Positions 1-64,000 of a DNA stretch of 64,000 nucleotides are shown here, piece after piece. This stretch comes from Candidatus Woesearchaeota archaeon. GTDB taxonomy: Archaea; Nanobdellota; Nanobdellia; Woesearchaeales; UBA11576. The position numbers were made by a program, and so were the translations under genes. The notes beneath the pieces are model-generated. The model did not search any database and was not told the origin of the DNA. It saw nothing but the letters and a program-made list of their open reading frames with translations. Every line of letters starts with the position of its first letter. Position 1 is the first letter of the stretch. Location: NCBI GenBank assembly GCA_018668595.1, contig JABJCP010000035.1, forward strand, positions 62,001-126,000. The letters are read 5' to 3'.

Positions 1-114
1 CCTGCAATGCAAATTTTAGATTTAGTAGAAGAAGTAGGTAATTCAACCAGATCTCCTGAAGATATATTACTAGAAATTGATACTTTATACAAACAATCAA
101 AACTAAAAAACTAA
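1..114 (+). CDS. C-terminal end of a family member (5' part outside window)
   Basis: The first frame is open from base 1 to a TAA at 112-114 and encodes 37 residues ending DTLYKQSKLKN. The pattern MQILDLVEEV, a short gap, then IDTLY matches the tail of the other members. The next gene starts 15 nt downstream. This shows that the array continues upstream of the window. Too short for the open track, so it rests on the tail match alone. Confidence 0.8.
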   Translation, partial: PAMQILDLVEEVGNSTRSPEDILLEIDTLYKQSKLKN

Positions 115-129
115 AAGAAGATTAATAAA

Positions 130-1176
130 ATGAACCAAACACAAACAACACAAAAATTAACGCAAAACAATTTTGCTTTAAAGAAACTCAAAGGCATCAA
201 GCCTAAAGGTGTTAAAACTAAATCTAACTCTAAACTTGAAGTTCTTCTTAATGTTGAAAAACAAGTTGTTAAAAGAACTGAGTTTTATATTGACGATTTG
301 GGTTTATCTACGAAGATTATGACTGATTTACCTGTTGCAAAATTATTTGTTGATGAAGCAGTTCATAAATATTTGATTAATTTTGATTATTCAACTAATG
401 ATCTAATTAGTTATCTTCAAGCTAAGTCTGTTGAAGAGCATCCAAAAGTTGGCATTGCGCAGGGTTTATTCACAGGATCGTTACTATCTCTTTTAAATCA
501 AAAAAACAGAGAAAAAGGAAAAAGAACTATTGTTTATTTTGATGGTAATGGTTGTAAATTTGATAATTTATTTTTAATGGCAAAACATTCTGATATTTTA
601 ATTCTTAATAATTTGAAAGGAGATAATATTTGTAAAGGTATTGCGAGTAATTCTGGACGTGCAAATATTTTGGTAGGATCAAACATTGTTGGTAAGAATT
701 GTTTTATGTCTGTTGGATCATCTAAGGGTTATTGTAATTTACTGATTGGACAAAACGTTACTAATAGTGACAATTTTAATTTTCTTAGATCATTTGCTAA
801 TGAAGAGGGCGAGTTAGATATTGTTATTGCAGATAATTTTCCTGATTATGTTGTTATTACAGGCGCTTTACTCGATGCACCTCGTGCTAATTTTCTTTAT
901 ACTTCAAAAATGGTTTTGAAAGGAACTGATGATTATCCTAAATCTAAGTATGCTTCTTTGGTTAGTGTTATCGAATCTAAATCAACTTCCAGTCCCAGAT
1001 CTAAATCTACGTTTAATAGTAAATATTATCCTGAAAAAATTGAGCAGTACAAAAATAAATTCAGAGTTCAAGAAATGCTTGATTTAGTTGATAAAATCAA
1101 TACTGAATCAGATGAAAAAAAGATAAAACTAATTTTAGAATTAGAAAAAATTTACAAAGATGTTAAAACATATTAA
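130..1176 (+). CDS. Tag-plus-solenoid family protein, 348 aa
   Basis: Tag at residues 16-29 behind a Gln/Thr-rich start; core D138-G-N-G, then FDNLF. The first coil begins NLKGDNICKG, the second NIVGKNCFMSVG, and about four coils can be read before the sequence becomes irregular. The tail (KYYPEKIEQYKNKFRVQEML onward) is very close to that of the member at 3391, while the middle parts differ, so these two share a C-terminal module. The start has no Shine-Dalgarno sequence; it is preceded by A-rich DNA. Function unknown. Confidence 0.93.
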   Translation: MNQTQTTQKLTQNNFALKKLKGIKPKGVKTKSNSKLEVLLNVEKQVVKRTEFYIDDLGLSTKIMTDLPVAKLFVDEAVHKYLINFDYSTNDLISYLQAKSVEEHPKVGIAQGLFTGSLLSLLNQKNREKGKRTIVYFDGNGCKFDNLFLMAKHSDILILNNLKGDNICKGIASNSGRANILVGSNIVGKNCFMSVGSSKGYCNLLIGQNVTNSDNFNFLRSFANEEGELDIVIADNFPDYVVITGALLDAPRANFLYTSKMVLKGTDDYPKSKYASLVSVIESKSTSSPRSKSTFNSKYYPEKIEQYKNKFRVQEMLDLVDKINTESDEKKIKLILELEKIYKDVKTY

Positions 1177-1195
1177 AATATAAAAGAAAAATAAA

Positions 1196-2356
1196 ATGAA
1201 TCAAAAACTATCACTTAAAAAACTGCAAGGCATCAAGCCCAAAGGAGTTAAACCTAAAGGTTCCTCTGCACTTGAAAAACTTTTAGCTTTTGAAAAAAAA
1301 TACGTAGAAGAGTTTGAAGGTCATAAAGTTTTAATTGATTACGCAGGTTATATTCCTCATGGTTCTGTACCTGATTATGCTAATTTTAGAGAATTATATT
1401 CTGATCTTTACAGAATGGTTGAAAAAGATACTAATAAAATGGATTTCAATAATAATTTATTAGAATCATATATAGAATCTTCATTAATTCTAGAAGAATC
1501 TTCTGAAGAAGAAATATATTCTGACTATAAAGTTATTAGAGGTTTGTTCTCAGCTACATTATTACAATTACTTACATTCCAGAATGAAAAAGAAAACAAG
1601 CCTACTAAGTTTCATATTGATGGAAAAGGAAAAACATTTGATTATTTATTTGCAGGTTGCAGATTTGTTGACGAATTAATTGTTGAAAACTTTAAAGGAG
1701 AGGGTATTTGTTCTTATTTAGGTTCTTTTGGTTCTATTAATTCTTTTACTGCTGTAAATATTAATGGTGTTTATGCTCTTAATGAGTTGGGTATGAATGC
1801 AAAGGATATAGGTTCTGTTATTTTAACTAATATTCAGGGAGAATATTCTGCTTATACTTTATTAAATAACGCAGAAAATATTGAGTCGTTTCTTGCGTTT
1901 GATATTCAATCAGACAATGTTCTTTTTGCAATTGGAAGTGATTCTAATTTTGGTTTTGTTTACCTTGATGATATTTATGGTCATGAAACAACTTTAAGCG
2001 CAGCATTTAATCGAACCAGTATCAAAACTTTATTTATTGATTCTATTGAAAATGAATCATTTGAAGAAGAAGGAGATATTGATTCGTTTAATCATTCTCA
2101 GGTTGACTTAACTATTTTTTATCATGACGACGATGAAGCTGTTGAAGAAAAAATAGAGGAGTTATTTCGTACTAAAACTTGGAACAATTTGCTTTCATAC
2201 GCGAGAAATCCTGAACTGTTAGATAAAACTGTTGAGCAAACAGGTTATTCTAAACTAAAAAATTTACTTTACGAATTAAAAAAAGGAGAAGACACACAAA
2301 CCACTATTTCGGAAATAAGAAATATTGCAAAACCAATAGATAGTCCAATAAAATAA
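1196..2356 (+). CDS. Tag-plus-solenoid family protein, 386 aa, acidic
   Basis: Tag at 6-19 after the short start MNQKL, which is shared only with the member at 4433. The helical region is unusually acidic (ILEESSEEEIYSD). Core D142-G-K-G is followed by about five coils (NFKGEGICSYLG, NINGVYALNELG, NIQGEYSAYTL and two looser ones). The tail ends PIDSPIK and lacks the usual LYxxIK ending. Separated from its neighbours by 19 and 21 nt of A-rich DNA. Function unknown. Confidence 0.92.
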   Translation: MNQKLSLKKLQGIKPKGVKPKGSSALEKLLAFEKKYVEEFEGHKVLIDYAGYIPHGSVPDYANFRELYSDLYRMVEKDTNKMDFNNNLLESYIESSLILEESSEEEIYSDYKVIRGLFSATLLQLLTFQNEKENKPTKFHIDGKGKTFDYLFAGCRFVDELIVENFKGEGICSYLGSFGSINSFTAVNINGVYALNELGMNAKDIGSVILTNIQGEYSAYTLLNNAENIESFLAFDIQSDNVLFAIGSDSNFGFVYLDDIYGHETTLSAAFNRTSIKTLFIDSIENESFEEEGDIDSFNHSQVDLTIFYHDDDEAVEEKIEELFRTKTWNNLLSYARNPELLDKTVEQTGYSKLKNLLYELKKGEDTQTTISEIRNIAKPIDSPIK

Positions 2357-2369
2357 AAATTAAAAAAAC

Positions 2370-2434
2370 AAAACAAAATGTTACAAACAACAAAAGCAAA
2401 TCAAGCAAATGAATCTTTTGCACTTAAAAAACTG
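2370..2434 (+). repeat. 65-nt perfect direct repeat, copy 1 (leader and gene start)
   Basis: Bases 2370-2434 equal bases 3383-3447 exactly. The copy covers 8 bases before the ATG and the first 19 codons up to KKL, and stops at the first base that differs in the tag. The two genes differ widely further down. Confidence 0.95.
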
Positions 2435-3370
2435 CATGGCATTAAGCCCAAAGGAGTTAAAGCTAAATTAGCATGTTCTAATTTTGAACTTTTGGTAGAT
2501 TGTTATGATTTTTTTATAGATTATTCTTCTGATACTTTCAAAATAAAAAGTAATGCTACTATTTTTGATGATCTTCATAAATTTAAATCTAAAAATTATG
2601 GTTTGATAAAGCAAAAGTTAGAAAATGTTTTATTCACAAAAAATAATTTAGAAGAATTTATTCTTGCAAAGTCAAATCAAGATTATCTTGAATTTGAAAG
2701 AGCAGTTGTTGCTGTTTATTCAGGTATTTTAATTGATTTGTTAACTGAAAGAAATAAATCAGAAGATAAATCTACTTCTTTTTATTTTAATGGTAATGGA
2801 AATAGGTTTGACCTTTTGTTTTTTGGTGCAAAAAATATTGGTGAATTAATTGTTGATAATTTTATTGGGGAAGGCATTTGTTTATCAGTTGGTGCTGATA
2901 ACGGAAAAGTAAATCTTGTTGCAGCAATTAATTGTCATCCAGAATATGGTCTTTTTGGTTTTGCAGGTATGGATAAAGGAGAAATAAATACTTTAATTGC
3001 AGTTGGCTGTTCAGGAAAAAATACGTTTATAAATTCAAATATTAGAGGTGGTAAAACAAAAAATTTGGTTTTTTTGAATAATGATTTTGATTTTGAAGGA
3101 CAGTACAGAAATGATGTTACAGGAATACCTTCTAAGATAGAGCATGCTGAAAATTTTTATTATTCTAATGCTTGCATATCTAGTAATGTTTCAGACATTG
3201 TTGAATTTTCTATAGGGTCAGATAATTATAGGAATCGCAAGTGGATTGATGCAAATATGCCTCAATTAAATGAACTTGCAAATGTTGTTGCTAATGGTTC
3301 TGAGCAAAATAAAATTATTGCAGTAAGAAAAATTCAATATTTAATAAATGGAGTTAATAATTACAATTAA
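2378..3370 (+). CDS. Tag-plus-solenoid family protein, 330 aa
   Basis: Start MLQTTKANQANESF, then tag at 15-28 with His instead of Lys/Gln (KKLHGIKPKG). Core N138-G-N-G and RFDLLFFGAKN lead into about four coils (NFIGEGICLSVG, NCHPEYGLFGFAG, GCSGKNTFINSN). The first 57 coding bases and the 8 bases before the ATG are identical to those of the next gene, although the bodies differ. This is a recent copy of the 5' end alone or a gene-conversion tract. Confidence 0.93.
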   Translation: MLQTTKANQANESFALKKLHGIKPKGVKAKLACSNFELLVDCYDFFIDYSSDTFKIKSNATIFDDLHKFKSKNYGLIKQKLENVLFTKNNLEEFILAKSNQDYLEFERAVVAVYSGILIDLLTERNKSEDKSTSFYFNGNGNRFDLLFFGAKNIGELIVDNFIGEGICLSVGADNGKVNLVAAINCHPEYGLFGFAGMDKGEINTLIAVGCSGKNTFINSNIRGGKTKNLVFLNNDFDFEGQYRNDVTGIPSKIEHAENFYYSNACISSNVSDIVEFSIGSDNYRNRKWIDANMPQLNELANVVANGSEQNKIIAVRKIQYLINGVNNYN

Positions 3371-3382
3371 AAATTAAAAATT

Positions 3383-3447
3383 AAAACAAAATGTTACAAA
3401 CAACAAAAGCAAATCAAGCAAATGAATCTTTTGCACTTAAAAAACTG
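3383..3447 (+). repeat. 65-nt perfect direct repeat, copy 2 (leader and gene start)
   Basis: Second copy of the repeat at 2370-2434. The spacing between copies, 1013 bases, is one gene length. Confidence 0.95.
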
Positions 3448-4431
3448 AAGGGAATAAAACCCAAAGGAGTTAAAACTAAATATACAACTCCTCTAGAATT
3501 AATAACTAAAGCGGGAAATAAATTAATTAATGATATTAAGTCTAGAGAACTTTCTCATTTAGTAGATTGTATAAATGTAGTTCCTGAATTTAACCAAGCA
3601 TATTTGAGGGTGAAGGATTTTGTCGACCATAATCTGCCTGATTTGGATTTTACTGTTGATGATTTGAAATCGTATATACTAGCTCACTCTAAAGTTGATT
3701 TACCTTCTAGAAATGCTCCTCTTGGTTTGTATACAGGAGTTCTTCTTTCACTTCTTTGTATGCAGAATAAAGAAAAAGGAGAACGGACTATTTTTTGTAT
3801 GGATGGTCAGGGTGAGTATTTTCCTTATTTGTTCTTCTTGGCAAATCAGGTTGATGTTTTAGCTTTAAATAATTGGAAAGGTGATTGCATTTGTAGGGGT
3901 GTAGCGGGATTTGGAGGTCAGGCAAATATGGTTATTGGTTCTAATTTAGAAAGTATTGATGGTTTTAGAGACATGGGGTGTGAGGGAGGTAGTTCTGGTT
4001 TAGTTATAGCTAAAGAAGGAAATCAAACAGTTGATATTTGGCTTAATAGTTTACTTGCAGTTAGCTCTGGTTATTCAGACTTGCTTATTGTTGATAATTT
4101 TAAAGGTATTCTATTTGCAGGTAAAGAAGATAACAATCCTGCCACAAAATTCTTGTGGACTTCATCTGCTGCAGAACAAAGTGATTTATCAACTGAAAAA
4201 TATATTGAGTTGATTACTGTTGCAAGAAAAGATTTAGAAACTAATCATTTGAAAAACATAACATTTGTAGATAAATATTACCCCGAACAGGTAGAAAACT
4301 ACAAAAAGAACTTCAAAGTTCGAGAAATGCTTAATCTAGTCGACAAATTAAATTCAGAACCTGAAAACAAGCAGGTCGAAACTGTTTTACAATTAGAAAA
4401 AATCTACAAAGAGGTTAAATATTTAGAATAA
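3391..4431 (+). CDS. Tag-plus-solenoid family protein, 346 aa
   Basis: Tag at 15-28 in the GGA-ATA-AAA synonymous form, unlike its 5' twin at 2378. Core D138-G-Q-G is followed by FPYLFFLANQ and coils NWKGDCICRGVAG and NLESIDGFRDMG; the next ones are irregular. The tail (KYYPEQVENYKKNFKVREML) pairs with the member at 130. So the gene is a mosaic: front end like 2378, back end like 130. A single A separates its stop from the next ATG. Confidence 0.93.
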   Translation: MLQTTKANQANESFALKKLKGIKPKGVKTKYTTPLELITKAGNKLINDIKSRELSHLVDCINVVPEFNQAYLRVKDFVDHNLPDLDFTVDDLKSYILAHSKVDLPSRNAPLGLYTGVLLSLLCMQNKEKGERTIFCMDGQGEYFPYLFFLANQVDVLALNNWKGDCICRGVAGFGGQANMVIGSNLESIDGFRDMGCEGGSSGLVIAKEGNQTVDIWLNSLLAVSSGYSDLLIVDNFKGILFAGKEDNNPATKFLWTSSAAEQSDLSTEKYIELITVARKDLETNHLKNITFVDKYYPEQVENYKKNFKVREMLNLVDKLNSEPENKQVETVLQLEKIYKEVKYLE

Positions 4432-4432
4432 A

Positions 4433-5554
4433 ATGAATCAAAAACTTTCACTTAAAAAACTAAAAGGCATCAAGCCCAAAGGAGTTAAGGTTAAACCTAG
4501 TTCTAAACTTCAGTCTATGATTGAGTTAGAAAAGAAAGTTGTGGACAGGTATGGCAAACTTGAATATGAATTTCCTACTAGTAGCGCTCTTAGTTGTGAG
4601 TTTAAAGAAGAATCTTATGGTAATTTATATAGGAGATTTGAGCCTGAATTTGAAAAGTCAAATTTTTCAAAACAAGATCTTGTTAATTATGTTAATTATT
4701 GTTTTGCAGACGATTCTTATGATACTCCGTCTGAATTAATAGTCAGGGGTTTTTATTCTGGAGCTTTGTTAGAGTATATTAGTAAACAAGCTAAACAACG
4801 AGATGAATATTTGTGTTTAGAAATCAATGGAGAAAATAATTCTTTTGATCATTTATTTGCATTTGCAAGAAATCCTTGTGATTTATTTTTAGAAAATGCA
4901 ACTGGACGTAAAATTTGTGAAAGGTTTGGTTTTCATTCAGGATTTAATAATTTAGCATTGTTCAATATTTCGGGAGACAACATAGGTCATGTTTTAGGTG
5001 CTAATTCAGAGAAAGGAGGAAATATTATTTTAAGTAATATTTCTGGAAATATGTTATTTGAAGGAGCACTTGTTGGAACAAACATAAATTCCCTTACTGC
5101 TTCAGATATTAAAGGATACTGTTTTTCTCAGGGAGCTAACTTGTTTGATTTAGATTTAATTATATTAAAAAATGTTTTAGATGTAGCAGGGTTATCTTTT
5201 TATTCAACAGAGGCAGATGTTGTTTGTTTTGAAAATGTTTCATCAAAAGATCTAATCAGTGCAGAGAATGATTTCAGGATATTTAGAGAGTCATATATTC
5301 ATTTACTTCTTTCAAAAAACTTATCTTCTAATTTGGATGAGCATTTCACTTTACAATTTGGTTCGTCATTTAATGATTCTACAAGACATGAAGATTTACC
5401 CAAAAGTTTTAATTTCCACAAAAGATATTTAGGAATTAATACAATTTTAAATTTAGTAAAAAATTATAAAAAGTTCGAAGACAGGTCTGATTTTTTTAAA
5501 AGATTTGATGAGTTAAGAGTTAGTTCAAAAAATAAATTTGAAAAACGACTTTAG
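4433..5554 (+). CDS. Tag-plus-solenoid family protein, 373 aa
   Basis: Tag at 6-19 after MNQKL. The core is reduced: N132-G-E-N replaces GxG, then SFDHLFAFARN. About five coils follow (NATGRKICERFG, NISGDNIGHVLG, NISGNMLFEGAL, DIKGYCFSQGAN). The tail is divergent and basic (SSKNKFEKRL). The stop is TAG, then 21 nt to the next start. Function unknown. Confidence 0.92.
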   Translation: MNQKLSLKKLKGIKPKGVKVKPSSKLQSMIELEKKVVDRYGKLEYEFPTSSALSCEFKEESYGNLYRRFEPEFEKSNFSKQDLVNYVNYCFADDSYDTPSELIVRGFYSGALLEYISKQAKQRDEYLCLEINGENNSFDHLFAFARNPCDLFLENATGRKICERFGFHSGFNNLALFNISGDNIGHVLGANSEKGGNIILSNISGNMLFEGALVGTNINSLTASDIKGYCFSQGANLFDLDLIILKNVLDVAGLSFYSTEADVVCFENVSSKDLISAENDFRIFRESYIHLLLSKNLSSNLDEHFTLQFGSSFNDSTRHEDLPKSFNFHKRYLGINTILNLVKNYKKFEDRSDFFKRFDELRVSSKNKFEKRL

Positions 5555-5575
5555 CATGGCTTAATAGAATAAAAA

Positions 5576-6964
5576 ATGACGCAACAACAAACACAACAAG
5601 TAAAAAACATACAAACAGTTCAAACTAGTTTTGCGCTTAAAAAACTGCAAGGCATAAAGCCTAAAGGAATTAAGGTTAAAGATGATTCTGCATTTGGATC
5701 TTTAGTCGATGTATGTAATTCTATTTTTGATGCAGATTTAATTATTGAAGATTTTATGGGTAGAGTTAATAATCATGGAACTTTTTCTAATATTAGAGAT
5801 TATTCTGCAGAAAATTTAAATGAGGTGAATTTTAATAATGCTGATCTAACTAATTTTATTTTTTCTAGAATTAATTCTGATTGCGATGAATTAGAAGCTA
5901 AAATAGTTGGCATGTATTCATCTGCACTTTTGGAAATTTTAACTGAAAATAATAGAGAAAAAAATCTAAGTACTAGATTTTATATTAATGGAGACGGTAA
6001 TGAGTTTGATTATTTATTTTTTGGTGTTTGTAATTTTGATGAATTGATTGTTGATAATTTTAAAGGAAATAATATTTGTGAGGGTGCATGTAGTGGAGGA
6101 AATACAGGCAATTTTTTAGCTTTGCTCAATTTAGAAGGAGATAATATCGCTGAGGGTATTGGAGGAGGTAAACGGCAAATTTTAGAAACAGGAGAATATG
6201 TTGGAGGTCTTAATCATTTAGTTGTTTCGGGGTGTAATTCGTCTAGAGTTTGTGATTATATGGCGGGAGGAGGTTATATTGGCACTTGTTTATTTTTAGA
6301 TAATAAAAAAGTGGAAAGTGTCGGTTACATGGCTATAAATCATCTTGGAACTATTGATTCCTTAATTGCGTACAATAACAATTTTTCTGCTAGATTGTTT
6401 CCCAATATTGGTTCTAATGAGTCTTATATTGGTTTATCTATTTTGGAAGATAATGTTTCATATGATACAATATTTTCTGATTTTTCTCAGGGTAATGTTA
6501 AGCTACGTTTATTTGATTTAATGGTTTTAAGAAATAATATCTGTAATACTTTATTATACAACTCAGGATTAGAGTCAAGACCTTCTGGAAAAATTATTGC
6601 TTCAGGCAATCAAGGTTTTAGAATGACTGTTCCTAAAAAAACATCTGTTGCTAATGATTATTTTGTTCGTAAGGATAATGATTTTATGAGTGTTGAGGAT
6701 TTTGATCGTAATTGTGTTGAACAGGAAAATAGAGTTGAACTTTATGATTCTGTATTATCTGAACATAGAATAGATGATGTTATGTGTATTGTTAAGTCAA
6801 TTAATACAGATGATCATGATGATATGATTCAAAAAGTAAAACAGATTGAGGCAATTAGGAATCAAACCAAGCACTTGTATAAAAATACTGGAATGATTCA
6901 ATATTCATCAAACGCTTTTCAAGATGAGAAACTAAAAAAGGAAATATTGGAGAAATTCAAATAA
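5576..6964 (+). CDS. Long tag-plus-solenoid family protein, 462 aa
   Basis: Second longest member. A Gln-rich start (MTQQQTQQVKNIQTVQTSF) precedes the tag at 20-33 and is nearly shared with the member at 7011. Core N138-G-D-G, then about seven coils, some with insertions (NFKGNNICEGAC, NLEGDNIAEGIG with a ten-residue insert, GCNSSRVCDYMAGG, NKKVESVGYMA, NNNFSARLFPNIG). After the tail helix it has an extra C-terminal extension ending EILEKFK. A 46-nt A-rich gap follows. Confidence 0.92.
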   Translation: MTQQQTQQVKNIQTVQTSFALKKLQGIKPKGIKVKDDSAFGSLVDVCNSIFDADLIIEDFMGRVNNHGTFSNIRDYSAENLNEVNFNNADLTNFIFSRINSDCDELEAKIVGMYSSALLEILTENNREKNLSTRFYINGDGNEFDYLFFGVCNFDELIVDNFKGNNICEGACSGGNTGNFLALLNLEGDNIAEGIGGGKRQILETGEYVGGLNHLVVSGCNSSRVCDYMAGGGYIGTCLFLDNKKVESVGYMAINHLGTIDSLIAYNNNFSARLFPNIGSNESYIGLSILEDNVSYDTIFSDFSQGNVKLRLFDLMVLRNNICNTLLYNSGLESRPSGKIIASGNQGFRMTVPKKTSVANDYFVRKDNDFMSVEDFDRNCVEQENRVELYDSVLSEHRIDDVMCIVKSINTDDHDDMIQKVKQIEAIRNQTKHLYKNTGMIQYSSNAFQDEKLKKEILEKFK

Positions 6965-7010
6965 TAAACAAAACACAAAACAAAATAAAAAATAGAATAA
7001 AAAAAACAAA

Positions 7011-8120
7011 ATGATACATCAACAAACACAACAAGTACAAAACATTGAAACAGTTCAAAATAGTTTTGCGCTTAAAAAACTGAAAGGTATTAAACCTAAA
7101 GGAGTTAAAGCTAAAGATAAATCTAAGTTAGAACATTTAATTAATTTAGGAATTGATACTGTTGATAGGTGTGGTCATTTAAATTCTCAAGATGATATTC
7201 TTGATTATATTTATTGGAATGTTAAACGTTCTGCAGGTGATTACAATGAGTCTGATTTAAAGCAAACTGTTATGGCATTATCTGTAACAGAGTTGAATAG
7301 TGAAAATTATGTCGTTGGTTTTTACACGGGTGCGCTTCTCAGTAATTTAACCGAAAGAAATAGAGCGAAAGGTAAGAGAACTCAGGTTTGTATTGATGGT
7401 GATGGCATGACTTTTAATTATTTGTTTAATCATGCAAAACACGTTGATGATTTAATTATTAAAAATTTCGAAGGAACTGATATGTGTAGTCAATTGGGTC
7501 GTGAGGGAGATGTTGATTTTGTTATGGGTTCAAATTTATCAGGTTTTGGACCTATGGATTTGTTAGGTATGAATGGTTCTGTTAATTTTGTTATTGCAAA
7601 AGATATAGAAGCGAATTCACCTTTGTTTCGTGTTGCCGAAAATGGTTCTTCAAAATTTATTGCAGGAATTAATTTAATTGATGGGATGATGGGAAACACA
7701 TTTGATGTTGGAGATTCTGATCTTGCTATCATAAAGGATTGTTATTTTAAACAAATTATTGATCGTAATCAATGGAATCGTAAAGCAAATGTGGTTTATG
7801 TCGACTCAATTAAGGGTAAGTTAACTCTTTCAGAATATAACGAGCCTAATGTTGGAACTTGTATACATACAGATAATAGTGGTGAGTGGTTTGAGAGAAA
7901 ATGGTTTGAGAAAACAATAAGCGCGAACAGAATTATCTCCGATTCTAATCAAGAAGAATTCACCAACGCAGTTAAACAATACAAAATTAATCAACTATTA
8001 GAACAGATTAACTTAATAGATGAAGCTCCAGAACAAGATGTTTTCAAACACGTCGACGAATTCAAAAAGATTTACTATTCAATAGAGCCTTTATTAAAAA
8101 AAGCAGGCATTAAAAAATGA
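7011..8120 (+). CDS. Tag-plus-solenoid family protein, 369 aa
   Basis: Start MIHQQTQQVQNIETVQNSF resembles the previous gene; tag at 20-33. Core D129-G-D-G, then NYLFNHAKHVDDLIIKNFEG. About four coils (NFEGTDMCSQLG, NLSGFGPMDLLG, DIEANSPLFRVA, NLIDGMMGNTF). The tail ends YSIEPLLKKAGIKK. The stop TGA overlaps the next ATG by 4 nt, showing both that TGA is a stop here and that translation may be coupled. Confidence 0.93.
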   Translation: MIHQQTQQVQNIETVQNSFALKKLKGIKPKGVKAKDKSKLEHLINLGIDTVDRCGHLNSQDDILDYIYWNVKRSAGDYNESDLKQTVMALSVTELNSENYVVGFYTGALLSNLTERNRAKGKRTQVCIDGDGMTFNYLFNHAKHVDDLIIKNFEGTDMCSQLGREGDVDFVMGSNLSGFGPMDLLGMNGSVNFVIAKDIEANSPLFRVAENGSSKFIAGINLIDGMMGNTFDVGDSDLAIIKDCYFKQIIDRNQWNRKANVVYVDSIKGKLTLSEYNEPNVGTCIHTDNSGEWFERKWFEKTISANRIISDSNQEEFTNAVKQYKINQLLEQINLIDEAPEQDVFKHVDEFKKIYYSIEPLLKKAGIKK

Positions 8121-9010
8121 ATCAAGCACAAACAAAACAAAACACCCGAGCAAGAGAAACCTCGCAACCCCTACAAAATAGTTTCGCACTCAAAAAACTG
8201 CAAGGCATCAAGCCTAAAGGAGTTAAAGCTAAAGATAATTCTAATTTAGAAAATTTGTTAAATATATTTGATATGAATTGGAGTGATTTTTTAAAAAGCA
8301 GGATCAATTTACCTAGAGCGCATATTTCAACTACAGAATGTTTAGATCTTAAACGAGAAACTAAAACTTATTACCCTCAAATTAATTATTCAGAATCTGA
8401 TTTGATTTCGTTTATTTTTAGTAAATCGCGTCCAGAAGATGCAATTTATTCAGAGTATGTTGGCATGTATACTTCGGCTTTACTAGAAATGTTAATTGAA
8501 TCAAATAAAAATGAAGGAAAGCGGACTGTTTTATATTTGGATGGTCAGGGTAATGATTTTCCTTATTTATTTTATCATTTGAATGATATAGATATTCTTA
8601 TTTTGAATAATATGTCCAGTTTTAATTTGTGTTATAACTTTGGTTTTCCAGGTGGGAAAAAAATTAATATGTTAATAGGTATTAATATTGAAGATGACCA
8701 GGTTTTCAGAAATACAAAAGGTGGAAGTTCAGGCGGTCTTTTGGCAGGTTATAATATTAACGGCAGAAGATCTTTTGATGTTAAAGAAAAATCAGCTGAG
8801 TTTGATTGGATTGTAGGCGAGAATGTTTGTGGAGGAAATTCGTTAATGTTGATAAATAAGTTCGCGTGTTCTTTTGATGAACTAAATTATTCTGCAAAAC
8901 AAGTTATGAGTTTAATCAAATCAATTCCCAAAAAAAGTTACGATGAGGTCATAAAGACTGCACTCAAAATTGAATCTATTTACAAATCCATATTACCAAA
9001 AGAAGAATAA
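8117..9010 (+). CDS. Tag-plus-solenoid family protein, 297 aa
   Basis: The N-terminal extension before the tag (24-37) is long and carries charged residues (KQNTRARETSQ). Core D142-G-Q-G and FPYLFYHLNDIDILILNN lead into three to four coils (NMSSFNLCYNFG, NIEDDQVFRNTKGG, NINGRRSFDVKEK, NVCGGNSLML). The solenoid is short and joins the tail directly (YNSAKQV region, IESIYKSILPKEE). Followed by a 59-nt A-rich gap in which I see no clear promoter. Confidence 0.92.
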   Translation: MNQAQTKQNTRARETSQPLQNSFALKKLQGIKPKGVKAKDNSNLENLLNIFDMNWSDFLKSRINLPRAHISTTECLDLKRETKTYYPQINYSESDLISFIFSKSRPEDAIYSEYVGMYTSALLEMLIESNKNEGKRTVLYLDGQGNDFPYLFYHLNDIDILILNNMSSFNLCYNFGFPGGKKINMLIGINIEDDQVFRNTKGGSSGGLLAGYNINGRRSFDVKEKSAEFDWIVGENVCGGNSLMLINKFACSFDELNYSAKQVMSLIKSIPKKSYDEVIKTALKIESIYKSILPKEE

Positions 9011-9069
9011 TTAATAAAAACATAATCTAAAAAAACTAAAAAACAAAACATGCAAAGAACAAAACCAAA

Positions 9070-10002
9070 ATGAACCAAACACAAACAAACACTAACTTAG
9101 CTTTAAAAAAGCTAAAGGGAATTAAACCTAGAGGAATCAAAGTAGATACTTGTAGTTCAACTAATAAAAAACTCCTAGACATTGGTGTTGAAGTCATTGA
9201 TATTTTCAGTAAAGATTCCCAATTTCATATTGCAGATAGGGATGATAATGCTGATGAATACTATTACAAAAGTTTAACTGAATTTTTAGATGATAAAATT
9301 AAATTCAACTTCAAAGAATCTGATTTAGAATTTTTTATTTATGCAAATTGCAATCAGGATTATTCTAGTGCAGAGTATGGTTTGATGGGTATGTTTTCAG
9401 GTTGGCTTTTATCAACTTTAACAAAAAGAAACAAACAAAAAAACAAGCCAACGACTTTTTACATTAATGGAAGAGGTATGACTTTTAATCATTTATTCCT
9501 TAGAGCGAATGAGATTGATGAATTAATTGTTGATAATTTCAGAGGAGATTATTTATGTAATAGGTTAGGTCATATCGATGGAAATGTAGATCTTGCTGCA
9601 ATTATTAATTGTTCTGCAAACAAAAATCTTGGTGAATATTTTTGTTCAGTTAGAGGAAAAGGAAATGCTTTAATTGTTGCAAACTCTTATTCAAAAACAA
9701 TTTGTTGGGGTGTTTCAAGTCATTATGGAAAAACCAATAAAGTTTTTTTCATAAATTTAAAAGGAGATCAAATTGGAGATTGTTCTTGTTTTCCTGATGG
9801 CACTGTTGATTTATGTATTGAATACAATGTCCAACGGGAAAATATGGGTGCTGGGGGTATTGAAGCAACTAAACCATACAAAAATAATCATTCAAAAAAA
9901 TTGTTCCCACAACTCGGTGATTATGCTCAAATATTGTCAGAATCTGACGATAAAAATCAAAAAATAAATATAATTAAACAAATATATAACTTAATGAGGT
10001 AG
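9070..10002 (+). CDS. Tag-plus-solenoid family protein, 310 aa
   Basis: Tag at 11-24 is a variant (LKGIKPRGIK), and its DNA uses other codons (AAG-CTA in place of AAA-CTG). Core N133-G-R-G, then MTFNHLFLRANEIDELIV. Coils: NFRGDYLCNRLG, NCSANKNLGEYF, NSYSKTICWGVS, NLKGDQIGDCSC. The closest relative is the member at 26720, of equal length, with matching coils such as VDLAAIINC against VNLAAIINC. The stop TAG lies inside the ribosome-binding region of the next gene, 6 nt before its ATG. Confidence 0.93.
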   Translation: MNQTQTNTNLALKKLKGIKPRGIKVDTCSSTNKKLLDIGVEVIDIFSKDSQFHIADRDDNADEYYYKSLTEFLDDKIKFNFKESDLEFFIYANCNQDYSSAEYGLMGMFSGWLLSTLTKRNKQKNKPTTFYINGRGMTFNHLFLRANEIDELIVDNFRGDYLCNRLGHIDGNVDLAAIINCSANKNLGEYFCSVRGKGNALIVANSYSKTICWGVSSHYGKTNKVFFINLKGDQIGDCSCFPDGTVDLCIEYNVQRENMGAGGIEATKPYKNNHSKKLFPQLGDYAQILSESDDKNQKINIIKQIYNLMR

Positions 10003-10004
10003 GT
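9996..10004 (+). promoter_or_regulatory. Shine-Dalgarno-like sequence before the VWA gene
   Basis: GAGGTAGGT lies 4-12 bases upstream of the ATG at 10009 and overlaps the stop codon of the preceding gene. The family genes instead start after A-rich DNA such as AAATAAA with no such sequence, so this gene seems to use a different mode of initiation. Confidence 0.6.
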
Positions 10005-10008
10005 AATT

Positions 10009-12108
10009 ATGTCTGATGAAAAAATAAATGCAACAAATGTTATTGAAGTCACTGGCGATGATGGCCAAACGCATGAGGGAAAGCAAGATATTATGGATAA
10101 TATTAAGCGCTTGACTGAAATTAATGAAAAGGTAGCAAAGCATGTACAATATATTGAAGATCACAAAGATGAATTAGAAGAAAGAATAAATTCTATTTTT
10201 GAAGATGTTAAAAATGAGTATTATCGTCCGCCTATTTCAGGTCCTGATTTAATTTGGGAGTTTGTGCAGGAATCAGGTAAGGGTACTGCATACTTTGATT
10301 TTATGGAATCACGAATTGGAGCAAATGTTCCTTTTTTATTATTGTTAGAAGAATATCAAGATTTTGAATCTGTAACTAGAGGTTTGTTTGCTCATGAGTT
10401 TGGGCATTATAAAAATCATCCTATGAACTTGAGCCTAAGTTTATATCTTAGTTATTGGGCGCAAAAAACTTTTGGAGATTATGGTTCTCAGATTTATCCG
10501 TTGTATACTGATTTTCAGGATAATACAATTATTGAACTCCAAACTAATTTTGAAGAAAACTTAAAAGATTTATTGAGGTCTACGTGGGAGATTAGTTCAA
10601 AAGATGCAGTATCTTCTGCATTAATGGAAGGGTATAATCATTTTTTCAAAGAGTTAAACATAAACACAGATCTTGATCGTTTTGAACCAGAAATGCGTGA
10701 AAAAATTGATGAGGCAATTGTTACTTTGAAAGATTTTACTAGAACCTCGTCTCAAGATTATGGTATGCAATATGCATTATTAAGAAGTTTCGGCAAAGCA
10801 ATCAAGCCTTTAATGCCTAAGCCAAAAGAAAACTGGGTTAAATCTTGTGAGAGTAGTGGTCAAAGTGGATCTGGAAAAACTAGGCCTTGTCCTGATAAGG
10901 GAGGTCCTGATTGTTCTGGAACTTGTGGTGGTAAAGGAACTCAATCTGGTCAAGGAAGTGGATCTGGAAATCCGATGGACGATCTTCTTAATGGAAAAGG
11001 AGGAGGATCAAGCATGATAACTCCTGAAGATATTAATAATCTTCCTCAACATAAACGTCAAAAAGTTAAAGAAGCAATTCAAGAACTTGTTAAAAAACTT
11101 AATAGAGGAATTTATGAAGATGTTAAAGATCATTTTTTAGGTAAGGACAAAGAAGAAAAGAATGATTCGTCTAAAGGGGTAGGTATTGGTTTAGATCCTA
11201 CAGATTCTGTTGGTTTAGCAGATCAAAAAACTATTGCGTATTATACTGATTGTGCTAGAGCCTTTGGTATTTATGTTCGTCCGAGGAGAACTTTGAGTAT
11301 TTCTTCTGTTGATATTCCATTTGGTAAGCGAGAATTTAGACCTAGTGATCAGACAATGGGTATTGATATGCGTTTTTCAGGTGGTAAGATATTGCCTGGT
11401 TTAACACAGATTACTAGAAAGGAACCAATTCCATTTCCAGCGACGAGAGAAATTATTCCAAGACTTGTAATTTACAAAGATGCATCAGGTAGTATGAGAA
11501 ATCCTATTCAGGAAAAATGTTATGGTACTATTGCAGGTTGTGTTCTTGCTCTTAGTTATCTTCGTAGTGGTGGAGAAGTTAATATTGCAGTTTTTGACGC
11601 TGCAACCACTGAACTTTTTACTAGCAGAAAAGAAGAAGAACTTTTAGCTTTGCTTTGCGGTTACAAAGGTGGCGGTACTGTTGTTGACATGGAAGCACTA
11701 AAAAAAGATTTAGAAGGAAAAGATAGTGCGTATTTACCTATGGATCGTAATATTACTGTCGAGGAAGCTAAGCGTAATCCGTTGTTTAGAAAGTATTTGA
11801 AAAAACAAGCTCGTATTTCAGGTTATGAAAAAATTAAATCAGGGCAGTTAACAGATTTTGTCATTATTACTGATGGTGGTATTGCAAATCTTGATGAGAT
11901 GATGAGTTTCTTTGAAGCTAATTCAGAAAAATACAGGCCAACAATACTTCACACAGGAGGTTTTGACCTAAGTGTAGATGGTTATGATGGTAAAACATCT
12001 GGAATTTTTAAAGGCACAGCAATCTATGCGGCACACACCAGAGAAGACATAATCAACATGACCAAGAAAACTATGCAGAATAATTTATTATCAAAATGCC
12101 AGAGATAA
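10009..12108 (+). CDS. Putative zinc metallopeptidase with C-terminal VWA domain, 699 aa
   Basis: The only non-family gene in the window. Residues 128-139 contain AHEFGHYKNHPM, an HExxH zinc-binding and catalytic motif (H129, E130, H133); an acidic cluster DFQDNTIIE at 168-176 could supply a third ligand. A linker at about 284-340 is rich in Gly/Ser and has four Cys. A VWA domain follows, with a complete metal-binding (MIDAS) set: DASGS at 491-495, T557 in GGGTV, and D622 in ITDGG. The order metallopeptidase-like domain then VWA recalls the predicted metal-dependent peptidases of COG3864 (DUF2201 plus VWA-like), though this protein is longer; that match is from memory. No MoxR-type ATPase, their common partner, is present. 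No signal peptide, so probably cytoplasmic. A role in processing or assembling the family proteins is only a guess from position. Confidence 0.85.
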   Translation: MSDEKINATNVIEVTGDDGQTHEGKQDIMDNIKRLTEINEKVAKHVQYIEDHKDELEERINSIFEDVKNEYYRPPISGPDLIWEFVQESGKGTAYFDFMESRIGANVPFLLLLEEYQDFESVTRGLFAHEFGHYKNHPMNLSLSLYLSYWAQKTFGDYGSQIYPLYTDFQDNTIIELQTNFEENLKDLLRSTWEISSKDAVSSALMEGYNHFFKELNINTDLDRFEPEMREKIDEAIVTLKDFTRTSSQDYGMQYALLRSFGKAIKPLMPKPKENWVKSCESSGQSGSGKTRPCPDKGGPDCSGTCGGKGTQSGQGSGSGNPMDDLLNGKGGGSSMITPEDINNLPQHKRQKVKEAIQELVKKLNRGIYEDVKDHFLGKDKEEKNDSSKGVGIGLDPTDSVGLADQKTIAYYTDCARAFGIYVRPRRTLSISSVDIPFGKREFRPSDQTMGIDMRFSGGKILPGLTQITRKEPIPFPATREIIPRLVIYKDASGSMRNPIQEKCYGTIAGCVLALSYLRSGGEVNIAVFDAATTELFTSRKEEELLALLCGYKGGGTVVDMEALKKDLEGKDSAYLPMDRNITVEEAKRNPLFRKYLKKQARISGYEKIKSGQLTDFVIITDGGIANLDEMMSFFEANSEKYRPTILHTGGFDLSVDGYDGKTSGIFKGTAIYAAHTREDIINMTKKTMQNNLLSKCQR

Positions 12109-12158
12109 AAAGTAAGAAAATAAAGAAAACAAAAACGAAATAATAATACAACAACAAG

Positions 12159-12375
12159 GAAATATTGGTCGTAGCTGCAAATTAAAAAAGCAGCACTGCC
12201 TTGGCAAATTAGTTGAATGCAAAGTATTCAATTGTTTCAAAGCAAAGCTTTGATGATTTCAACGACGAGCGTGGCAAGTTGTTGAGTTACTGCAGAAAAT
12301 CTGGTGATTCATGCAACCAGATTTTCGAAATGTAAAATCCAGAGGATTTCATAAACTGCCGCAGTGCTGCAAAAA
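12159..12375 (+). ncRNA. Structured element A: stem-closed cluster of hairpins
   Basis: GCAGCACTGC at 12190-12199 is perfectly complementary to GCAGTGCTGC at 12361-12370 and would close a domain of about 180 nt. Inside are hairpins at 12211-12233 (8 bp with one G-U), 12237-12253 (7 bp, AAA loop), 12296-12325 (10 bp, 10-nt loop) and 12335-12349 (6 bp), plus a weaker one at 12259-12285. A five-base GCTGC at about 12174 could pair with GCAGC at 12190 instead of the closing stem. No tRNA, RNase P or SRP RNA signature is recognised. The strand is assumed from the flanking genes; DNA-level function is also possible. Confidence 0.45.
12201..12285 (+). repeat. Imperfect 15-nt direct repeat inside element A
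   Basis: TTGGCAAATTAGTTGA (from 12201) and GTGGCAAGTTGTTGA (from 12271) share TGGCAA and GTTGA with a 70-nt offset. They may mark two related halves of the element. Confidence 0.4.
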
Positions 12376-12483
12376 AGAAAATAAATCAAAACAAAATAAC
12401 AACAATTCAAAAATCACATTTCAAATTTTTTAGTCACCAAAAAAAGAGGTTCTTTCACGTATAGCATCAGGTATATCACATAT

Positions 12484-12540
12484 CATATACTAAACGCTAT
12501 GCAAAATTTGTAATTTAATCAAATTTAGCGTTTGTATATG
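12484..12540. other. Long imperfect hairpin of 21 bp
   Basis: CATATAC at 12484-12490 pairs with GTATATG at 12534-12540, AAACGCT at 12492-12498 with AGCGTTT at 12527-12533, and AAATTTG at 12504-12510 with CAAATTT at 12520-12526. The breaks are a one-base bulge (12491) and a five-base bulge (12499-12503); the loop is 9 nt. CATATAC could also pair with GTATAT just upstream (about 12471), giving a competing fold. Confidence 0.7.
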
Positions 12541-12543
12541 CTG

Positions 12544-12571
12544 ACGAAAAGTGCCAAAAATCACTTTTCGT
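12544..12571. other. Perfect 10-bp hairpin
   Basis: ACGAAAAGTG at 12544-12553 and CACTTTTCGT at 12562-12571 are perfectly complementary around an 8-nt loop. It starts 3 nt after the long hairpin. No T-run follows on the + strand, so it does not look like a classic terminator. Confidence 0.75.
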
Positions 12572-12589
12572 TCATCACGTTTACGTGTT

Positions 12590-12693
12590 TGCATTGAGGG
12601 AAGTAGAGTTAACTACTTAGAGTCTTTTATATTCTAGACCTCGCCCGGGTCAAGACTCTAAAGACGACATTCTCTTCCCTTTTTGCAGACGTG
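12590..12693 (+). ncRNA. Structured element B: closed domain with two inner hairpins
   Basis: TGCA at 12590-12593 with TGCA at 12684-12687, and AGGGAA at 12597-12602 with TTCCCT at 12675-12680, form an outer stem. Inside are AAGTAG/CTACTT (12601-12606 and 12613-12618) and TTAGAGTCTT/AAGACTCTAA (12617-12626 and 12652-12661), the latter capped by a GACC/GGTC mini-stem around CCCGGG. CACGT at 12576 could extend the outer stem with ACGTG at 12689. Adjacent stems share two bases, so not all can form at once. It could be an RNA gene, a 5' untranslated control element or a DNA structure. Confidence 0.4.
12625..12633 (+). promoter_or_regulatory. TATA-like AT stretch, possible promoter
   Basis: TTTTATATT sits about 150 nt upstream of the first gene of the long downstream run. 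It resembles an archaeal TATA box, but it also lies in the loop region of element B, and AT-rich words are common here. Weak call. Confidence 0.15.
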
Positions 12694-12783
12694 TACCTAA
12701 ATAAAAAAAACAGAAAATAAAAAACAAAACAAACAAAATCAAACAAGAAGGAAAAAATAGAAATTAAAAAAACAAAACAAAAA
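12694..12783 (+). other. A/C-rich leader before the gene at 12784
   Basis: Ninety bases dominated by A with AAACAAAAC-type words and almost no secondary structure. Short versions of the same composition (TAAAATAAA, AAACAAA) precede nearly every family gene, so it is probably an unstructured 5' leader. Confidence 0.5.
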
Positions 12784-13509
12784 ATGAACACACAAACACA
12801 AACAACACAAGCAAATGAAACTTTTGCATTAAAGAAACTCAAAGGCATCAAGCCTAAAGGAGTTAAACATAAACCTAGTTATACTACTCTTCAATCTCTT
12901 TTAGAAATCAAAGATGAATTTTTAGATACTGAACATGCGTTTAGTGCGTCAAAACATACATCTTTTATTCATTCTTCTGATACTATAAAATATAATTATG
13001 AACGTATTTATCAAAAGGTTTCAGAGAATTATCTTAAAACTGTTAGTTTTTCTGAAAAAAATCTTTCTGATTTTATTTTTGCTAATGTTAATAATGATTT
13101 ATCTAATTATCAATCAGGCATGCTTGGATTGTTTACTGGTTGCATGCTGGATATGTTATTTCAAAAAAACAAATCAAAAAACCAAAGAACTATGTTTCAC
13201 ATTAATGGTCAAGGAAATAGATTTGATAATTTATTTCATGCTTCAAAATTTATTGATGTTTTATTTGTTGAGAATTTTTATGCAGATACTATTATTGGTT
13301 ATTATGGAGATTGGATTGGAGGAATTGCAAATTATGTTCTTTCTGTTAATCCAGAAGGCAGGATTGTGCATGAAGACACTCCATTTTACAGAAGAGATAT
13401 GGTGTCAAATCAAAAAACAGATCATGAAGTTATTAAATTTCTCAGATCGGTTGAAACAAGTTTTCCAAATCAAGTTAATCAATACATTAAATATATTACT
13501 ATGGATTAA
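12784..13509 (+). CDS. Short tag-plus-solenoid family protein, 241 aa
   Basis: First gene of the uninterrupted downstream run. Start MNTQTQTTQANETF, tag at 15-28, helical region and core (HINGQGNRFDNLF) are normal, but only one coil is left (NFYADTIIGYYGDWIGG) before a short ending PFYRRDM...YIKYITMD. It belongs to the short class with 21034, 21726, 54299 and 59616. Its leader resembles that of the member at 28641. The stop is 2 nt before the next ATG. Confidence 0.92.
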   Translation: MNTQTQTTQANETFALKKLKGIKPKGVKHKPSYTTLQSLLEIKDEFLDTEHAFSASKHTSFIHSSDTIKYNYERIYQKVSENYLKTVSFSEKNLSDFIFANVNNDLSNYQSGMLGLFTGCMLDMLFQKNKSKNQRTMFHINGQGNRFDNLFHASKFIDVLFVENFYADTIIGYYGDWIGGIANYVLSVNPEGRIVHEDTPFYRRDMVSNQKTDHEVIKFLRSVETSFPNQVNQYIKYITMD

Positions 13510-13511
13510 AA

Positions 13512-14591
13512 ATGAATCAAACAAACTTATCACTTAAAAAACTGAAGGGAATAAAACCTAAAGGAGTTAAAATTAAACCTAGTTCTACTCTTGAAACTTT
13601 ATCTACTGTTTGCGATTTGCTTATTGATAAGTATGGTGAAGATCATGGAATAATGTGGGGGAATGCAGTTGATGATGGATTTGTACCTATTTGTAATTAT
13701 GTCGAATCAGATTTACTTAAAGATGTTGAGTTTACTGAGTTAGATCTTGAGACATTTGTGTTAGCTAAGCCTAATCAAGATTATAGTGTTAGAGTAAGTA
13801 AAGTAATTGGTTTTTATACTTCTGCTTTGCTAAGCATTCTTACAAAAAGAAATAGTAAAAAAGGTAAAAGAACTAAGTTGAGAATTGATGGATCTGGTTT
13901 AACGTCTGATTGTTTATTTCATTATGCAGGTCATGTAGATGAATTAATATTGGAGAATTTTTCTGGAGGAAATATTGGCAGGCATATAGCGCCAAATAAA
14001 GATCAAGAACAAGCTAAGCTTATTGCTTTTGCAAATGTTCAGACAAGTAATTCTTATTCATTTTTTGATGATGCTTCTGGAATTGTTTGCGGTTCTTTCC
14101 AAAATCCTGTTGAAATGATTTGTTCTATTAATAGTATTTACAAACGCGAACATTCAATTGATTTTAGCAGTGCTCATGCACTTGAAGCCTGGTATGTTAA
14201 TAATTGGTCTGAACCAGATAAGATGAGATTTCACATGTATTGTGTGAATGACTTGTGGTTGCTAAACAGCTCTACCTCAGTTTTAAAAATAAATGCTCGC
14301 GGATTATTGGATAATTTAGTTATTATCAATACAGTTCCAAATAAAACAATAGACTATATCGACGGTGAGGATTTAGATAATTCTCAAAAAGTAAAAAACA
14401 TGATTGTATACGATGTGAATAACCCTGAAGTTGGAATAAAAAATTTTGAGGTAGAAAATTTAATTTCAGGAAAAAACGCACTTAATCAATTCAAATATTT
14501 AATTGATATTGTAAAGACTATGCAAAATCAGAATTATGATGAAACAATGAATAACATAAATCAAATAAAATCAATATACCGAAAAAAATAA
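13512..14591 (+). CDS. Tag-plus-solenoid family protein, 359 aa
   Basis: Tag at 7-20. Pairs with the member at 39949: both have KRTKLRIDG or KKTKLRIDG at the core, a long Trp-containing middle (DLWLLNS), and near-identical tails (VKNMIVYDVNNPEV, ALNQFKYLIDIV, MQNQNYD). Coils are of the W-x-L-N-S/N type rather than the N-x-x-G type. The 15-nt gap after it (14592-14606) resembles the coding end LYEN of other members, perhaps a recombination scar. Confidence 0.92.
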   Translation: MNQTNLSLKKLKGIKPKGVKIKPSSTLETLSTVCDLLIDKYGEDHGIMWGNAVDDGFVPICNYVESDLLKDVEFTELDLETFVLAKPNQDYSVRVSKVIGFYTSALLSILTKRNSKKGKRTKLRIDGSGLTSDCLFHYAGHVDELILENFSGGNIGRHIAPNKDQEQAKLIAFANVQTSNSYSFFDDASGIVCGSFQNPVEMICSINSIYKREHSIDFSSAHALEAWYVNNWSEPDKMRFHMYCVNDLWLLNSSTSVLKINARGLLDNLVIINTVPNKTIDYIDGEDLDNSQKVKNMIVYDVNNPEVGIKNFEVENLISGKNALNQFKYLIDIVKTMQNQNYDETMNNINQIKSIYRKK

Positions 14592-14606
14592 AACATTTAT
14601 ACGAAA
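14592..14606 (+). other. Spacer resembling a relic of another member's 3' end
   Basis: AACATTTATACGAAA before the ATG at 14607 closely matches CAATTATACGAAA, which encodes QLYEN and runs directly into the next ATG at 15736 and at 41042. Here the upstream frame has already ended, so the same junction is left non-coding. Confidence 0.4.
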
Positions 14607-15749
14607 ATGATACAAACACAAACACACCAAAATTTCGGATTAAAGAAACTAAACGGCATCAAACCTAAAGGAATCAAAGTAAAAAAAGCTTCACTTACTG
14701 AGAAGATTCTTCAAGCTAGTGATTTTTTTATTGATAAATTTAAGGATGAAAAATTTGATTGGAGATCTCGTGATGATCAGTTGGATGTGATTTATGATTC
14801 TTGTTTAGATCAAGTTAGATCTGTAATAAATACTCCTAATTTCGATCAAAAGCATATTATTGATTTTATTCATGCAACTTCAAATAATGATTTTGATAAA
14901 GTATCTAATGAACTTAATGGTTTATTTTCGGGCGTGCTACTCCAGGTTTTGACAGAGCATTATCATAAAGAAAACGCAAAAGCTTCTTTTTGTTTTGATG
15001 GAGATAATATTAAGTTTGATTGTTTATTTTACAGATGCAGATGTGTAGATGAATTACTGATTGAGAATTTCCAAGGGGATTTTGTTGGAAATAAAATAGG
15101 TTCTTCTGGAGGTAAAGTAAATATTTTGGTTGGAAAAAATATTAAAGGTTATCAGTCCCTTGCAGGTGCAGGACGTAAAGGCAATGCTGGTTTGGTTTTT
15201 GGCGAGGATTTAACAGGAGGAATTTGTTTAAATGGTTGCGGTTTTATTGGTAATGTTGATATTGTTGTAGGTTATAAGATTAGAGGTGATGGTGTTATGC
15301 AGGCAATTGGTTCAGGAAAAGATGATGTTAAGGGACGTACAGATTTAGTCATAGCACATGATATTGATTGTAAGAGTGATTTGTTTGTATACTCTGCAGA
15401 GGCAGGATTAATCAACAATATTTTCGTCGGTAAAATTAGTGATTGTTATGCTTCTGTTGAAACTCGTGAAGATTATTATAAAATGGGTAGTTTAGGTTAT
15501 GTTCGACCTAAACCTAAAGCTGTTGGAACTATTTATTGTGAAAAAAAAGACGCGAGTTTTTTAACATATTTGAGCGCAAGGCAGTACTTTTCCAGAGGAG
15601 GATATAGAGAAAAGGAATATTATGATTTTGTAAAATCTCGAAACATCAATAATAGTTTAGATTTATTAGAATCAAAACCCTCAACTTCAGAGGATTTACT
15701 AAACAAAGCAAGAAAGATAAAACAATTATACGAAAATGCAACAAACTAA
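14607..15749 (+). CDS. Tag-plus-solenoid family protein, 380 aa
   Basis: Tag at 11-24 is GLKKLNGIKPKGIK. Pairs with the member at 57217 (SLTEKILQAS against SLTEKIIQAS; KASFCFDG core in both). About five coils: NFQGDFVGNKIG, NIKGYQSLAGAG, DLTGGICLNGCG, KIRGDGVMQAIG with a short insert, DIDCKSDLFVYS. The last 14 nt, coding for the end of QLYENATN, overlap the start of the next gene. Confidence 0.93.
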   Translation: MIQTQTHQNFGLKKLNGIKPKGIKVKKASLTEKILQASDFFIDKFKDEKFDWRSRDDQLDVIYDSCLDQVRSVINTPNFDQKHIIDFIHATSNNDFDKVSNELNGLFSGVLLQVLTEHYHKENAKASFCFDGDNIKFDCLFYRCRCVDELLIENFQGDFVGNKIGSSGGKVNILVGKNIKGYQSLAGAGRKGNAGLVFGEDLTGGICLNGCGFIGNVDIVVGYKIRGDGVMQAIGSGKDDVKGRTDLVIAHDIDCKSDLFVYSAEAGLINNIFVGKISDCYASVETREDYYKMGSLGYVRPKPKAVGTIYCEKKDASFLTYLSARQYFSRGGYREKEYYDFVKSRNINNSLDLLESKPSTSEDLLNKARKIKQLYENATN

Positions 15750-16743
15750 CTTATCACTTAAAAAACTGAAAGGAATAAAACCCAAAGGAGTTAAGGTTAA
15801 ACCTAGCTCTAATCTAGATCATCTCTTTGAATTGCGTGATGTTATTATGAGAGATTTTGAGTTAAAGCGTTCAACTGTTTATACTGAGGAACGTTATGAT
15901 GTTCTTTATGAAATTGTGTCTGATAAATTAGCTGATGTTGATTTTACCGAGGACGATCTTAGTGCGTTCATTGTGGCTGATGCTCAGGAATTTCATGAGT
16001 TTATGTTTAAGGCAGATATTGGTGATGATGAAGCTGATATTAATGGTCTATATTCGGGAACTTTACTTCATTTACTTACAGAAAGAAATGAAAAATTAAA
16101 CAAAAGAACTTATGTGCATATAGATGGTCAGGGTGGAATTTTTAATATGTTATTTAATTTTGTTAGAAAAGCAGATGTTGTTATTGTTGAAAATATGCAT
16201 GGTACTTATTGTTGTCGATGTGCAGGATCTTTTAATGGTTATTTTACTGTTTTGGCAGCAAATAATTTGACTGGAATGAGTGTTTTTAATGCTGTCGCTT
16301 CGCATAATGGTTTTGGAGTTTCTGTTTTTGGAAATAACATAAATGATATTCAGTTTGCAGGTGGTGCTGGAAATTATGAAGGAAAACTTTCGTATCTTGT
16401 TGCAGAAGAGCTCAAATATCATAATAATCTTAATCATATCGGGTTTAGAGGAAATGTTGATTTTGTAGGAGTTAAGAATGCTCTTGTAGTATCACAACTC
16501 GGAGAGGTAAATAAATTTGTTGGTTATAATATAGAACATTTCTCTGAGAAAAATCCTGGTTCATCCGAGATTTTTCTAAACACTCCTGAAGCAGAAGAGT
16601 TATACGAGAACAGTTTTCAAAAAAAACAGTTTGATCAGATATTTAATAGTAATTTAAACTTTGCTGACAGAGAAGCAGTACTAAAAGCTACAGAACATCA
16701 ATACAAAATAATTCAAGAATTAAAAAAGAAAAGAGAAATATAA
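15736..16743 (+). CDS. Tag-plus-solenoid family protein, 335 aa
   Basis: Start MQQTN, tag at 7-20, placed inside the last codons of the previous gene. Core DGQGGIFNMLF. About five coils (NMHGTYCCRCAG, NNLTGMSVFNAV, NNINDIQFAGGAG, ELKYHNNLNHIG, NALVVSQLG). The tail FNSNLNFADREAVLKATEHQ belongs to a small tail class also seen at 28641 and 47495. The tail ends in a basic stretch, KKKREI. Confidence 0.93.
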   Translation: MQQTNLSLKKLKGIKPKGVKVKPSSNLDHLFELRDVIMRDFELKRSTVYTEERYDVLYEIVSDKLADVDFTEDDLSAFIVADAQEFHEFMFKADIGDDEADINGLYSGTLLHLLTERNEKLNKRTYVHIDGQGGIFNMLFNFVRKADVVIVENMHGTYCCRCAGSFNGYFTVLAANNLTGMSVFNAVASHNGFGVSVFGNNINDIQFAGGAGNYEGKLSYLVAEELKYHNNLNHIGFRGNVDFVGVKNALVVSQLGEVNKFVGYNIEHFSEKNPGSSEIFLNTPEAEELYENSFQKKQFDQIFNSNLNFADREAVLKATEHQYKIIQELKKKREI

Positions 16744-16746
16744 AAA

Positions 16747-17814
16747 ATGATACAAACACAAACAAACTTATCACTTAAAAAACTGAAGGGAATAAAACCT
16801 AAAGGAGTTAAACCTAGACCTAGCTCTAATCTGGAAAAGCTTATTAGTATTACAAACTCAGTTATTGAAAAAAATTCTAAGGATGATGTGACAATTAGAG
16901 TTAACACCATTCATTCTGACATGCATAAAAAGATTTATCGTGATTTAAAGCAAGATCTTTTGAAAGAAATAGAATTTTCTAAAGAAGATCTTTCTGCTTG
17001 GGTTTATGCTCATTCTAATTCAGTAGGTGGTGATGCATACAAAAAAACTCTGGGTGTTTGCTCGGGAGTATTATTGACTATCTTAACTGAGCGCAATAAA
17101 AGAAGAGGTAAAAAGACAATATTAGATATTGATGGAAACAATCAAGAATTTTCTCATTTATTTTCTCATGGGCGGAAAGTAGATGAATTAATTATTAGAA
17201 ATTTTGTAGGAGATAGTATTTGCCGTAGTTTTGGAGATAGTTTTGAATCTTATGAGGGGTATGCTAAGAAGTTATGTCTAATTAATATTTCTGGCAAAGA
17301 TTTTGCTGATTTTTGTGGTTATAAAGGCAAAGTTGATTCGCTATATCTAATTAACAATTCAGAAAATGCAATCATGGGCAAACCGTTTGCTAAAAATATT
17401 TGGATGGTGAATAATAATTTTGGTTCTGATGCAACATTAGCAAAGATTGGACGTGCAAATAGAATCTGGTTTTTTAATAATTATGCAAATTCTATCAAGT
17501 ATGATGCAGGTCCAGATATTGCTGAGTTATTTTTTAATGTTCTTAAAGATGGCTGTGATTTTAACAGGATGCATGCTACTTCAGATCCAATATATTCTGC
17601 AAAATTCAAAAATTTTGTTTTTTATGATCCTAAAGATAATTTCATTAATTTTACAAACATTGCTGCAAAGAAAATGCTTGTCGGAGAGGAGGCATTGAAT
17701 AAATATGGCAAAATAATTGAGCTTTCAAATTTATTAGATAATAAAAATGTTGAAGAGATTATGACAATATTAAACCAAATAGAAAAAGTTTACGATATAA
17801 TAGATTCAAAATAA
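16747..17814 (+). CDS. Tag-plus-solenoid family protein, 355 aa, Trp/Asn coil type
   Basis: Tag at 9-22. One of three close relatives with 25668 and 46424 (all with KTILDIDG or KTIIDIDG at the core, RNFxG at the first coil and a LYLIN/VYLIN coil). The later coils have the form aromatic-Asn-Asn: IWMVNNNFG, IWFFNNYAN. They lack the usual Gly at position 4. Tail ends IEKVYDIIDSK. A TAAAATAAA spacer of 6 nt leads to the next ATG. Confidence 0.93.
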   Translation: MIQTQTNLSLKKLKGIKPKGVKPRPSSNLEKLISITNSVIEKNSKDDVTIRVNTIHSDMHKKIYRDLKQDLLKEIEFSKEDLSAWVYAHSNSVGGDAYKKTLGVCSGVLLTILTERNKRRGKKTILDIDGNNQEFSHLFSHGRKVDELIIRNFVGDSICRSFGDSFESYEGYAKKLCLINISGKDFADFCGYKGKVDSLYLINNSENAIMGKPFAKNIWMVNNNFGSDATLAKIGRANRIWFFNNYANSIKYDAGPDIAELFFNVLKDGCDFNRMHATSDPIYSAKFKNFVFYDPKDNFINFTNIAAKKMLVGEEALNKYGKIIELSNLLDNKNVEEIMTILNQIEKVYDIIDSK

Positions 17815-17820
17815 AATAAA

Positions 17821-18942
17821 ATGATACAAACAAACTTATCACTTAAAAAACTGAATGGCATCAAGCCAAAAGGAGTTAAAGTTAAACAAAACTCGCGTCT
17901 AGAAGAGTTGATTAATTATTTTAATTCTAGTGTTAGTTCATTGTCTTTTGAATATCTTTATTCCGCTTCGAACAAAGATATTGTTGAAAACGTAAAAACT
18001 ATGTTTCCTAATTTGTCAGAGTCTGATTTGGACAGTTTTATTTTTGCATGTTGCGCGGATAAAGAAGATGATACTGATAGGATTAAACGTTTGAAAGGAA
18101 AGTTTACAGGTGTTTTATTATCTGCAATTTCTTCTTTGAAAAAAGAAGGAGGTTCTCGTGCAGATTTTTATTTTGATGGTTTTAATGTTGAGGTAGATTA
18201 TTTATTTAAGTGTGCAAATGGTTTTGATAGTCTTATTGTTGAAAACATTGTAGGTAATGAAATTTGTTGTGGTGTTTCAGGTGGCAAGTCTACTATTTTA
18301 GCAGGGAGAAATATTAGAGGCATGGATGCTTTTGCAAAAATTAACTGTGATGAGAAGTTTGGTTTTATCTATTTAGAAAATACTCAAGGTTATCAGCCTC
18401 TTGAGGGTGTTAGAAATGCGAATATTATTATTTTGAAAAAATCTGGCTCTGGAAGTATGGCTAAAACTATTGCTAGTTGGGAAGGGGATGTTGATTTGTT
18501 AGTTGTTGACGGTTGTAACTGTCAAGAGCATTTTTTGTATCAGTTGGCTTCTTATGGAGGTCATGTAAAGAATTTGATTGTGTCTGATACTGATGTTCAA
18601 CTTTTTATGAACTTGTGGGCGTATAATGAGGGCAGGATAGATAATATTTGGTTTAATAATGTTAGCTATTCGTACAAATTAGGTGCGTCTAGTGCTGAAG
18701 GTAAAAATCCAAGTGTTATTGGGTGTGTCGCATCTAATTCATTGAATAGTTCTCAATTTGATGAAATTGATTATATTCAGAATATATTGATTCAGAAATC
18801 TAATCCTAAAGAGTATGAATTATTTGTTAAATCTAATTGTTTAGATGCGATGCTTTACAAGTCTCGTGAACTTGATTTAACTGATCATAAATCATTTTTT
18901 GAAAAAGTGGTTGATTTAAAAAATTTGGTGGGTGTAGAATAA
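17821..18942 (+). CDS. Tag-plus-solenoid family protein, 373 aa
   Basis: Tag at 7-20 (KKLNGIKPKGVK). Core is DGFNVEVDYLFK, so the second Gly of GxG is missing. About six coils: NIVGNEICCGVSGG, NIRGMDAFAKIN, NTQGYQPLEGVR, a Gly/Ser-rich one (KSGSGSMAKTIA), GCNCQEHFLYQL, DTDVQLFMNLW. The tail is short (FFEKVVDLKNLVGVE). The stop TAA is followed immediately by the next ATG with no spacer. Confidence 0.92.
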   Translation: MIQTNLSLKKLNGIKPKGVKVKQNSRLEELINYFNSSVSSLSFEYLYSASNKDIVENVKTMFPNLSESDLDSFIFACCADKEDDTDRIKRLKGKFTGVLLSAISSLKKEGGSRADFYFDGFNVEVDYLFKCANGFDSLIVENIVGNEICCGVSGGKSTILAGRNIRGMDAFAKINCDEKFGFIYLENTQGYQPLEGVRNANIIILKKSGSGSMAKTIASWEGDVDLLVVDGCNCQEHFLYQLASYGGHVKNLIVSDTDVQLFMNLWAYNEGRIDNIWFNNVSYSYKLGASSAEGKNPSVIGCVASNSLNSSQFDEIDYIQNILIQKSNPKEYELFVKSNCLDAMLYKSRELDLTDHKSFFEKVVDLKNLVGVE

Positions 18943-20010
18943 ATGAATTCAGAAAATTTAACAAATACCCCTCTAGCAATTAAAAAACTGCAAGGAATTA
19001 AACCTAAAGGAGTTAAGGTTAAAGATAGTTCTAAACTAGAAAAGTTAATTGAAATTGGTAATTCTATTATGACTCGGTTTGTTGATTCTTGCTCAGAATA
19101 TTCTAGGAATGAAGACTCTAGGTTACATCCAGAAATTGTTAAAATTTTAAAAACTGAGTTATTATCTGAGTTTGAATTCAATACAGATGATTTAATTTCT
19201 TTTGTTCATGCAAAATCTGGCGTAGAGGGTTCTGAGACTGAGTTAAAAATTTTAGGGTTTTATTCTGGCGCTTTGCTTAGTATGCTTACTGAAAAAAATA
19301 TTTGGTTGAATCAAAAAACAAGAGTTCATATTAATGGAGAAGGAAATAGTTTTCCTTACTTATTTTCTTATGCGCAATATATCGACGAGATTATTATTGA
19401 AAATTTCAAAGGAAAGCAGGTTTGTAATAATATTTCGCAGGGTGAATCGAAAGCAAACTTAATTGTATTTGCTAATATGTGTGGTAATGAATTTGGCTGG
19501 CGTGCGGGTGAAGGTAAAAAGATTGCAAAGTCTGTTTATTTTATTAATAATGATTTTGGCGAAGAAGATTTTCCTTATGTTTATGCAAAAACTGCATGGT
19601 TCATAAACAATAATCATGATTCTTTCTGGGGTCATGTTGGATCTGGGAATACTAATGATTTTTGGCTACTTAATAACCAGAAAAAAGGCATCATGGTTAA
19701 AGGACTTAATGAATATGTTGATACGTTATTTGTTGTTAATCATCCATTTACAAATATAGGTAGTATGGGTGGAGCAAATGGTCGTAAAGATAATTCGGTT
19801 AAAAATTTGGTTTTATGTTGTGATCCTGAAGATTATGTCGAGTTTAAAGATATTAAATTTAATAATATTAGTATGGGTGCGGCAGCTAATAAAAAATATG
19901 AATCTATCGTCGAGTTATCGCACTCATTAATTGGCGAAAAAGACACTCTTAAAATAATAGATGCATCAAAAAAAATTAAACAGTTATATTCAGAGATAAA
20001 TGAAAAATAA
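18943..20010 (+). CDS. Tag-plus-solenoid family protein, 355 aa, Trp/Asn coil type
   Basis: Start MNSENLTNTP is unusual; tag at 12-25 (AIKKLQGIKPKGVK). Close to the member at 23590: both have FPYLFSYAQY at the core, FGWRAG or FGWFSG, VYFINN, DFWLLNN or SLWLLNN coils and the tail ELSHSLIGEKDTL. The coil rows AWFINNNH and FWLLNNQ are of the aromatic-Asn-Asn class. Start is directly abutted to the previous stop, so coupling is likely. Confidence 0.93.
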   Translation: MNSENLTNTPLAIKKLQGIKPKGVKVKDSSKLEKLIEIGNSIMTRFVDSCSEYSRNEDSRLHPEIVKILKTELLSEFEFNTDDLISFVHAKSGVEGSETELKILGFYSGALLSMLTEKNIWLNQKTRVHINGEGNSFPYLFSYAQYIDEIIIENFKGKQVCNNISQGESKANLIVFANMCGNEFGWRAGEGKKIAKSVYFINNDFGEEDFPYVYAKTAWFINNNHDSFWGHVGSGNTNDFWLLNNQKKGIMVKGLNEYVDTLFVVNHPFTNIGSMGGANGRKDNSVKNLVLCCDPEDYVEFKDIKFNNISMGAAANKKYESIVELSHSLIGEKDTLKIIDASKKIKQLYSEINEK

Positions 20011-20019
20011 AAGATTAAA

Positions 20020-21030
20020 ATGACACAACAAACCAATCTAGCACTTAAAAAACTGAAAGGCATTAAGCCAAAAGGAGTTAAACTTAGAGCTAAAACTAAT
20101 TTTGAAAAGTTGTTTGAAATAGAGAATATATTATTCGAAGAGTATCCTGATTCAAATAGCACTTCTTTACTGCATAATATGGGGTTAGATAATAAGTTAA
20201 TAAACAAGTGTTTTGTTAATTTAGATTTTAGCGAATCTGATTTGATAAATTATATAGAATCTAAACTTGGTTTTTGTAGTGAAGAATATGAAGAACATGT
20301 GGTGGGATGTTATACAGGAAGATTATTAAGTCATTTGTGTGATTTGAATCGTAAAAAAGGCAAACCTACGATTTTTCACATTGATGGTCGTGGAGAAAAA
20401 TTTAATTACTTGTTAAATGATGCATGGGATATTGATATCGATACAGTTATTGTTGAAAATTTTAAAGGAGAAGATATTTGCAATGAGTTTGCTTTCTCAG
20501 GTAATGTTAATCTAGCAATTTTTAGAAATCTTGGAGAAGATTCAGTGGATAAGGTAGGATATAGGGGTCAAGTTGATTTAATGGTTGCAGATAATATCCA
20601 AACAAGTTTTTATATACAAACTGTGGGAGGATATAATGCCCATCCTAATTTGGTTATTGCTAAGAATTTTAATGAAGAATTTTTAATAAATAGATATGAC
20701 TCTAGTCAATATTCTTGTGTTTGTGCTAGATCTGGTGTAATTTCTATTGAAGATTCTGTAGGGCATTTTAACAGAGTACTTAGTTTATTCAATCTTGAAA
20801 AACTATTATTGAAATCAACCGATTATACTGTAGAGGATGATAAGTTTCTTTTCAATAAATTATTTACTTTAGAAGAACACACTAAAGAATACGAGCAGTT
20901 AAGAGAAGATTTGAAAATTGATGAAATTCTATATTTGGCAGACGAAACAAAAGGAAAATCAAAAAATGAAATAATTGAACTCACAAATCAAATGAAAACT
21001 ATTTACGAGGAAATAAAACATTTACTTTAG
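20020..21030 (+). CDS. Tag-plus-solenoid family protein, 336 aa
   Basis: Tag at 8-21. Core HIDGRGEKFNYLL. Coils NFKGEDICNEFA, NLGEDSVDKVG, NIQTSFYIQTVGG, NFNEEFLINRY. The last 85 or so bases and the junction to the next gene (ending AAACATTTACTTTAG then AAATG) are almost the same as at 25580-25670, behind the member at 24636, although the bodies differ. That marks a swapped or converted 3' module. Confidence 0.93.
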   Translation: MTQQTNLALKKLKGIKPKGVKLRAKTNFEKLFEIENILFEEYPDSNSTSLLHNMGLDNKLINKCFVNLDFSESDLINYIESKLGFCSEEYEEHVVGCYTGRLLSHLCDLNRKKGKPTIFHIDGRGEKFNYLLNDAWDIDIDTVIVENFKGEDICNEFAFSGNVNLAIFRNLGEDSVDKVGYRGQVDLMVADNIQTSFYIQTVGGYNAHPNLVIAKNFNEEFLINRYDSSQYSCVCARSGVISIEDSVGHFNRVLSLFNLEKLLLKSTDYTVEDDKFLFNKLFTLEEHTKEYEQLREDLKIDEILYLADETKGKSKNEIIELTNQMKTIYEEIKHLL

Positions 21031-21033
21031 AAA

Positions 21034-21729
21034 ATGATACAACAAACTAATTTAGCACTTAAAAAATTGCAGGGAATAAAACCCAAAGGAGTTAAAACTA
21101 AATCCATTTCTGAACATATTAATTGTCTTTGCATTAGTGTAATGAATAATTTTGAATTCCTTGAAAAAACAGATAAAATTTATGAAATTTATCCAGATAT
21201 TTTAGAATTCGCTAAAACTAATTTATTAAACTATAATTTTTCAGAAGAGGATTTTAAAGATTTTCTTAATGGTCATTTAAATCATAAATTAGAAGATTCT
21301 AAATCTAAATTATTGGGTGCGTTTTCAGGGTCATTACTTGAAATTTTGAATGAGACTGCAGATCATCCTTATTTGTTTAATTTTGATGGCAATAATCATG
21401 AGTTCCAAAATTTATTTTATTGTACTGGTAATTATGATATTCTTTTTATGGAGAATGTTAAAGGAAATATATCACGTTTTAAGGCAGATCATTATGATGA
21501 TAGTAAAATTTGGATTGTGAAAAATTGTGAAAGTATTGTAACTAATTCAGGAGAGAAGTATAGATCCATTATGAATGGTTTTGGCGTACTTAATCCTTCT
21601 GCAGATAATTATCCTACTTTAGCTAATCATATTAAATCAATAAATTTAGATTTTTTCAGAAAAATTTCAAAAAAATTAGGAGAAGTTGATAGATCCAAAC
21701 ATCGTTATCAACACTTTTTTCAAAAATGA
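21034..21729 (+). CDS. Short tag-plus-solenoid family protein, 231 aa
   Basis: Tag at 8-21 in the GGA-ATA-AAA form. Core is FNFDGNNHEFQNLFYCTGNYDILFMENVKG; after this first coil the solenoid stops and a short segment follows (SIVTNSGEKYRSIM, DNYPTLANHIKSIN). It lacks the usual tail and ends RYQHFFQK. Overlaps the next gene by 4 nt (ATGA), and the next gene is also short; the two lie side by side. Confidence 0.91.
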   Translation: MIQQTNLALKKLQGIKPKGVKTKSISEHINCLCISVMNNFEFLEKTDKIYEIYPDILEFAKTNLLNYNFSEEDFKDFLNGHLNHKLEDSKSKLLGAFSGSLLEILNETADHPYLFNFDGNNHEFQNLFYCTGNYDILFMENVKGNISRFKADHYDDSKIWIVKNCESIVTNSGEKYRSIMNGFGVLNPSADNYPTLANHIKSINLDFFRKISKKLGEVDRSKHRYQHFFQK

Positions 21730-22391
21730 TACAAACAAACTTAGCACTTAAAAAACTGCAAGGCATCAAGCCTAAAGGAATTAAACCTAGATCTAATTCC
21801 AATCTTGAACATCTTTTAGATTTGCGTGATGAAATTTTGTATAGAACTCTGTTCCTTCACAGCACTAAACAGCCTGGTTTTTATTATGAACTTGCTACTC
21901 CTATGGTTATCAGATTAGAAAATGTCGACTATGATGAAACTGATTTGAGAGATTTCCTTTCTGCTAATTTGAATAATAATCTTCCAAAAATAGCATCAAG
22001 AGCATTAGGTAATCTTACGGGAGCTTTATTGAGTTTACTTACTATTAGAAATCATAAAAAGAACAAACCTTGTTATTTTCATTTTGATGGTAAAGGGAAT
22101 TATTTTAATAATTTATTTTATTGTATGGGTCAGCATGATATTGTTGTAGTTGAGAATATTAAAGGAAAACCATTCGGTGGTATAGCTACAAAGGATAGTC
22201 CTAAAAATTGTATGTTTCAAATCGCTATTGGTTGTGATGCTAATTTAATTAATATTGAAAACGCATATTCAGATACTTATTTTGATATTGTTAATTATTT
22301 AAAAAATATAGATTCGGTTCATCAAGATAAACTGTATGAACTAGTATCTAGTATTCATAGATTTAGAGGGAAGCAACGTTTCAAATTATAA
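21726..22391 (+). CDS. Short tag-plus-solenoid family protein, 221 aa
   Basis: Tag at 7-20 (GIKPKGIKPR). Helical region DLRDFLSANLNNNLPKIASR resembles that of the short members at 12784 and 54299 (NLNND). Core HFDGKGNYFNNLFYCMGQHDIVVVENIKG, then one coil and a short ending DIVNYLKNIDSV. This recurring length and ending suggests a functional short class rather than decay. Confidence 0.91.
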   Translation: MIQTNLALKKLQGIKPKGIKPRSNSNLEHLLDLRDEILYRTLFLHSTKQPGFYYELATPMVIRLENVDYDETDLRDFLSANLNNNLPKIASRALGNLTGALLSLLTIRNHKKNKPCYFHFDGKGNYFNNLFYCMGQHDIVVVENIKGKPFGGIATKDSPKNCMFQIAIGCDANLINIENAYSDTYFDIVNYLKNIDSVHQDKLYELVSSIHRFRGKQRFKL

Positions 22392-22394
22392 AAA

Positions 22395-23588
22395 ATGACA
22401 CAACAAAATAATCTATCAATTAAAAAACTGCACGGCATCAAGCCAAAAGGAGTTAAAGTTAAAGATAGTTCTGCGTTAGAAAAACTTTTTGATTTAGAAT
22501 CTATTTTTGTCAATGAAGTATATTTCGAACCATCAGATTCATTTTGTTCATTTGGAAAGCATATGTATAAATTATTTAATTCTCAAATATCTAATGATTT
22601 TGAGATTTCTCCATCGAATCTTGAGGCCTATGTTTGTTCGAGAAATAATGTTACGGAGGGATCTGATGAGTCTGTTAAGCATGCAAAAGCAGTTGGTATT
22701 TTTTCAGGTGTTTTACTTTCTTTATTAAATTTTCAAACAAATGAAAAAGGTAAAAAGTCTAGAGTGGAAATCCAGGGTGGAGGAAATTATTTTGATTACT
22801 TGTTTAAAAATTCTAGCGGTATTGATGAACTTATTATTTCTAATCTTAGTGGAAATTCAATTTGTCAAAATTTAGAACGTAGCGTGTTCGATTCAGATTT
22901 TTTATTGATTGATAATTGCAAGACTGATTCTTTGGAAGGGTATTGTAATTCTTCTATGTTTAATCAGTTAGACTTGGTTGTTTTAACAAATAACCAGTTA
23001 TTAAAATCATCTAATTGCGTTCCAGTCAAGGTTAAGACAGTTATTTCTGTTGATAATTCAAATACAGTTTTTAGTGATAATCATAAAGACATTGTAAATC
23101 CTGTGCATTGTGGCGATTATATTGTTAAACTGATGGCTTCTGATAAAAAAAATGATGCTGTTGTTTTTCATAATTTGATGACAGATCTTCATACTAAGTT
23201 TTCTTTTAAAGACAAATATGTTTTTGGTGATTGGAGATATGAAACTGAGTTTGTTAAAAATCATAATGATCTTGATGCAGGTTATAAGCGTATTTTTGAA
23301 GGTAAACCTAACAGTAAGTTCAGGTCGCCTTTTTTAGCTGAACGTAAAACAGCTTTTAAAAATAATATTTGGTGTCCTGATGAATGCGATATTTGGTCGA
23401 GTCGTTTTGTTGACAATGAAAAAGCTTTGGACGTTTATGATGAGATGTTTGAGGAGTTTAAATTTGGAAAATTATTAGATTTTACTTTAAAAATGTCTGG
23501 TAAGTCGACAAAAGAGATTGAATATTATGCAAAGAAAATTGAAGAGTTAAAAACTGATTTAAAAACTAAATACGGGTATCCTGATTAA
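22395..23588 (+). CDS. Tag-plus-solenoid family protein, 397 aa
   Basis: Tag at 8-21 (SIKKLHGIKPKGVK). The closest pair in the window is with the member at 34890: about 88% identical over the stretch I compared by eye, with shared blocks such as EPSDSFCSFGKHM and NNIWCPDECDIWSSRF. A more distant third copy is at 48526. Coils after the first two (NLSGNSICQNLE, NCKTDSLEGYCN) give way to a non-repetitive part with a conserved DIWSSRFVDNEKAL segment and the tail KSTKEIEYYAKKI. This subfamily probably carries an extra small domain. Confidence 0.93.
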   Translation: MTQQNNLSIKKLHGIKPKGVKVKDSSALEKLFDLESIFVNEVYFEPSDSFCSFGKHMYKLFNSQISNDFEISPSNLEAYVCSRNNVTEGSDESVKHAKAVGIFSGVLLSLLNFQTNEKGKKSRVEIQGGGNYFDYLFKNSSGIDELIISNLSGNSICQNLERSVFDSDFLLIDNCKTDSLEGYCNSSMFNQLDLVVLTNNQLLKSSNCVPVKVKTVISVDNSNTVFSDNHKDIVNPVHCGDYIVKLMASDKKNDAVVFHNLMTDLHTKFSFKDKYVFGDWRYETEFVKNHNDLDAGYKRIFEGKPNSKFRSPFLAERKTAFKNNIWCPDECDIWSSRFVDNEKALDVYDEMFEEFKFGKLLDFTLKMSGKSTKEIEYYAKKIEELKTDLKTKYGYPD

Positions 23589-23589
23589 A

Positions 23590-24639
23590 ATGCAACAAAC
23601 TAATTTAGCACTTAAAAAACTGCACGGCATCAAGCCAAAAGGAGTTAAGGTTAGACCTGATTCTAAACTAGAGAGATTACTAGGCGTTGGAGATTTAATA
23701 ATTAAAGAGTTTGCTCATTTACGTGCGGGTCGTAGAATTGCGAGTGATTCGTTATTACATTTAGATATTAGGGATAGATTAGAATCAGAGTATTTTTTTA
23801 ATTTTTCATTTAGTGAAGCTGATTTAGTTGATTTTGTTCATGTCGCTGCAGAATCTAAATATCATGAAGTCGATTCATTTTTATTAGGTATGTATTCTGG
23901 TGTCTTACTTTCTTTGCTTACTGAAAGAAATAAACAAGAAAATAAAAGGACAAAAATCTATATTGATGGAAACAAAAAAGAATTTCCTTATTTATTTTCG
24001 TATGCACAATATTTTGATGAATTAATTGTTGAAAATTTTAGAGGAGAAAAAATCTGTGATCGTTTAACTTATGATACTGGTTCGGGAAATTTACTTGCAT
24101 TTTCAAATCTCGAGGGGAGTAACTTTGGTTGGTTTTCAGGAATTGGTACTAAAAGCATTAAGGACGTTTATTTTATTAACAACTCATTTTTGGAATTTTG
24201 CGCGCCTTATCTTCATGGAAAAGATGTTTGGTTTATTAATAATAAATACCAGAATGGTGGGTGTGCTGTTAAAGCAGGTATTTGTGACTCATTATGGTTG
24301 CTAAACAATTTTGATCCTTATGTCCGAATTCATGCAGGAGATACTAGTCATTTAGATACTTTTTTTGTAGTTTCACAGCCATTTTGTAATTTAAATTTTA
24401 TTGAAGGTAAATTAGCTAATGATTTGCAGATTATTAAAAACTTTATTTTATGTTCTGATCCAGATACTTATATCCAGTTCAAGTCTATGAAATTTAACAA
24501 TTCTTGGATTGGTAAAGCAGCAATTGAAAAATACAAACCTATCGTCGAGTTATCACATTCGTTAATTGGTGAAAAAGATACATTAACAATTATAGAAAAA
24601 TCAAAGCAAATTAAAGAATTATATGGGACACTAACATGA
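23590..24639 (+). CDS. Tag-plus-solenoid family protein, 349 aa, Trp/Asn coil type
   Basis: Tag at 7-20 (KKLHGIKPKGVKVR). Partner of the member at 18943: YIDGNKKEFPYLFSYAQYFD, NFRGEKICDRLT, then VYFINNSF, VWFINNKY and LWLLNNF coils. The tail ELSHSLIGEKDTLTIIEKSK matches that partner nearly residue for residue. Stop TGA overlaps the next ATG by 4 nt. Confidence 0.93.
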   Translation: MQQTNLALKKLHGIKPKGVKVRPDSKLERLLGVGDLIIKEFAHLRAGRRIASDSLLHLDIRDRLESEYFFNFSFSEADLVDFVHVAAESKYHEVDSFLLGMYSGVLLSLLTERNKQENKRTKIYIDGNKKEFPYLFSYAQYFDELIVENFRGEKICDRLTYDTGSGNLLAFSNLEGSNFGWFSGIGTKSIKDVYFINNSFLEFCAPYLHGKDVWFINNKYQNGGCAVKAGICDSLWLLNNFDPYVRIHAGDTSHLDTFFVVSQPFCNLNFIEGKLANDLQIIKNFILCSDPDTYIQFKSMKFNNSWIGKAAIEKYKPIVELSHSLIGEKDTLTIIEKSKQIKELYGTLT

Positions 24640-25664
24640 TAACACAAACAAACTTAGCACTTAAAAAACTCAAAGGAATAAAACCTAAAGGAGTTAAGGT
24701 TAAACTAGTTTCATCTATTTTAGATAAACTTCTTTACGCTTCTGATATTTGTGTTGAGAATTTCAAAGATCATAATCCTAGTGGTAGTCATTCGCCTGCA
24801 AAAGGTGCATTTGATTTAATGAGTAGATTAGTTAAATATGATTTGCTTAAAGATGTTAATTTCGATGAGGATAATTTAAGAGATTTTATTTTGTCAAGAA
24901 CTAATTTTGATGGAACTGATAAAGAATCTTTAATGCTTGGTTGTTATTCTAGTGTTTTATTTAATATGTTATATGATAAAAACAAAAAGGAAAATAAACC
25001 TAATTGTTTTTATGTTAATGGCGGGGGAAATAAATTTGATTATTTATTTACTGCCATTCCTAATTCAGATGTTTTAATAATTGAGAATTTTTCAGGAGAT
25101 AGAATTCTTGGAACTACTGTGCATAAAATATCAAAAGCAAATATTATTATTTGTAGGGATATTGTTGGAAGCCATCTTTGTGAGAGTTTGGGAGGTGGAA
25201 AATTAAATCTTCAAATGTTGATTGGAGAAAATTTTAAAGGAAAATATGGTTTTTGCGGTGTTTGTCCTAGTATAAAACAGCCTCACATGGTTATTGGTAA
25301 AAACTTTTTTGGTGATGTAAATTTTTCCACTCTTGGTTTTGTTGGAGAATGTGGTTTTTTATCTATTGAAAATGTTGAGAATATAAATTACTTGGGAGCG
25401 TCAACTGGATTTTTGATGAACAAAGGTCTCAAAAGATTATTGTATAGAGATGTTTTTGAACCTGAGTTTTTAGAACAGGCAAAGGTGAAATATAAACTTA
25501 GTCCAGATATTAATGAAGAGTTATATCTTAAAGAACGACAAAAATACAGAATCGACGACATTCTAAATCTTACAAACCAAACTAGAAATAAATCTCAAAC
25601 TGAAATAATTGAAATCACAAATCAAATGAAAAATATTTACGACCAAATAAAACATTTACTTTAG
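24636..25664 (+). CDS. Tag-plus-solenoid family protein, 342 aa
   Basis: Tag at 8-21. Core VNGGGNKFDYLFTAIPN. Coils NFSGDRILGTTV, DIVGSHLCESLGG, NFKGKYGFCGVC, NFFGDVNFSTLG are fairly regular. The tail (IIEITNQMKNIYDQIKHLL) and the following 3-nt spacer match the member at 20020, while bodies differ, which is the clearest 3'-module exchange in the array. Confidence 0.93.
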   Translation: MITQTNLALKKLKGIKPKGVKVKLVSSILDKLLYASDICVENFKDHNPSGSHSPAKGAFDLMSRLVKYDLLKDVNFDEDNLRDFILSRTNFDGTDKESLMLGCYSSVLFNMLYDKNKKENKPNCFYVNGGGNKFDYLFTAIPNSDVLIIENFSGDRILGTTVHKISKANIIICRDIVGSHLCESLGGGKLNLQMLIGENFKGKYGFCGVCPSIKQPHMVIGKNFFGDVNFSTLGFVGECGFLSIENVENINYLGASTGFLMNKGLKRLLYRDVFEPEFLEQAKVKYKLSPDINEELYLKERQKYRIDDILNLTNQTRNKSQTEIIEITNQMKNIYDQIKHLL

Positions 25665-25667
25665 AAA

Positions 25668-26723
25668 ATGACGCAACAAATTAATTTATCACTTAAAAAA
25701 TTGAAGGGTATAAAACCTAAAGGAGTTAAACCTAGACCCAATTCCAATCTAGAAAAACTTATTCAAGTTACTGATGAACTAATAGAAAAACATTCAAAGG
25801 ATCAGTTTTCAATTAGTCTTTATGATAATCATTTTTCTTGGTATGAGAAGATGTTTCAGGAGTTTAATGCTGATTTTTCTAACTGTATTGAATTTTCAGA
25901 GTCTGATCTTGTTGCTTGGATAAGTTACTATTCTGATTTAGAAAAAAATGATGCACGTACAGTCATTACAGGTATATGTTCGGGTGTTTTACTTACTGTT
26001 CTTGCTGAAAATAATAAAAAGAATAACAAAAAAACAATTTTAGACATCGACGGTAATAATCAAAAGTTTTCTGGCTTGTTCTATTGTGCTAAGTATGCTG
26101 ATGAGTTAACTGTTAGAAATTTTATTGGTGATGGTATTTGTAAATATTTTGCTACTGAAGGTGGTCAGGTCGATAAATTATGCTTGTTTAATATTTCTGG
26201 AACTCAGTCTGCAAATAATTGCGGTCTCAAAGGACTGGTTGGTTCATTATATTTGATTAATTCCACTAATAATGATTCTGTAGTTTCTCATCCTTTTGCA
26301 ACTAATGTTTGGGTTGTTAATTCAAATTTTACATCAAACTCTGGAATATTGAGCATTGGCAGTGCGGATAGAATTTGGGTGTTTAATAATTTGATTAATG
26401 ATATTGATTATCATGCTAATCTTGATAAGAAAGAATTATTTTTTAATGTTCTTAAGAAAGGATCTGATTTTAATCGAATGCGTTATACAGGAGATAAAAC
26501 GTATTCTGCAAATTTCAAAAGTTTTGTTTTTTACGATCCTGATTTTAATCAAATTGATTTAACTAAGATTTCTTCAGAAAACTTTTTTGTTGGAGAACCA
26601 GCAATGATGAAGTACAAAAAAATAACTGAACTTTCAAACTCACTAACAAATAAACCTTTCGAAGAAATTATGCAAACACTTGACCAAATAGAAAAAATAT
26701 ATGAAAGAATAGAAACAAAATGA
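25668..26723 (+). CDS. Tag-plus-solenoid family protein, 351 aa, Trp/Asn coil type
   Basis: Tag at 8-21. Sibling of 16747 and 46424: KKTILDIDGNNQKFSGLF, RNFIGDGICKYFA, LYLINST, VWVVNSNF and IWVFNNL coils. A block FNVLKKGSDFNRMR also matches 16747 (FNVLKDGCDFNRMH). The tail ends IEKIYERIETK. The last codons overlap the next ATG by 4 nt. Confidence 0.93.
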   Translation: MTQQINLSLKKLKGIKPKGVKPRPNSNLEKLIQVTDELIEKHSKDQFSISLYDNHFSWYEKMFQEFNADFSNCIEFSESDLVAWISYYSDLEKNDARTVITGICSGVLLTVLAENNKKNNKKTILDIDGNNQKFSGLFYCAKYADELTVRNFIGDGICKYFATEGGQVDKLCLFNISGTQSANNCGLKGLVGSLYLINSTNNDSVVSHPFATNVWVVNSNFTSNSGILSIGSADRIWVFNNLINDIDYHANLDKKELFFNVLKKGSDFNRMRYTGDKTYSANFKSFVFYDPDFNQIDLTKISSENFFVGEPAMMKYKKITELSNSLTNKPFEEIMQTLDQIEKIYERIETK

Positions 26724-27652
26724 ATCAAACTAACTTAGCATTAAAGAAATTGAATGGAATTAAACCTAAAGGAGTTAAAGTTAATAGTAGTTCTGCGTTT
26801 AAACAAATATTTGAACTTGGAGAGAATATTATTGAAAAGTTAGGTTTTGATTTTCGATACAATCTTGCAAAAGACACAAATCTTGATATGTTTTGTTACA
26901 AAAGATTTATGGATTATTTAGTAGATATAAACGCACATAAAATAAATTTTACAGAAAATGATTTAACAACATTCATTCATGCGAGATCTACTAGGGATTA
27001 TTCTGATGTAGAATCTGGTTTAATGGGATTGTATTCTGGTTGGCTTCTTTCAACTCTTACGAGAAAAAACAAAAAACAAAACAAATCAACTTTATTTTAC
27101 ATTGATGGGCAGGGTATGAAATTTGATTATTTATTTTATAATGCAAATTGTATTGATTGGTTAATTGTAGATAATTTTAAAGGTAATCACTTGTGTAATA
27201 TGATTGGTAGAGAGAAGGGTTCTGTAAATCTTGCAGCAATTATTAATTGCGAATCAACTAAATCATTAGGGAGCTTTTTTTGTTCAAATAAAGGAATTGC
27301 AAATACATTCATAATTGCGAATTGTAATGCAGAGGCTATTTGCGGGAGTATAGCAAATGATGGGGGTGTTGTTGATAAGACAATTTTACTTAATTGTAAT
27401 GCTAATGAAGTTGGAGCTTGTGATTTTAGAAGTACTAAACAAATTAACTTAAGTATTGAGTGTGATATTGAACGAGATTATTCTGTTCAAGGTTTTTTAG
27501 GAAAAAAATCTTACGCTGATGAATTTTATATCAAGAATAAATCAAAACAGTCTTTCCCTCAGCTAGATCTTTATGCTAAACTTTTAGCAAAATCAAATGA
27601 TGAAAAAAGAAAACTTCACATAATTAAAGCAATGTATAAACTTAGAGGATAG
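26720..27652 (+). CDS. Tag-plus-solenoid family protein, 310 aa
   Basis: Tag at 7-20 (KKLNGIKPKGVK). Same length as its partner at 9070 and colinear with it: YSGWLLSTLTRKNKKQNKST, NFKGNHLCNMIG, NCESTKSLGSFF, NCNAEAICGSIA, NCNANEVGACDF. Cys follows Asn at position 2 of three coils (N-C). A 50-nt A-rich gap follows, the longest in the downstream run; I see no clear promoter in it. Confidence 0.93.
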   Translation: MNQTNLALKKLNGIKPKGVKVNSSSAFKQIFELGENIIEKLGFDFRYNLAKDTNLDMFCYKRFMDYLVDINAHKINFTENDLTTFIHARSTRDYSDVESGLMGLYSGWLLSTLTRKNKKQNKSTLFYIDGQGMKFDYLFYNANCIDWLIVDNFKGNHLCNMIGREKGSVNLAAIINCESTKSLGSFFCSNKGIANTFIIANCNAEAICGSIANDGGVVDKTILLNCNANEVGACDFRSTKQINLSIECDIERDYSVQGFLGKKSYADEFYIKNKSKQSFPQLDLYAKLLAKSNDEKRKLHIIKAMYKLRG

Positions 27653-27702
27653 TTATTATTTCAAATGAATGATCCGAAATATAATCAATAAATAAAACTA
27701 AA

Positions 27703-28644
27703 ATGAACCAAAACTTATCACTTAAAAAACTGAAAGGCATCAAGCCAAAAGGAGTTAAATCTAGACTTGAAAGTACTAATTTGGATTTCCTTTTAGACGC
27801 TGAGTCTAAAGTGCTTGAACTGTTCAAAGAAGACAGAGCTAAAAATACTCAGGATTTTTATTCAAAAGTATTTGAGCATGATTCAACTCGTCTTCGTTCA
27901 TTTAGACATGTTGTTCAAAACTGGGTAGCGCATATATTTGAAGAGAAAAGTTTTTCTGCTACTGATTTAGAATCTTATATTTTAACTAGATCTTTTAATT
28001 ATGATTTTAAGCAGCCTGAATCTTTAGTTGTTGGTATGTATTCTGGTTGTTTATTATCTCGGTTAACTCAGGAAAATTATTCGAAAAATAAATCAACAGA
28101 TCTACGTCTTTGTGGCGGAAATAGTAATTTTGATTATTTGTTCTTTTGTGCAAAAACTGTTGATAAGTTATTTATTGATAGTTTTGTTGGAAGTCATATC
28201 TGCTCTCATTTAAGCAATAAAGGTACTTTGAATTTAGTTTCTTTAACAAATTGCAAAGGCGATTGGTTTCTCAATAATATTAATCCCGCACAAGGAAATC
28301 CTAAGTTATATGTTCTTGTAAACCATGTAGGTAGTAATGCTTCAGTTGGAGAACATCTTGCAGCAGGGGGTTTAGTTGTTTCATATAATTGTGTTAATGC
28401 TTGGACTATTAGGCCAACTAACCATTATTCTGATTATTCTTTGCATGAAGGTTCAATTGATAAAATCCTTTTTCTGGAGAAATTTCCTAAACATAGGAAT
28501 TTGATTAGTAAACAAAAATTTACAAATCAAGAACTAGTAAAAATAGCAAAACTAACAAAACAAATTAGTCAAACAAAAGATAATAACATTTTTGATTTAG
28601 TATATCAAATTTATGAACTCAATAAAATAAGGTGTGAGAGATGA
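27703..28644 (+). CDS. Tag-plus-solenoid family protein, 313 aa
   Basis: Tag at 6-19. One of three with 33036 and 38065: shared LESTNLDFLLDAESKV or equivalent, YSGCLLSRLTQEN, SNFDYLFFCAKTVDKLF, NCKGD and GNPKLYVLVNH. Only two or three coils are regular. The tail ends LNKIRCER and overlaps the next gene by 4 nt; all three siblings end in a similar NK.R-type basic sequence. Confidence 0.93.
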   Translation: MNQNLSLKKLKGIKPKGVKSRLESTNLDFLLDAESKVLELFKEDRAKNTQDFYSKVFEHDSTRLRSFRHVVQNWVAHIFEEKSFSATDLESYILTRSFNYDFKQPESLVVGMYSGCLLSRLTQENYSKNKSTDLRLCGGNSNFDYLFFCAKTVDKLFIDSFVGSHICSHLSNKGTLNLVSLTNCKGDWFLNNINPAQGNPKLYVLVNHVGSNASVGEHLAAGGLVVSYNCVNAWTIRPTNHYSDYSLHEGSIDKILFLEKFPKHRNLISKQKFTNQELVKIAKLTKQISQTKDNNIFDLVYQIYELNKIRCER

Positions 28645-29684
28645 ACATGCAAATACAAAACACACAAGCAAATGAAACTTTTGCACTTAAAAAACTCAAA
28701 GGCATCAAGCCAAAAGGAATCAAGATTAAATCTTTATCTAGTATTGAAAAGATTGTTTGTCTTAGAGATAATATTATAGAGCTTAATAAAGATTCTCCTA
28801 AATTGATTACTTTAAATTGTGCTCGTCTTCGTTATCAGGAAATATATCAATTCACATCAAAATTATTAAATGACTTCCTGTATACTGCTGAAGATATTAA
28901 TACTTATGTTGCGTTAGCTTCTCAAGAATTTGATTCTACAGTTAAGTCTGATAGAATTATTAATGGATTATTTTCAGGTGCACTTCTTCAACTTTTAACA
29001 GAACGAAATGAAAAAGAAGGTAATAGAACTTGTGTTTATGTTAATGGTTTTGATACTAAGTTTGATTATTTATTTGCTTGCGCTCAAAAATCTGATGTTG
29101 TTATTATTGAAAATCTAGAGGGAGAGGGTATTGGTTTTAATCTGGGTACAAATGGAGGTTACTTTGGTATTTTAGTTTTGAATAATATTCGAGGAAATTT
29201 CTTATGTACTAGTCTTGCAGACAATAAAGGACAAGGAAATCTAGTTATTGCAAGAAATACTCGAGGAAATTTCTTGGGTAGTTCTTTAGCTAATAGGGCA
29301 GGATCTATTGAAACAGTTATTGTGGACAATCATGTTGGTGATAATCCTTTAAGATATTGTGCAGATAATAAAGGTCATGTTACAACTCTGGGCGTAAAAG
29401 ATTCTGATTCAATTTATTATCCTGGTGATTCTGATGATTGTGATTTAGATTATTTTATTGGATCTAATGTTCATAACGGATTATTTCAACAAAAAGTCAA
29501 TTCTAGATATGTAATTAATAATCCTCTTGCAGACGAGAAATTTGAACTTCTTGCAGATCAGAATTTATTTAATACATTTTTCAAAAGTGATTTTGACTTT
29601 CAAGACACAGACAATATACTAAATCTAACAAAATCTTATTACATCAAAAAAGAAATAAAAAATAAAACTAAAAAAACAAAATGA
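28641..29684 (+). CDS. Tag-plus-solenoid family protein, 347 aa, with recent coil duplication
   Basis: Start MNMQIQNTQANETF, tag at 15-28 (GIKPKGIKIK). Core VNGFDTKFDYLFACAQK. Coils NLEGEGIGFNLG, NIRGNFLCTSLA, NTRGNFLGSSLA, NHVGDNPLRYCA. The second and third share RGNFL and an identical 14-base stretch exactly 72 bases apart, so one 24-codon unit seems to have been copied recently. Tail FFKSDFDFQDTDNIL resembles that at 15736, and the end is Lys-rich. Confidence 0.93.
   Translation: MNMQIQNTQANETFALKKLKGIKPKGIKIKSLSSIEKIVCLRDNIIELNKDSPKLITLNCARLRYQEIYQFTSKLLNDFLYTAEDINTYVALASQEFDSTVKSDRIINGLFSGALLQLLTERNEKEGNRTCVYVNGFDTKFDYLFACAQKSDVVIIENLEGEGIGFNLGTNGGYFGILVLNNIRGNFLCTSLADNKGQGNLVIARNTRGNFLGSSLANRAGSIETVIVDNHVGDNPLRYCADNKGHVTTLGVKDSDSIYYPGDSDDCDLDYFIGSNVHNGLFQQKVNSRYVINNPLADEKFELLADQNLFNTFFKSDFDFQDTDNILNLTKSYYIKKEIKNKTKKTK
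29190..29275 (+). repeat. 72-nt internal repeat (one solenoid coil)
   Basis: CGAGGAAATTTCTT occurs at 29190 and at 29262, an offset of exactly 72 bases or 24 codons, matching one coil. The flanking codons are similar but diverged. Confidence 0.75.
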
Positions 29685-31102
29685 CTCAAACTAACTTAGC
29701 ACTCAAAAAACTGCAAGGCATTAAGCCAAAAGGAATCAAATCTAGATCTAAAACTATTTTAGAAACTCTTCTCGAGTTGTGCGATCAAAAAGTTGAAGAA
29801 TATGTTCCTATTGTCGAGAATACTAAAAATTATTATGGTCGTTTTGTAAGATCTGAAGCATATGATTCTTTATATCCTGATTTTTATTCAAAAATTTCTT
29901 CTGAATTAGACTGTTTTTCTTTCAACGAGTTAGATTTAAAGCAGTTTATTATTTCTAAAGGAGATTTTGATAATGGTGATCATGAAAATCTTGTAATGGG
30001 TTGGTTTAGTGCTGTTTTATTAGAATTATTAACTGAAAAAAACAGTTCTAAAAATAAACACACCCAAATTCATCTGAATGGAGAGGGGTCTAATTTTGAT
30101 TATTTGTTTTATGGTGCTAGAAAATTTGGTGATTTGTTCCTTGAAAATTTTTCTGGAAGGGGAATTTGTTCGTGTATTGGAAAAAAAGGAGTGGGTAATT
30201 CAATTATTGGAAAAAATATTTATAGCGATTATTTTTTATCTAATTCATTTAATCAAGGTTTTGTTAATTCAGTTATTGTTTTGGGTTGTTCAGGCGAAGG
30301 ATTATTGTCAAGGGCGTTTACAGATCATTCTAGGGTGAATTTATTTATAGGGTGTGATCTTGAAGGGAAAAATTTACTCGAACATTGCGTATATAATAAT
30401 AGTCGTGTTGGACTTTGTTATCTTGATAATATTGATAGTGGAAGTGAGGATTTTTTATATAGCGTTGCTGATTGTCAAGGCAATATTGGATTTTTATATT
30501 TAAATTCTATTAATTGTGCTAAACTTGCTTCAGGAAATTCTGTCCGTACTATTTGGGGTAAGGTTCCGATTATTATTGGTAAAAATATTTCTTGCGAGTC
30601 GTCTTTTTCAAAAGCAGGAGATTATACTTTTGGCTCTGAGTTTTTTGGTTTAGAAAATTATTCCTCGTTAGACGGCCGGAATGACCGAGGGAATAGGTTT
30701 AGGAGTTTTTTATCTTCTGCTTCTTACTGGCCTGAAAAGTATATTGTTGATGGTGAAGAAAAAAACGTTCAGGATTTAGACAAAATTAGTTTTTTCAGTT
30801 CAAAAAACAACAGAACTAATATTGGTCCATCTCCGAGAGAGTATATTACTTATTTTGCAGAACGAACTTGTTATAAAACTCCAGAAGGAAAGTTTAGATC
30901 TTGTTTTAATAACAAAAGAAAATTTGTTTCAGAGAAAAAAGCTAAAAAAGATTTTAATGGATATTTAGACAGGTATAAACCAGAGTTATTTATTGAGTAT
31001 GCTAGATCTCTTGATTTATCAAATCCTAGTTCGCTACAAAACACCCTTGATATTTTGAATATGTTACATTTAGTATGTTCTCAAGGAGACATGAAAAAAT
31101 GA
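29681..31102 (+). CDS. Longest tag-plus-solenoid family protein, 473 aa
   Basis: Tag at 7-20 (KKLQGIKPKGIKSR). Core HLNGEGSNFDYLFYGARK. About seven coils: NFSGRGICSCIG, NIYSDYFLSNSF, GCSGEGLLSRAF, DLEGKNLLEHCV, NIDSGSEDFLYSVA, SINCAKLASGN, NISCESSFSKAG. Then comes about 130 residues not found elsewhere in the window, rich in Lys, Arg and aromatic residues (NNRTNIGPSPREYITYFAER, CFNNKRKFVSEKKAKKDFNG), before the tail. The extra part may be a distinct domain. The stop overlaps the next start by 4 nt. Confidence 0.92.
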   Translation: MTQTNLALKKLQGIKPKGIKSRSKTILETLLELCDQKVEEYVPIVENTKNYYGRFVRSEAYDSLYPDFYSKISSELDCFSFNELDLKQFIISKGDFDNGDHENLVMGWFSAVLLELLTEKNSSKNKHTQIHLNGEGSNFDYLFYGARKFGDLFLENFSGRGICSCIGKKGVGNSIIGKNIYSDYFLSNSFNQGFVNSVIVLGCSGEGLLSRAFTDHSRVNLFIGCDLEGKNLLEHCVYNNSRVGLCYLDNIDSGSEDFLYSVADCQGNIGFLYLNSINCAKLASGNSVRTIWGKVPIIIGKNISCESSFSKAGDYTFGSEFFGLENYSSLDGRNDRGNRFRSFLSSASYWPEKYIVDGEEKNVQDLDKISFFSSKNNRTNIGPSPREYITYFAERTCYKTPEGKFRSCFNNKRKFVSEKKAKKDFNGYLDRYKPELFIEYARSLDLSNPSSLQNTLDILNMLHLVCSQGDMKK

Positions 31103-32049
31103 CACAAACTAACTTAGCACTTAAAAAACTGCAAGGCATAAAACCAAAAGGAGTTAAACCTAGACTTGAAAATACTGATTTAGAAAAGTTAATTGATTTA
31201 GGTAATTATTTTATTGATAGTCGTAGTTGTGATTTTTCTTCCCGAGCTGTTGGTGTTGGTGCTAAGTACAGAAGAAAATTCAATAAAGAATTTGATAATT
31301 TAATTACTAAGTACACTCTTAATAATGATTTACTTACAAACGTAATTCATGCATCTTATCAGGATTTATCTGGAAAAGAAGCTTTGATTTTTGGTTTGTA
31401 TTCTGGTTTTTTATTAACAGAACTTACTAAACGAAAACATAAAAACAAAAAACTATCTGTTTTTTATTTTAATGGAATGGGAAATAGATTTGATAATTTA
31501 TTTTATCTAGCAAAACGCGTGGATGTTTTAATATTGGATAATCTTGTAGGAAATGATGCAGGTATTAGTTTGGGTTGTGAAGGAGGAAAATTAGGTGTTG
31601 TTGCGGGGGCTAATTTAACTGGAGAAAACATTTTTAGTGATTTAAATTTTCATTATGCTGGATGCAAAGCATTCTTTGCTTATAATATTAATACAGAGTT
31701 ATCTACTAATAACATTGTGCTAGCTAATAGAAGTTATAAGGATTATTTTCAGAAAGGTGACTTTGTTTTTATGCCAAGAAGAAAAAATCATTGGGACAGT
31801 AGATTTTACAATAAGTTAAGTGATTTAAACAAATCAGATAATGAACTAGACATACTTAGTTCTGATGAGTTATTCAATCAGTTTAATCCTACTTCAACTC
31901 AAAAGAAAACATGGAATGAAATGCGTGCAGGTAAAATGTTTGATTTGCTAAGAATTTTATCAAAAGATTCAGAATCATTAGAATCTAATTTAAAACAAAT
32001 TGCTCTAATGAGTCAAGGTTATTGGGTGAAAAGAAACTATGAATACTAA
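31099..32049 (+). CDS. Tag-plus-solenoid family protein, 316 aa
   Basis: The Met at 31099 (MTQTN) is preferred over one 24 bases upstream because it gives the normal N-terminus and a 4-nt overlap. Tag at 7-20. One of three with 39009 and 42325, which share ENTDLEKL, LLTELTKRK and, after few coils, DELFNQFNP, RAGKMFDLLR. The end VKRNYEY overlaps the next gene's ATGAATACTAA by 11 nt, an arrangement repeated at 39949. Confidence 0.92.
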   Translation: MTQTNLALKKLQGIKPKGVKPRLENTDLEKLIDLGNYFIDSRSCDFSSRAVGVGAKYRRKFNKEFDNLITKYTLNNDLLTNVIHASYQDLSGKEALIFGLYSGFLLTELTKRKHKNKKLSVFYFNGMGNRFDNLFYLAKRVDVLILDNLVGNDAGISLGCEGGKLGVVAGANLTGENIFSDLNFHYAGCKAFFAYNINTELSTNNIVLANRSYKDYFQKGDFVFMPRRKNHWDSRFYNKLSDLNKSDNELDILSSDELFNQFNPTSTQKKTWNEMRAGKMFDLLRILSKDSESLESNLKQIALMSQGYWVKRNYEY

Positions 32050-33034
32050 CTTAGCACTTAAAAAACTGCAAGGTATAAAACCTAAAGGAGTTAAATATAG
32101 TGAGAATTCTCTTCAAAAATTAATTGATCTTTCAGAAGAGGTTATTGCTAATTTTAGCGACGATAACAGAACAACTGATTTTTTAGGTTTTGAGCATACT
32201 AACAATTTAAGAACTGAAGTTTTTGAGTTTACAAAAAATAATTTAGACAAAGTTTCTGAATCTGATCTCAAAAAGTTTATTTTCTCTAGATTAGATTCTG
32301 GTTTAAATAACAGTGAAAATATTGTTTTAGGAATGTACTCTGGTTGCTTATTAGATATAGCAGATCCTGAATCTTTTGTTATTGATTGTGGATTCAGACG
32401 TTTTGATTATTTGTTTAGTTGGGCTAAAAATGTTAACAATTTAATTGTTAAAAATATTAATTCGCTTGGTTTTTGCGAGCATATTGGTGAACAAGGAAAA
32501 GTAGATTTTATTTATGCTTCAAATATTTATGGTAATGCTGCTTTTTCGTCTGCAGGTGCAAATAAGGGCGATATTGGTTTGATATGTTTAGATAATGTTA
32601 TTGGAACTATTAATTTTATGGGTGCAAGCAAAAGTGGTAACATTGATTTGGTTGTTGCAGCAAATTCACGTGCGCCTTTTTCTTATCGCTCTGATGTTTA
32701 TACTCAGCATAAAGAAAATGCAGATGAATCACTTGCAGGGACAATTCTCGACCCTGAACTTAGAGATTTACCTTTTTTAAAAAATGTTGAAAGCACAGGT
32801 TCAGTAACAGATTATGTTTTATTTAAAAATAATAATTTTGATTTTTCTGTTTTCTCTGATCAACTTATTTATCAATCAAAAGATGAACCAGTATCAAATC
32901 TAATTAATGATCTAAGAATTCCTGAGTTTATTTATTTTATTAAAAGCATTAAAAGTTTAGATGAATTTGATACAATAAAAGAGTGCAATAAGTTAACAAA
33001 GTTATACAATCAAGTTAAGGGGGTTTTGTATTAA
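32039..33034 (+). CDS. Tag-plus-solenoid family protein, 331 aa
   Basis: Start MNTN, tag at 6-19, nested in the last 11 bases of the previous gene. The helical segment and core are shortened: MYSGCLLDIADPESFVIDCG replaces the usual LLTERN...NGxG, so this member lacks the GxG motif. Coils NINSLGFCEHIG, NIYGNAAFSSAG, NVIGTINFMGAS are regular. Tail ends LTKLYNQVKGVLY. Confidence 0.92.
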   Translation: MNTNLALKKLQGIKPKGVKYSENSLQKLIDLSEEVIANFSDDNRTTDFLGFEHTNNLRTEVFEFTKNNLDKVSESDLKKFIFSRLDSGLNNSENIVLGMYSGCLLDIADPESFVIDCGFRRFDYLFSWAKNVNNLIVKNINSLGFCEHIGEQGKVDFIYASNIYGNAAFSSAGANKGDIGLICLDNVIGTINFMGASKSGNIDLVVAANSRAPFSYRSDVYTQHKENADESLAGTILDPELRDLPFLKNVESTGSVTDYVLFKNNNFDFSVFSDQLIYQSKDEPVSNLINDLRIPEFIYFIKSIKSLDEFDTIKECNKLTKLYNQVKGVLY

Positions 33035-33035
33035 A

Positions 33036-34010
33036 ATGATACAAACAAACTTAGCATTAAAGAAACTGAATGGCATTAAGCCAAAAGGAGTTAAACTTAG
33101 AGATGATACTAATCTTGAAGTTCTTTTGTCTGTTGAGCAAAAAGTTTTTGAACGTTTCTATGCTTGTGATACTGAGTCTGAGCAGAAGTTTTATTTAGAT
33201 TTAATTCAAAGATCGGATGATCGTAGAAAATTTTATGGTCGTTCGTTCAGAGAAATTTTGTCTGGTTGGTTGGATGATTTATTTAGAGATTTTTGTTTTT
33301 CTGAGCAGGATTTAACAGATTATATTTTTACAAGATCTGGTGATGATGATTTAAAGTTTCCAGATTCATTAATTACTGGTTTTTATTCAGGTTGTTTGCT
33401 TTCAAGATTAACTGATCAAAATCAACAACAAAATAAGCAGACTGAAATTGTACTTTCAGGAGTTAATAATAGTTTTAATTATTTATTTTACTTTGCTAAG
33501 AACTTAGACAGATTATTTGTTGATGGTTTTCGAGGCTATAGATTATGTTCTCATTTAGGCGATTTTGGCACGTTTAATGTTTGTTCAATAACAAATTGCA
33601 AGGGTGACTATGTCGCAGATCAAGTCAAATCTGATCAGGAAAATCCTAGATTATTTGTGCTTGTTAATCACAAAGGTAATGATGGTGTAAGAAATCAATG
33701 TATTCCAAAAGGAGGTTTATTTGTTTCATATGGTTGCGAGGGTTCTTGGGCACCTTATTATTCTGACGCTGCAGACTATGCTTTTATTGGAGAACGGATT
33801 AATGAAATAATTTCTGGAGAATCTGTAGTGCGGCCTCATCAACCCCATTTTAGGTCTAGACAAAAAATAACTAAGAAGCTTTTCAATAATAATGAATCAT
33901 TTAGGATTTTAAATCTAACAAAAGAAATTAGCAAAAGTTCTCCTGAGGAAATAGTTAAATTAGCAAATGAAATTTACAATATCAACAAACAACGGTATGA
34001 GCGAGAATGA
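33036..34010 (+). CDS. Tag-plus-solenoid family protein, 324 aa
   Basis: Tag at 7-20 in the TTA-AAG-AAA-CTG codon form. Sibling of 27703 and 38065; it has EIVLSGVNNSFNYLFYFAKN, FRGYRLCSHLG, NCKGDYVADQV, NPRLFVLVNHKG, FVSYGCEGSW. The core is SGVN rather than [DN]GxG. The tail SSPEEIVKLANEIYNINKQR nearly equals that of 38065. Overlaps the next gene by 4 nt. Confidence 0.93.
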   Translation: MIQTNLALKKLNGIKPKGVKLRDDTNLEVLLSVEQKVFERFYACDTESEQKFYLDLIQRSDDRRKFYGRSFREILSGWLDDLFRDFCFSEQDLTDYIFTRSGDDDLKFPDSLITGFYSGCLLSRLTDQNQQQNKQTEIVLSGVNNSFNYLFYFAKNLDRLFVDGFRGYRLCSHLGDFGTFNVCSITNCKGDYVADQVKSDQENPRLFVLVNHKGNDGVRNQCIPKGGLFVSYGCEGSWAPYYSDAADYAFIGERINEIISGESVVRPHQPHFRSRQKITKKLFNNNESFRILNLTKEISKSSPEEIVKLANEIYNINKQRYERE

Positions 34011-34900
34011 CGCAAACAAACTTAGCAATTAAAAAACTCAAAGGCATCAAGCCAAAAGGAGTCAAGGTTAAAGATAAGTCTACTTTCGAACTTCTTTTAA
34101 AAGGTTATGGTACATATGTTAATCTTTGGGGTTCAGGATTTTTTTCTGGAGATTTAGGATGTACTCACATTCCTCTTCTTATTAGTGATGATTTGGAAAA
34201 CACTTTGTTTAAAGATGTAGAATTCAATAAAAAACATCTTGAAGATTTTATTATAGTTTCTGCAGCATTTGATGTAGATGGAACTAAAGATCTTTTTAGA
34301 GGTCTTTATTCCGGCGCTTTACTTACATTATGTTCAAAAAGATTAAAACAACAGGGAAAAAAAGCAGAGTTTTGTTTTAATGGTGATGGACTGATTTATC
34401 CTTACTTATTTCATGGTGCAAGTCATATGGATGTTTTGGTTTTAAGAAATTTTAATGGTCGGTATATTGGAAATTTTATTAATAACTTCGACAAGGAATT
34501 TCCAGATAGACCAGTTATACTTCTGACTAATGTTTTTGGCATTTACAAGGGGGCTTTTTCAAATGATAATTGCGTGGGAGTTCTTCTTAATTGTGGTGCT
34601 GATCGAAAATCATTCGAAACTGAGTATCCTACAATTGATTCTGCAAGAGATAATTTTTTGATAACTGTTGGACATTCAAATATGGGTATGGATTCTGCAG
34701 GATATCATTTATTTCTTCCTAAGTATGGCGGAATAAAATCATCTCGTGTTGAAGTTGGCCAATCATCATTAGAAGGGTTAAAACTCGAAGAAACAAGAGC
34801 GCTTTTACTAAACTCTACGGATGCTTCCGACGAGGAATTACTAACTGCAGCAAGAATATTAAAATCAAAATATGATAAAATATATGAAAATGAAAAATAA
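34007..34900 (+). CDS. Tag-plus-solenoid family protein, 297 aa
   Basis: Tag at 7-20 (AIKKLKGIKPKGVK). Twin of the member at 37175, same length: KDKSTFELLLKGY, KKAEFCFNGDGLIYPYLF, SHMDVLVLRNFNG, IGNFINNFDKEF. Only one regular coil; after it come NVFG and NDNCVGV segments and LFLPKYG. The position normally Cys in the first coil is Gly. The tail ends LKSKYDKIYENEK, whose last codons contain the start of the next gene. Confidence 0.93.
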   Translation: MTQTNLAIKKLKGIKPKGVKVKDKSTFELLLKGYGTYVNLWGSGFFSGDLGCTHIPLLISDDLENTLFKDVEFNKKHLEDFIIVSAAFDVDGTKDLFRGLYSGALLTLCSKRLKQQGKKAEFCFNGDGLIYPYLFHGASHMDVLVLRNFNGRYIGNFINNFDKEFPDRPVILLTNVFGIYKGAFSNDNCVGVLLNCGADRKSFETEYPTIDSARDNFLITVGHSNMGMDSAGYHLFLPKYGGIKSSRVEVGQSSLEGLKLEETRALLLNSTDASDEELLTAARILKSKYDKIYENEK

Positions 34901-36077
34901 CTTAGCATTAAAGAAACTGCACGGCATCAAGCCAAAAGGAGTTAAGACTAAACGCAGTTCTGCTTTAGAAAAACTTTTTGAATTAGAATCTATTTTTGTT
35001 AACGAAGTATATTTCGAACCATCAGAATCATTTTGTTCATTTGGAAAGCATATTTATAACCTATTCAATTCCCAAATCTCTAATGATTTTGAGATTTCTC
35101 CGTCGGATCTTGAGACATATGTTTGTTCTAGAAATAATATTGCAGAGGGGTCTGATGAGTCTGTTAAGCGTGCAAAAGCAGTGGGTACTTTTTCAGGTGT
35201 TTTACTTTCTTTACTAAATTATCAAACAAATGAAAAAGGTAAAAAATCTAGATTGGAAATCGAGGGGGGTGGAAATCATTTTGATTACTTGTTTAAAAAT
35301 TCTAGAGGTATTGATGAACTTATTATTTCTAATTTTAGTGGAACTTCAATTTGTCAAAACTTAGAACGTAGCGCATTCGATTCAGATTTTTTACTGATTG
35401 ATAATTGCAAGACAGATAAGTTGGAAGGGTATTGTGATTCTTCTATGTTTAATCAGTTAGACTTGCTTGTTTTAACAAATAACTATTCACTAAATCAATC
35501 TCCTTGTGTTCCTGTTAAGGTTGAGACAATAATTTCTGTTGATAATTCGAATGTGGTTTTTAATGATCATCATAGAGATTTTGTAAATCCAGTTACTTGT
35601 GGCAATTATATTATTAAACTGATGGCGTCTGATAATGTTAATAATAAGGTTGTTTTTCATAATTCAATGACAGATCTTCATGCTAAGTTTTCTTTTAAAG
35701 ATAAACATGTTTTTGGTGATTGGAGATATGAACATGATTCTGTTGAAAATCATAATGATCTTGATACTGGTTACAAGCGTATTTTTGAAGGTAATAATGG
35801 CAGCAAGTATAGGTCGCCTTTTTTAGCTGAACGTAAAGCCGCTTTCAAAAATAATATTTGGTGTCCTGATGAATGTGATATTTGGTCGAGTCGTTTTGTT
35901 GACAATGAAAAAGCATTGAAAGTTTATGATGAAATGTTTAAAGATTTCAAATTTGGAAAATTAATTGATTTTACTTTGAGTATGTCGGGTAAGTCTACAA
36001 AAGAGATTGAATATTATGCAAAAAAAATTCAAGAGTTAAAAAATACTTTAGAAGAAAAATATGGGTGTGTTAATTAA
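34890..36077 (+). CDS. Tag-plus-solenoid family protein, 395 aa
   Basis: Met at 34890 (MKNN) is preferred; in-frame Mets at 34872 and 34884 would lengthen the overlap with the previous gene. MKNN starts are also seen at 49715 and 53061. Tag at 6-19 (KKLHGIKPKGVKTK). Near duplicate of the member at 22395 through most of its length, including the DIWSSRFVDNEKAL segment and tail KSTKEIEYYAKKI. The flanking genes are not the same in the two places, so the copy was not part of a simple block duplication. Confidence 0.92.
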   Translation: MKNNLALKKLHGIKPKGVKTKRSSALEKLFELESIFVNEVYFEPSESFCSFGKHIYNLFNSQISNDFEISPSDLETYVCSRNNIAEGSDESVKRAKAVGTFSGVLLSLLNYQTNEKGKKSRLEIEGGGNHFDYLFKNSRGIDELIISNFSGTSICQNLERSAFDSDFLLIDNCKTDKLEGYCDSSMFNQLDLLVLTNNYSLNQSPCVPVKVETIISVDNSNVVFNDHHRDFVNPVTCGNYIIKLMASDNVNNKVVFHNSMTDLHAKFSFKDKHVFGDWRYEHDSVENHNDLDTGYKRIFEGNNGSKYRSPFLAERKAAFKNNIWCPDECDIWSSRFVDNEKALKVYDEMFKDFKFGKLIDFTLSMSGKSTKEIEYYAKKIQELKNTLEEKYGCVN

Positions 36078-36078
36078 T

Positions 36079-37173
36079 ATGTCGCAAACAAACTTAGCAC
36101 TTAAAAAACTCAAAGGCATCAAGCCAAAAGGAGTTAAACCTAAACTTCAATCTAGATTGGAGTATCTTCATGATGTTCGTGATGAATTGTTTGAACATCT
36201 TCATAGTATTAGAGATAATCACCCTTCAGGTTTTAATTTTTTGCGTTTTACAGAAATTGAGTCTGTAAATAATCTATTCACTGATAGAATGAACAATTTT
36301 AATTTGGATAAGAGTCTTCTTACTGATTTTGTTCATGCCAATACAGGAGATTATGATGCTGACTACTCATCTTTTTTAGGTTCTTTGTCGACTGAGTTAT
36401 TGGATTTTTGGTGTAAGAAACAAAAGTCAGATAATAAGGATTCGATTTTTTACATTAATGGTGGGGGAAATAAATTTGAAAAGTTATTCTGCAAAGCAAA
36501 CACAGTAGATGCTTTGATTATTGATAACTTCACTGGAAATTATATTGGACATAGTGCTGGTATGAAAAAAAATAGTGTTGTTGAAATGCTTATTGGTTTA
36601 AATCTTAGAGGGGATACTATTTTTTCAGATCTTGCAATTTATTCTGGACAAATTGGTTTAGTTGCATTATTAAATTCAGAAAGTAATATGTCTCTAAATG
36701 ATATCGCTTCAAATAGTGGTGTTGTTGGAGTTTGCATTGCAAATAATATTAAAGGATGCAATAATCTTAATTCGCTTGCAACTTCAAACGGTAATATGAA
36801 ATTGTTGCATGTAGATAACTTAGAAGGATCAGAGTCTTTATATGACTTAAATTTTCCATATGCACATGTTGAGATTTCTGTTGTTGGAGATATTGACATT
36901 CCTCATTCATATGATCTTATTGACGATGTGTTTCGCTGCACTATTCCTTTTACAAAAGAACTTTTTGAAAAAAAACAAGACAAAGAAAACTACAATCAAG
37001 CTGTTAAAAAATACAATCTTCAAGAGATGACTGATTTAATTGAAGAATTGAGTGGAGCTTCAGATAAAAAAATAATTAAAAACATAACGCGATTACAAGA
37101 ACTTTACAAAAAAACAAAAACAGAATTAGAAAAAGAAACAGAACCAGACTTCATATATAATTTAGACATTTAA
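36079..37173 (+). CDS. Tag-plus-solenoid family protein, 364 aa
   Basis: Met at 36079 (MSQTN) is chosen; an in-frame ATG 18 bases upstream overlaps the previous gene. Tag at 7-20. Core INGGGNKFEKLF. Five good coils: NFTGNYIGHSAG, NLRGDTIFSDLA, NSESNMSLNDIA, NIKGCNNLNSLA, NLEGSESLYDLN. The tail is followed by an acidic end (EKETEPDFIYNLDI). One base separates it from the next ATG. Confidence 0.92.
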   Translation: MSQTNLALKKLKGIKPKGVKPKLQSRLEYLHDVRDELFEHLHSIRDNHPSGFNFLRFTEIESVNNLFTDRMNNFNLDKSLLTDFVHANTGDYDADYSSFLGSLSTELLDFWCKKQKSDNKDSIFYINGGGNKFEKLFCKANTVDALIIDNFTGNYIGHSAGMKKNSVVEMLIGLNLRGDTIFSDLAIYSGQIGLVALLNSESNMSLNDIASNSGVVGVCIANNIKGCNNLNSLATSNGNMKLLHVDNLEGSESLYDLNFPYAHVEISVVGDIDIPHSYDLIDDVFRCTIPFTKELFEKKQDKENYNQAVKKYNLQEMTDLIEELSGASDKKIIKNITRLQELYKKTKTELEKETEPDFIYNLDI

Positions 37174-37174
37174 A

Positions 37175-38068
37175 ATGAACCAAACAAACTTAGCACTTAA
37201 AAAACTGAAAGGTATTAAGCCTAAAGGAGTTAAAGTTAAAGATAAGTCTACTTTTGAAATTTTATTTGAAGGGTATCAAAAGGTTGTAGCTGAATGGGAT
37301 CCTAAGTATGGGATAGATAATGCTGATCTTTTAGAAATTCCTCGACTTATTAGTGCGGATCTTGATAATGATCTTATGAAAAATACTGAATTCAAAAAAA
37401 GTCATCTTGATGATTTTATTTTAGCTTCAAACGAATGGGATATTTGTGGTGACGAAGAAGTTTATAGAGGAATTTATACAGGTGCTTTACTTACTTTACT
37501 TTCAAAAAGAACAAAGCAACGAGGAGAAAAAGCAGAGTTTTGTTTTAATGGTGATGGAATGATTTATCCTTTTTTATTTTATGCTGCAAGTCATATGGAT
37601 GTTTTAGTATTAAGAAATTTTAATGGTCATCATATTGGCAATTTTATTAATAAGTTTGATGAGGAATTTTCAGATAGGGCAGTTCTTATTCATAATAATG
37701 TGTTTGGTCAGGAAAATGGAAATTGTTATAATGATAATTGTATTGGAGTAACTCTTGGTTGTTATAGTAATTCTAAAACTTTCAAACAAGATTATTCGAG
37801 CATAGAATCTATAAAAAACAATTTTGCAGTTACAGTAGGACGTGTAAACACATACTTATATGCGACAGGATATCAATTATTTCTTCCTGAGTTTAATGAA
37901 TTAAGATCTTCAAGGGTTAATCTAGATAATATTCTCTATGAATATCTTAAACTTAAAGAAACTAGAGAACTTTTACTCAACTCCCTCAACAGTTCCGACG
38001 ATGAATTACTAAATGTTGGAATTAATTTAAAAAATAAATATGATAATATTTACAATAAAATAAAATGA
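37175..38068 (+). CDS. Tag-plus-solenoid family protein, 297 aa
   Basis: Tag at 7-20. Twin of 34007: KDKSTFEILFEGY, EKAEFCFNGDGMIYPFLF, SHMDVLVLRNFNG, IGNFINKFDEEF. Differences concentrate between the tag and the core. LFLPEFNELRSSRVN corresponds to LFLPKYGGIKSSRVE in the twin. Overlaps the next gene by 4 nt. In both places this type lies next to a member of the 27703 type, but in opposite order. Confidence 0.93.
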   Translation: MNQTNLALKKLKGIKPKGVKVKDKSTFEILFEGYQKVVAEWDPKYGIDNADLLEIPRLISADLDNDLMKNTEFKKSHLDDFILASNEWDICGDEEVYRGIYTGALLTLLSKRTKQRGEKAEFCFNGDGMIYPFLFYAASHMDVLVLRNFNGHHIGNFINKFDEEFSDRAVLIHNNVFGQENGNCYNDNCIGVTLGCYSNSKTFKQDYSSIESIKNNFAVTVGRVNTYLYATGYQLFLPEFNELRSSRVNLDNILYEYLKLKETRELLLNSLNSSDDELLNVGINLKNKYDNIYNKIK

Positions 38069-39012
38069 CACAACAAACAAACTTGGCACTTAAAAAACTG
38101 CAAGGCATTAAGCCAAAAGGAGTTAAACCTAGACTTGAAATTACTAATCTTGAATATCTTTTAGATGTTGAAAAGAGAGTTATTGATAGAGTTCATAATC
38201 GCAAAACAGAAGCTGACAAAGATTTTTATAAAAAGTTAGTTACTACTAATACTATAGAGAAATGCACTGCATTTAGAGAGATTTTATCTTTGTGGTTAAA
38301 TGAGTATTTTGCAGATAATAGTTTTTCTGAAACTGATTTAGAAGCTTATGTTTTAACAAGATCTGCTGATTATGATTTAAATCCCCCAAATTCAGTTATT
38401 GCAGGAATTTATTCAGGTTGCTTACTTTCAAGATTAACAAAACAAAATGTAGAAATTAATAAGCCGACTGAAATCACTATTTTTGGAGGAGGGCATAAGT
38501 TTGATTATTTATTTTTCTTTGCAAAGAATGTTGATAAATTATTTGTAGATGGATTTCAAGGAACGAATTTATGCGCCTATATTAGCTACGGCGGGACTTT
38601 AAATTTATTGTCTTTAACAAATTGTGAGGGGAATGGTACTGCGGAATCTATACAGCCTGAAAGAGGAAATCCTAAATTATTTGTTCTTGTTAATCACAAA
38701 GGAGATTATGGGGCAAGAACTCAACGTTTATTAAACGGTGGTTTATTTGTTTCGTATAATTGCAAAGGCGAATGGACTCCTGAAGTTTGCCCTTATGCAG
38801 ATTATGATCTTATTGCTGAAAGAATAGATAAAACAATTGATAATGGATTTATTGCTAATCCTCATGAGCACAGTAATAAAAAAATTCTTGCTAGTGGAGA
38901 ATTATTTACAATAGCTCAGTTAACAAAAGCAATCAGTAAAAGTTCTCCTGATAAAATTGTCGATTTAGCAAATAAAATTTATAACATTAATAAACAAAGG
39001 TGCGAAAGATGA
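38065..39012 (+). CDS. Tag-plus-solenoid family protein, 315 aa
   Basis: Tag at 8-21. Third sibling of 27703 and 33036: LEITNLEYLLDVEKRV, IYSGCLLSRLTKQN, IFGGGHKFDYLFFFAKNVDK, FQGTNLCAYIS, NCEGNGTAESI, GNPKLFVLVNHKG. Tail SSPDKIVDLANKIYNINKQR is close to 33036. TGA stop overlaps the next start by 4 nt. Confidence 0.93.
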   Translation: MTQQTNLALKKLQGIKPKGVKPRLEITNLEYLLDVEKRVIDRVHNRKTEADKDFYKKLVTTNTIEKCTAFREILSLWLNEYFADNSFSETDLEAYVLTRSADYDLNPPNSVIAGIYSGCLLSRLTKQNVEINKPTEITIFGGGHKFDYLFFFAKNVDKLFVDGFQGTNLCAYISYGGTLNLLSLTNCEGNGTAESIQPERGNPKLFVLVNHKGDYGARTQRLLNGGLFVSYNCKGEWTPEVCPYADYDLIAERIDKTIDNGFIANPHEHSNKKILASGELFTIAQLTKAISKSSPDKIVDLANKIYNINKQRCER

Positions 39013-39959
39013 AAGAAAGTTTAGCACTTAAAAAACTAAAAGGCATTAAGCCAAAAGGAGTTAAACCTAGACTTGAGAATACTGATCTAGAAAAGTTGCT
39101 CAGTTTAGGTAATTATTTTATTGATCAAAGGAGTGGTCATTTTCATTCAAGATATCTAGATGTTGATAAAAAGTACTTAAGAAAGTTCAATAAAGAATTT
39201 GATATTTTAATTAAAGAGTTAGAACTTAGTAATGATTTACTTACAGGAGTTATTAATGCTTCTTATCAGAATGTTTCTGGACGAGATGCTTTTGTTAATG
39301 GTATTTACTCAGGTTTTTTATTAACAGAATTAACAAAAAGAAAAAACAAAGAAAATAAGTTATCTCTTTTTTACTTTAATGGTCAAGGAAATAATTTTCC
39401 TAATCTTTTTTATCGTGCAAAACGTGTTGATGTATTAATAGTTGATGATGTTAAAGGAGATGATGTTTGTTATGAGTTGGGTTATACTGGTGGAAAATTA
39501 GGTCTTGTTGCAGGAGTAAATTTAGAAGGAGAACATATTTTTAATTCTCTTAATTTTCATCAAGCAGGATGTAAAGCATTTTTCGCGTATAATGTTAAAG
39601 GTGATTTTTCTGCAAATAATCTTGTTTTGGGTCCGAGCGAATTTCATGGTTATTTTCATTCAAAAAGCAATTTTGTTTTTGTTCCGCGGAGAAAAGATTA
39701 TCCTCATAGACTTTTTTATGATGATCTTGATAACTTGAATAAATCAAAAGAAGAATTAGACCAATTATCATCAGATGAATTGTTCAAACTTTTTAATCCT
39801 AAAGACACACAAGTAAAAGTGTGGTATGAAGCAAGAGCAGGTAAGATGTTTGATCTGTTAAGAAATTTATCAAAAAATCCTGATCAACTTCAATCTAATC
39901 TTAGATCTATTGCTCTTATGAGTCAAAATTATGAGGTGAAACGAACCTATGAATACTAA
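39009..39959 (+). CDS. Tag-plus-solenoid family protein, 316 aa
   Basis: Met at 39009 (MKES) gives a 4-nt overlap; an in-frame ATG 9 bases earlier is less likely. Tag at 6-19. Sibling of 31099: ENTDLEKLLSLGNYFIDQRS, RKFNKEFD, LLTELTKRKNK, NLEGEHIFNSLNFHQAGCKA, RAGKMFDLLRNLSK. Even the end VKRTYEY and its 11-nt overlap with the next start are the same, so gene and junction were copied together. Confidence 0.92.
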   Translation: MKESLALKKLKGIKPKGVKPRLENTDLEKLLSLGNYFIDQRSGHFHSRYLDVDKKYLRKFNKEFDILIKELELSNDLLTGVINASYQNVSGRDAFVNGIYSGFLLTELTKRKNKENKLSLFYFNGQGNNFPNLFYRAKRVDVLIVDDVKGDDVCYELGYTGGKLGLVAGVNLEGEHIFNSLNFHQAGCKAFFAYNVKGDFSANNLVLGPSEFHGYFHSKSNFVFVPRRKDYPHRLFYDDLDNLNKSKEELDQLSSDELFKLFNPKDTQVKVWYEARAGKMFDLLRNLSKNPDQLQSNLRSIALMSQNYEVKRTYEY

Positions 39960-41058
39960 TTTAGCACTTAAAAAATTGAAAGGCATTAAGCCTAAAGGAG
40001 TTAAAGTTAAACCTGCTTCTGAAGTAGAAAATTTATTTAATATTTGTAAGTTAATTACTGATGAATATGTTGATAGTTATTATTCTGATTGGAAGGGTGA
40101 AGAATTTAGGGATTGTTTTGTACCTATGTATATGCGCTTAGATTCTAATTTGCTTAAAGATTTTAGTTTCACTGAGTCTGATTTAGAATCATTTGTAAAA
40201 TTAAAATCAGATGAGTGTTCTGATCATATAACAAAAAAAGTTGTGGGATTTTATACATCTGCTTTACTTAGAGTTTTGTCAAAAAGAAATCACGCAAAAG
40301 GAAAAAAAACAAAATTAAGAATTGATGGTAGAAATTCAACTTTTGATTATTTATTTTATTGGGGGGGTCAGGTTGATGAGTTGGTGTTGGAGAATTTTTC
40401 TGGAAGGGATATTTGTAAGTATGTTGAAAGAAAGAAAACGCAGGTATGTCCTAGCATTATATCTCTTGTAAATGTTAATCCGAACGAACTTGATACGGGT
40501 AATAAGTATAATAGATATTCTAGTTTTACTCCGGGAGTTATGAGTGGTACTCTTCTAGCACCTATTGGAATGGTTTGTTCTATTAATAATACTCAACAAG
40601 GAGGTACTAAGTTTCCTACATTTAATTCTTCTTATGCTGTTGAGGCTTGGTATGTGGGTAATATTTTCAATGCCAAAAGTCATTATATAGGATTTAATCG
40701 TTTGAATGATTTGTGGTTGTTAAATAGTCCTGTGGAAAGTTTGGAACCAATTTTTGGATGCGAGTTGGATAATTTAATTATTATTAATACTCTTCCAGGT
40801 AGAGCCTGTCAGTGTTTAGAGGGGCTAGATAGGGGTAAATGTCAGAAAGTAAAAAACCTGATTGTGTATGATGTAAACAATCCTGAAGTTAAAATTAGAG
40901 ATTTTGAGGTAGAGAATTTAATCACAGGAAATGATGCACTTAACCAATTCAAATATCTGATTGATGTAGTTGAGACTATGCAAAATCAGAATTATGATAA
41001 TACTATAATTAAAATTAATCAATTAAAACAATTATACGAAAATGACACAACAAAATAA
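39949..41058 (+). CDS. Tag-plus-solenoid family protein, 369 aa
   Basis: Start MNTN, tag at 6-19. Partner of 13512: FVPMYMRLDSNLLKDFSFTE, GFYTSALLRVLSKRN, KKTKLRIDG, DLWLLNSPVESL, LIVYDVNNPEV, ALNQFKYLIDVV. Its junction upstream copies 32039, whereas its body copies 13512, so it is a mosaic. The last 17 nt, coding for part of QLYENDTTK, overlap the next gene. Confidence 0.93.
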   Translation: MNTNLALKKLKGIKPKGVKVKPASEVENLFNICKLITDEYVDSYYSDWKGEEFRDCFVPMYMRLDSNLLKDFSFTESDLESFVKLKSDECSDHITKKVVGFYTSALLRVLSKRNHAKGKKTKLRIDGRNSTFDYLFYWGGQVDELVLENFSGRDICKYVERKKTQVCPSIISLVNVNPNELDTGNKYNRYSSFTPGVMSGTLLAPIGMVCSINNTQQGGTKFPTFNSSYAVEAWYVGNIFNAKSHYIGFNRLNDLWLLNSPVESLEPIFGCELDNLIIINTLPGRACQCLEGLDRGKCQKVKNLIVYDVNNPEVKIRDFEVENLITGNDALNQFKYLIDVVETMQNQNYDNTIIKINQLKQLYENDTTK

Positions 41059-42328
41059 TTTAGCACTTAAAAAACTGAAAGGTATTAAGCCTAAAGGAGT
41101 TAAGACTAAACCTAGTTATGAATCTAATCTAGAGTATTTGATAAGTTCTGGTTTGGAGTGTGTTGAATTATTTGGAAATATGTTAAACGAAAGAGGTTTA
41201 GCTTTTGATAACGTATATCAAACTTCTGATAAAGTTTATGAGTATGTTGATTCAATGAATCTTTTTTCAGAGTCTGATCTGAAAAACCTTATTTATAATC
41301 TTTCAGTTTCTGACTTGCTTGAATCTTATAAACCAAAAACTATTTTTGGTATGTATTCTGGAGCTTTGCTAAGTAAGTTAACAAAGTCTAATCAAGAAAA
41401 AGGATTGCCTACAAAAATCCATATAGACGGAAATAATCAAAAGTTTGATAATTTATTTATGTATGCAAAACATGTTGATGAATTAGTTGTGGAAAACTTT
41501 GAAGGAGGGAATATTTGTAGGGAAATTGGTTCAAAGGGGACAATTAATTCTTTAATTGTAAGAAATATTAAAGGGAACTGTACTTGTTTACAAGCTGCTA
41601 AAAAGGGATTTGCAAATTTTATTTATGTAGAAAACATTGAAGGTAGTAATTGTTGTCAAAACTCTGCAGGGGAGGGTCATATCAATCTAATTTTAGGAAC
41701 AAATATTGAAGGAGGGAATGCATTGGATAAGATATCTCAAAAACCCGATTCGCATGTAGAAATTATTATTGGAGTGAATATTTCGGGTAGCAGTGCTTTG
41801 TCTAGCGTAGCATCTTATAAAGGTTCTGCAGGTTTGGTTTTAGCAAAAAATATCGACGGAGAGTTTGTTCTTGAAAGTTCAGGGTATTCAGGAGGATCAA
41901 TTGATTTAATTTATGCTGATAATATTGCGGGTAATCAAATCTTACAAAAATGTGGTTATACAGGTAATGTTAAAGAACTATTGGTTTCAAACATTGTCGA
42001 AGATCCTGTTAAAGAAAGAATTACTAATTTGGAGAGTATGAATGTTTCAACTTTAATTCAAGATTCTTCAAGAAATCATGAGCATTTTGTTAAAAAATAT
42101 TCTTTAGATAAAATCGCTGAAATTGCAGAATTAATGTATGGAAAATCTCCTGATGAATTAATCAAAGGAGCAAATCTAATCAAAAAAATCTATGAACAAA
42201 CAAAAATTGAAATGAAAAAACCAAGTAGTAGAAGAGTTTATGAAACTATCAAAACAAAAAAAAGAGATTATGATAAAATAAAATCAATGTTTAATCAATT
42301 AGTAGATTTATTAAAACCTCGAAAATGA
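41042..42328 (+). CDS. Tag-plus-solenoid family protein, 428 aa, seven regular coils
   Basis: Tag at 8-21. Core IDGNNQKFDNLFMYAKHVDE. One of the best examples of the solenoid: NFEGGNICREIG, NIKGNCTCLQAA, NIEGSNCCQNSA, NIEGGNALDKIS, NISGSSALSSVA, NIDGEFVLESSG, NIAGNQILQKCG, with spacing of 23-25 residues. The tail carries a basic extension of about 35 residues (KKPSSRRVYETIKTKKRDYD, VDLLKPRK). Start lies within the previous gene; the stop overlaps the next by 4 nt. Confidence 0.93.
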   Translation: MTQQNNLALKKLKGIKPKGVKTKPSYESNLEYLISSGLECVELFGNMLNERGLAFDNVYQTSDKVYEYVDSMNLFSESDLKNLIYNLSVSDLLESYKPKTIFGMYSGALLSKLTKSNQEKGLPTKIHIDGNNQKFDNLFMYAKHVDELVVENFEGGNICREIGSKGTINSLIVRNIKGNCTCLQAAKKGFANFIYVENIEGSNCCQNSAGEGHINLILGTNIEGGNALDKISQKPDSHVEIIIGVNISGSSALSSVASYKGSAGLVLAKNIDGEFVLESSGYSGGSIDLIYADNIAGNQILQKCGYTGNVKELLVSNIVEDPVKERITNLESMNVSTLIQDSSRNHEHFVKKYSLDKIAEIAELMYGKSPDELIKGANLIKKIYEQTKIEMKKPSSRRVYETIKTKKRDYDKIKSMFNQLVDLLKPRK

Positions 42329-43257
42329 AACAAGAACTGTCGCTCAAAAAACTGAAAGGATTAAAACCTAAGGGAGTCAAACCTAGACTTGAGAATACTG
42401 ATCTAGAAAAGTTAATTGATATTGGCAAATACTTTATAGACTCCAAAAAAGATTCGGTTTTTAGAGATCGTCTTGGTTTAAAATATTTAAATAAGTTTAG
42501 AGAAGAATTCAAAGAAAAAGTAAAAGATTGTAAACTAAATCAAGATTTGATTACTCAAGCTATTTTTTCATCATATGGGGAGTTTTCTTATGAAGAATCT
42601 GTGGCATTTGGAATTTATTCAGGCATGTTATTAACTGAATTAACAAAAAGAAAACATGCAGAGAAGAAAATATCTTCATTTTACTTTGATGGACAAGGAC
42701 TAGAATTTAATAATTTGTTTCGTCAAACCAAAAACATCGATTTTTTAGTTGTTGAAAATATTAAAGGGACACAAGTTTGCACTCATTTAGGTTATGAAGG
42801 TAGAATTGGCGTTGTTGCAGGAATTAATATTCAGGGAACAAATCTTTTTAGCGCATTAAATTTTTCTAAAACAAAATGCAAAGCACTTTTTGTTTATAAC
42901 ATAGGGGGATTTGATTCTGATTCTTTCGAAGTAGATCATAGCTGGTTATTTGGTTATACCTCAAACAAAGCTTTAGTTTTTATTCCCGGACAAAACAAGG
43001 CCAATTCAAAACTAGTTTATGAAGATTTAGATAAGTTAGAATTATCTGATCAAGAATTAAAACGAATTAATTCTAATGATTTATTTGTTAAATTTAATCC
43101 GTCTCAACTTCAAAGAAGAAGTTGGTATTTGATGAAAGCAGGCAAGGTTTTTGATATTTTAAGAAATTTTGATAATAAGTATGATTCAGAAGATGAAAAA
43201 ATGAAAGATCTAGTTGATATTTTCAAAACATATTATGCGAGGAAAAAAAATGACTAA
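42325..43257 (+). CDS. Tag-plus-solenoid family protein, 310 aa
   Basis: Tag at 6-19 is KKLKGLKPKGVK, with Leu for Ile; only the next gene shares this. Third sibling of 31099 and 39009 (ENTDLEKLIDIGKYFIDSKK, LLTELTKRKHAEKK, NIQGTNLFSALNFSKTKCKA). Less conserved than those two. The end TYYARKKND overlaps the next start by 8 nt. Confidence 0.92.
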   Translation: MKQELSLKKLKGLKPKGVKPRLENTDLEKLIDIGKYFIDSKKDSVFRDRLGLKYLNKFREEFKEKVKDCKLNQDLITQAIFSSYGEFSYEESVAFGIYSGMLLTELTKRKHAEKKISSFYFDGQGLEFNNLFRQTKNIDFLVVENIKGTQVCTHLGYEGRIGVVAGINIQGTNLFSALNFSKTKCKALFVYNIGGFDSDSFEVDHSWLFGYTSNKALVFIPGQNKANSKLVYEDLDKLELSDQELKRINSNDLFVKFNPSQLQRRSWYLMKAGKVFDILRNFDNKYDSEDEKMKDLVDIFKTYYARKKND

Positions 43258-44350
43258 CAAAATTAATCTATCACTTAAAAAACTGAAAGGATTAAAACCT
43301 AAAGGAGTCAAACCTAAAAAAGATAGTCCTTTGGAAGTATTAATTAATATTTATAATTCTATTAAACCTGAAGCTATTTCTTTTTTTACTGAGTCATTTC
43401 ACACAGGAGAACTTAGATCATTACCTGGCGATCCTCGGCCTATTTATGATAAAATATTTGAAAAAATACACAAAGAAGATTTTGATTTATCTCAAAAATT
43501 TATTGTTGATAATGTTATTACGCTTGCAAATTATTCATTTTTTGAAAAGACAAAACAAGGAGAAATTCAAATTTTAGCAACAATATCTGGTTGTTTACTA
43601 GATTCATTCACTCAAAAGTCAAGATCTAATAATAAACATTGCATTATGCACGTTGATAACTGGCCAATTCCTTTTTTGTTTTATGGTTGTAATAATATTG
43701 ATACTTTAATTGTTGATAATCATGATGTAGATTATCTTTTGTATTACGCAGGTAAAGAAGGAATAATTAAAAATCTTATTTTACGTAATGTTGAGGGTAA
43801 TCATTGTTTATCTGATATTGGTTCAAAAGAAGATATTGATTTAATATGGGTGCAGAATTGTAGCGGAGATATTTTTGGACTGAGTATTATGGACTGTGAA
43901 GGTGCTGTAAATTATTTGTATGCAGGAGATAGTTCTATGGCATCAGCGTTTTATGGGACCTCTGAATATGTTGGATGCAAAGACATTTCTAGATTTGCTT
44001 ATTTTGAAAATCTTCAAGGAGAATTTTTAGGTGAGTGTTCAAGATTTAATACTGTTGTTGTAGATAATTGCAATACTTATTATCTACTTAGAACTTCTAG
44101 AATTAAGAATTTGATTCTTCCAAATAAATTTGCACCTGACAATTACACTCCTGAAGATCACATAATTTGTTTTAATATACATGAACAAGATCAAGGAGTG
44201 ATAATGAAAGATAAACTGCGAGAACAATTCAAAGTAGAAACTTTCAAAGATTTAATTTCAAAAATTGATTACAAAAAACCAACTCAAACAGAAGAATTAA
44301 TTAAAAAATTAAGACGAGAATACAAAACATTAGATTTTGGAGGATTTTAA
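43250..44350 (+). CDS. Tag-plus-solenoid family protein, 366 aa
   Basis: Met at 43250 (MTNKIN) is chosen; the earlier in-frame ATG at 43214 lies deep in the previous gene. Tag at 8-21 is KKLKGLKPKGVK. Pairs with 45314: HCIMHVDNWPIPFLFYGCNN, NLILRNVEGNH, LIWVQNCSGDIFG, FYGTSEYVGC, FAYFENLQG. The core GxG is absent and replaced by HVDNWPIPFLF. The tail is SKIDYKKPTQTEELIKKLRR. The two partners flank one unrelated member. Confidence 0.92.
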   Translation: MTNKINLSLKKLKGLKPKGVKPKKDSPLEVLINIYNSIKPEAISFFTESFHTGELRSLPGDPRPIYDKIFEKIHKEDFDLSQKFIVDNVITLANYSFFEKTKQGEIQILATISGCLLDSFTQKSRSNNKHCIMHVDNWPIPFLFYGCNNIDTLIVDNHDVDYLLYYAGKEGIIKNLILRNVEGNHCLSDIGSKEDIDLIWVQNCSGDIFGLSIMDCEGAVNYLYAGDSSMASAFYGTSEYVGCKDISRFAYFENLQGEFLGECSRFNTVVVDNCNTYYLLRTSRIKNLILPNKFAPDNYTPEDHIICFNIHEQDQGVIMKDKLREQFKVETFKDLISKIDYKKPTQTEELIKKLRREYKTLDFGGF

Positions 44351-44351
44351 A

Positions 44352-45317
44352 ATGCAAACACAATCAACAGCAACTGGCTTATCACTAAAAAAATTAAAAG
44401 GAATAAAATCCAAAGGAGTTAAATCTAGAATTAAAACTTCAGTAGAAGATTTAGTCATTGTATGTGATAATTTTGTTAATGAACACAAACGCAAAGAATT
44501 ATATTTTAATGCTATGGATCCAAACAGTTCTTTAAATAAAGTAAAAGAAGAATGTCATGAATTAGTTAAACCTTTAATGGATACTTTTTCTCAGGACGAT
44601 CTTAATTTATTTGTAGGTTCTAGAAGTCAGCAAGATTATGGTTCTAAAGAAGCTAAGCTTGTTGGTTTATTTTCAGGAGTTCTGTTAGATGAATTAATGA
44701 ATCTTTATGAACAAAATAATAAGCCTAAGCAGTTTTATTTAAATGGTCAAAATATTAATTTTCATCATTTGTTTTTCTTTGCAACAAATTTTGATGCATT
44801 GATTATTGATAGTGTTCAAGGAAATGAAATTTGCTCTCATGCAAAACACGATAAAGAAAATAATTGTTTAATTTCAATTGTTAATTGTGATGGAAATTAC
44901 TTAGGAGATGGCGCACTAACTAATTGCATGATTAAATTAAATAATGGGCAGTCATTAGAAACTCCTGAGAGTTATTTAAACAATAGTTTTAATTCATTTA
45001 GTATTCAGAGCGGTCATTCTACTGCTTTGTATTTATTAAATGGAAATAATTCTTATGGCATTAAAATAAATTTAGAATCCAAAGATCATTTTAGTAAACA
45101 AGCCCTCGTGGCTAAAAAGTTAGGTAGAGTTATTAGTCAAGATGATACTAAAAAGTTTTACAAAAATATTTCACAAAGATATGGGATAACATCTATTTTA
45201 AACAATTTAAACAAGTTAAATTCTGCTAACGATGAAACAAAGTTACAATTAGCAGATAAAATATTTGAAACATATAATTCAATAACAAGACCTAAATTAA
45301 ATAAGTGCAAAAAATGA
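44352..45317 (+). CDS. Tag-plus-solenoid family protein, 321 aa
   Basis: Met at 44352 (MQTQ) follows the previous stop by one base. Tag at 11-24 is KKLKGIKSKGVK, Ser for Pro. Core LNGQNINFHHLFFFATNFD. The solenoid is short: SVQGNEICSHAK, NCDGNYLGDGAL, then irregular (LNNGQSLETPESYLNN, LYLLNGNNSYG). Tail NLNKLNSANDETKLQLADKI. Overlaps the next start by 4 nt. Confidence 0.91.
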   Translation: MQTQSTATGLSLKKLKGIKSKGVKSRIKTSVEDLVIVCDNFVNEHKRKELYFNAMDPNSSLNKVKEECHELVKPLMDTFSQDDLNLFVGSRSQQDYGSKEAKLVGLFSGVLLDELMNLYEQNNKPKQFYLNGQNINFHHLFFFATNFDALIIDSVQGNEICSHAKHDKENNCLISIVNCDGNYLGDGALTNCMIKLNNGQSLETPESYLNNSFNSFSIQSGHSTALYLLNGNNSYGIKINLESKDHFSKQALVAKKLGRVISQDDTKKFYKNISQRYGITSILNNLNKLNSANDETKLQLADKIFETYNSITRPKLNKCKK

Positions 45318-46420
45318 AAACCGATTTATCACTCAAAAAATTAAAAGGAATTAAACCTAAAGGAAAAAAGGTTAACTTAGATTCATCTTTTAAAGAAATT
45401 GTTGCATTTTACAATGAACTAAAGGATACTCATCTTAATTATTTTGCTCCTAATGCTGCGAGTGGTTGGGCAGGGGCTGTTAGAAGAGTCATTAATCCAT
45501 TACAATCACCTCAAGATCCTCGTCCAGGGTATGATGATATTTATATGCAATTAAGAGCAAAGAATATTGAATATTCTCAAAGTCATATTCATAATTTTTT
45601 GAATTATTTTACTTGTATAGATCCAGTTCCTGGAGAAAATGAATTATTTGGTGTTGTATCTGGTTGTTTGCTTGATTTTTTAACTCAAAAGATGAGGCGT
45701 AATAATGAGCATTGTGTTATGCATGTTTCTGATGTTGATGTTCCTATTTTGTTTTATGGTTGTAATAATATTGATACTTTAGTTGTGGATAATCATAATG
45801 AACGATTTTTGCTAAGTTATGCAGGTGTTGAGGGAGTGATTAAAAATTTAATTTTTCGTAATGCTAATTGTAGTTCTGGTTTATTAGATTTATCTTCGAC
45901 CAAGTCTATTGATTTAATTTGGGTTGAGAATTGTAATGCAGATATGTTTGGTCAGGGTATTATGGAAGATGTTGGTGCTTTGAATTACTTATATGTTGGC
46001 GGAGGTTCTTTTGGATCATTGTTTTATGGAACTTCTGAATTTGTTAGATGTCCTGGCGCTTCTAAGTTTGCATATTTAGAAAATATAAAATCTGATTTTT
46101 TACTTACAGAGTCAAGATTTGATACTGTGGTGGTTGATGATTGCGAGATTGATCATCTTCTTCAAAAAACAAAAATTAATCATATTGTACTGCCTAATCA
46201 TTCGCTGCCTAATGATTATACTCAAGAAAATGATCCTGTATTTTTTAATATTTACGAGCAGGAAGAGGGTATAAAAAAACAAGCTGAACTTAAGGAAAAA
46301 TTCAAAGTAGATATTTTTAAAGATTTAATTTCAAAAATTGATTATACAAAACCAACACAAACAAAAAAGTTAATCAAAAAGTTAAATGAAGAATTTAACA
46401 AACTTAATTTTGGTAAATAA
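45314..46420 (+). CDS. Tag-plus-solenoid family protein, 368 aa
   Basis: Met at 45314 (MKTD) gives a 4-nt overlap. Tag at 6-19 is KKLKGIKPKGKKVN, Lys for Val. Partner of 43250: HCVMHVSDVDVPILFYGCNN, LIFRNANCSS, LIWVENCNADMFGQ, FYGTSEFVRC, FAYLENIKSDF, tail SKIDYTKPTQTKKLIKKLNE. The shared SPQDPRPGYDDIY or GDPRPIYDKIF segment before the core is unique to this pair. Confidence 0.92.
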   Translation: MKTDLSLKKLKGIKPKGKKVNLDSSFKEIVAFYNELKDTHLNYFAPNAASGWAGAVRRVINPLQSPQDPRPGYDDIYMQLRAKNIEYSQSHIHNFLNYFTCIDPVPGENELFGVVSGCLLDFLTQKMRRNNEHCVMHVSDVDVPILFYGCNNIDTLVVDNHNERFLLSYAGVEGVIKNLIFRNANCSSGLLDLSSTKSIDLIWVENCNADMFGQGIMEDVGALNYLYVGGGSFGSLFYGTSEFVRCPGASKFAYLENIKSDFLLTESRFDTVVVDDCEIDHLLQKTKINHIVLPNHSLPNDYTQENDPVFFNIYEQEEGIKKQAELKEKFKVDIFKDLISKIDYTKPTQTKKLIKKLNEEFNKLNFGK

Positions 46421-46423
46421 AAA

Positions 46424-47482
46424 ATGAATCAAACTAACATACAAACTAAATTGGCATTAAAAAAACTGAAGGGCATCAAGCCTAAAGGAGTTAAAGTTAA
46501 ATTAGATTCTAGTTTAGAAAAAATGCTTTCTGTTACAGAGCAATTACTTGTAAAAAAACCAGAAGGAATTTATCTCGACATAATAGGTTATGCTAACTTA
46601 AAGTTTGCTAATAAAATTTATAATGATCTAAAAGAATCATTAAAAGAGGTTGATTTTTCTAAAACAGATCTTGAAAATTGGGTTTTGGTTAATGTAGATT
46701 CTCCCGAAAACTTAATGTATAGACAAGGGTTAGGTGTTTGTTCTGGAGCTCTCTTAACAATACTGACTGAGCGAAATAAACAAAAAAATAAAAAAACAAT
46801 TATCGATATTGACGGATCAAATTCTCAGTTTGATGGTTTATTCTGTTTTACAAAATATGCTGATGAAGTAACTCTTAGAAATTTTAAAGGAAATGCAATT
46901 TGCAAGAATTTTATTCATAGCAAAGGGGAAGGAGATAAACTTTATTTGTATAATGTTGGAAAATCAAGTTCTGCAAGCAGTTGTGGCGAGAATGGTAAGT
47001 TAGATTCAGTATATTTAATTAATTCTCATGGAGGGCAAGTCATTTCAAATCATCATGTAAAAAATATGTGGTTAATAAATAATGATTTTTCTTCTTCAGA
47101 GGGTCTTTTAATTGGGGGTCAGGTAGAACGAATTTGGTTGCTTAATAACTATGCGAGTTCATTTGATTTACAATTTCAGAGGATGGATGCTGAATTATTA
47201 TTCGCGACACTTTCTGATTCATCAGTTATTAAAAAAGTGAGATCAGCTTCACTGTCTACTTTGCCTATTAAATTTGAAAATGTAGTAATCCATTCAAAAG
47301 AATCAAATTATGTTGAGTTAGATAAACTATCTGTAAAAACTATTCAGGTAGGTAATTTAGCAACCACTCAATTCAAACCAATTATTGATTTATCATATTC
47401 TCTAGAGGGAAAAACCTTTGAAGAAATTAAATCAACTATAGTAAAAATAGAGCAACTTTACGATGAAATAAACTCAAAATGA
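46424..47482 (+). CDS. Tag-plus-solenoid family protein, 352 aa, Trp/Asn coil type
   Basis: Start MNQTNIQTKL, tag at 11-24. Third member of the 16747/25668 group: KKTIIDIDGSNSQFDGLF, RNFKGNAICKNF, LYLYNVGKSSSASSCG, VYLINSHGG, MWLINNDFSS, IWLLNNYASS. The block after the coils is more diverged than in the other two. Tail ends IEQLYDEINSK. A 12-nt spacer follows. Confidence 0.92.
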   Translation: MNQTNIQTKLALKKLKGIKPKGVKVKLDSSLEKMLSVTEQLLVKKPEGIYLDIIGYANLKFANKIYNDLKESLKEVDFSKTDLENWVLVNVDSPENLMYRQGLGVCSGALLTILTERNKQKNKKTIIDIDGSNSQFDGLFCFTKYADEVTLRNFKGNAICKNFIHSKGEGDKLYLYNVGKSSSASSCGENGKLDSVYLINSHGGQVISNHHVKNMWLINNDFSSSEGLLIGGQVERIWLLNNYASSFDLQFQRMDAELLFATLSDSSVIKKVRSASLSTLPIKFENVVIHSKESNYVELDKLSVKTIQVGNLATTQFKPIIDLSYSLEGKTFEEIKSTIVKIEQLYDEINSK

Positions 47483-47494
47483 ATTGCAAATAAA

Positions 47495-48529
47495 ATGACA
47501 CAAACCCAAACAAATACAAACTTAGCATTAAAGAAACTCAAAGGCATAAAGTCCAAAGGAGTTAAAGTTAAATCCAAGTCTAGTTTGGAAAAGCTTTTAG
47601 AGGTTCATAAAACTTTTATGGATGAGTTCAAAACTGCTGCTTGGATTTCGAGTATTGGAGCATTGAGAACGTACTTTAACACAATAGGGTTTGCAAATTA
47701 TCAGTTAAGAGATTGTGAATTTTCGGAATTTGATTTAGAATCATTTATTCAAGTTATTGGATCGAGTTATATTCCTAACTCAGATCTTCAATCTAGATTT
47801 AATGGTGCTTATTCAGGCGCATTATTAAGTATTTTAACTGAAAGAAATAAAGAACAAAATAAAAGAAATTTTATATATATTGATGGAACTAATATTAAAT
47901 TTGATAATTTGTTTCTTGAAACAAAACATGCTGATGTTGTTATTGTTAATGATCTTTCAGGTAATGATATTTGTAGTCAGTTTGCATTAGGTGGTAGTGC
48001 AACTCTTCTTGGAGGGATGTATCTTTCTGGAAATTCGATATTTCATTGTGTTGGTAATTGTGATTCTGTTGTTGGTGCAGTTATTGGTAAAGTAATTTAT
48101 GGCACAAATTTATTAAATTCGAATTTTACTAGAGGAGGTTTGGGTACTGCAGTTGTTCTTGATGATATTTATGGTTCTCATGTCGGAAATCATTTTGCTT
48201 GGGCAGGAGGCTACTTAGGGGTTTTGGCTGCTAGGACTGTTGATTCTTATCGTTGTTTTGATAATTTGTGCAATGTTAAAAAAATTATTGGCGTCGATAT
48301 TGAAGGTAGAGGAAAATTTGGTAAGTCAGATGGTCGGTTGAGAAGAACTAATCGTAAACACAATAAACACATTAATCTTAAGCGTGCTGAACCTATGTTT
48401 GAGTATTATGCTGATAAATATTTACTTAATACCTTATTGAGTCTCGGTTTTGATTTGAATGATCGAGATCAAGTATTAGAATTAACACAACCACTTTACA
48501 ATCATGTTAGGAGAAAATTAAAAAAATGA
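47495..48529 (+). CDS. Tag-plus-solenoid family protein, 344 aa
   Basis: Start MTQTQTNTNL, tag at 11-24 (KKLKGIKSKGVK, Ser for Pro as at 44352). Core IDGTNIKFDNLFLETKHADV. Coils DLSGNDICSQFALGG, YLSGNSIFHCVG, VIYGTNLLNSNF, DIYGSHVGNHFA, TVDSYRCFDNLC. A basic stretch KSDGRLRRTNRKHNKHINLK precedes the tail, which is of the 15736 class. Overlaps the next start by 4 nt. Confidence 0.92.
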   Translation: MTQTQTNTNLALKKLKGIKSKGVKVKSKSSLEKLLEVHKTFMDEFKTAAWISSIGALRTYFNTIGFANYQLRDCEFSEFDLESFIQVIGSSYIPNSDLQSRFNGAYSGALLSILTERNKEQNKRNFIYIDGTNIKFDNLFLETKHADVVIVNDLSGNDICSQFALGGSATLLGGMYLSGNSIFHCVGNCDSVVGAVIGKVIYGTNLLNSNFTRGGLGTAVVLDDIYGSHVGNHFAWAGGYLGVLAARTVDSYRCFDNLCNVKKIIGVDIEGRGKFGKSDGRLRRTNRKHNKHINLKRAEPMFEYYADKYLLNTLLSLGFDLNDRDQVLELTQPLYNHVRRKLKK

Positions 48530-49725
48530 AACAAGACCTATCACTCAAAAAACTGAATGGAATTCGTCCAAAAGGTGTTAAACCTAAACCTAACTCTACT
48601 TTAGAAAGAATATTTGAACTTGAGAAAAAGTTCTTTGATGATGTTCGTCCAGAGTATGACTCTGCAGGGGACAATCATACTCTTGCGGATATGATCTTAG
48701 TTCCTGATGTTTTTGATGCATTTGAAAAAAATCATGCAAGCAATTTTGAGTTTGAACCAAGACATCTTGAAGAGTATGTTTGCGGCAGACAAAATATTGC
48801 TGAAACTACTATCAAAAGCATTGCCGATGCAAAGACTATTGGTTTGTTTTCTGCAGCTTTACTTTCATTGCTCGATAAAAGATCAAAAGAATTAGGAAAA
48901 AATTTAAGGGTAGAAATCAATGGCGGAAAAAATCAGTTTGATTATTTGTTTAATTATGTAAGGTCTGCTCATACTCTAATTATTGAAAATATTAAGAGTA
49001 ACTATATTTGTAATCATTTTGGACATTCAAAATCTGAAAGTGATTTTTTGCTAGTCAAAGATTGTAGGGGGGATGTTTTTGGAGCAAGTTTAGCTTGGAA
49101 TGCGCCAATTTCATTAATAGTTTTGGCAAATAATTGTTTCAAAGAGGCTCACAGGGTTATTGATGGAGGTACTAGTAACTTATGTTCTGTTATTTATTTA
49201 GGTTTTGAAAATCAAACTACAGATTCTTTATCTGCTACGCGGTTTAGAGGAACTCATAATACGTTTTGTATTTTACAATTTCCTCTAGTTGAAAAATCTG
49301 AAAATGATGATTCTATTAATTATGAAATATCCCGACTTGAAGTAAGATATCCTATGAAATACAATCGTGTTAATGGGAAATGGAAATATAATAATGTGCC
49401 TGAACCAACTTTGCAGGATATATTTTACAAAGAGATTTCTGAAGGTTCTGGAACATCGAATGGTTTTTTCAACAAACGTAAAATTACTTTGGAAAATAAT
49501 GTTTGGTGTCCAGATAATTTTGATGCTTGGACAAAATATTTTGCCGACGATAAAAAAGCATTAAAACTTTATAATAACTTACTCAAAGAATTTCGTTTTG
49601 ATGAAATCATTAACTTAACTTTAAAGATGAACGGAAAGTCTGCAAAAGAAATTGAGTATTATTCAAAGAAAATTAATGAAATCAAAACAGAAGTCATGGA
49701 GAATTATATAAAAAATGAAAAATAA
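48526..49725 (+). CDS. Tag-plus-solenoid family protein, 399 aa
   Basis: Tag at 6-19 is KKLNGIRPKGVK, Arg for Lys. Distant third copy of the 22395/34890 type: LERIFELEKKFF, FGHSKSESDFLLVKDC, LIVLANNC, NNVWCPDNFDAWTKYFADD, KSAKEIEYYSKKI. This conserved extra segment N-x-W-C-P-D is the hallmark of the type. The last codons contain the next start (11-nt overlap). Confidence 0.92.
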   Translation: MKQDLSLKKLNGIRPKGVKPKPNSTLERIFELEKKFFDDVRPEYDSAGDNHTLADMILVPDVFDAFEKNHASNFEFEPRHLEEYVCGRQNIAETTIKSIADAKTIGLFSAALLSLLDKRSKELGKNLRVEINGGKNQFDYLFNYVRSAHTLIIENIKSNYICNHFGHSKSESDFLLVKDCRGDVFGASLAWNAPISLIVLANNCFKEAHRVIDGGTSNLCSVIYLGFENQTTDSLSATRFRGTHNTFCILQFPLVEKSENDDSINYEISRLEVRYPMKYNRVNGKWKYNNVPEPTLQDIFYKEISEGSGTSNGFFNKRKITLENNVWCPDNFDAWTKYFADDKKALKLYNNLLKEFRFDEIINLTLKMNGKSAKEIEYYSKKINEIKTEVMENYIKNEK

Positions 49726-50914
49726 TTTAGCACTCAAAAAACTGAATGGCATAAAGCCCAAAGGAATCAAGTCCAAAGCAGATAGTCCTTTAGAGTATTT
49801 GCTAGATTACAATTCTATGCTTATGGGTAGTGAGTATTTAGAAAGAGACCTTGGTTTTTACCAAGATCCTGGAGATGTTTATACTCAAATTTATAATGAT
49901 TTAAAAAATGATTACTTAACAAATTTTGAATTTACTAAAGATCATTTAGATAAAGCCATTGTTGCTCTACCTCATAGACCAATTACGCCTGGTCAACAAA
50001 TTTTAACTGGATTATATTCGGGAGTTTTACTGGAAATTTTATTCGAACGAAATAAACAAGAAAACAAACCAACTAGATTTCATTTTAATGGACAGGGAAC
50101 TCAGTTTGATTATTTATTTAGACATGTCAGAAATTTTGATGAGTTAATAATTGAGAATTTCAAAGGAACAAGAGTTTGTTCTCGTGCAGCAATTCATGGT
50201 GGAAAAGGAAATTTGTTAGTTTTCTTAAATAATTCAGATACAAAAACAAAACATGCTAGTCTTGGTTCAGAGCCAGGTAGTTATGGAGGTCATGTTAATT
50301 CTGTTTTTTATATTAATAATGATTATAATTCTATGGGTTCTAGTATTGGTGATTGTGGCAGTGTTAATTTTACTATTGGAGTAAACAATAACGGAAGTCA
50401 ATTTAATCATCATGCACACAATGGAAATAATATTGCAACATTTTTAGTTGATTGTATTGGTGAATTTATATTGAGTGGTTCTGATCTTACAAAACTTAAA
50501 TCTATTTATTTATCTAACATCACTGCAGAGTCTGCCTTTGTAAATAATAAAGTTAAATATTGTTTATTGTATAAGTCCCGAATAAATGAAATGGGAAGAA
50601 TTCTGCTTACTCACCCCGATAATAAAGCTTTTTTTGATAAATTTGATTTATGTTATTCTAAAACTCCCAACCTTGCTGGAAAAATAAAAAATAAGTCAAG
50701 AGTGAGAATTAAAGACATAAATAAAGATGTTCTTAAAATAATTGAGTTATCAAAAACATTACAGAATCAGTCTTATCCGCACATTATTAAAGATATTTAC
50801 AAGATTAACAAGCTATTAAACAAAAATAAAATGAGATTTGCATTTCCTTTATTATCTGATAAAGAACTAGAAGCAAAAATTGCTTGGAATGAAAAATACA
50901 TAATTAAAAAATAA
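49715..50914 (+). CDS. Tag-plus-solenoid family protein, 399 aa
   Basis: Start MKNN, tag at 6-19 (KKLNGIKPKGIKSK). Core FNGQGTQFDYLFRHVRNFDE. Coils mix the two classes: NFKGTRVCSRAA, NNSDTKTKHASLG, FYINNDYNSMGSSIG, NNNGSQFNHHAHNG. His-rich at HHAHNGNN. The tail ends with an extra basic piece after LLNKNKMRF. One base to the next ATG. Confidence 0.92.
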   Translation: MKNNLALKKLNGIKPKGIKSKADSPLEYLLDYNSMLMGSEYLERDLGFYQDPGDVYTQIYNDLKNDYLTNFEFTKDHLDKAIVALPHRPITPGQQILTGLYSGVLLEILFERNKQENKPTRFHFNGQGTQFDYLFRHVRNFDELIIENFKGTRVCSRAAIHGGKGNLLVFLNNSDTKTKHASLGSEPGSYGGHVNSVFYINNDYNSMGSSIGDCGSVNFTIGVNNNGSQFNHHAHNGNNIATFLVDCIGEFILSGSDLTKLKSIYLSNITAESAFVNNKVKYCLLYKSRINEMGRILLTHPDNKAFFDKFDLCYSKTPNLAGKIKNKSRVRIKDINKDVLKIIELSKTLQNQSYPHIIKDIYKINKLLNKNKMRFAFPLLSDKELEAKIAWNEKYIIKK

Positions 50915-50915
50915 A

Positions 50916-51965
50916 ATGAAACAAGACCTATCACTCAAAAAACTCAAAGGTATTAAACCTAAAGGAGTTAAAACTGCAATTAAATCAACTGCACAGGAGT
51001 TATTAGAGTTATCTTTTAAGATTTCAGGAGATCCTAACTTACTACAAATTTGTAGATCTAATGCTGTGCGTGGATTTCAGATTCGTGATCCTCACGCCGA
51101 GTCAATTTACAAGTCTATTGAAGAAAAAATTAAAGATATTGATTTTAATGAATCTGATTTAAAAAAGCATATTCCTGCAGTGATGATAGAAAGCAGAATG
51201 CAAGAAGAAAAAACTCTTGTAGGTATTTACACAGGAGCACTACTGCATATTTTAACCAAGAGGAATAAAAAACAAAATAAAAGAACATTTATGCATATTG
51301 ACGGAAAAAATCAGGTTTTTGATTATTTATTTTATCAAGCAAAATCATTTGATACATTAGTACTTACTAATCTTTCAGGACATTGTCTTTGTCGAGGTAT
51401 TGCTTCAAAACAAATTTTACCAAAACGTCGTAATTTACCTTCTGCTAAGACTGTCAAACCAGAAAATTCTAGTGCAGGTAATCTTTTAATCTGTGCAGGT
51501 ACTACTGGAGATTTCGCGTTATCTGAACTTGGAAAAATTAATCTTGTTGTGGGATATGATATGTTAGGTCAAAATATTTTTAAATTTGGAGTTAATCCGT
51601 CGTCTGATTCTTGGATTATTGGAGAGAAATTAGTTAGGTTAAAAGGAGAGGATGCATTTCTTCCAACTTATTTTTTTTCGAAAAAATCAGATCCGGGTTT
51701 TGTGTATTTAAAAGATATTGAAAATTACAAAGTTAACTATGTTAATATTACTAAAAAAGACGGAGTTATTCAAACTAATAATGGAAAAAATCAAACTACT
51801 TATTTTGAAAACGAACAGCAGGATATGTTTAGAAGATTTAATGCATTTTATCAATTTAGTAGAATTTTAATGCTTACTAAACAAATAAAAGAAGAGTATG
51901 ATAAAGATAAAGTAAAAACTATTTTAGATGTTTATGATTCAACAACTGGAAAAAAAATATGCTAA
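50916..51965 (+). CDS. Tag-plus-solenoid family protein, 349 aa
   Basis: Start MKQD, tag at 6-19. Core IDGKNQVFDYLFYQAKSFD. The first coil NLSGHCLCRGIA is followed by a basic insert (KQILPKRRNLPSAKTVKPEN) before the solenoid resumes (LLICAGTTGDFAL, GYDMLGQNIFKFG). The tail lacks a clear LYxxI motif and ends YDSTTGKKIC. Followed by 4 nt, then the next gene. Confidence 0.91.
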   Translation: MKQDLSLKKLKGIKPKGVKTAIKSTAQELLELSFKISGDPNLLQICRSNAVRGFQIRDPHAESIYKSIEEKIKDIDFNESDLKKHIPAVMIESRMQEEKTLVGIYTGALLHILTKRNKKQNKRTFMHIDGKNQVFDYLFYQAKSFDTLVLTNLSGHCLCRGIASKQILPKRRNLPSAKTVKPENSSAGNLLICAGTTGDFALSELGKINLVVGYDMLGQNIFKFGVNPSSDSWIIGEKLVRLKGEDAFLPTYFFSKKSDPGFVYLKDIENYKVNYVNITKKDGVIQTNNGKNQTTYFENEQQDMFRRFNAFYQFSRILMLTKQIKEEYDKDKVKTILDVYDSTTGKKIC

Positions 51966-51969
51966 CAAA

Positions 51970-53064
51970 ATGACACAACAAAATAATCTATCACTTAAAA
52001 AACTGAAGGGAATAAAGCCCAACGGAGTTAAACATAAACTCGAGGAACCTATTCAGAGAATCTTTGATGATTGCGATAATTATATTAAAGAAAATCATGG
52101 AGCGGTTATTTATGAATCTAATCCTGAGTGTGAGTGTAATAAGCTATCTTTAGAAAGAAAACTCTTTTTAGAAGAGGTAGGATTAGATAAAAAGCTTTTA
52201 GAACTTTTTATTGTTGCAAAATCTGATTTTGATGGTGATAAAAGTTCTAAACGTCTTGTAGGTGTTTATTCTGGTTTATTATTGACTTATCTCAGTCAGT
52301 ATAACAAAGCAAATAACAAGTCGACTAATTTTTATTTTGAGGGGGATGAAATAACTTTTGATCATTTATTTGCAGGTTCTTATGGTTATAATGGTTTAAT
52401 AATTAATAACTTTCAAGGAGATTGTATTTGTGATAATGTTGGACATGGAGCAGATTCTACATTTTTAGCAGGGTTTAATATATTTGGCGATAGATTATTT
52501 CACTTTTCAAAATCAAAAATGTATTTGGTTAAGAATTGCGAAGGTAATTTTATTTTTCATCATGCAGCTAATGTTTCTAAGGATCTTGATTTAATGATTG
52601 CAGATAATATTTTTGGTGATAATCTTTTAGAAAATATTTCAGATGAAACAAATCTTAAATTAGTTATTGCTAGGAATATCGAGGGGTATAATGCTCTTCG
52701 TTGTCAAGCGTTTACAAATGGTAAAATAAATCTTATTTTGGCAGAAAATATTCAAGGAGATTGTTCCCTGGGAAGATCTGAAAATGCTGAAATTTTAGAC
52801 GGAGCTGTCGGAAAAATAGGATTAGTTCTTTGTAATGATATTGTTGGAAGAATCAATATGCACAGTACTAATGAGCGAACTGTTGTTAGAGGTAAATTAG
52901 AACCTAACATATTTAATCAAAATTATAAAAAATACAAATTGGATAAACTAAATCAGTTAGTTGACAAAATAGAAACTGTTAACGAGTCAACATTCAATAA
53001 TTTAAAAGAAATTTACAAAGTTTATAATTCAATAAAATCGGAAATAGAAAAAATAAGACAATGA
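51970..53064 (+). CDS. Tag-plus-solenoid family protein, 364 aa
   Basis: Met at 51970 (MTQQNN) is chosen over an in-frame ATG at 51928 inside the previous gene. Tag at 8-21 is KKLKGIKPNGVK, Asn for Lys. Core FEGDEITFDHLFAGSYGYNG has Glu-Gly in place of [DN]GxG. Six or seven coils: NFQGDCICDNVG, NIFGDRLFHFSK, NCEGNFIFHHAA, NIFGDNLLENIS, NIEGYNALRCQA, NIQGDCSLGRSE, DIVGRINMHST. Overlaps the next start by 4 nt. Confidence 0.92.
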   Translation: MTQQNNLSLKKLKGIKPNGVKHKLEEPIQRIFDDCDNYIKENHGAVIYESNPECECNKLSLERKLFLEEVGLDKKLLELFIVAKSDFDGDKSSKRLVGVYSGLLLTYLSQYNKANNKSTNFYFEGDEITFDHLFAGSYGYNGLIINNFQGDCICDNVGHGADSTFLAGFNIFGDRLFHFSKSKMYLVKNCEGNFIFHHAANVSKDLDLMIADNIFGDNLLENISDETNLKLVIARNIEGYNALRCQAFTNGKINLILAENIQGDCSLGRSENAEILDGAVGKIGLVLCNDIVGRINMHSTNERTVVRGKLEPNIFNQNYKKYKLDKLNQLVDKIETVNESTFNNLKEIYKVYNSIKSEIEKIRQ

Positions 53065-54272
53065 AAAATAATCTATCAATCAAAAAACTGAAGGGCATTA
53101 AACCTAAAGGTGTCAAGATCAAGCCAGGTTCAGGACTAGAAATTATGTTCAACATGTATAATTATGTTATGTCCAATTATGATCTTAATCCAGAATATCA
53201 TACAGGTCATTGGAATAATTTATACAAAACGATTCAAAATATTATCGAACCTGGTTTAATAAAATCCAATTTAAAAATTAATGATTTATGTAGTTTCATT
53301 GATGCTTTAGAACATGAAGAGCCTCCGGAAAATCTTAAACTAAGGGGACTTTATACAGGTTGCATTCTCGATATTTTAACAAAAAAATATAGAGAAAAAA
53401 ATGAACCTTGCAGAGTGTACATAAACGGATTAAATAAAACTGGAGAAAAAAAGTTTTTCCCTTATCTATTTTACCAGGCAATCAATGTCGACGAGTTAAT
53501 TGTTGAAAATATTAATGGAGATTGTATTTGTTCACACATTGGTGCTCATAGCGGAAATGCTAAGTTAGTTATAGCTAGAAATATTAAAGGCACATCTACT
53601 TTATCTTATGCAGGTGCAGAAAAAGGAAAAGCAGGAATTGTTTTCGGTCAAAATCTTTCAGGTACTGCTTTGTTAATTGGTTGTGGTTCCAAAAATGGCG
53701 AAGTTGATGCTTTGATTGGATCAGAGCATTCTAGTTTTGGGTCTTTTGAAGCAGTTGGCATGATGGGGGGTCATGTAAAATTAGTTGTAGCAAATAATGT
53801 TTTTGACCTGAATGCATTTAGTTCTTTTTTAATGCTTAATGGTGTTGCTGATCATGTATTTATTAAGGATTGCTTATCTGAAAAAATTAATGATCTTATT
53901 GACGAGTATGGTGGAGGTATTGGTTTTTCTTGCATTGACAATGAAGAAGGTAAAAGATATGTTTTTGAATTAGATAGAAAACAAGAAGTTTTTGTCCCTA
54001 AGAAAAAAGAAGTTGTTATTTGTAGAAAAAAAGTATTCCAAAAAGACAAAACTGCAGATGAGTTAGGTCGTATTGATGGTTATGATACTAAGCAAGAACA
54101 ACAATACAAAAATATTACAACCCTGCTTAAGTTCTATGAAACAATTAATCTCGTCGAACAAACTAAAAACAAGTCTTACGAAGAAGTAATTTCAATACTC
54201 TACAAAATTAGAGATTTAAACACAGAAGTTCATAATAATTTAGGCGAAATGGTCAAAGAACAGGAGGAATAA
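53061..54272 (+). CDS. Tag-plus-solenoid family protein, 403 aa
   Basis: Start MKNN, tag at 6-19 (SIKKLKGIKPKGVK). The core has an insertion: YINGLNKTGEKKFFPYLFYQ. Regular coils NINGDCICSHIG, NIKGTSTLSYAG, NLSGTALLIGCG, EHSSFGSFEAVG, NVFDLNAFSSFL at 24-residue spacing. A long charged stretch (RKQEVFVPKKKEVVICRKKV) precedes the tail. A 26-nt A-rich gap follows. Confidence 0.92.
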   Translation: MKNNLSIKKLKGIKPKGVKIKPGSGLEIMFNMYNYVMSNYDLNPEYHTGHWNNLYKTIQNIIEPGLIKSNLKINDLCSFIDALEHEEPPENLKLRGLYTGCILDILTKKYREKNEPCRVYINGLNKTGEKKFFPYLFYQAINVDELIVENINGDCICSHIGAHSGNAKLVIARNIKGTSTLSYAGAEKGKAGIVFGQNLSGTALLIGCGSKNGEVDALIGSEHSSFGSFEAVGMMGGHVKLVVANNVFDLNAFSSFLMLNGVADHVFIKDCLSEKINDLIDEYGGGIGFSCIDNEEGKRYVFELDRKQEVFVPKKKEVVICRKKVFQKDKTADELGRIDGYDTKQEQQYKNITTLLKFYETINLVEQTKNKSYEEVISILYKIRDLNTEVHNNLGEMVKEQEE

Positions 54273-54298
54273 TAAACCAATTAATCAAAATAAATAAA

Positions 54299-54943
54299 AT
54301 GACACAAACAAACTTAGCATTAAAGAAACTAAAAGGCATTAAACCCAAAGGAGTTAAACATAACCAGGTAGATAATAGTCTTACTAAATTTAGAGATGAA
54401 TTTCTCCTCGAAGAACTTTATGGCAGTAAATGGCCTAGGTCTATTGGTGCTTATAATGAAATGTATTGGCGAGCCAAATGTCGTTTAGCGGATTTTGAGT
54501 ATGACGCAAATGATCTCACTATTTTCCTTAATAATAATTTAAACAATGACTACAAAGGTAATCAAGAAATATTGTTGGGTAATTTTACAAGTTGTTTATT
54601 GGATTTGTTAACAGAAAGAACTAGAGCTAAAGGAGAAAAGAGTTTTTTTCATTTCAATGGAGGCAATCAAACATTTAATTATTTATTTAATAATTTATCA
54701 AAATTAGATGTTCTTGTTGTCGAGGATGTTATTGGATATTATGTGTGTAATCCTGCCATGCCTGATGCGCAACTTAGGAAAGATTGGTACATGATGTGTT
54801 TGGTAGTTGGTGATTCTGGGAAGAGTAACATGTCATTTAATTCAAATAAAAAAGAACACAAATCAATTTTAGATTATTTTAATGCGATTGAATCAGATTA
54901 CAAAGAATATTATTTGAGAATGGTTCCGGACGTGGTGGAATAA
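54299..54943 (+). CDS. Shortest complete family protein, 214 aa
   Basis: Tag at 7-20 with GVKHN after it. Helical region has LTIFLNNNLNNDYKGNQEIL, like the other short members. Core HFNGGNQTFNYLFNNLSKLDVLVVEDVIG, a remnant of one coil (YYVCNPAMPDA), then a short end KSILDYFNAIESDYKEYYLR. No standard tail. One base to the next, frameshifted gene. Confidence 0.91.
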   Translation: MTQTNLALKKLKGIKPKGVKHNQVDNSLTKFRDEFLLEELYGSKWPRSIGAYNEMYWRAKCRLADFEYDANDLTIFLNNNLNNDYKGNQEILLGNFTSCLLDLLTERTRAKGEKSFFHFNGGNQTFNYLFNNLSKLDVLVVEDVIGYYVCNPAMPDAQLRKDWYMMCLVVGDSGKSNMSFNSNKKEHKSILDYFNAIESDYKEYYLRMVPDVVE

Positions 54944-54944
54944 A

Positions 54945-56059
54945 ATGACGCAACAAACTAATTTAGCATTAAAAAAACTGCAAGGCATTAAACCTCATGG
55001 AAGTAGATCTCAAGAGAGGAGTCTTAAAGTAGGTTATTTAATTAATTTGCTCGAGTCTTTTTTAGATGATTCTGAGTTGATTAAACCAATCGAATGGTTT
55101 AGTGAGAAAACTTTGATTAAAAACTATTTAGAGTTGTATCCTAAAGTCGAATCAAAGCTGAACAATTTTGAATTTGATGAAAAAGATTTGTCTTTGTTTG
55201 TTCGTTCAGTTTCTGATGTTAATATTGAAGAGTTGGGTTTTGGAACTCCTGGATTTGAAGATCAAAAACAAGATTTGCTTTAAGAGGTCTTTTTTCAGGC
55301 ACGTTATTAGATCTTTTAACAACTAGAAATAACTCGAAAGGGAAACAAACAAAAGTTAGTATTGATTTTGAGGGATATTCATTTCCTTTTTTATTTTGTT
55401 ATGCTCGTTTTGTAGATGAGTTAACAATAAGAAATGCTAATGGTCATGCGATTTGTCAGGGGATTGGTTCTTTAGATGGTAAGATTAATTCATTAGGTCT
55501 ATTTAATACTGATATTTGGCTTTCTTTTGCAGGTAATAAATCCAGTCCTATTGATAGATGTATAATTTCCTCTAAGCATAATAATAGTTTTCATTATTTA
55601 ACTTACAAATCTTGTTTTTTTAACGAATTGTGGGTTGTTGATAGTTATCCTACAAAAGTTCAAGAGTGGTTGCAATCAAAAAGAGATATTAGACATGATA
55701 CTGACTTTATAAAACTTGATGTACATTCAATTTGGATTTTAAATAGTACACTTCATTGTTTGGGTTTTAGGTGTTTTAACAAACAGATAGATAATTTATT
55801 TTTAGTTAATAATGGGTTTAATTATGGAACTACTAGTTTAGTGGGTTTACCTCAGATAGATGAAGTTGTAATTTATGACGAGCTAAAGAGACCAATAACG
55901 ATTAATCCATTAAAAGCCAAAAATATTTTGTGGAATGAGTCTGCATTAGATAAATATGGCTTGGTAATTGAACTAGCTAAAACACTGGATGCTAAGAATC
56001 CAAAATTATTATATTCAAAAATAGATCAAATAAAAGAATTATATGGCAATAAAAAATAA
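54945..56059 (+). pseudogene. Frameshifted tag-plus-solenoid family gene
   Basis: The first frame (54945-55283) encodes the start, a degraded tag (KKLQGIKPHGSRSQ at 10-23, losing GVK) and the helical region, then meets TAA. The -1 frame continues without a stop to 56059 and carries the missing parts: GLFSGTLLDLLTTRNN, core DFEGYSFPFLF, first coil NANGHAICQGIG, Trp coils ELWVVDSY and IWILNST, tail IDQIKELYGNKK. Adding one A to the run of five at 55264-55268 restores one frame through RGLFSG. Likely a one-base deletion; programmed -1 shifting or a sequencing error remain possible. The decayed tag favours a true pseudogene. Confidence 0.8.
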
Positions 56060-56070
56060 TAAAATATAAA

Positions 56071-57195
56071 ATGAACCAAACAAATCTATCAATAAAAAAA
56101 CTGCAAGGCATAAAGCCTAAAGGAGTCAAAACTAAATCCGAAACTAATCTTAGTAAATTAATTGAAGTTAAAGATGTTCTTAAGTCGTGTATTGGTGTTG
56201 AATATTCTGAAAAGTATTTTCATTTGGATGATATGTCTGAATTAATTAACGAGACATTACATTCTTTAGAAAAAAATTATTTTAACAACATCCCGTTATC
56301 TAAATTGGATTTAGAATCATTCATTCTTTCAGAATCAGTTAACGAAACTGATGAATTTAATTCAAAGTTTAATGGTTTTTATGCAGGTCTTTTACTTACT
56401 CATTTAACTAACCAAAACAAAAAAGAAGGTAAAAGAACTAGATTCTACATTAATGGAGGGGGAAATAAGTTTGATTTCTTATTCAACTTCGTTAAAAACT
56501 TTGATGAATTAATTATTGAAAACTTTTGTGGTAATGGTATCTGTGATAACGTTCTCTCGAGAGGCAAAGCTAATACTCTTTTTTTGAAAAATATTAAAGG
56601 AGATTTTATTGCACAAGCAGGCTGTAATAATGGAGAATTAGATATTGGTATTTTTTTAAATAATAATGGTTATGGTCAAGGCTATTGTTTTGGTGCTTTG
56701 AGCGAAATTAATACATTAATAGCTAATGTTAATCTTTGTAGTGTATCGTTTCAAGAAATTTTAAGCAGTGGAAAACTTGACTTGGCAGTTTTCATGGGAG
56801 ACTTATATGGACATCATCCTAATTTCGATAAAGACACAAGATCTGAGAATGCAGTATTAGGTCTTGCACAAAATAAGGGAGATATCAATTCAACCATTCT
56901 ATTAGACTTTCTTAAAGGAGATTTTGGTTTTGGTGGTGCAAGAATTATCAACCTGGACAAAAATACGTGGGATTATGATTCATATTCTTTAGGAAGAATA
57001 ATTCATTCAAATGTAAATAAATCGTCGATGCCAGAGTATTTTGAAGAAATTATCAATGCTGATGAAAATAAAGTATACAATCCTTTAATGAATCAGATCA
57101 GAACTCTTTCACCTAATAATAAAATTAATTACAACACTGTTTTAGAAACTGCAAAAAAAATAAGACAAGAACATGACCAACTATTTCCAAATTAA
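56071..57195 (+). CDS. Tag-plus-solenoid family protein, 374 aa
   Basis: Tag at 7-20 (SIKKLQGIKPKGVK). Core INGGGNKFDFLFNFVKNFDE. Coils NFCGNGICDNVL, NIKGDFIAQAGC, NNNGYGQGYCFG, NLCSVSFQEILS, GDLYGHHPNFDK with an insert, DFLKGDFGFGGA. The tail KINYNTVLETAKKIRQEHDQ is atypical. Gap of 21 nt to the next gene. Confidence 0.92.
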   Translation: MNQTNLSIKKLQGIKPKGVKTKSETNLSKLIEVKDVLKSCIGVEYSEKYFHLDDMSELINETLHSLEKNYFNNIPLSKLDLESFILSESVNETDEFNSKFNGFYAGLLLTHLTNQNKKEGKRTRFYINGGGNKFDFLFNFVKNFDELIIENFCGNGICDNVLSRGKANTLFLKNIKGDFIAQAGCNNGELDIGIFLNNNGYGQGYCFGALSEINTLIANVNLCSVSFQEILSSGKLDLAVFMGDLYGHHPNFDKDTRSENAVLGLAQNKGDINSTILLDFLKGDFGFGGARIINLDKNTWDYDSYSLGRIIHSNVNKSSMPEYFEEIINADENKVYNPLMNQIRTLSPNNKINYNTVLETAKKIRQEHDQLFPN

Positions 57196-57216
57196 AAAAC
57201 AAAATAAAAAAATAAA

Positions 57217-58383
57217 ATGACACAAACAAACCTATCACTAAAAAAACTGAAAGGCATCAAGCCCAAAGGAATTAAAACAAAAACTGTTTCACTTACTGAA
57301 AAGATTATTCAGGCAAGCGAACAATTTGTAGAACAATTCAAAGATGAAACTTTCAGAGGAGAAAATTCTGAGCAAACAAGAGACGAAGTTTATTATGAAT
57401 GTCTTAATTATCTTAGATCTGATTTAATAAAATTTCCTAAGTTCGATAAAAGACATGTTGATGAATTTATTTATGCGGCTGCAAATCAAGATTTAAATAT
57501 GATACAAAGTCAATTGCTTGGTACGTTTTCAAGTTGTCTACTTCATGTTTTAACAGAGCGGTATCAAAAAGAAAATCAAAAAGCGTCTTTTTGTTTTGAT
57601 GGAACAAATAATGAATTCAAATATTTATTTTGGAGATGTAAACTTATCGACGAGTTATTAGTTGAAAACTTTAAGGGAGATCATATTTGTTCTCACATTG
57701 ATAACGCAAATATTCTGATTAATAGATCTTTAAAAGATCCTTCTAATTTAGCTCTTGCAGGTTCAAAGGGGAATATTGATTTGATTTGGGCAATTGATGT
57801 GAGTGGTAGTGGCATGGGCGGAATTGCTTCAGGACAAGGACATGCAGGAGTTGTAATTGCTAATCATATTTTTAATAATCCTGCTAATTGGGGTATGTGT
57901 ATAACTAATGTTGGAGGAAATGGCAGAGCAGATTTAGTAATTGGAAAAAATATGGATGGTTTTGCTCCATTTGGATTATCTGGCGCTAATGGTTCTGTTG
58001 GTTTAATGTATTTAGATGATTTAAAAGATACTCAACCATTCATGTCTACTGCGCATATTGATTATTATTTTATTCATACTGTTTTATGCAGTACATTAGA
58101 AGAAAAAAAGTATGCAAACACAATTCATTCAGGTCATCTTAGTCATGAAGAACTTGTTTGTCGAGCAGAAGATCAAAATAGATTCAATAGCTTAACAGCA
58201 CAATACAAATTAAATGAGATTTTAAATTTTACATCAGACAAAGCAAAAACAAAACCTGCAGACCAGTTAATGAAAGATGCAAGAAAAATAAGATCCATCT
58301 ACAATCAAATAAAACCTGAATTAGATAAATTACAAGATAAACGAGATCGTTCATTACCTCCAGGGGCACATAAGAGAAAATAA
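57217..58383 (+). CDS. Tag-plus-solenoid family protein, 388 aa
   Basis: Tag at 7-20 (GIKPKGIKTK). Partner of 14607 in the helical region and core (VSLTEKIIQASEQF, NQKASFCFDGTNNEFKYLF, IDELLVENFKG). Coils: NFKGDHICSHID, RSLKDPSNLALAG, DVSGSGMGGIASG, a longer one HIFNNPANWGMCIT, NMDGFAPFGLSG. Tail PADQLMKDARKIRSIYNQIK plus a basic end DRSLPPGAHKRK. A 27-nt A-rich gap follows. Confidence 0.93.
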   Translation: MTQTNLSLKKLKGIKPKGIKTKTVSLTEKIIQASEQFVEQFKDETFRGENSEQTRDEVYYECLNYLRSDLIKFPKFDKRHVDEFIYAAANQDLNMIQSQLLGTFSSCLLHVLTERYQKENQKASFCFDGTNNEFKYLFWRCKLIDELLVENFKGDHICSHIDNANILINRSLKDPSNLALAGSKGNIDLIWAIDVSGSGMGGIASGQGHAGVVIANHIFNNPANWGMCITNVGGNGRADLVIGKNMDGFAPFGLSGANGSVGLMYLDDLKDTQPFMSTAHIDYYFIHTVLCSTLEEKKYANTIHSGHLSHEELVCRAEDQNRFNSLTAQYKLNEILNFTSDKAKTKPADQLMKDARKIRSIYNQIKPELDKLQDKRDRSLPPGAHKRK

Positions 58384-58410
58384 AAAACATAATTAAAATA
58401 AATAAACAAA

Positions 58411-59619
58411 ATGAAACAAGATCTAGCACTTAAAAAACTGAAGGGTATTAAACCTAAAGGAGTTAAAACTAAAACTGAATCTAAACTTGGTAGATTATCT
58501 TCTCTTTGTGATGAAGTAAACAACAGTTTTTCAAATCCTGGAACAGGAAATCCTGGATACACACATACAAATGGTTATCTTCCAATATTTGATCATACAA
58601 AAGAAAAATTAAGTAATTTTGTTTTTGATGAAGAAGATCTCAAACTTTTTATAACTTCAAGATTGAATCATGATCAAGATCCTTTACTCACCGGTCTTTA
58701 TTCTGGCGCTTTGCTGGATCTTTTAACAACAAGAAACAGAGAATCTAAAATAGAAACAAATCTAACTATCGAGGGGGATAATCAAACATTTGACTTTCTA
58801 TTCGCATTTGCAAAACACGCAGACAACTTAACTTTAAAAAATCTTAAAGGGAATTTTATTGGTTGCAAAATTGGTTCTTATGAAGGTGATGCTAATAATT
58901 TAATTGCAGAAAATATTGAAGGTAATAACTTATTTCATATGGTTGGTTTAGTTAAAGGAACAATAAATCTTGTTTTTGCAAATAACATTAAAGGTGATGA
59001 TGCTCTCAGTCAAGTTGGTCAAAGCACTGGAAAAATAGGTTCTTGTATTGGTGCTAATATTGAAGGAAAAAGTCCTATGGAGTGGCTTGCTTTTCAAAAT
59101 GGTAGATGTAATTTTGCATATGGTGAAAACTTAGTTGGAGAATCTGCATTTTGGAATTCTGCGAGTATGGCTGGAAGAGTTAAAACCTTAATTGGTAAAA
59201 ATATTGAAAGAGGTAATATGCTTAATGCATCTGCTGAAAACAGTGGTAAAATTGGTTTTGCATACATTCAAAATTTTAAAAACGGTTATTTTCATGGACC
59301 GAAATTTGATGACTACACTACTCATGTCAGTTTGATGGTTTTAGAGGATGCAATTAATAAGTGGGATGAGGATATTTCTCAAATTCTCAAAGGTGGTTTT
59401 TTAGGAGATGGATATCCTGACTTTAAAGATTCAGAAAAAATTCGTTGTAAAAAAGAAAAATCTCCAGAACAATATCAAGAATTAATTAACAAATACAGTA
59501 TTCATAAAATCAGAAACATAGTAAATCAAATGAGTTACAAAGACATACCAGATCTTCTAGTTAAAGCAGAGCAAATCAATAATATTTACAAATCTTTAGA
59601 GGGTGTTTTAACAGAATGA
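58411..59619 (+). CDS. Tag-plus-solenoid family protein, 402 aa, regular coils
   Basis: Start MKQD, tag at 6-19. Core IEGDNQTFDFLFAFAKHADN. Very regular 24-residue coils: NLKGNFIGCKIG, NIEGNNLFHMVG, NIKGDDALSQVG, NIEGKSPMEWLA, NLVGESAFWNSA, NIERGNMLNASA, then NFKNGYFHG. Good reference sequence for modelling. Tail YSIHKIRNIVNQMSYKDIPD. Overlaps the next start by 4 nt. Confidence 0.93.
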   Translation: MKQDLALKKLKGIKPKGVKTKTESKLGRLSSLCDEVNNSFSNPGTGNPGYTHTNGYLPIFDHTKEKLSNFVFDEEDLKLFITSRLNHDQDPLLTGLYSGALLDLLTTRNRESKIETNLTIEGDNQTFDFLFAFAKHADNLTLKNLKGNFIGCKIGSYEGDANNLIAENIEGNNLFHMVGLVKGTINLVFANNIKGDDALSQVGQSTGKIGSCIGANIEGKSPMEWLAFQNGRCNFAYGENLVGESAFWNSASMAGRVKTLIGKNIERGNMLNASAENSGKIGFAYIQNFKNGYFHGPKFDDYTTHVSLMVLEDAINKWDEDISQILKGGFLGDGYPDFKDSEKIRCKKEKSPEQYQELINKYSIHKIRNIVNQMSYKDIPDLLVKAEQINNIYKSLEGVLTE

Positions 59620-60290
59620 AACAACAAAACCTAGCATTAAAAAAACTGAAAGGCATAAAACCCAAAGGAGTTAAACCTAGACCTAGCTCTAAACTTGAAA
59701 AGCTAATTGAGGCAAGAAATCGAGCAATGGATGATTATTGCTTTAAAGGTGGATTGTTTTTTAATGATCCCTTTCAAAAAAAATATTACATATCTTGTCT
59801 TCAACAAAAAGCACCGTCGTATTATTCAGGTATAGAGTATTCTCTTAACCATTTGGAGGAGTTTATGCATTCAGTTATTGATGAAGAATTAAATTATGCT
59901 CAGAGTTTTGTCCAGGGTTTATTTACTGGTTGTTTACTTAGTAGTTTAACAAGAGTTAATACTTACTGTTATAACAAGAGAACTTTTGTTTATTTTAATT
60001 CGCAAGGTAAAGATTTCAAATTCCCGTTTCATTACGCAACAGATGTTGATGTTTTAGTTGTTGAAAATAGGTCTGGTTTAGAGAATATTAATTTTATAGG
60101 TGATGATAATACTCATGCTTTCATGCATAACTTTTGCAGTAGAAAAGTAGGAACGCAACCTCTTTTTTCAAAGGCAGTTGTTAAGCCTGGAGAGTATGAA
60201 ACTCAGGTTTTAACTTTTTTAAAATCCATAAGTAGATCAAATGTTGATTATGTTGATGTTTATTCATATTACAAAAATAGTAAAAACTAA
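59616..60290 (+). CDS. Short tag-plus-solenoid family protein, 224 aa
   Basis: Tag at 7-20. Helix LFTGCLLSSLTRVNTYCYNK, core YFNSQGKDFKFPFHYATDVDVLVVENRSG; Ser replaces the first Gly of GxG. One coil-like segment (LENINFIGDDNTHAF), then a short end ETQVLTFLKSISRSNVDYVD, similar in position and pattern to the endings at 12784 and 21726. Stop to next ATG is 3 nt. Confidence 0.91.
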   Translation: MKQQNLALKKLKGIKPKGVKPRPSSKLEKLIEARNRAMDDYCFKGGLFFNDPFQKKYYISCLQQKAPSYYSGIEYSLNHLEEFMHSVIDEELNYAQSFVQGLFTGCLLSSLTRVNTYCYNKRTFVYFNSQGKDFKFPFHYATDVDVLVVENRSGLENINFIGDDNTHAFMHNFCSRKVGTQPLFSKAVVKPGEYETQVLTFLKSISRSNVDYVDVYSYYKNSKN

Positions 60291-60293
60291 AAA

Positions 60294-61259
60294 ATGACGC
60301 AACAAACTAATTTAGCACTTAAAAAACTGAAGGGTATTAAACCCAAAGGAATCAAAATAAAAAAAGATTCTAAACTCGAATACTTAGTTTCACTTCTTCC
60401 TAAAGTTTTTGATTATGATTTTAAAATCAGAATATTTTGGATTAGAGCTGAGAATTTTTTTAATAGGTATTCGGAGCATAAAGAGTATTTTCAATCATTA
60501 ATTCCTGAAGATTTAGTTTTAACAAATAATCTTATTGAGTCTTTTGTTCATTCGACACTAGATTTAGATATTAATGGAATAAATCAATTTGCTTTAGGTA
60601 TTTTCTCAGGTCAATTAGTTAATCGTCTTGTAGATCAAAATAAAAAATTAAACAAACCTACTAAGTTATACATTAATGGTCAGGGGCAAGAGGTTAATAA
60701 CTTATTAAACACTGTCGATTCAGTTGACGAATTAATTATTGATAATTTCAAAGGACAGCAATTAGGTTCTGGTTTTGGAATAAATTCAAGTGCTGGAACT
60801 TTAGCAGTTATTAATTGTGAAGGTTATGGTGCTGCTAATTGTGCTGCTATTGCAAAGGGTTCTGCAGACATGGTTTTAGTTATAAATTGCAACGGAGGAA
60901 TGCCTGTTAAACATGCAGCTGTTCATGGAAAAGGGATTAATGAATTAGTTGTTATTGATAATCCTATTGAAGTTCTCCCAGAGCAAACTTGGATTAGTTC
61001 AGGTCATGAAGGACTTATTAAAAGATTAATTACTTACAATACTTCTGTAGATATTAACCCTAAATTTTACAAAAAGTATTGTGATTGGAATTCTGATAAG
61101 GATATTGAAGAACGTTTTCCTAAATTATTAGAATATTCTAAATTAATAAAAAAGTCAAATAGTGAACAAGAAAAAATAGAAACAGTAAGAAACATAAGAG
61201 CTTATCTTAAATCAATTCCATTAAGAGGAGAATATGGGAGGAAGTTACAAAATGAATAA
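60294..61259 (+). CDS. Tag-plus-solenoid family protein, 321 aa
   Basis: Tag at 8-21 (GIKPKGIKIK). Core INGQGQEVNNLLNTVDSVDE. Coils NFKGQQLGSGFG, NCEGYGAANCAAIA, NCNGGMPVKHAAVHG are Ala/Gly-rich and resemble the member at 62348 (NCEGYG). The tail ends AYLKSIPLRGEYGRKLQNE, basic. Its last 8 nt overlap the next start. Confidence 0.92.
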   Translation: MTQQTNLALKKLKGIKPKGIKIKKDSKLEYLVSLLPKVFDYDFKIRIFWIRAENFFNRYSEHKEYFQSLIPEDLVLTNNLIESFVHSTLDLDINGINQFALGIFSGQLVNRLVDQNKKLNKPTKLYINGQGQEVNNLLNTVDSVDELIIDNFKGQQLGSGFGINSSAGTLAVINCEGYGAANCAAIAKGSADMVLVINCNGGMPVKHAAVHGKGINELVVIDNPIEVLPEQTWISSGHEGLIKRLITYNTSVDINPKFYKKYCDWNSDKDIEERFPKLLEYSKLIKKSNSEQEKIETVRNIRAYLKSIPLRGEYGRKLQNE

Positions 61260-62346
61260 TGTAACAGAGTTATCACTTAAAAAACTGAAAGGCATAAAAC
61301 CAAAAGGAATCAAAACTAAATCCAATTCCAAACTAGAAAACCTTATTGATTTATCTTGGCATACGATCGATAAATTTAAAACTCATCATCATGTCAAAGA
61401 TAATGGCGATGATGCTTGTTCTGCACTTTACAGATCTTTCTATAAATATGCAAAGAAAAGATTTGATCATGAATTTATTATTAATCAATTTGATTTAGAA
61501 ACTTTTATTTATTCTAATTGCAACAAAGAATTGCCTGAAGTAGAATCTAAACTTTTTGGTTTCTTCACCTCTTCTTTATTAGATTATCTTACTGAAAAAA
61601 ACAAAGAAAAAGGTTTAAACACTAGAGTTTACTTGAATGGTCAAGGCAATGAGTTTAATGATTTATTTACTCACGCTCAAAATGTCGACGAACTCATTTT
61701 AGATAATTTTACAGGTAAAAAGATTTGTCGTCGAATTGCTTCAAGACAGGGTAGAGCAAACAGAATTGTTTTGATGAATTTCAAAAATATGGAGGATTAT
61801 GTTTGTGCAGGTGCTACGCTTGGTTCACCAACAAGAAAAACAATTAAAGAGTTTTGGCTTATTAATAATAGCCGTAGTCATTATGGTAGTTATGATGATC
61901 TTAGTAATATTGCCGATGCTGAAGAGATTTGGTTAGTTAATAATGAAATTTCTTGTTTAGAATTTGATCTTGGAAGCGCAGCGCGTAGAGTTTGGTTTCT
62001 AAATAATAAATTTACAAATCCGCGTCATAGATTTAGTGTTGGTTATCAAGTTAATTCTATTTTCTTATTTAATAAATATCCTAAAAATAAAATTAAGTTT
62101 GATAAATGTATGGATGTTGGTATTAGTCCAAAGATAAAAGATTTAGTAATTCATTATGGGAATGCTAAGGGTTCAAGACAAACTCAAGTTGAAATCAAAA
62201 ATTTGGAAATAAAAAACCTTGTCCACAACCAAGATGCAAGGAATCAATACAATGAAATTATTCAAATTGCAAACACAATGAAAAATAATTCGCTTGAAGA
62301 AATTGAAAATAAAATTAAAAAAATTAAGGAGTTATATAACAATTAA
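61252..62346 (+). CDS. Tag-plus-solenoid family protein, 364 aa, Trp/Asn coil type
   Basis: Met at 61252 (MNNVTE) is preferred over an in-frame ATG at 61234; GGAGG at 61237 before it is part of the previous gene's coding end and may be chance. Tag at 8-21 (GIKPKGIKTK). Core LNGQGNEFNDLFTHAQNVDE. After NFTGKKICRRIA the coils are FWLINNSRS, IWLVNNEIS, VWFLNNKF, IFLFNKY, as in the 16747 and 18943 groups. Tail MKNNSLEEIENKIKKIKELY. Confidence 0.92.
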   Translation: MNNVTELSLKKLKGIKPKGIKTKSNSKLENLIDLSWHTIDKFKTHHHVKDNGDDACSALYRSFYKYAKKRFDHEFIINQFDLETFIYSNCNKELPEVESKLFGFFTSSLLDYLTEKNKEKGLNTRVYLNGQGNEFNDLFTHAQNVDELILDNFTGKKICRRIASRQGRANRIVLMNFKNMEDYVCAGATLGSPTRKTIKEFWLINNSRSHYGSYDDLSNIADAEEIWLVNNEISCLEFDLGSAARRVWFLNNKFTNPRHRFSVGYQVNSIFLFNKYPKNKIKFDKCMDVGISPKIKDLVIHYGNAKGSRQTQVEIKNLEIKNLVHNQDARNQYNEIIQIANTMKNNSLEEIENKIKKIKELYNN

Positions 62347-62347
62347 A

Positions 62348-63502
62348 ATGACACAAACAAACTTATCACTAAAAAAACTGCAAGGTATTAAACCTAAAGG
62401 AGTAAAGCAAGCAGATAAAACTATTCAGAAACGGATTGTTTTGTTATGTTCTGAAATGGTTGATAAATATTCTAATAATCCTGAATTAGGATCTGTTCAG
62501 TCAGACATGTATGTAGCTGTTGAAAAATCATTGAGGGATTTGGATTTTGGAGAAAAAGAATTAACTCAATATATTCATTCAAGATTTATTAGAAATGAGA
62601 CTGAAAACAATGAACTTTATTCAGGAATTTTCTCAGGTTGCCTTTTAGAACTTCTTTGCAGGCGTGCAGATGTAAGAAGAGAAAAGTTTAATTTTTACAT
62701 TGATGGTAAAGGTAAAGAATATAATAAGATTTTTTTCCAAGCTAACTTGGTGCATGAGTTAACTGTAGAAAATTTTAAGGGAGACTATTTATGCGGAGTA
62801 ATTGGAGGGCAGGGTGGTCGAGCAGATGCGATTAATATTGTTAACTGTGAAGGTTATGGTCCTGGCGCTCAAGTTGCTCAGCATGGTGGAATTTTAAAGT
62901 CGTTGAATATTATTAATCATTCTGGTGGTGGTTGTGCTATTGCTGCAGGAGCTCAAACTAAATTAATTGAGGAAATAAATATATTAAATTCCCAAGGATC
63001 TTGGAATGGTGCTCAAATTGGTATGCAGGGAGGCACAGTTAAGCGAGTTAGAATTTTAAATAATAAGGGAGATAGGTGTGCTGCTTACTTAGGTGATTAT
63101 GGTGGTTGTATTGATTCTTTGATTGTTATTAATAGTGAAGGAGATAAACTTGCAGATACGCACGATACATCACTTAATTTGGCGTATTTAGACTATGCTC
63201 TTTTTCATAACATTTCTGGAAAAGATCTCTTAAATCATTTCCAAACAGGAGATTTAATTCAAGGTCAAAACGCAAAAGAATGTTATGATTTTATTAGTAA
63301 CTATATTCTTAAAAAAGCAGATAATCGTTTTGGAATACAACATAAATTAGATTTAAACCAAACTTTAGATTCATTCAGACACAAATCTTATGATGAAATA
63401 AAAAATATTTTCACTGAATTGAATTATGCACTAATGAATTATGAAGCATACGAACTAAGTGTAAGACTAAAAAAGCGAAAAAAACTAGAAGAATTAAAAT
63501 GA
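62348..63502 (+). CDS. Tag-plus-solenoid family protein, 384 aa, exact 24-residue coils
   Basis: Met at 62348 (MTQTN) is chosen over an in-frame ATG at 62294 within the previous gene. Tag at 7-20 followed by QA rather than the usual Lys. Five coils of exactly 24 residues: NFKGDYLCGVIG, NCEGYGPGAQVA, NHSGGGCAIAAG, NSQGSWNGAQIG, NNKGDRCAAYLG; then NSEGDKLA. This is the clearest repeat in the window. The tail is Lys-rich at its end (LKKRKKLEELK). Overlaps the next start by 4 nt. Confidence 0.93.
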   Translation: MTQTNLSLKKLQGIKPKGVKQADKTIQKRIVLLCSEMVDKYSNNPELGSVQSDMYVAVEKSLRDLDFGEKELTQYIHSRFIRNETENNELYSGIFSGCLLELLCRRADVRREKFNFYIDGKGKEYNKIFFQANLVHELTVENFKGDYLCGVIGGQGGRADAINIVNCEGYGPGAQVAQHGGILKSLNIINHSGGGCAIAAGAQTKLIEEINILNSQGSWNGAQIGMQGGTVKRVRILNNKGDRCAAYLGDYGGCIDSLIVINSEGDKLADTHDTSLNLAYLDYALFHNISGKDLLNHFQTGDLIQGQNAKECYDFISNYILKKADNRFGIQHKLDLNQTLDSFRHKSYDEIKNIFTELNYALMNYEAYELSVRLKKRKKLEELK

Positions 63503-64000
63503 AACAAACACAAACAAATCAAACAAATACAAACCAAACTAATTTAGCACTCAAAAAACTGAAAGGTATTAAGCCTAAAGGAGTTAAAACTAATCAGAGT
63601 TCTAAATTAAAAAAATTAATTGATTTATGCGATTCTTCAATCGAAAAGTATTATTCTAGTTCTTCAAATAAATCTATGAGGAATTTTGTGGGTGCAGATT
63701 TAACTAAGGAATACACTTTAATCGGCAGAGAAATAGAACAGTCCAAAATAGAATTTAATGAGAATGAATTAATTGATTTTATTTTTTCTAAAGCTAATTC
63801 TGATTTAGATGACAGGTGTAGTAAGTTATTAGGAACATTCACTAGTTGTCTTCTTCATTTGTTAACAGCTCGAAATAATTATAAGCAGATTCATACTCGT
63901 GTTTATATTGATGGAGATGGTAGTTCTTTTGATTATTTATTTTATGGTGCAAGAAATGTAGATAGGTTAATTATTGATAACTTTGTTGGGAAAAATATAG
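63499..64000 (+). CDS. Tag-plus-solenoid family protein, N-terminal 167 residues (cut by window end)
   Basis: ATG at 63499 overlaps the previous stop by 4 nt; the frame is open to the window edge. Start is a run of Gln/Thr/Asn residues, tag at 17-30 (ALKKLKGIKPKGVK), helix GTFTSCLLHLLTARNN, core YIDGDGSSFDYLFYGARNVD and the start of the first coil (NFVGKNI). It shows that the array continues past the window on this side too. Confidence 0.9.
   Translation, partial: MKQTQTNQTNTNQTNLALKKLKGIKPKGVKTNQSSKLKKLIDLCDSSIEKYYSSSSNKSMRNFVGADLTKEYTLIGREIEQSKIEFNENELIDFIFSKANSDLDDRCSKLLGTFTSCLLHLLTARNNYKQIHTRVYIDGDGSSFDYLFYGARNVDRLIIDNFVGKNI

Follow-up and report, generated by a model that had tools for sequence, protein, structure and literature searches.

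What is a single metallopeptidase-VWA (mpVWA) gene doing inside a long array of genes to which it is unrelated? The window in which this question arose, i.e., the whole stretch of 64,000 nucleotides that was analysed, is C22:62001-126000 of a 2.32-Mb genome, and the whole of contig C22 was read for the extent of the array. The array occupies C22:51348-133801 and holds 74-75 tagged paralogues, with 59 family reading frames inside the window. Every large open reading frame (ORF) of the array is on the plus strand, and all of these except mpVWA are family members. The gene and its surroundings in window coordinates are as follows.

130..10002, plus strand: complete tagged paralogues 5' of mpVWA, nine in the window (19 counted from the array start)
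9996..9999, plus strand: Shine-Dalgarno-like GAGG, 9 nt 5' of the mpVWA ATG (sequence)
10009..12108, plus strand: mpVWA gene, 699 aa, ATG start, putative partner of the MoxR gene heading the array
10393..10407, plus strand: HEFGH, putative zinc-peptidase motif, residues 129-133 (H129, E130 and H133 conserved in 20/20)
10510..10524, plus strand: D168-x3-N172, candidate additional residues of the active site (D168 in 19/20, N172 in 18/20)
10843..11010, plus strand: Gly/Ser-rich low-complexity linker joining the peptidase and VWA parts (sequence; low model confidence)
11479..11493, plus strand: MIDAS DASGS, residues 491-495 (D491, S493 and S495 conserved in 20/20)
11677..11679, plus strand: MIDAS Thr557 (20/20)
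11872..11874, plus strand: MIDAS Asp622 (20/20)
12109..12783, no strand: non-coding region 3' of the mpVWA gene, 675 nt (sequence)
12784..63499, plus strand: tagged paralogues 3' of mpVWA (array end at C22:133801)

The original prediction had described this gene as the only unrelated one among 60 paralogues, with intact HExxH and MIDAS motifs, its own Shine-Dalgarno-like site and the only large non-coding region on its 3' side, and it was borne out on each of these points. Thus, in 20 very diverged mpVWA homologues, with identity down to ~20%, the HExxH residues and all MIDAS residues (D491, S493, S495, T557 and D622) were invariant. Shine-Dalgarno-like tetramers were noted for just 18 of the 77 array ORFs, and both mpVWA (GAGG) and the MoxR gene (GGAGG) have such a site. 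The 675-nt gap is the largest non-coding stretch of the array, the next (344 nt) lying within a decayed paralogue. By direct protein search mpVWA is single-copy in the genome, a diverged homologue being located at C22:24388-26382 (E = 1e-18). The candidate for a third metal ligand is D168; the structure predicted for mpVWA was poor (pLDDT 43) because the alignment of four sequences from which it was made is too shallow, and the best match of the mpVWA profile to solved structures, that with projannalysin, was weak (E = 0.46).

No Rfam match was obtained for the non-coding gap 3' of mpVWA, in which two structured elements were noted.

12176..12424, plus strand (C22:74176-74424): copy of a structured repeat of ~200 nt, dispersed in the genome and not part of the module
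12590..12687: one strong hairpin (GGGAAG...CUUCCC; z = -4.4) with a T run after it

The first recurs about 40 more times across the genome, at roughly 70-80% identity, and has a multi-branched consensus in which 31 of 55 pairs were changed on both sides among 20 copies; it had no Rfam match, and it is possibly an undescribed structured RNA or a mobile structured repeat. A second copy of the hairpin was looked for across the genome and none was found.

The claim that no MoxR ATPase is present held for the window but failed beyond it. Reading of the whole contig revealed a MoxR-type AAA+ gene (490 aa, C22:49610-51082) that ends 265 bp short of the first paralogue of the same array and was invisible in the first reading because it lies 10.9 kb past the left edge of the window. 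Its protein matched AAA_3 (PF07726; 3.2e-8, 34 bits against a cut-off of 27), its best solved relative was 2r44 (1.8e-6), and its AAA+ residues, including Walker A and Walker B, were intact (G74, G77, K80, T81, E146 and R347 in 20/20, D145 in 19/20). Proteins of the DUF2201_N and metallopeptidase-VWA type (PF13203, PF09967) consist of a putative metallopeptidase region followed by a VWA domain and are often encoded beside MoxR. The present gene resembles them in this order of parts and in the nearby MoxR, but PF13203 had no match in the mpVWA protein or in the whole genome, remote kinship being possible.

Pairing of MoxR with VWA proteins has precedents (PMC13036017, PMC9976466), and in one of these a finger of the NorD VWA domain reaches into the ring formed by NorQ (PMC13036017). 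Like NorQ-NorD, RavA-ViaA and CbbQ-CbbO, the locus described here has adjacent MoxR and VWA genes, an intact MIDAS, an N-terminal domain, linker and VWA in that order, and a likely client gene adjoining. Unlike in those pairs, its N-terminal domain carries an invariant HExxH, and in place of one enzyme its likely clients form a family of 2 to about 75 tagged paralogues. Given the invariant HExxH, MIDAS and AAA+ residues and the NorD-like layout, a MoxR-mpVWA machine acting on tagged clients is therefore proposed. According to this proposal, to which we assign a probability of roughly 0.55, mpVWA is a subunit in a MoxR AAA+/VWA machine dedicated to the ~75 surrounding paralogues, its clients, which it clips in or near the tag. 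MoxR would form an ATP-driven ring, and the VWA domain would dock on it in the way NorD docks on NorQ, formation of this complex being suggested by analogy. The mpVWA/MoxR complex would recognise a client by its flexible N-terminal tag, and the putative peptidase domain would clip the client in or beside the tag, so that the client is released or switched. Among these steps, recognition of the tag by the machine is probable; cleavage of the client by the putative peptidase is put forward tentatively, at slightly under even odds.

A machine that recognises tagged proteins without cutting them, and that assembles, remodels or metal-loads them with the HExxH domain in a structural or adaptor role, would fit the characterised MoxR-VWA pairs, which are chaperones or remodellers (PMC13036017, PMC9976466, PMC4660213, PMC10585395), and NorD too is built from N-terminal domain, linker and VWA domain. 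Nevertheless, invariance of H129, E130 and H133 in 20 homologues is what would be expected of catalysis and not of a scaffold, and this reading is considered unlikely.

The nature of the clients was approached through an AlphaFold model of a family protein (pTM 0.88), which comprised a four-helix part, a parallel beta-helix and C-terminal helices. In this otherwise confident model the first ~28 residues were predicted to be disordered, with a pLDDT of about 59 for the tag. The best VIA-align match of the model was PL6 lyase 7o7t (Z 11.2, rmsd 4.5, 249 aligned); tailspikes ranked just below it, and Foldseek alone gave no significant match. Judged from the model, the paralogues are predicted to be parallel beta-helix proteins. 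Pfam, NCBIfam and PADLOC gave no match of weight for the paralogues tested. Near-invariant residues outside the tag were structural ones (G, L, F, N), which makes a catalytic role unlikely, and from these residues a binding role is favoured for the family proteins. A diversified binding repertoire is the likely biological role. Positive selection on the bodies was not seen, omega being about 0.3-0.5 in close pairs, and a viral origin was rejected, as no relatives were found in viral contigs and no viral fold match was significant.

Machines that degrade proteins usually combine an AAA+ ring with a peptidase, and disordered N-terminal tags are typical degrons. Both this layout and the predicted disorder of the tag would suit a degradation or quality-control signal, with the machine limiting or destroying its clients (e.g., harmful effectors). 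However, the putative peptidase here is situated on the VWA partner and not in a closed chamber, and the maintenance of ~75 genes with a strictly kept tag would amount to costly self-destruction. Degradation is accordingly regarded as improbable.

In the MoxR-mpVWA proposal the tag carries the specificity, and its evolution was compared with that of the body in ten close paralogue pairs. The tag of the gene just 5' of mpVWA serves as an example.

9103..9141, plus strand: N-terminal tag, LKKLKGIKPRGIK (sequence)

Values of pS and pN were 0.51 and 0.039 for the 12-residue tag as opposed to 0.49 and 0.284 for the body (Fisher P = 2.9e-12). Since synonymous change was equal while amino-acid change in the tag was about 7-fold below that of the body, selection acted on the amino acids of the tag, i.e., the tag is under protein-level selection. 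Every module kept an L-x-G-I-like core in most of its family proteins, and tags differed for homologous cargo across genomes as well as between systems within one genome (G000, G226, G253 and G337). In a stricter test, in which the best N-terminal 12-mer was compared with the best 12-mer of the body, the tag was ahead in most pairs of both systems of the query genome (own1 and own2) and of G253, G257 and G137 and in about half of the pairs of G099, but was not ahead of the best body segment in G065, G244, G380, G226 and G138; the tag is thus not everywhere the best-conserved segment. A role as a basic nucleic-acid-binding or NLS-like peptide was rejected since charge is not kept (+4 to +7 in the query, mostly -6 to +1 in others).

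Across the genome, the DNA pattern of the tag was found in family genes only and was absent from MoxR and mpVWA. Besides the array, these genes include three that lie off it and run into a contig end (C9:77142-80635) and one orphan (C22:195732-196604), so the repertoire exceeds the array and, given that contig end, may be larger still. Within the window, positions 54945-56059 hold a decayed family member, apparently a pseudogene, made up of a short tagged ORF, a 344-nt gap and a tagless remnant.

Some codons of the tag are atypical (CTG 66% as opposed to 2% in bodies, GGC 62% as opposed to 8%), and the DNA stretch AAAGGAGTT varies little, as might be expected of a recombination or gene-conversion site by which the array was expanded and shuffled. 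Against the idea that such a DNA element explains the conserved tag stand the synonymous change, equal to that of the body beside a much lower amino-acid change, and the differences between the tags of different systems; this explanation is very improbable.

The association of mpVWA with the tag family was evident from other genomes. Thus, among 287 genomes of the order, the family profile was found in 8 and the profile of the close mpVWA subfamily, at very high score, in 3, all of them among the family's 8; the hypergeometric probability of this overlap, computed by hand, was about 1.4e-5 and rose to 5e-4 when the query genome was left out. Close mpVWA relatives always adjoined the family (six loci, the query locus included), and in the mpVWA tree the family-associated proteins formed one clade (100/100). 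Modules of MoxR, mpVWA and tagged beta-helix paralogues, with 2 to 17+ paralogues, were noted in other Woesearchaeota-type archaea.

G065: MoxR, 2 paralogues, mpVWA, 7 paralogues
G244: MoxR, about 13 paralogues, mpVWA, about 4 paralogues
G337 (archaeon S5B12_HD70; the same genome as L074, counted as one locus): MoxR, 1 paralogue, mpVWA, 1 paralogue
G380: MoxR, mpVWA, 4 paralogues
L075 (nzgw59): mpVWA and 2 paralogues on a short contig

A MoxR match was present at the mpVWA loci examined, except at G099b and where a locus was truncated at the end of its contig. These results uphold the original prediction that the gene belongs with the family, and both kinds of separation that it had considered were seen only in part. 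The gene without the family was found as distant relatives, which occur with MoxR and in many cases alongside tagged cargo of other kinds, and never as the close subfamily. The family without the gene was found in G023, G224 and G282, as solitary copies or fragments at contig ends, and in G226, where no close mpVWA was found though one tagged family gene is kept beside a frameshift-split MoxR reading frame; the link stands nevertheless. The solitary members of G224 and G023, where no close mpVWA was found either, are complete but lack the canonical tag. MoxR, mpVWA and the family thus very probably constitute one system, and inheritance of the machine together with dozens of look-alikes that share one tag suggests that the tag marks clients.

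Distant mpVWA homologues were found in 27 of the 287 genomes, almost always beside MoxR, and many of them adjoin small paralogue sets with an N-terminal motif of their own.

G099: cargo motif GKPEEKK
G226:C23: cargo motif LDDVLRGMKPQKPEE
G253:C41: cargo motif LDDLIRGYTARKPDEKRK
G257, G137 and G179: mpVWA beside paralogue sets with their own N-terminal motif
C22:20455-42932 (L009, L010), second system of the query genome: motif IIGNRK..SLDDLARQ

In this second system the diverged mpVWA homologue already mentioned (24388-26382) is accompanied by a putative P-loop ATPase (20455-21978) and by 17 paralogues, whose bodies are repeat-rich and propeller-like and whose tag differs from that of the main array. 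As the ATPase gene (C22:20455) had no match to the MoxR profile, it is only a putative partner. A one-client version of this system is present in G337. Between the second system and the MoxR gene lies a TldD/PmbA-type metallopeptidase gene (L010:3263-4762, i.e., C22:43263-44762; PF19289, 3.5e-6). A third tandem array of 10 paralogues (C22:5448-14166, in the region C22:550-14166, L008), near a DUF815-like AAA+ gene and without mpVWA, was dropped as a further tagged example, its N-termini not being specially conserved, and served as a control. Cargo bodies belong to several families, mutually unrecognised by profile comparison, and the mpVWA tree tracks them: homologues from G226, G253 and G280, which have a common cargo family, form another clade, and own2 and G337b a third. 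That mpVWA is a chance passenger, functionally unrelated to the family, could be argued from generic MoxR-mpVWA pairs without the family (G029, G045, G016, G073 and others) but is ruled out for practical purposes by adjacency in six loci, the monophyly of a family-restricted subfamily and the match of clade to cargo.

The closest parallel for the tag is provided by the vWA-MoxR ternary conflict systems with effector-associated domains (EADs; Kaur et al. 2020, PMC7159879), in which a core of MoxR and vWA is likewise joined within one operon by diversified partners, and which likewise have a common, often N-terminal element that is lineage-specific and matched to the locus. In contrast with those systems, the common element here is a short disordered tag and not a small domain, no copy of it was seen on either core component (MoxR and mpVWA), such a second copy being a defining feature of those systems, the paralogues tested had no recognisable effector domains of an enzymatic or toxic kind, and the hosts are DPANN archaea. 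By analogy, the proposed machine would work like NorQ-NorD combined with effector-tag coupling.

No prior description of tagged arrays of this size was found in the open-access literature searched. What had seemed an isolated oddity becomes a testable three-part system with natural replicates: one cargo fold occurs under different tags, other cargo bears other tags, and several genomes possess two systems each. The chances are about even that Woesearchaeota-type archaea possess a class of modular client-processing machines of this kind, in which large and diverse sets of binding proteins are recognised by MoxR and mpVWA through short N-terminal tags, with the tags as module-specific address labels and orthogonal machines side by side in one cell. 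If the tag is an address, it would provide a sequence-coded rule of client recognition for MoxR-VWA machines, whose choice of clients is poorly understood, and, if true, the proposal would show how an archaeon with a small genome can bring ~75 diversified proteins under a single machine.

Follow-up and report, generated by a model that had tools for sequence, protein, structure and literature searches.

The spacer behind a VWA-like gene in the window (the whole stretch of 64,000 nucleotides of Woesearchaeota DNA analysed here) carries a member of a family of folded elements that had not been named before. We give somewhat better than even chances to the reading that this is a new dispersed structured RNA family of Woesearchaeales, a 3'-UTR module spread by mobile elements and selected as sense-strand RNA. 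The fold is conserved among many copies, abundance is specific to lineages, and some copies are carried by transposons. In the genome of origin of the window (hereafter its own genome), the long form of the element lies directly behind stop codons and in sense orientation, a placement established statistically. The first-pass annotation, which had pointed to a candidate structured RNA in this spacer, was right but understated: the element is dispersed, multi-copy and partly mobile, and a shorter form exists in other Woesearchaeales.

The candidate had been placed at 12159-12375. The element does lie inside this span, but the edges (12159-12189 and 12371-12375) are flank and the element proper occupies only 12190-12370 (Table 1). 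The perfect 10-bp pairing of ends about 170 nt apart is present, GCAGCACTGC (12190-12199) with GCAGTGCTGC (12361-12370), with 171 nt from start to start. Four or five local hairpins had been noted between these arms; five fold, and one of them, H4, has a perfect 10-bp stem (AAAATCTGGT/ACCAGATTTT, 12296-12305 with 12316-12325). Against 200 dinucleotide shuffles, the + strand of the element reached an MFE of -72.2 kcal/mol versus -48.3 +/- 3.9 (z -6.15), and the - strand reached a z of -5.0. Dozens of copies show the same fold with compensatory changes, which takes the structure beyond chance, as had been claimed.

Table 1. Features of the element and its upstream gene (positions in the window).
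Feature	Position	Strand	Observation
Upstream host gene, VWA-like protein	10009..12108	+	stop 81 nt before element start
Long-form element	12190..12370	+	fold z -6.15; CM R1 203.6 bits at 12187-12374; ~54 copies in own genome
P1 outer stem, 5' arm GCAGCACTGC	12190..12199	+	partner 12361-12370; double-sided changes in 7/10 pairs, 39 copies
3-nt bulge CTT (CUU), invariant	12200..12202	+	inside long-form CCTTG; CCTTGG invariant in 52 short-form copies (partly imposed by search pattern)
P1b, 5' arm GGCA	12203..12206	+	partner TGCC 12357-12360; helix 2, 100% paired
Hairpin H1, only in long form	12210..12234	+	double-sided changes in 5/7 core pairs
Hairpin H2, only in long form	12237..12253	+	double-sided changes in 4/6 pairs
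Hairpin H3, only in long form	12257..12286	+	helices 6-7; sense-strand G-U 24 vs A-C 3
Hairpin H4, core	12295..12326	+	covarying pairs 8/8 long form, 9/9 short form; 23 different stems in 39 copies
Invariant H4 loop GATTCATGCA	12306..12315	+	GATTYATGCA invariant in 52 short copies, nearly so in 39 long
Hairpin H5	12335..12349	+	double-sided changes in 4/7 pairs; 99.3% of cells paired
3' arms of P1b and P1 (TGCC and GCAGTGCTGC)	12357..12370	+	fold and pairing check

The element was correctly located between the VWA gene and a long run of genes, in a spacer that extends from the end of the VWA ORF (12108) to the next ORF start (12784); no ORF of at least 80 aa lies in the element itself. The VWA-like protein itself is without a Pfam match at E 0.01. 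Neither in the window nor in the long- and short-form loci did any Rfam (release 15) family reach its gathering score over the element, and relaxed thresholds likewise gave nothing. A tRNA search over the element was also without a match, and CM R1 detected no second copy elsewhere in the window. The same spacer harbors another element, at 12470-12700, which folds even better (z -8.84 versus -6.15); DNA comparison with its own genome and 19 relatives revealed no related sequence. On both sides (130-10002 and 12784-63502) runs a tandem series of paralogues, all on the + strand, at least 47 of them with the N-terminal motif LKKLKGIKPKGVK; four examples were scanned, with no Pfam match.

BLAST with the spacer against its own genome returned 42 matching stretches, the query itself among them; the others are 68-82% identical, and nearly all stay within the element and the flank next to it. 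Iterated nhmmer on the fetched loci gave 44 matches, 42 of them above 100 bits and most over the full model length (182). CM R1, built from 39 long copies, gave 54 matches in this 2.3 Mb Woesearchaeales genome, about 5 of which are weaker short-form ones. Pairwise identity among copies ranges from 0.56 to 0.88 (median 0.71). In the 39-copy alignment, double-sided changes that keep the pair were found in 38 of 52 pairs, and 96.5% of cells are paired. None of 500 shuffles matched the long form on any of the five measures used, and the signal was gone when the partner was shifted by 1-3 columns. Compensatory changes in homologues, which had been put forward as a check and whose absence, along with that of a transcript, had been named as grounds for refutation, are therefore present. 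With this strong covariation and the absence of an Rfam match, the proposal of a structured RNA candidate of no known class holds.

The H4 stems are hypervariable, nearly all of the 23 variants being fully paired around the invariant loop, and G-U intermediates are few in both the long- and short-form alignments. The multi-helix fold and two invariant unpaired motifs have been kept despite very fast stem turnover. In some long copies, a further hairpin module of ~50 nt is inserted in the loop of H4 or H5. Inspection by eye led us to reject a kink-turn or C/D-box RNA, whose box-like stretches fall inside stems, and a pseudoknot between the H4 loop and the linker TGCA, as the linker varies while the loop is constant.

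The short form, ~95-105 nt long, was found in several other Woesearchaeales genomes. Its parts follow the order P1, CUU bulge, GGAG/CUCC, H4 and H5, and the long form inserts H1-H3 between P1 and H4. The core common to both forms consists of a perfect P1, the invariant 3-nt CUU bulge, H4 with its 10-nt loop GAUUYAUGCA, and H5. Short copies vary little in the spacing from CTTG to the H4 loop, and 24 of 28 of their pairs covary, a level reached by 0 of 500 shuffles. Both CCUUGG and GAUUYAUGCA are invariant in 52 short copies, although the invariance of CCUUGG was partly imposed by the search pattern, which also includes the H4 loop. Conservation of this loop in the long copies is independent, since BLAST and nhmmer, which do not use the pattern, retrieved those copies.

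A pattern search of the genomes of ~85,000 species yielded 75 loci. Model R2 was built from 52 short copies, which match by construction, and gave 66 matches in the pattern-search loci. It gave no match in the bacterial loci among them, so that no bacterial locus was confirmed; this silence is informative, although 52 of the matches exist by construction. The first match in one genome (L065, G096) looks like chance, with repeated simple hairpins and the conserved loop missing. Among the 371 genomes of the phylum scanned, matches were obtained in 11, all of one order (a lower bound, given the strict filters). Almost all named relatives in which the element occurs are Woesearchaeota assemblies, and every positive genome in the kinship searches belongs to the same order. 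Read by eye, the 16S gene of the window's own genome starts in the manner of archaeal ones. A viral origin was rejected: 85 pattern loci were found in viral contigs, and the model confirmed none of the 82 scanned. No phage match was found for the long form and no plasmid match for one short copy.

The placement of the long form in its own genome is strongly biased. In spacers between co-directional genes, 26 copies are sense and 3 antisense to the genes (p 1.5e-5), and copies lie between convergent genes eight times and between divergent genes once; these counts rest on simple ORF calls. The long copies start at a median of 15 nt past the stop codon of the upstream gene. For the short form, the orientation bias was seen in JAGVYP (12 versus 2), and there was none in JACWAN and JAJPEB. 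The genes that precede the copies are not related to one another (adenylosuccinate synthase, pyruvate kinase, a class II tRNA synthetase, UvrC, ABC ATPases and others), and a common function was discarded, as no Pfam family is common to them. The flanks are A-rich, with an A fraction of 0.60 versus 0.44 in other spacers, and the 3' flanks are T-poor (A 0.60, T 0.22). An intrinsic terminator, in which a T run follows a G+C-rich hairpin, does not fit these 3' flanks. Because the flanks are A-rich, the orientation could reflect a target preference; A-rich, T-poor flanks fit either this or unstructured RNA linkers.

In the sister species G002, of which ~1.7 Mb was covered in separate stretches, a single copy was found, compared with ~54 in the own genome. 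For 13 element-bearing spacers, both neighbors have syntenic orthologues in G002 and the element is missing there; the single G002 copy is in none of these spacers. Formally, G002 could have lost its copies, but gain is the more economical explanation.

Some short copies lie between inverted repeats: L234, L236, L238 and L240 in the own genome, and L192, L194, L206 and L217 in JAGVYP. The terminal inverted repeats of the MITE-like copies L192, L194, L217, L236, L238 and L240 are GGCTAATATGAA and GGTAAAGTCAAGTT. Target duplications of 9 bp are exact in L194, L217, L238 and L240 and match at 8/9 positions in L192 and L236, so that these copies display both terminal inverted repeats and target-site duplications, as MITEs do; in L234 and L206 the duplications are not clear-cut. 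Numerous contig ends carry the terminal repeat of the own-genome group, and some of them lead into an IS that shares this repeat and has a transposase-like N-terminus; its interior is missing where the contigs stop, and the transposase family was judged by eye. An IS with ends GGCTAATATGAAATCC breaks the own-genome assembly at many contigs (e.g. L268, L275, L276, L282), and a hairpin stands ahead of the IS start codon. The H4-loop module, common to both, links the MITE copies to the long copies. For the long form, no excess of target duplications over shuffled flanks was found at k = 5, 8 or 9, a comparison whose power is limited by the A-rich flanks. Three alike short copies in another genome (L047, L049 and L051 in G007), with flanks conserved past P1, are probably another mobile subfamily.

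Base-pair changes bear on which molecule is selected. On the sense strand, G-U pairs outnumber A-C pairs 48 to 12 in the long form (p 3e-6); in the short form the counts are 20 to 11, a non-significant excess. A slight bias towards G-U comes from having predicted the structure on this strand. The scarcity of G-U pairs overall (1.5-2.6%) and the non-significant excess in the short form leave room for folding at the DNA level. Folding is better on the sense strand in 36 of 39 long and 40 of 52 short copies, and composition accounts for about half of the difference in folding energy in the long form and for none of it in the short form. We judge RNA more likely than DNA to be the selected molecule, short of proof. 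A selfish non-autonomous DNA element, which would need single-stranded DNA hairpins for mobility and owe its orientation to A-rich target strands behind genes, is an unlikely explanation that still deserves weight: it would account for the MITE-like copies with their duplications, the IS with matching ends, the few G-U pairs, the A-rich flanks and the 54 copies versus one in the sister species. However, the long form lacks target duplications above shuffles, the sense strand has more G-U than A-C pairs, and the same core occurs within two unrelated terminal-repeat types, so that it is not a transposase end.

The compact self-contained fold with its invariant loop and bulge would also suit a set of independent, trans-acting small RNA genes, every one with a promoter of its own, but a median start 15 nt past a stop codon leaves little room for promoters and the copies are numerous and lineage-specific; we attach only a slight probability to this explanation. 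That the long form moved through RNA, in a retron- or group-II-like manner, agrees with sense-biased placement behind genes and the lack of target duplication, and is slighter still in probability, as no reverse transcriptase (PF00078) was found in the own genome, which is ~90% complete. Finally, position and orientation behind stop codons recall attC-like recombination sites of gene cassettes, folded as single-stranded DNA behind each gene, and archaea, among them Nanoarchaeota, are known to possess integrons (PMC9668308). The core sites RYYYAAC/GTTRRRY are present at the ends in 0 of 91 copies (0/39 long, 0/52 short), and the copies are dispersed, with neighbors syntenic with the sister species; the missing core sites largely refute this explanation, to which we grant scarcely any probability. 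Over all loci, the RYYYAAC pattern is too short to be informative.

As a 3'-UTR module selected as RNA, the element is probably a fold for protein binding, with a role in protecting or marking the 3' ends of mRNAs. Its transcription would occur as part of the upstream mRNA, in the 3' untranslated or intercistronic region, and there the fold and the two unpaired motifs, CUU and GAUUYAUGCA, may bind a protein. The protein-bound fold would protect or mark the 3' end, and copies landing behind genes would therefore be tolerated or kept. Tentatively, and with more doubt than conviction, the element might be viewed as an archaeal counterpart of SINE-like elements: a transposon-hitch-hiking RNA module with its fold under selection, providing a common protein-binding 3' end for dozens of unrelated Woesearchaeales mRNAs. 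If it acts as RNA, transposition would have spread a 3' regulatory module to dozens of unrelated genes of a single archaeal lineage. The open-access literature yielded no account of such an element.

Among known systems, integron attC sites are also folded elements directly behind a gene and in gene orientation; they differ by their core sites, missing from the 91 copies here, and no cassette arrays were seen. Dispersed prokaryotic repeats are mostly simple palindromes, whereas the element here is a multi-helix fold. Bacterial REP, BIME and REPIN sequences are likewise extragenic, structured and present in many copies (PMC2817692, PMC3116915). PMC3733652 describes REPs as single small palindromes of 20-40 bp; the element here, in contrast, is a multi-branched structure of 95-240 nt with an invariant loop and bulge. 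RU is an enterobacterial intergenic MITE-like repeat (PMC2759123). MITEs resemble the element in being short, non-coding and present in many copies, and in some short-form copies inverted repeats and 9-bp duplications are present, as is an IS whose ends match. They differ in that a covarying multi-helix core is here common to different terminal-repeat types, and in that the long form is without target duplication. ERIC and RUP are intergenic MITE-like repeats as well. Compared by description, RU, ERIC and RUP are similar intergenic repeats of 100-170 bp, but these are bacterial, whereas the element described here was found in a single archaeal order.
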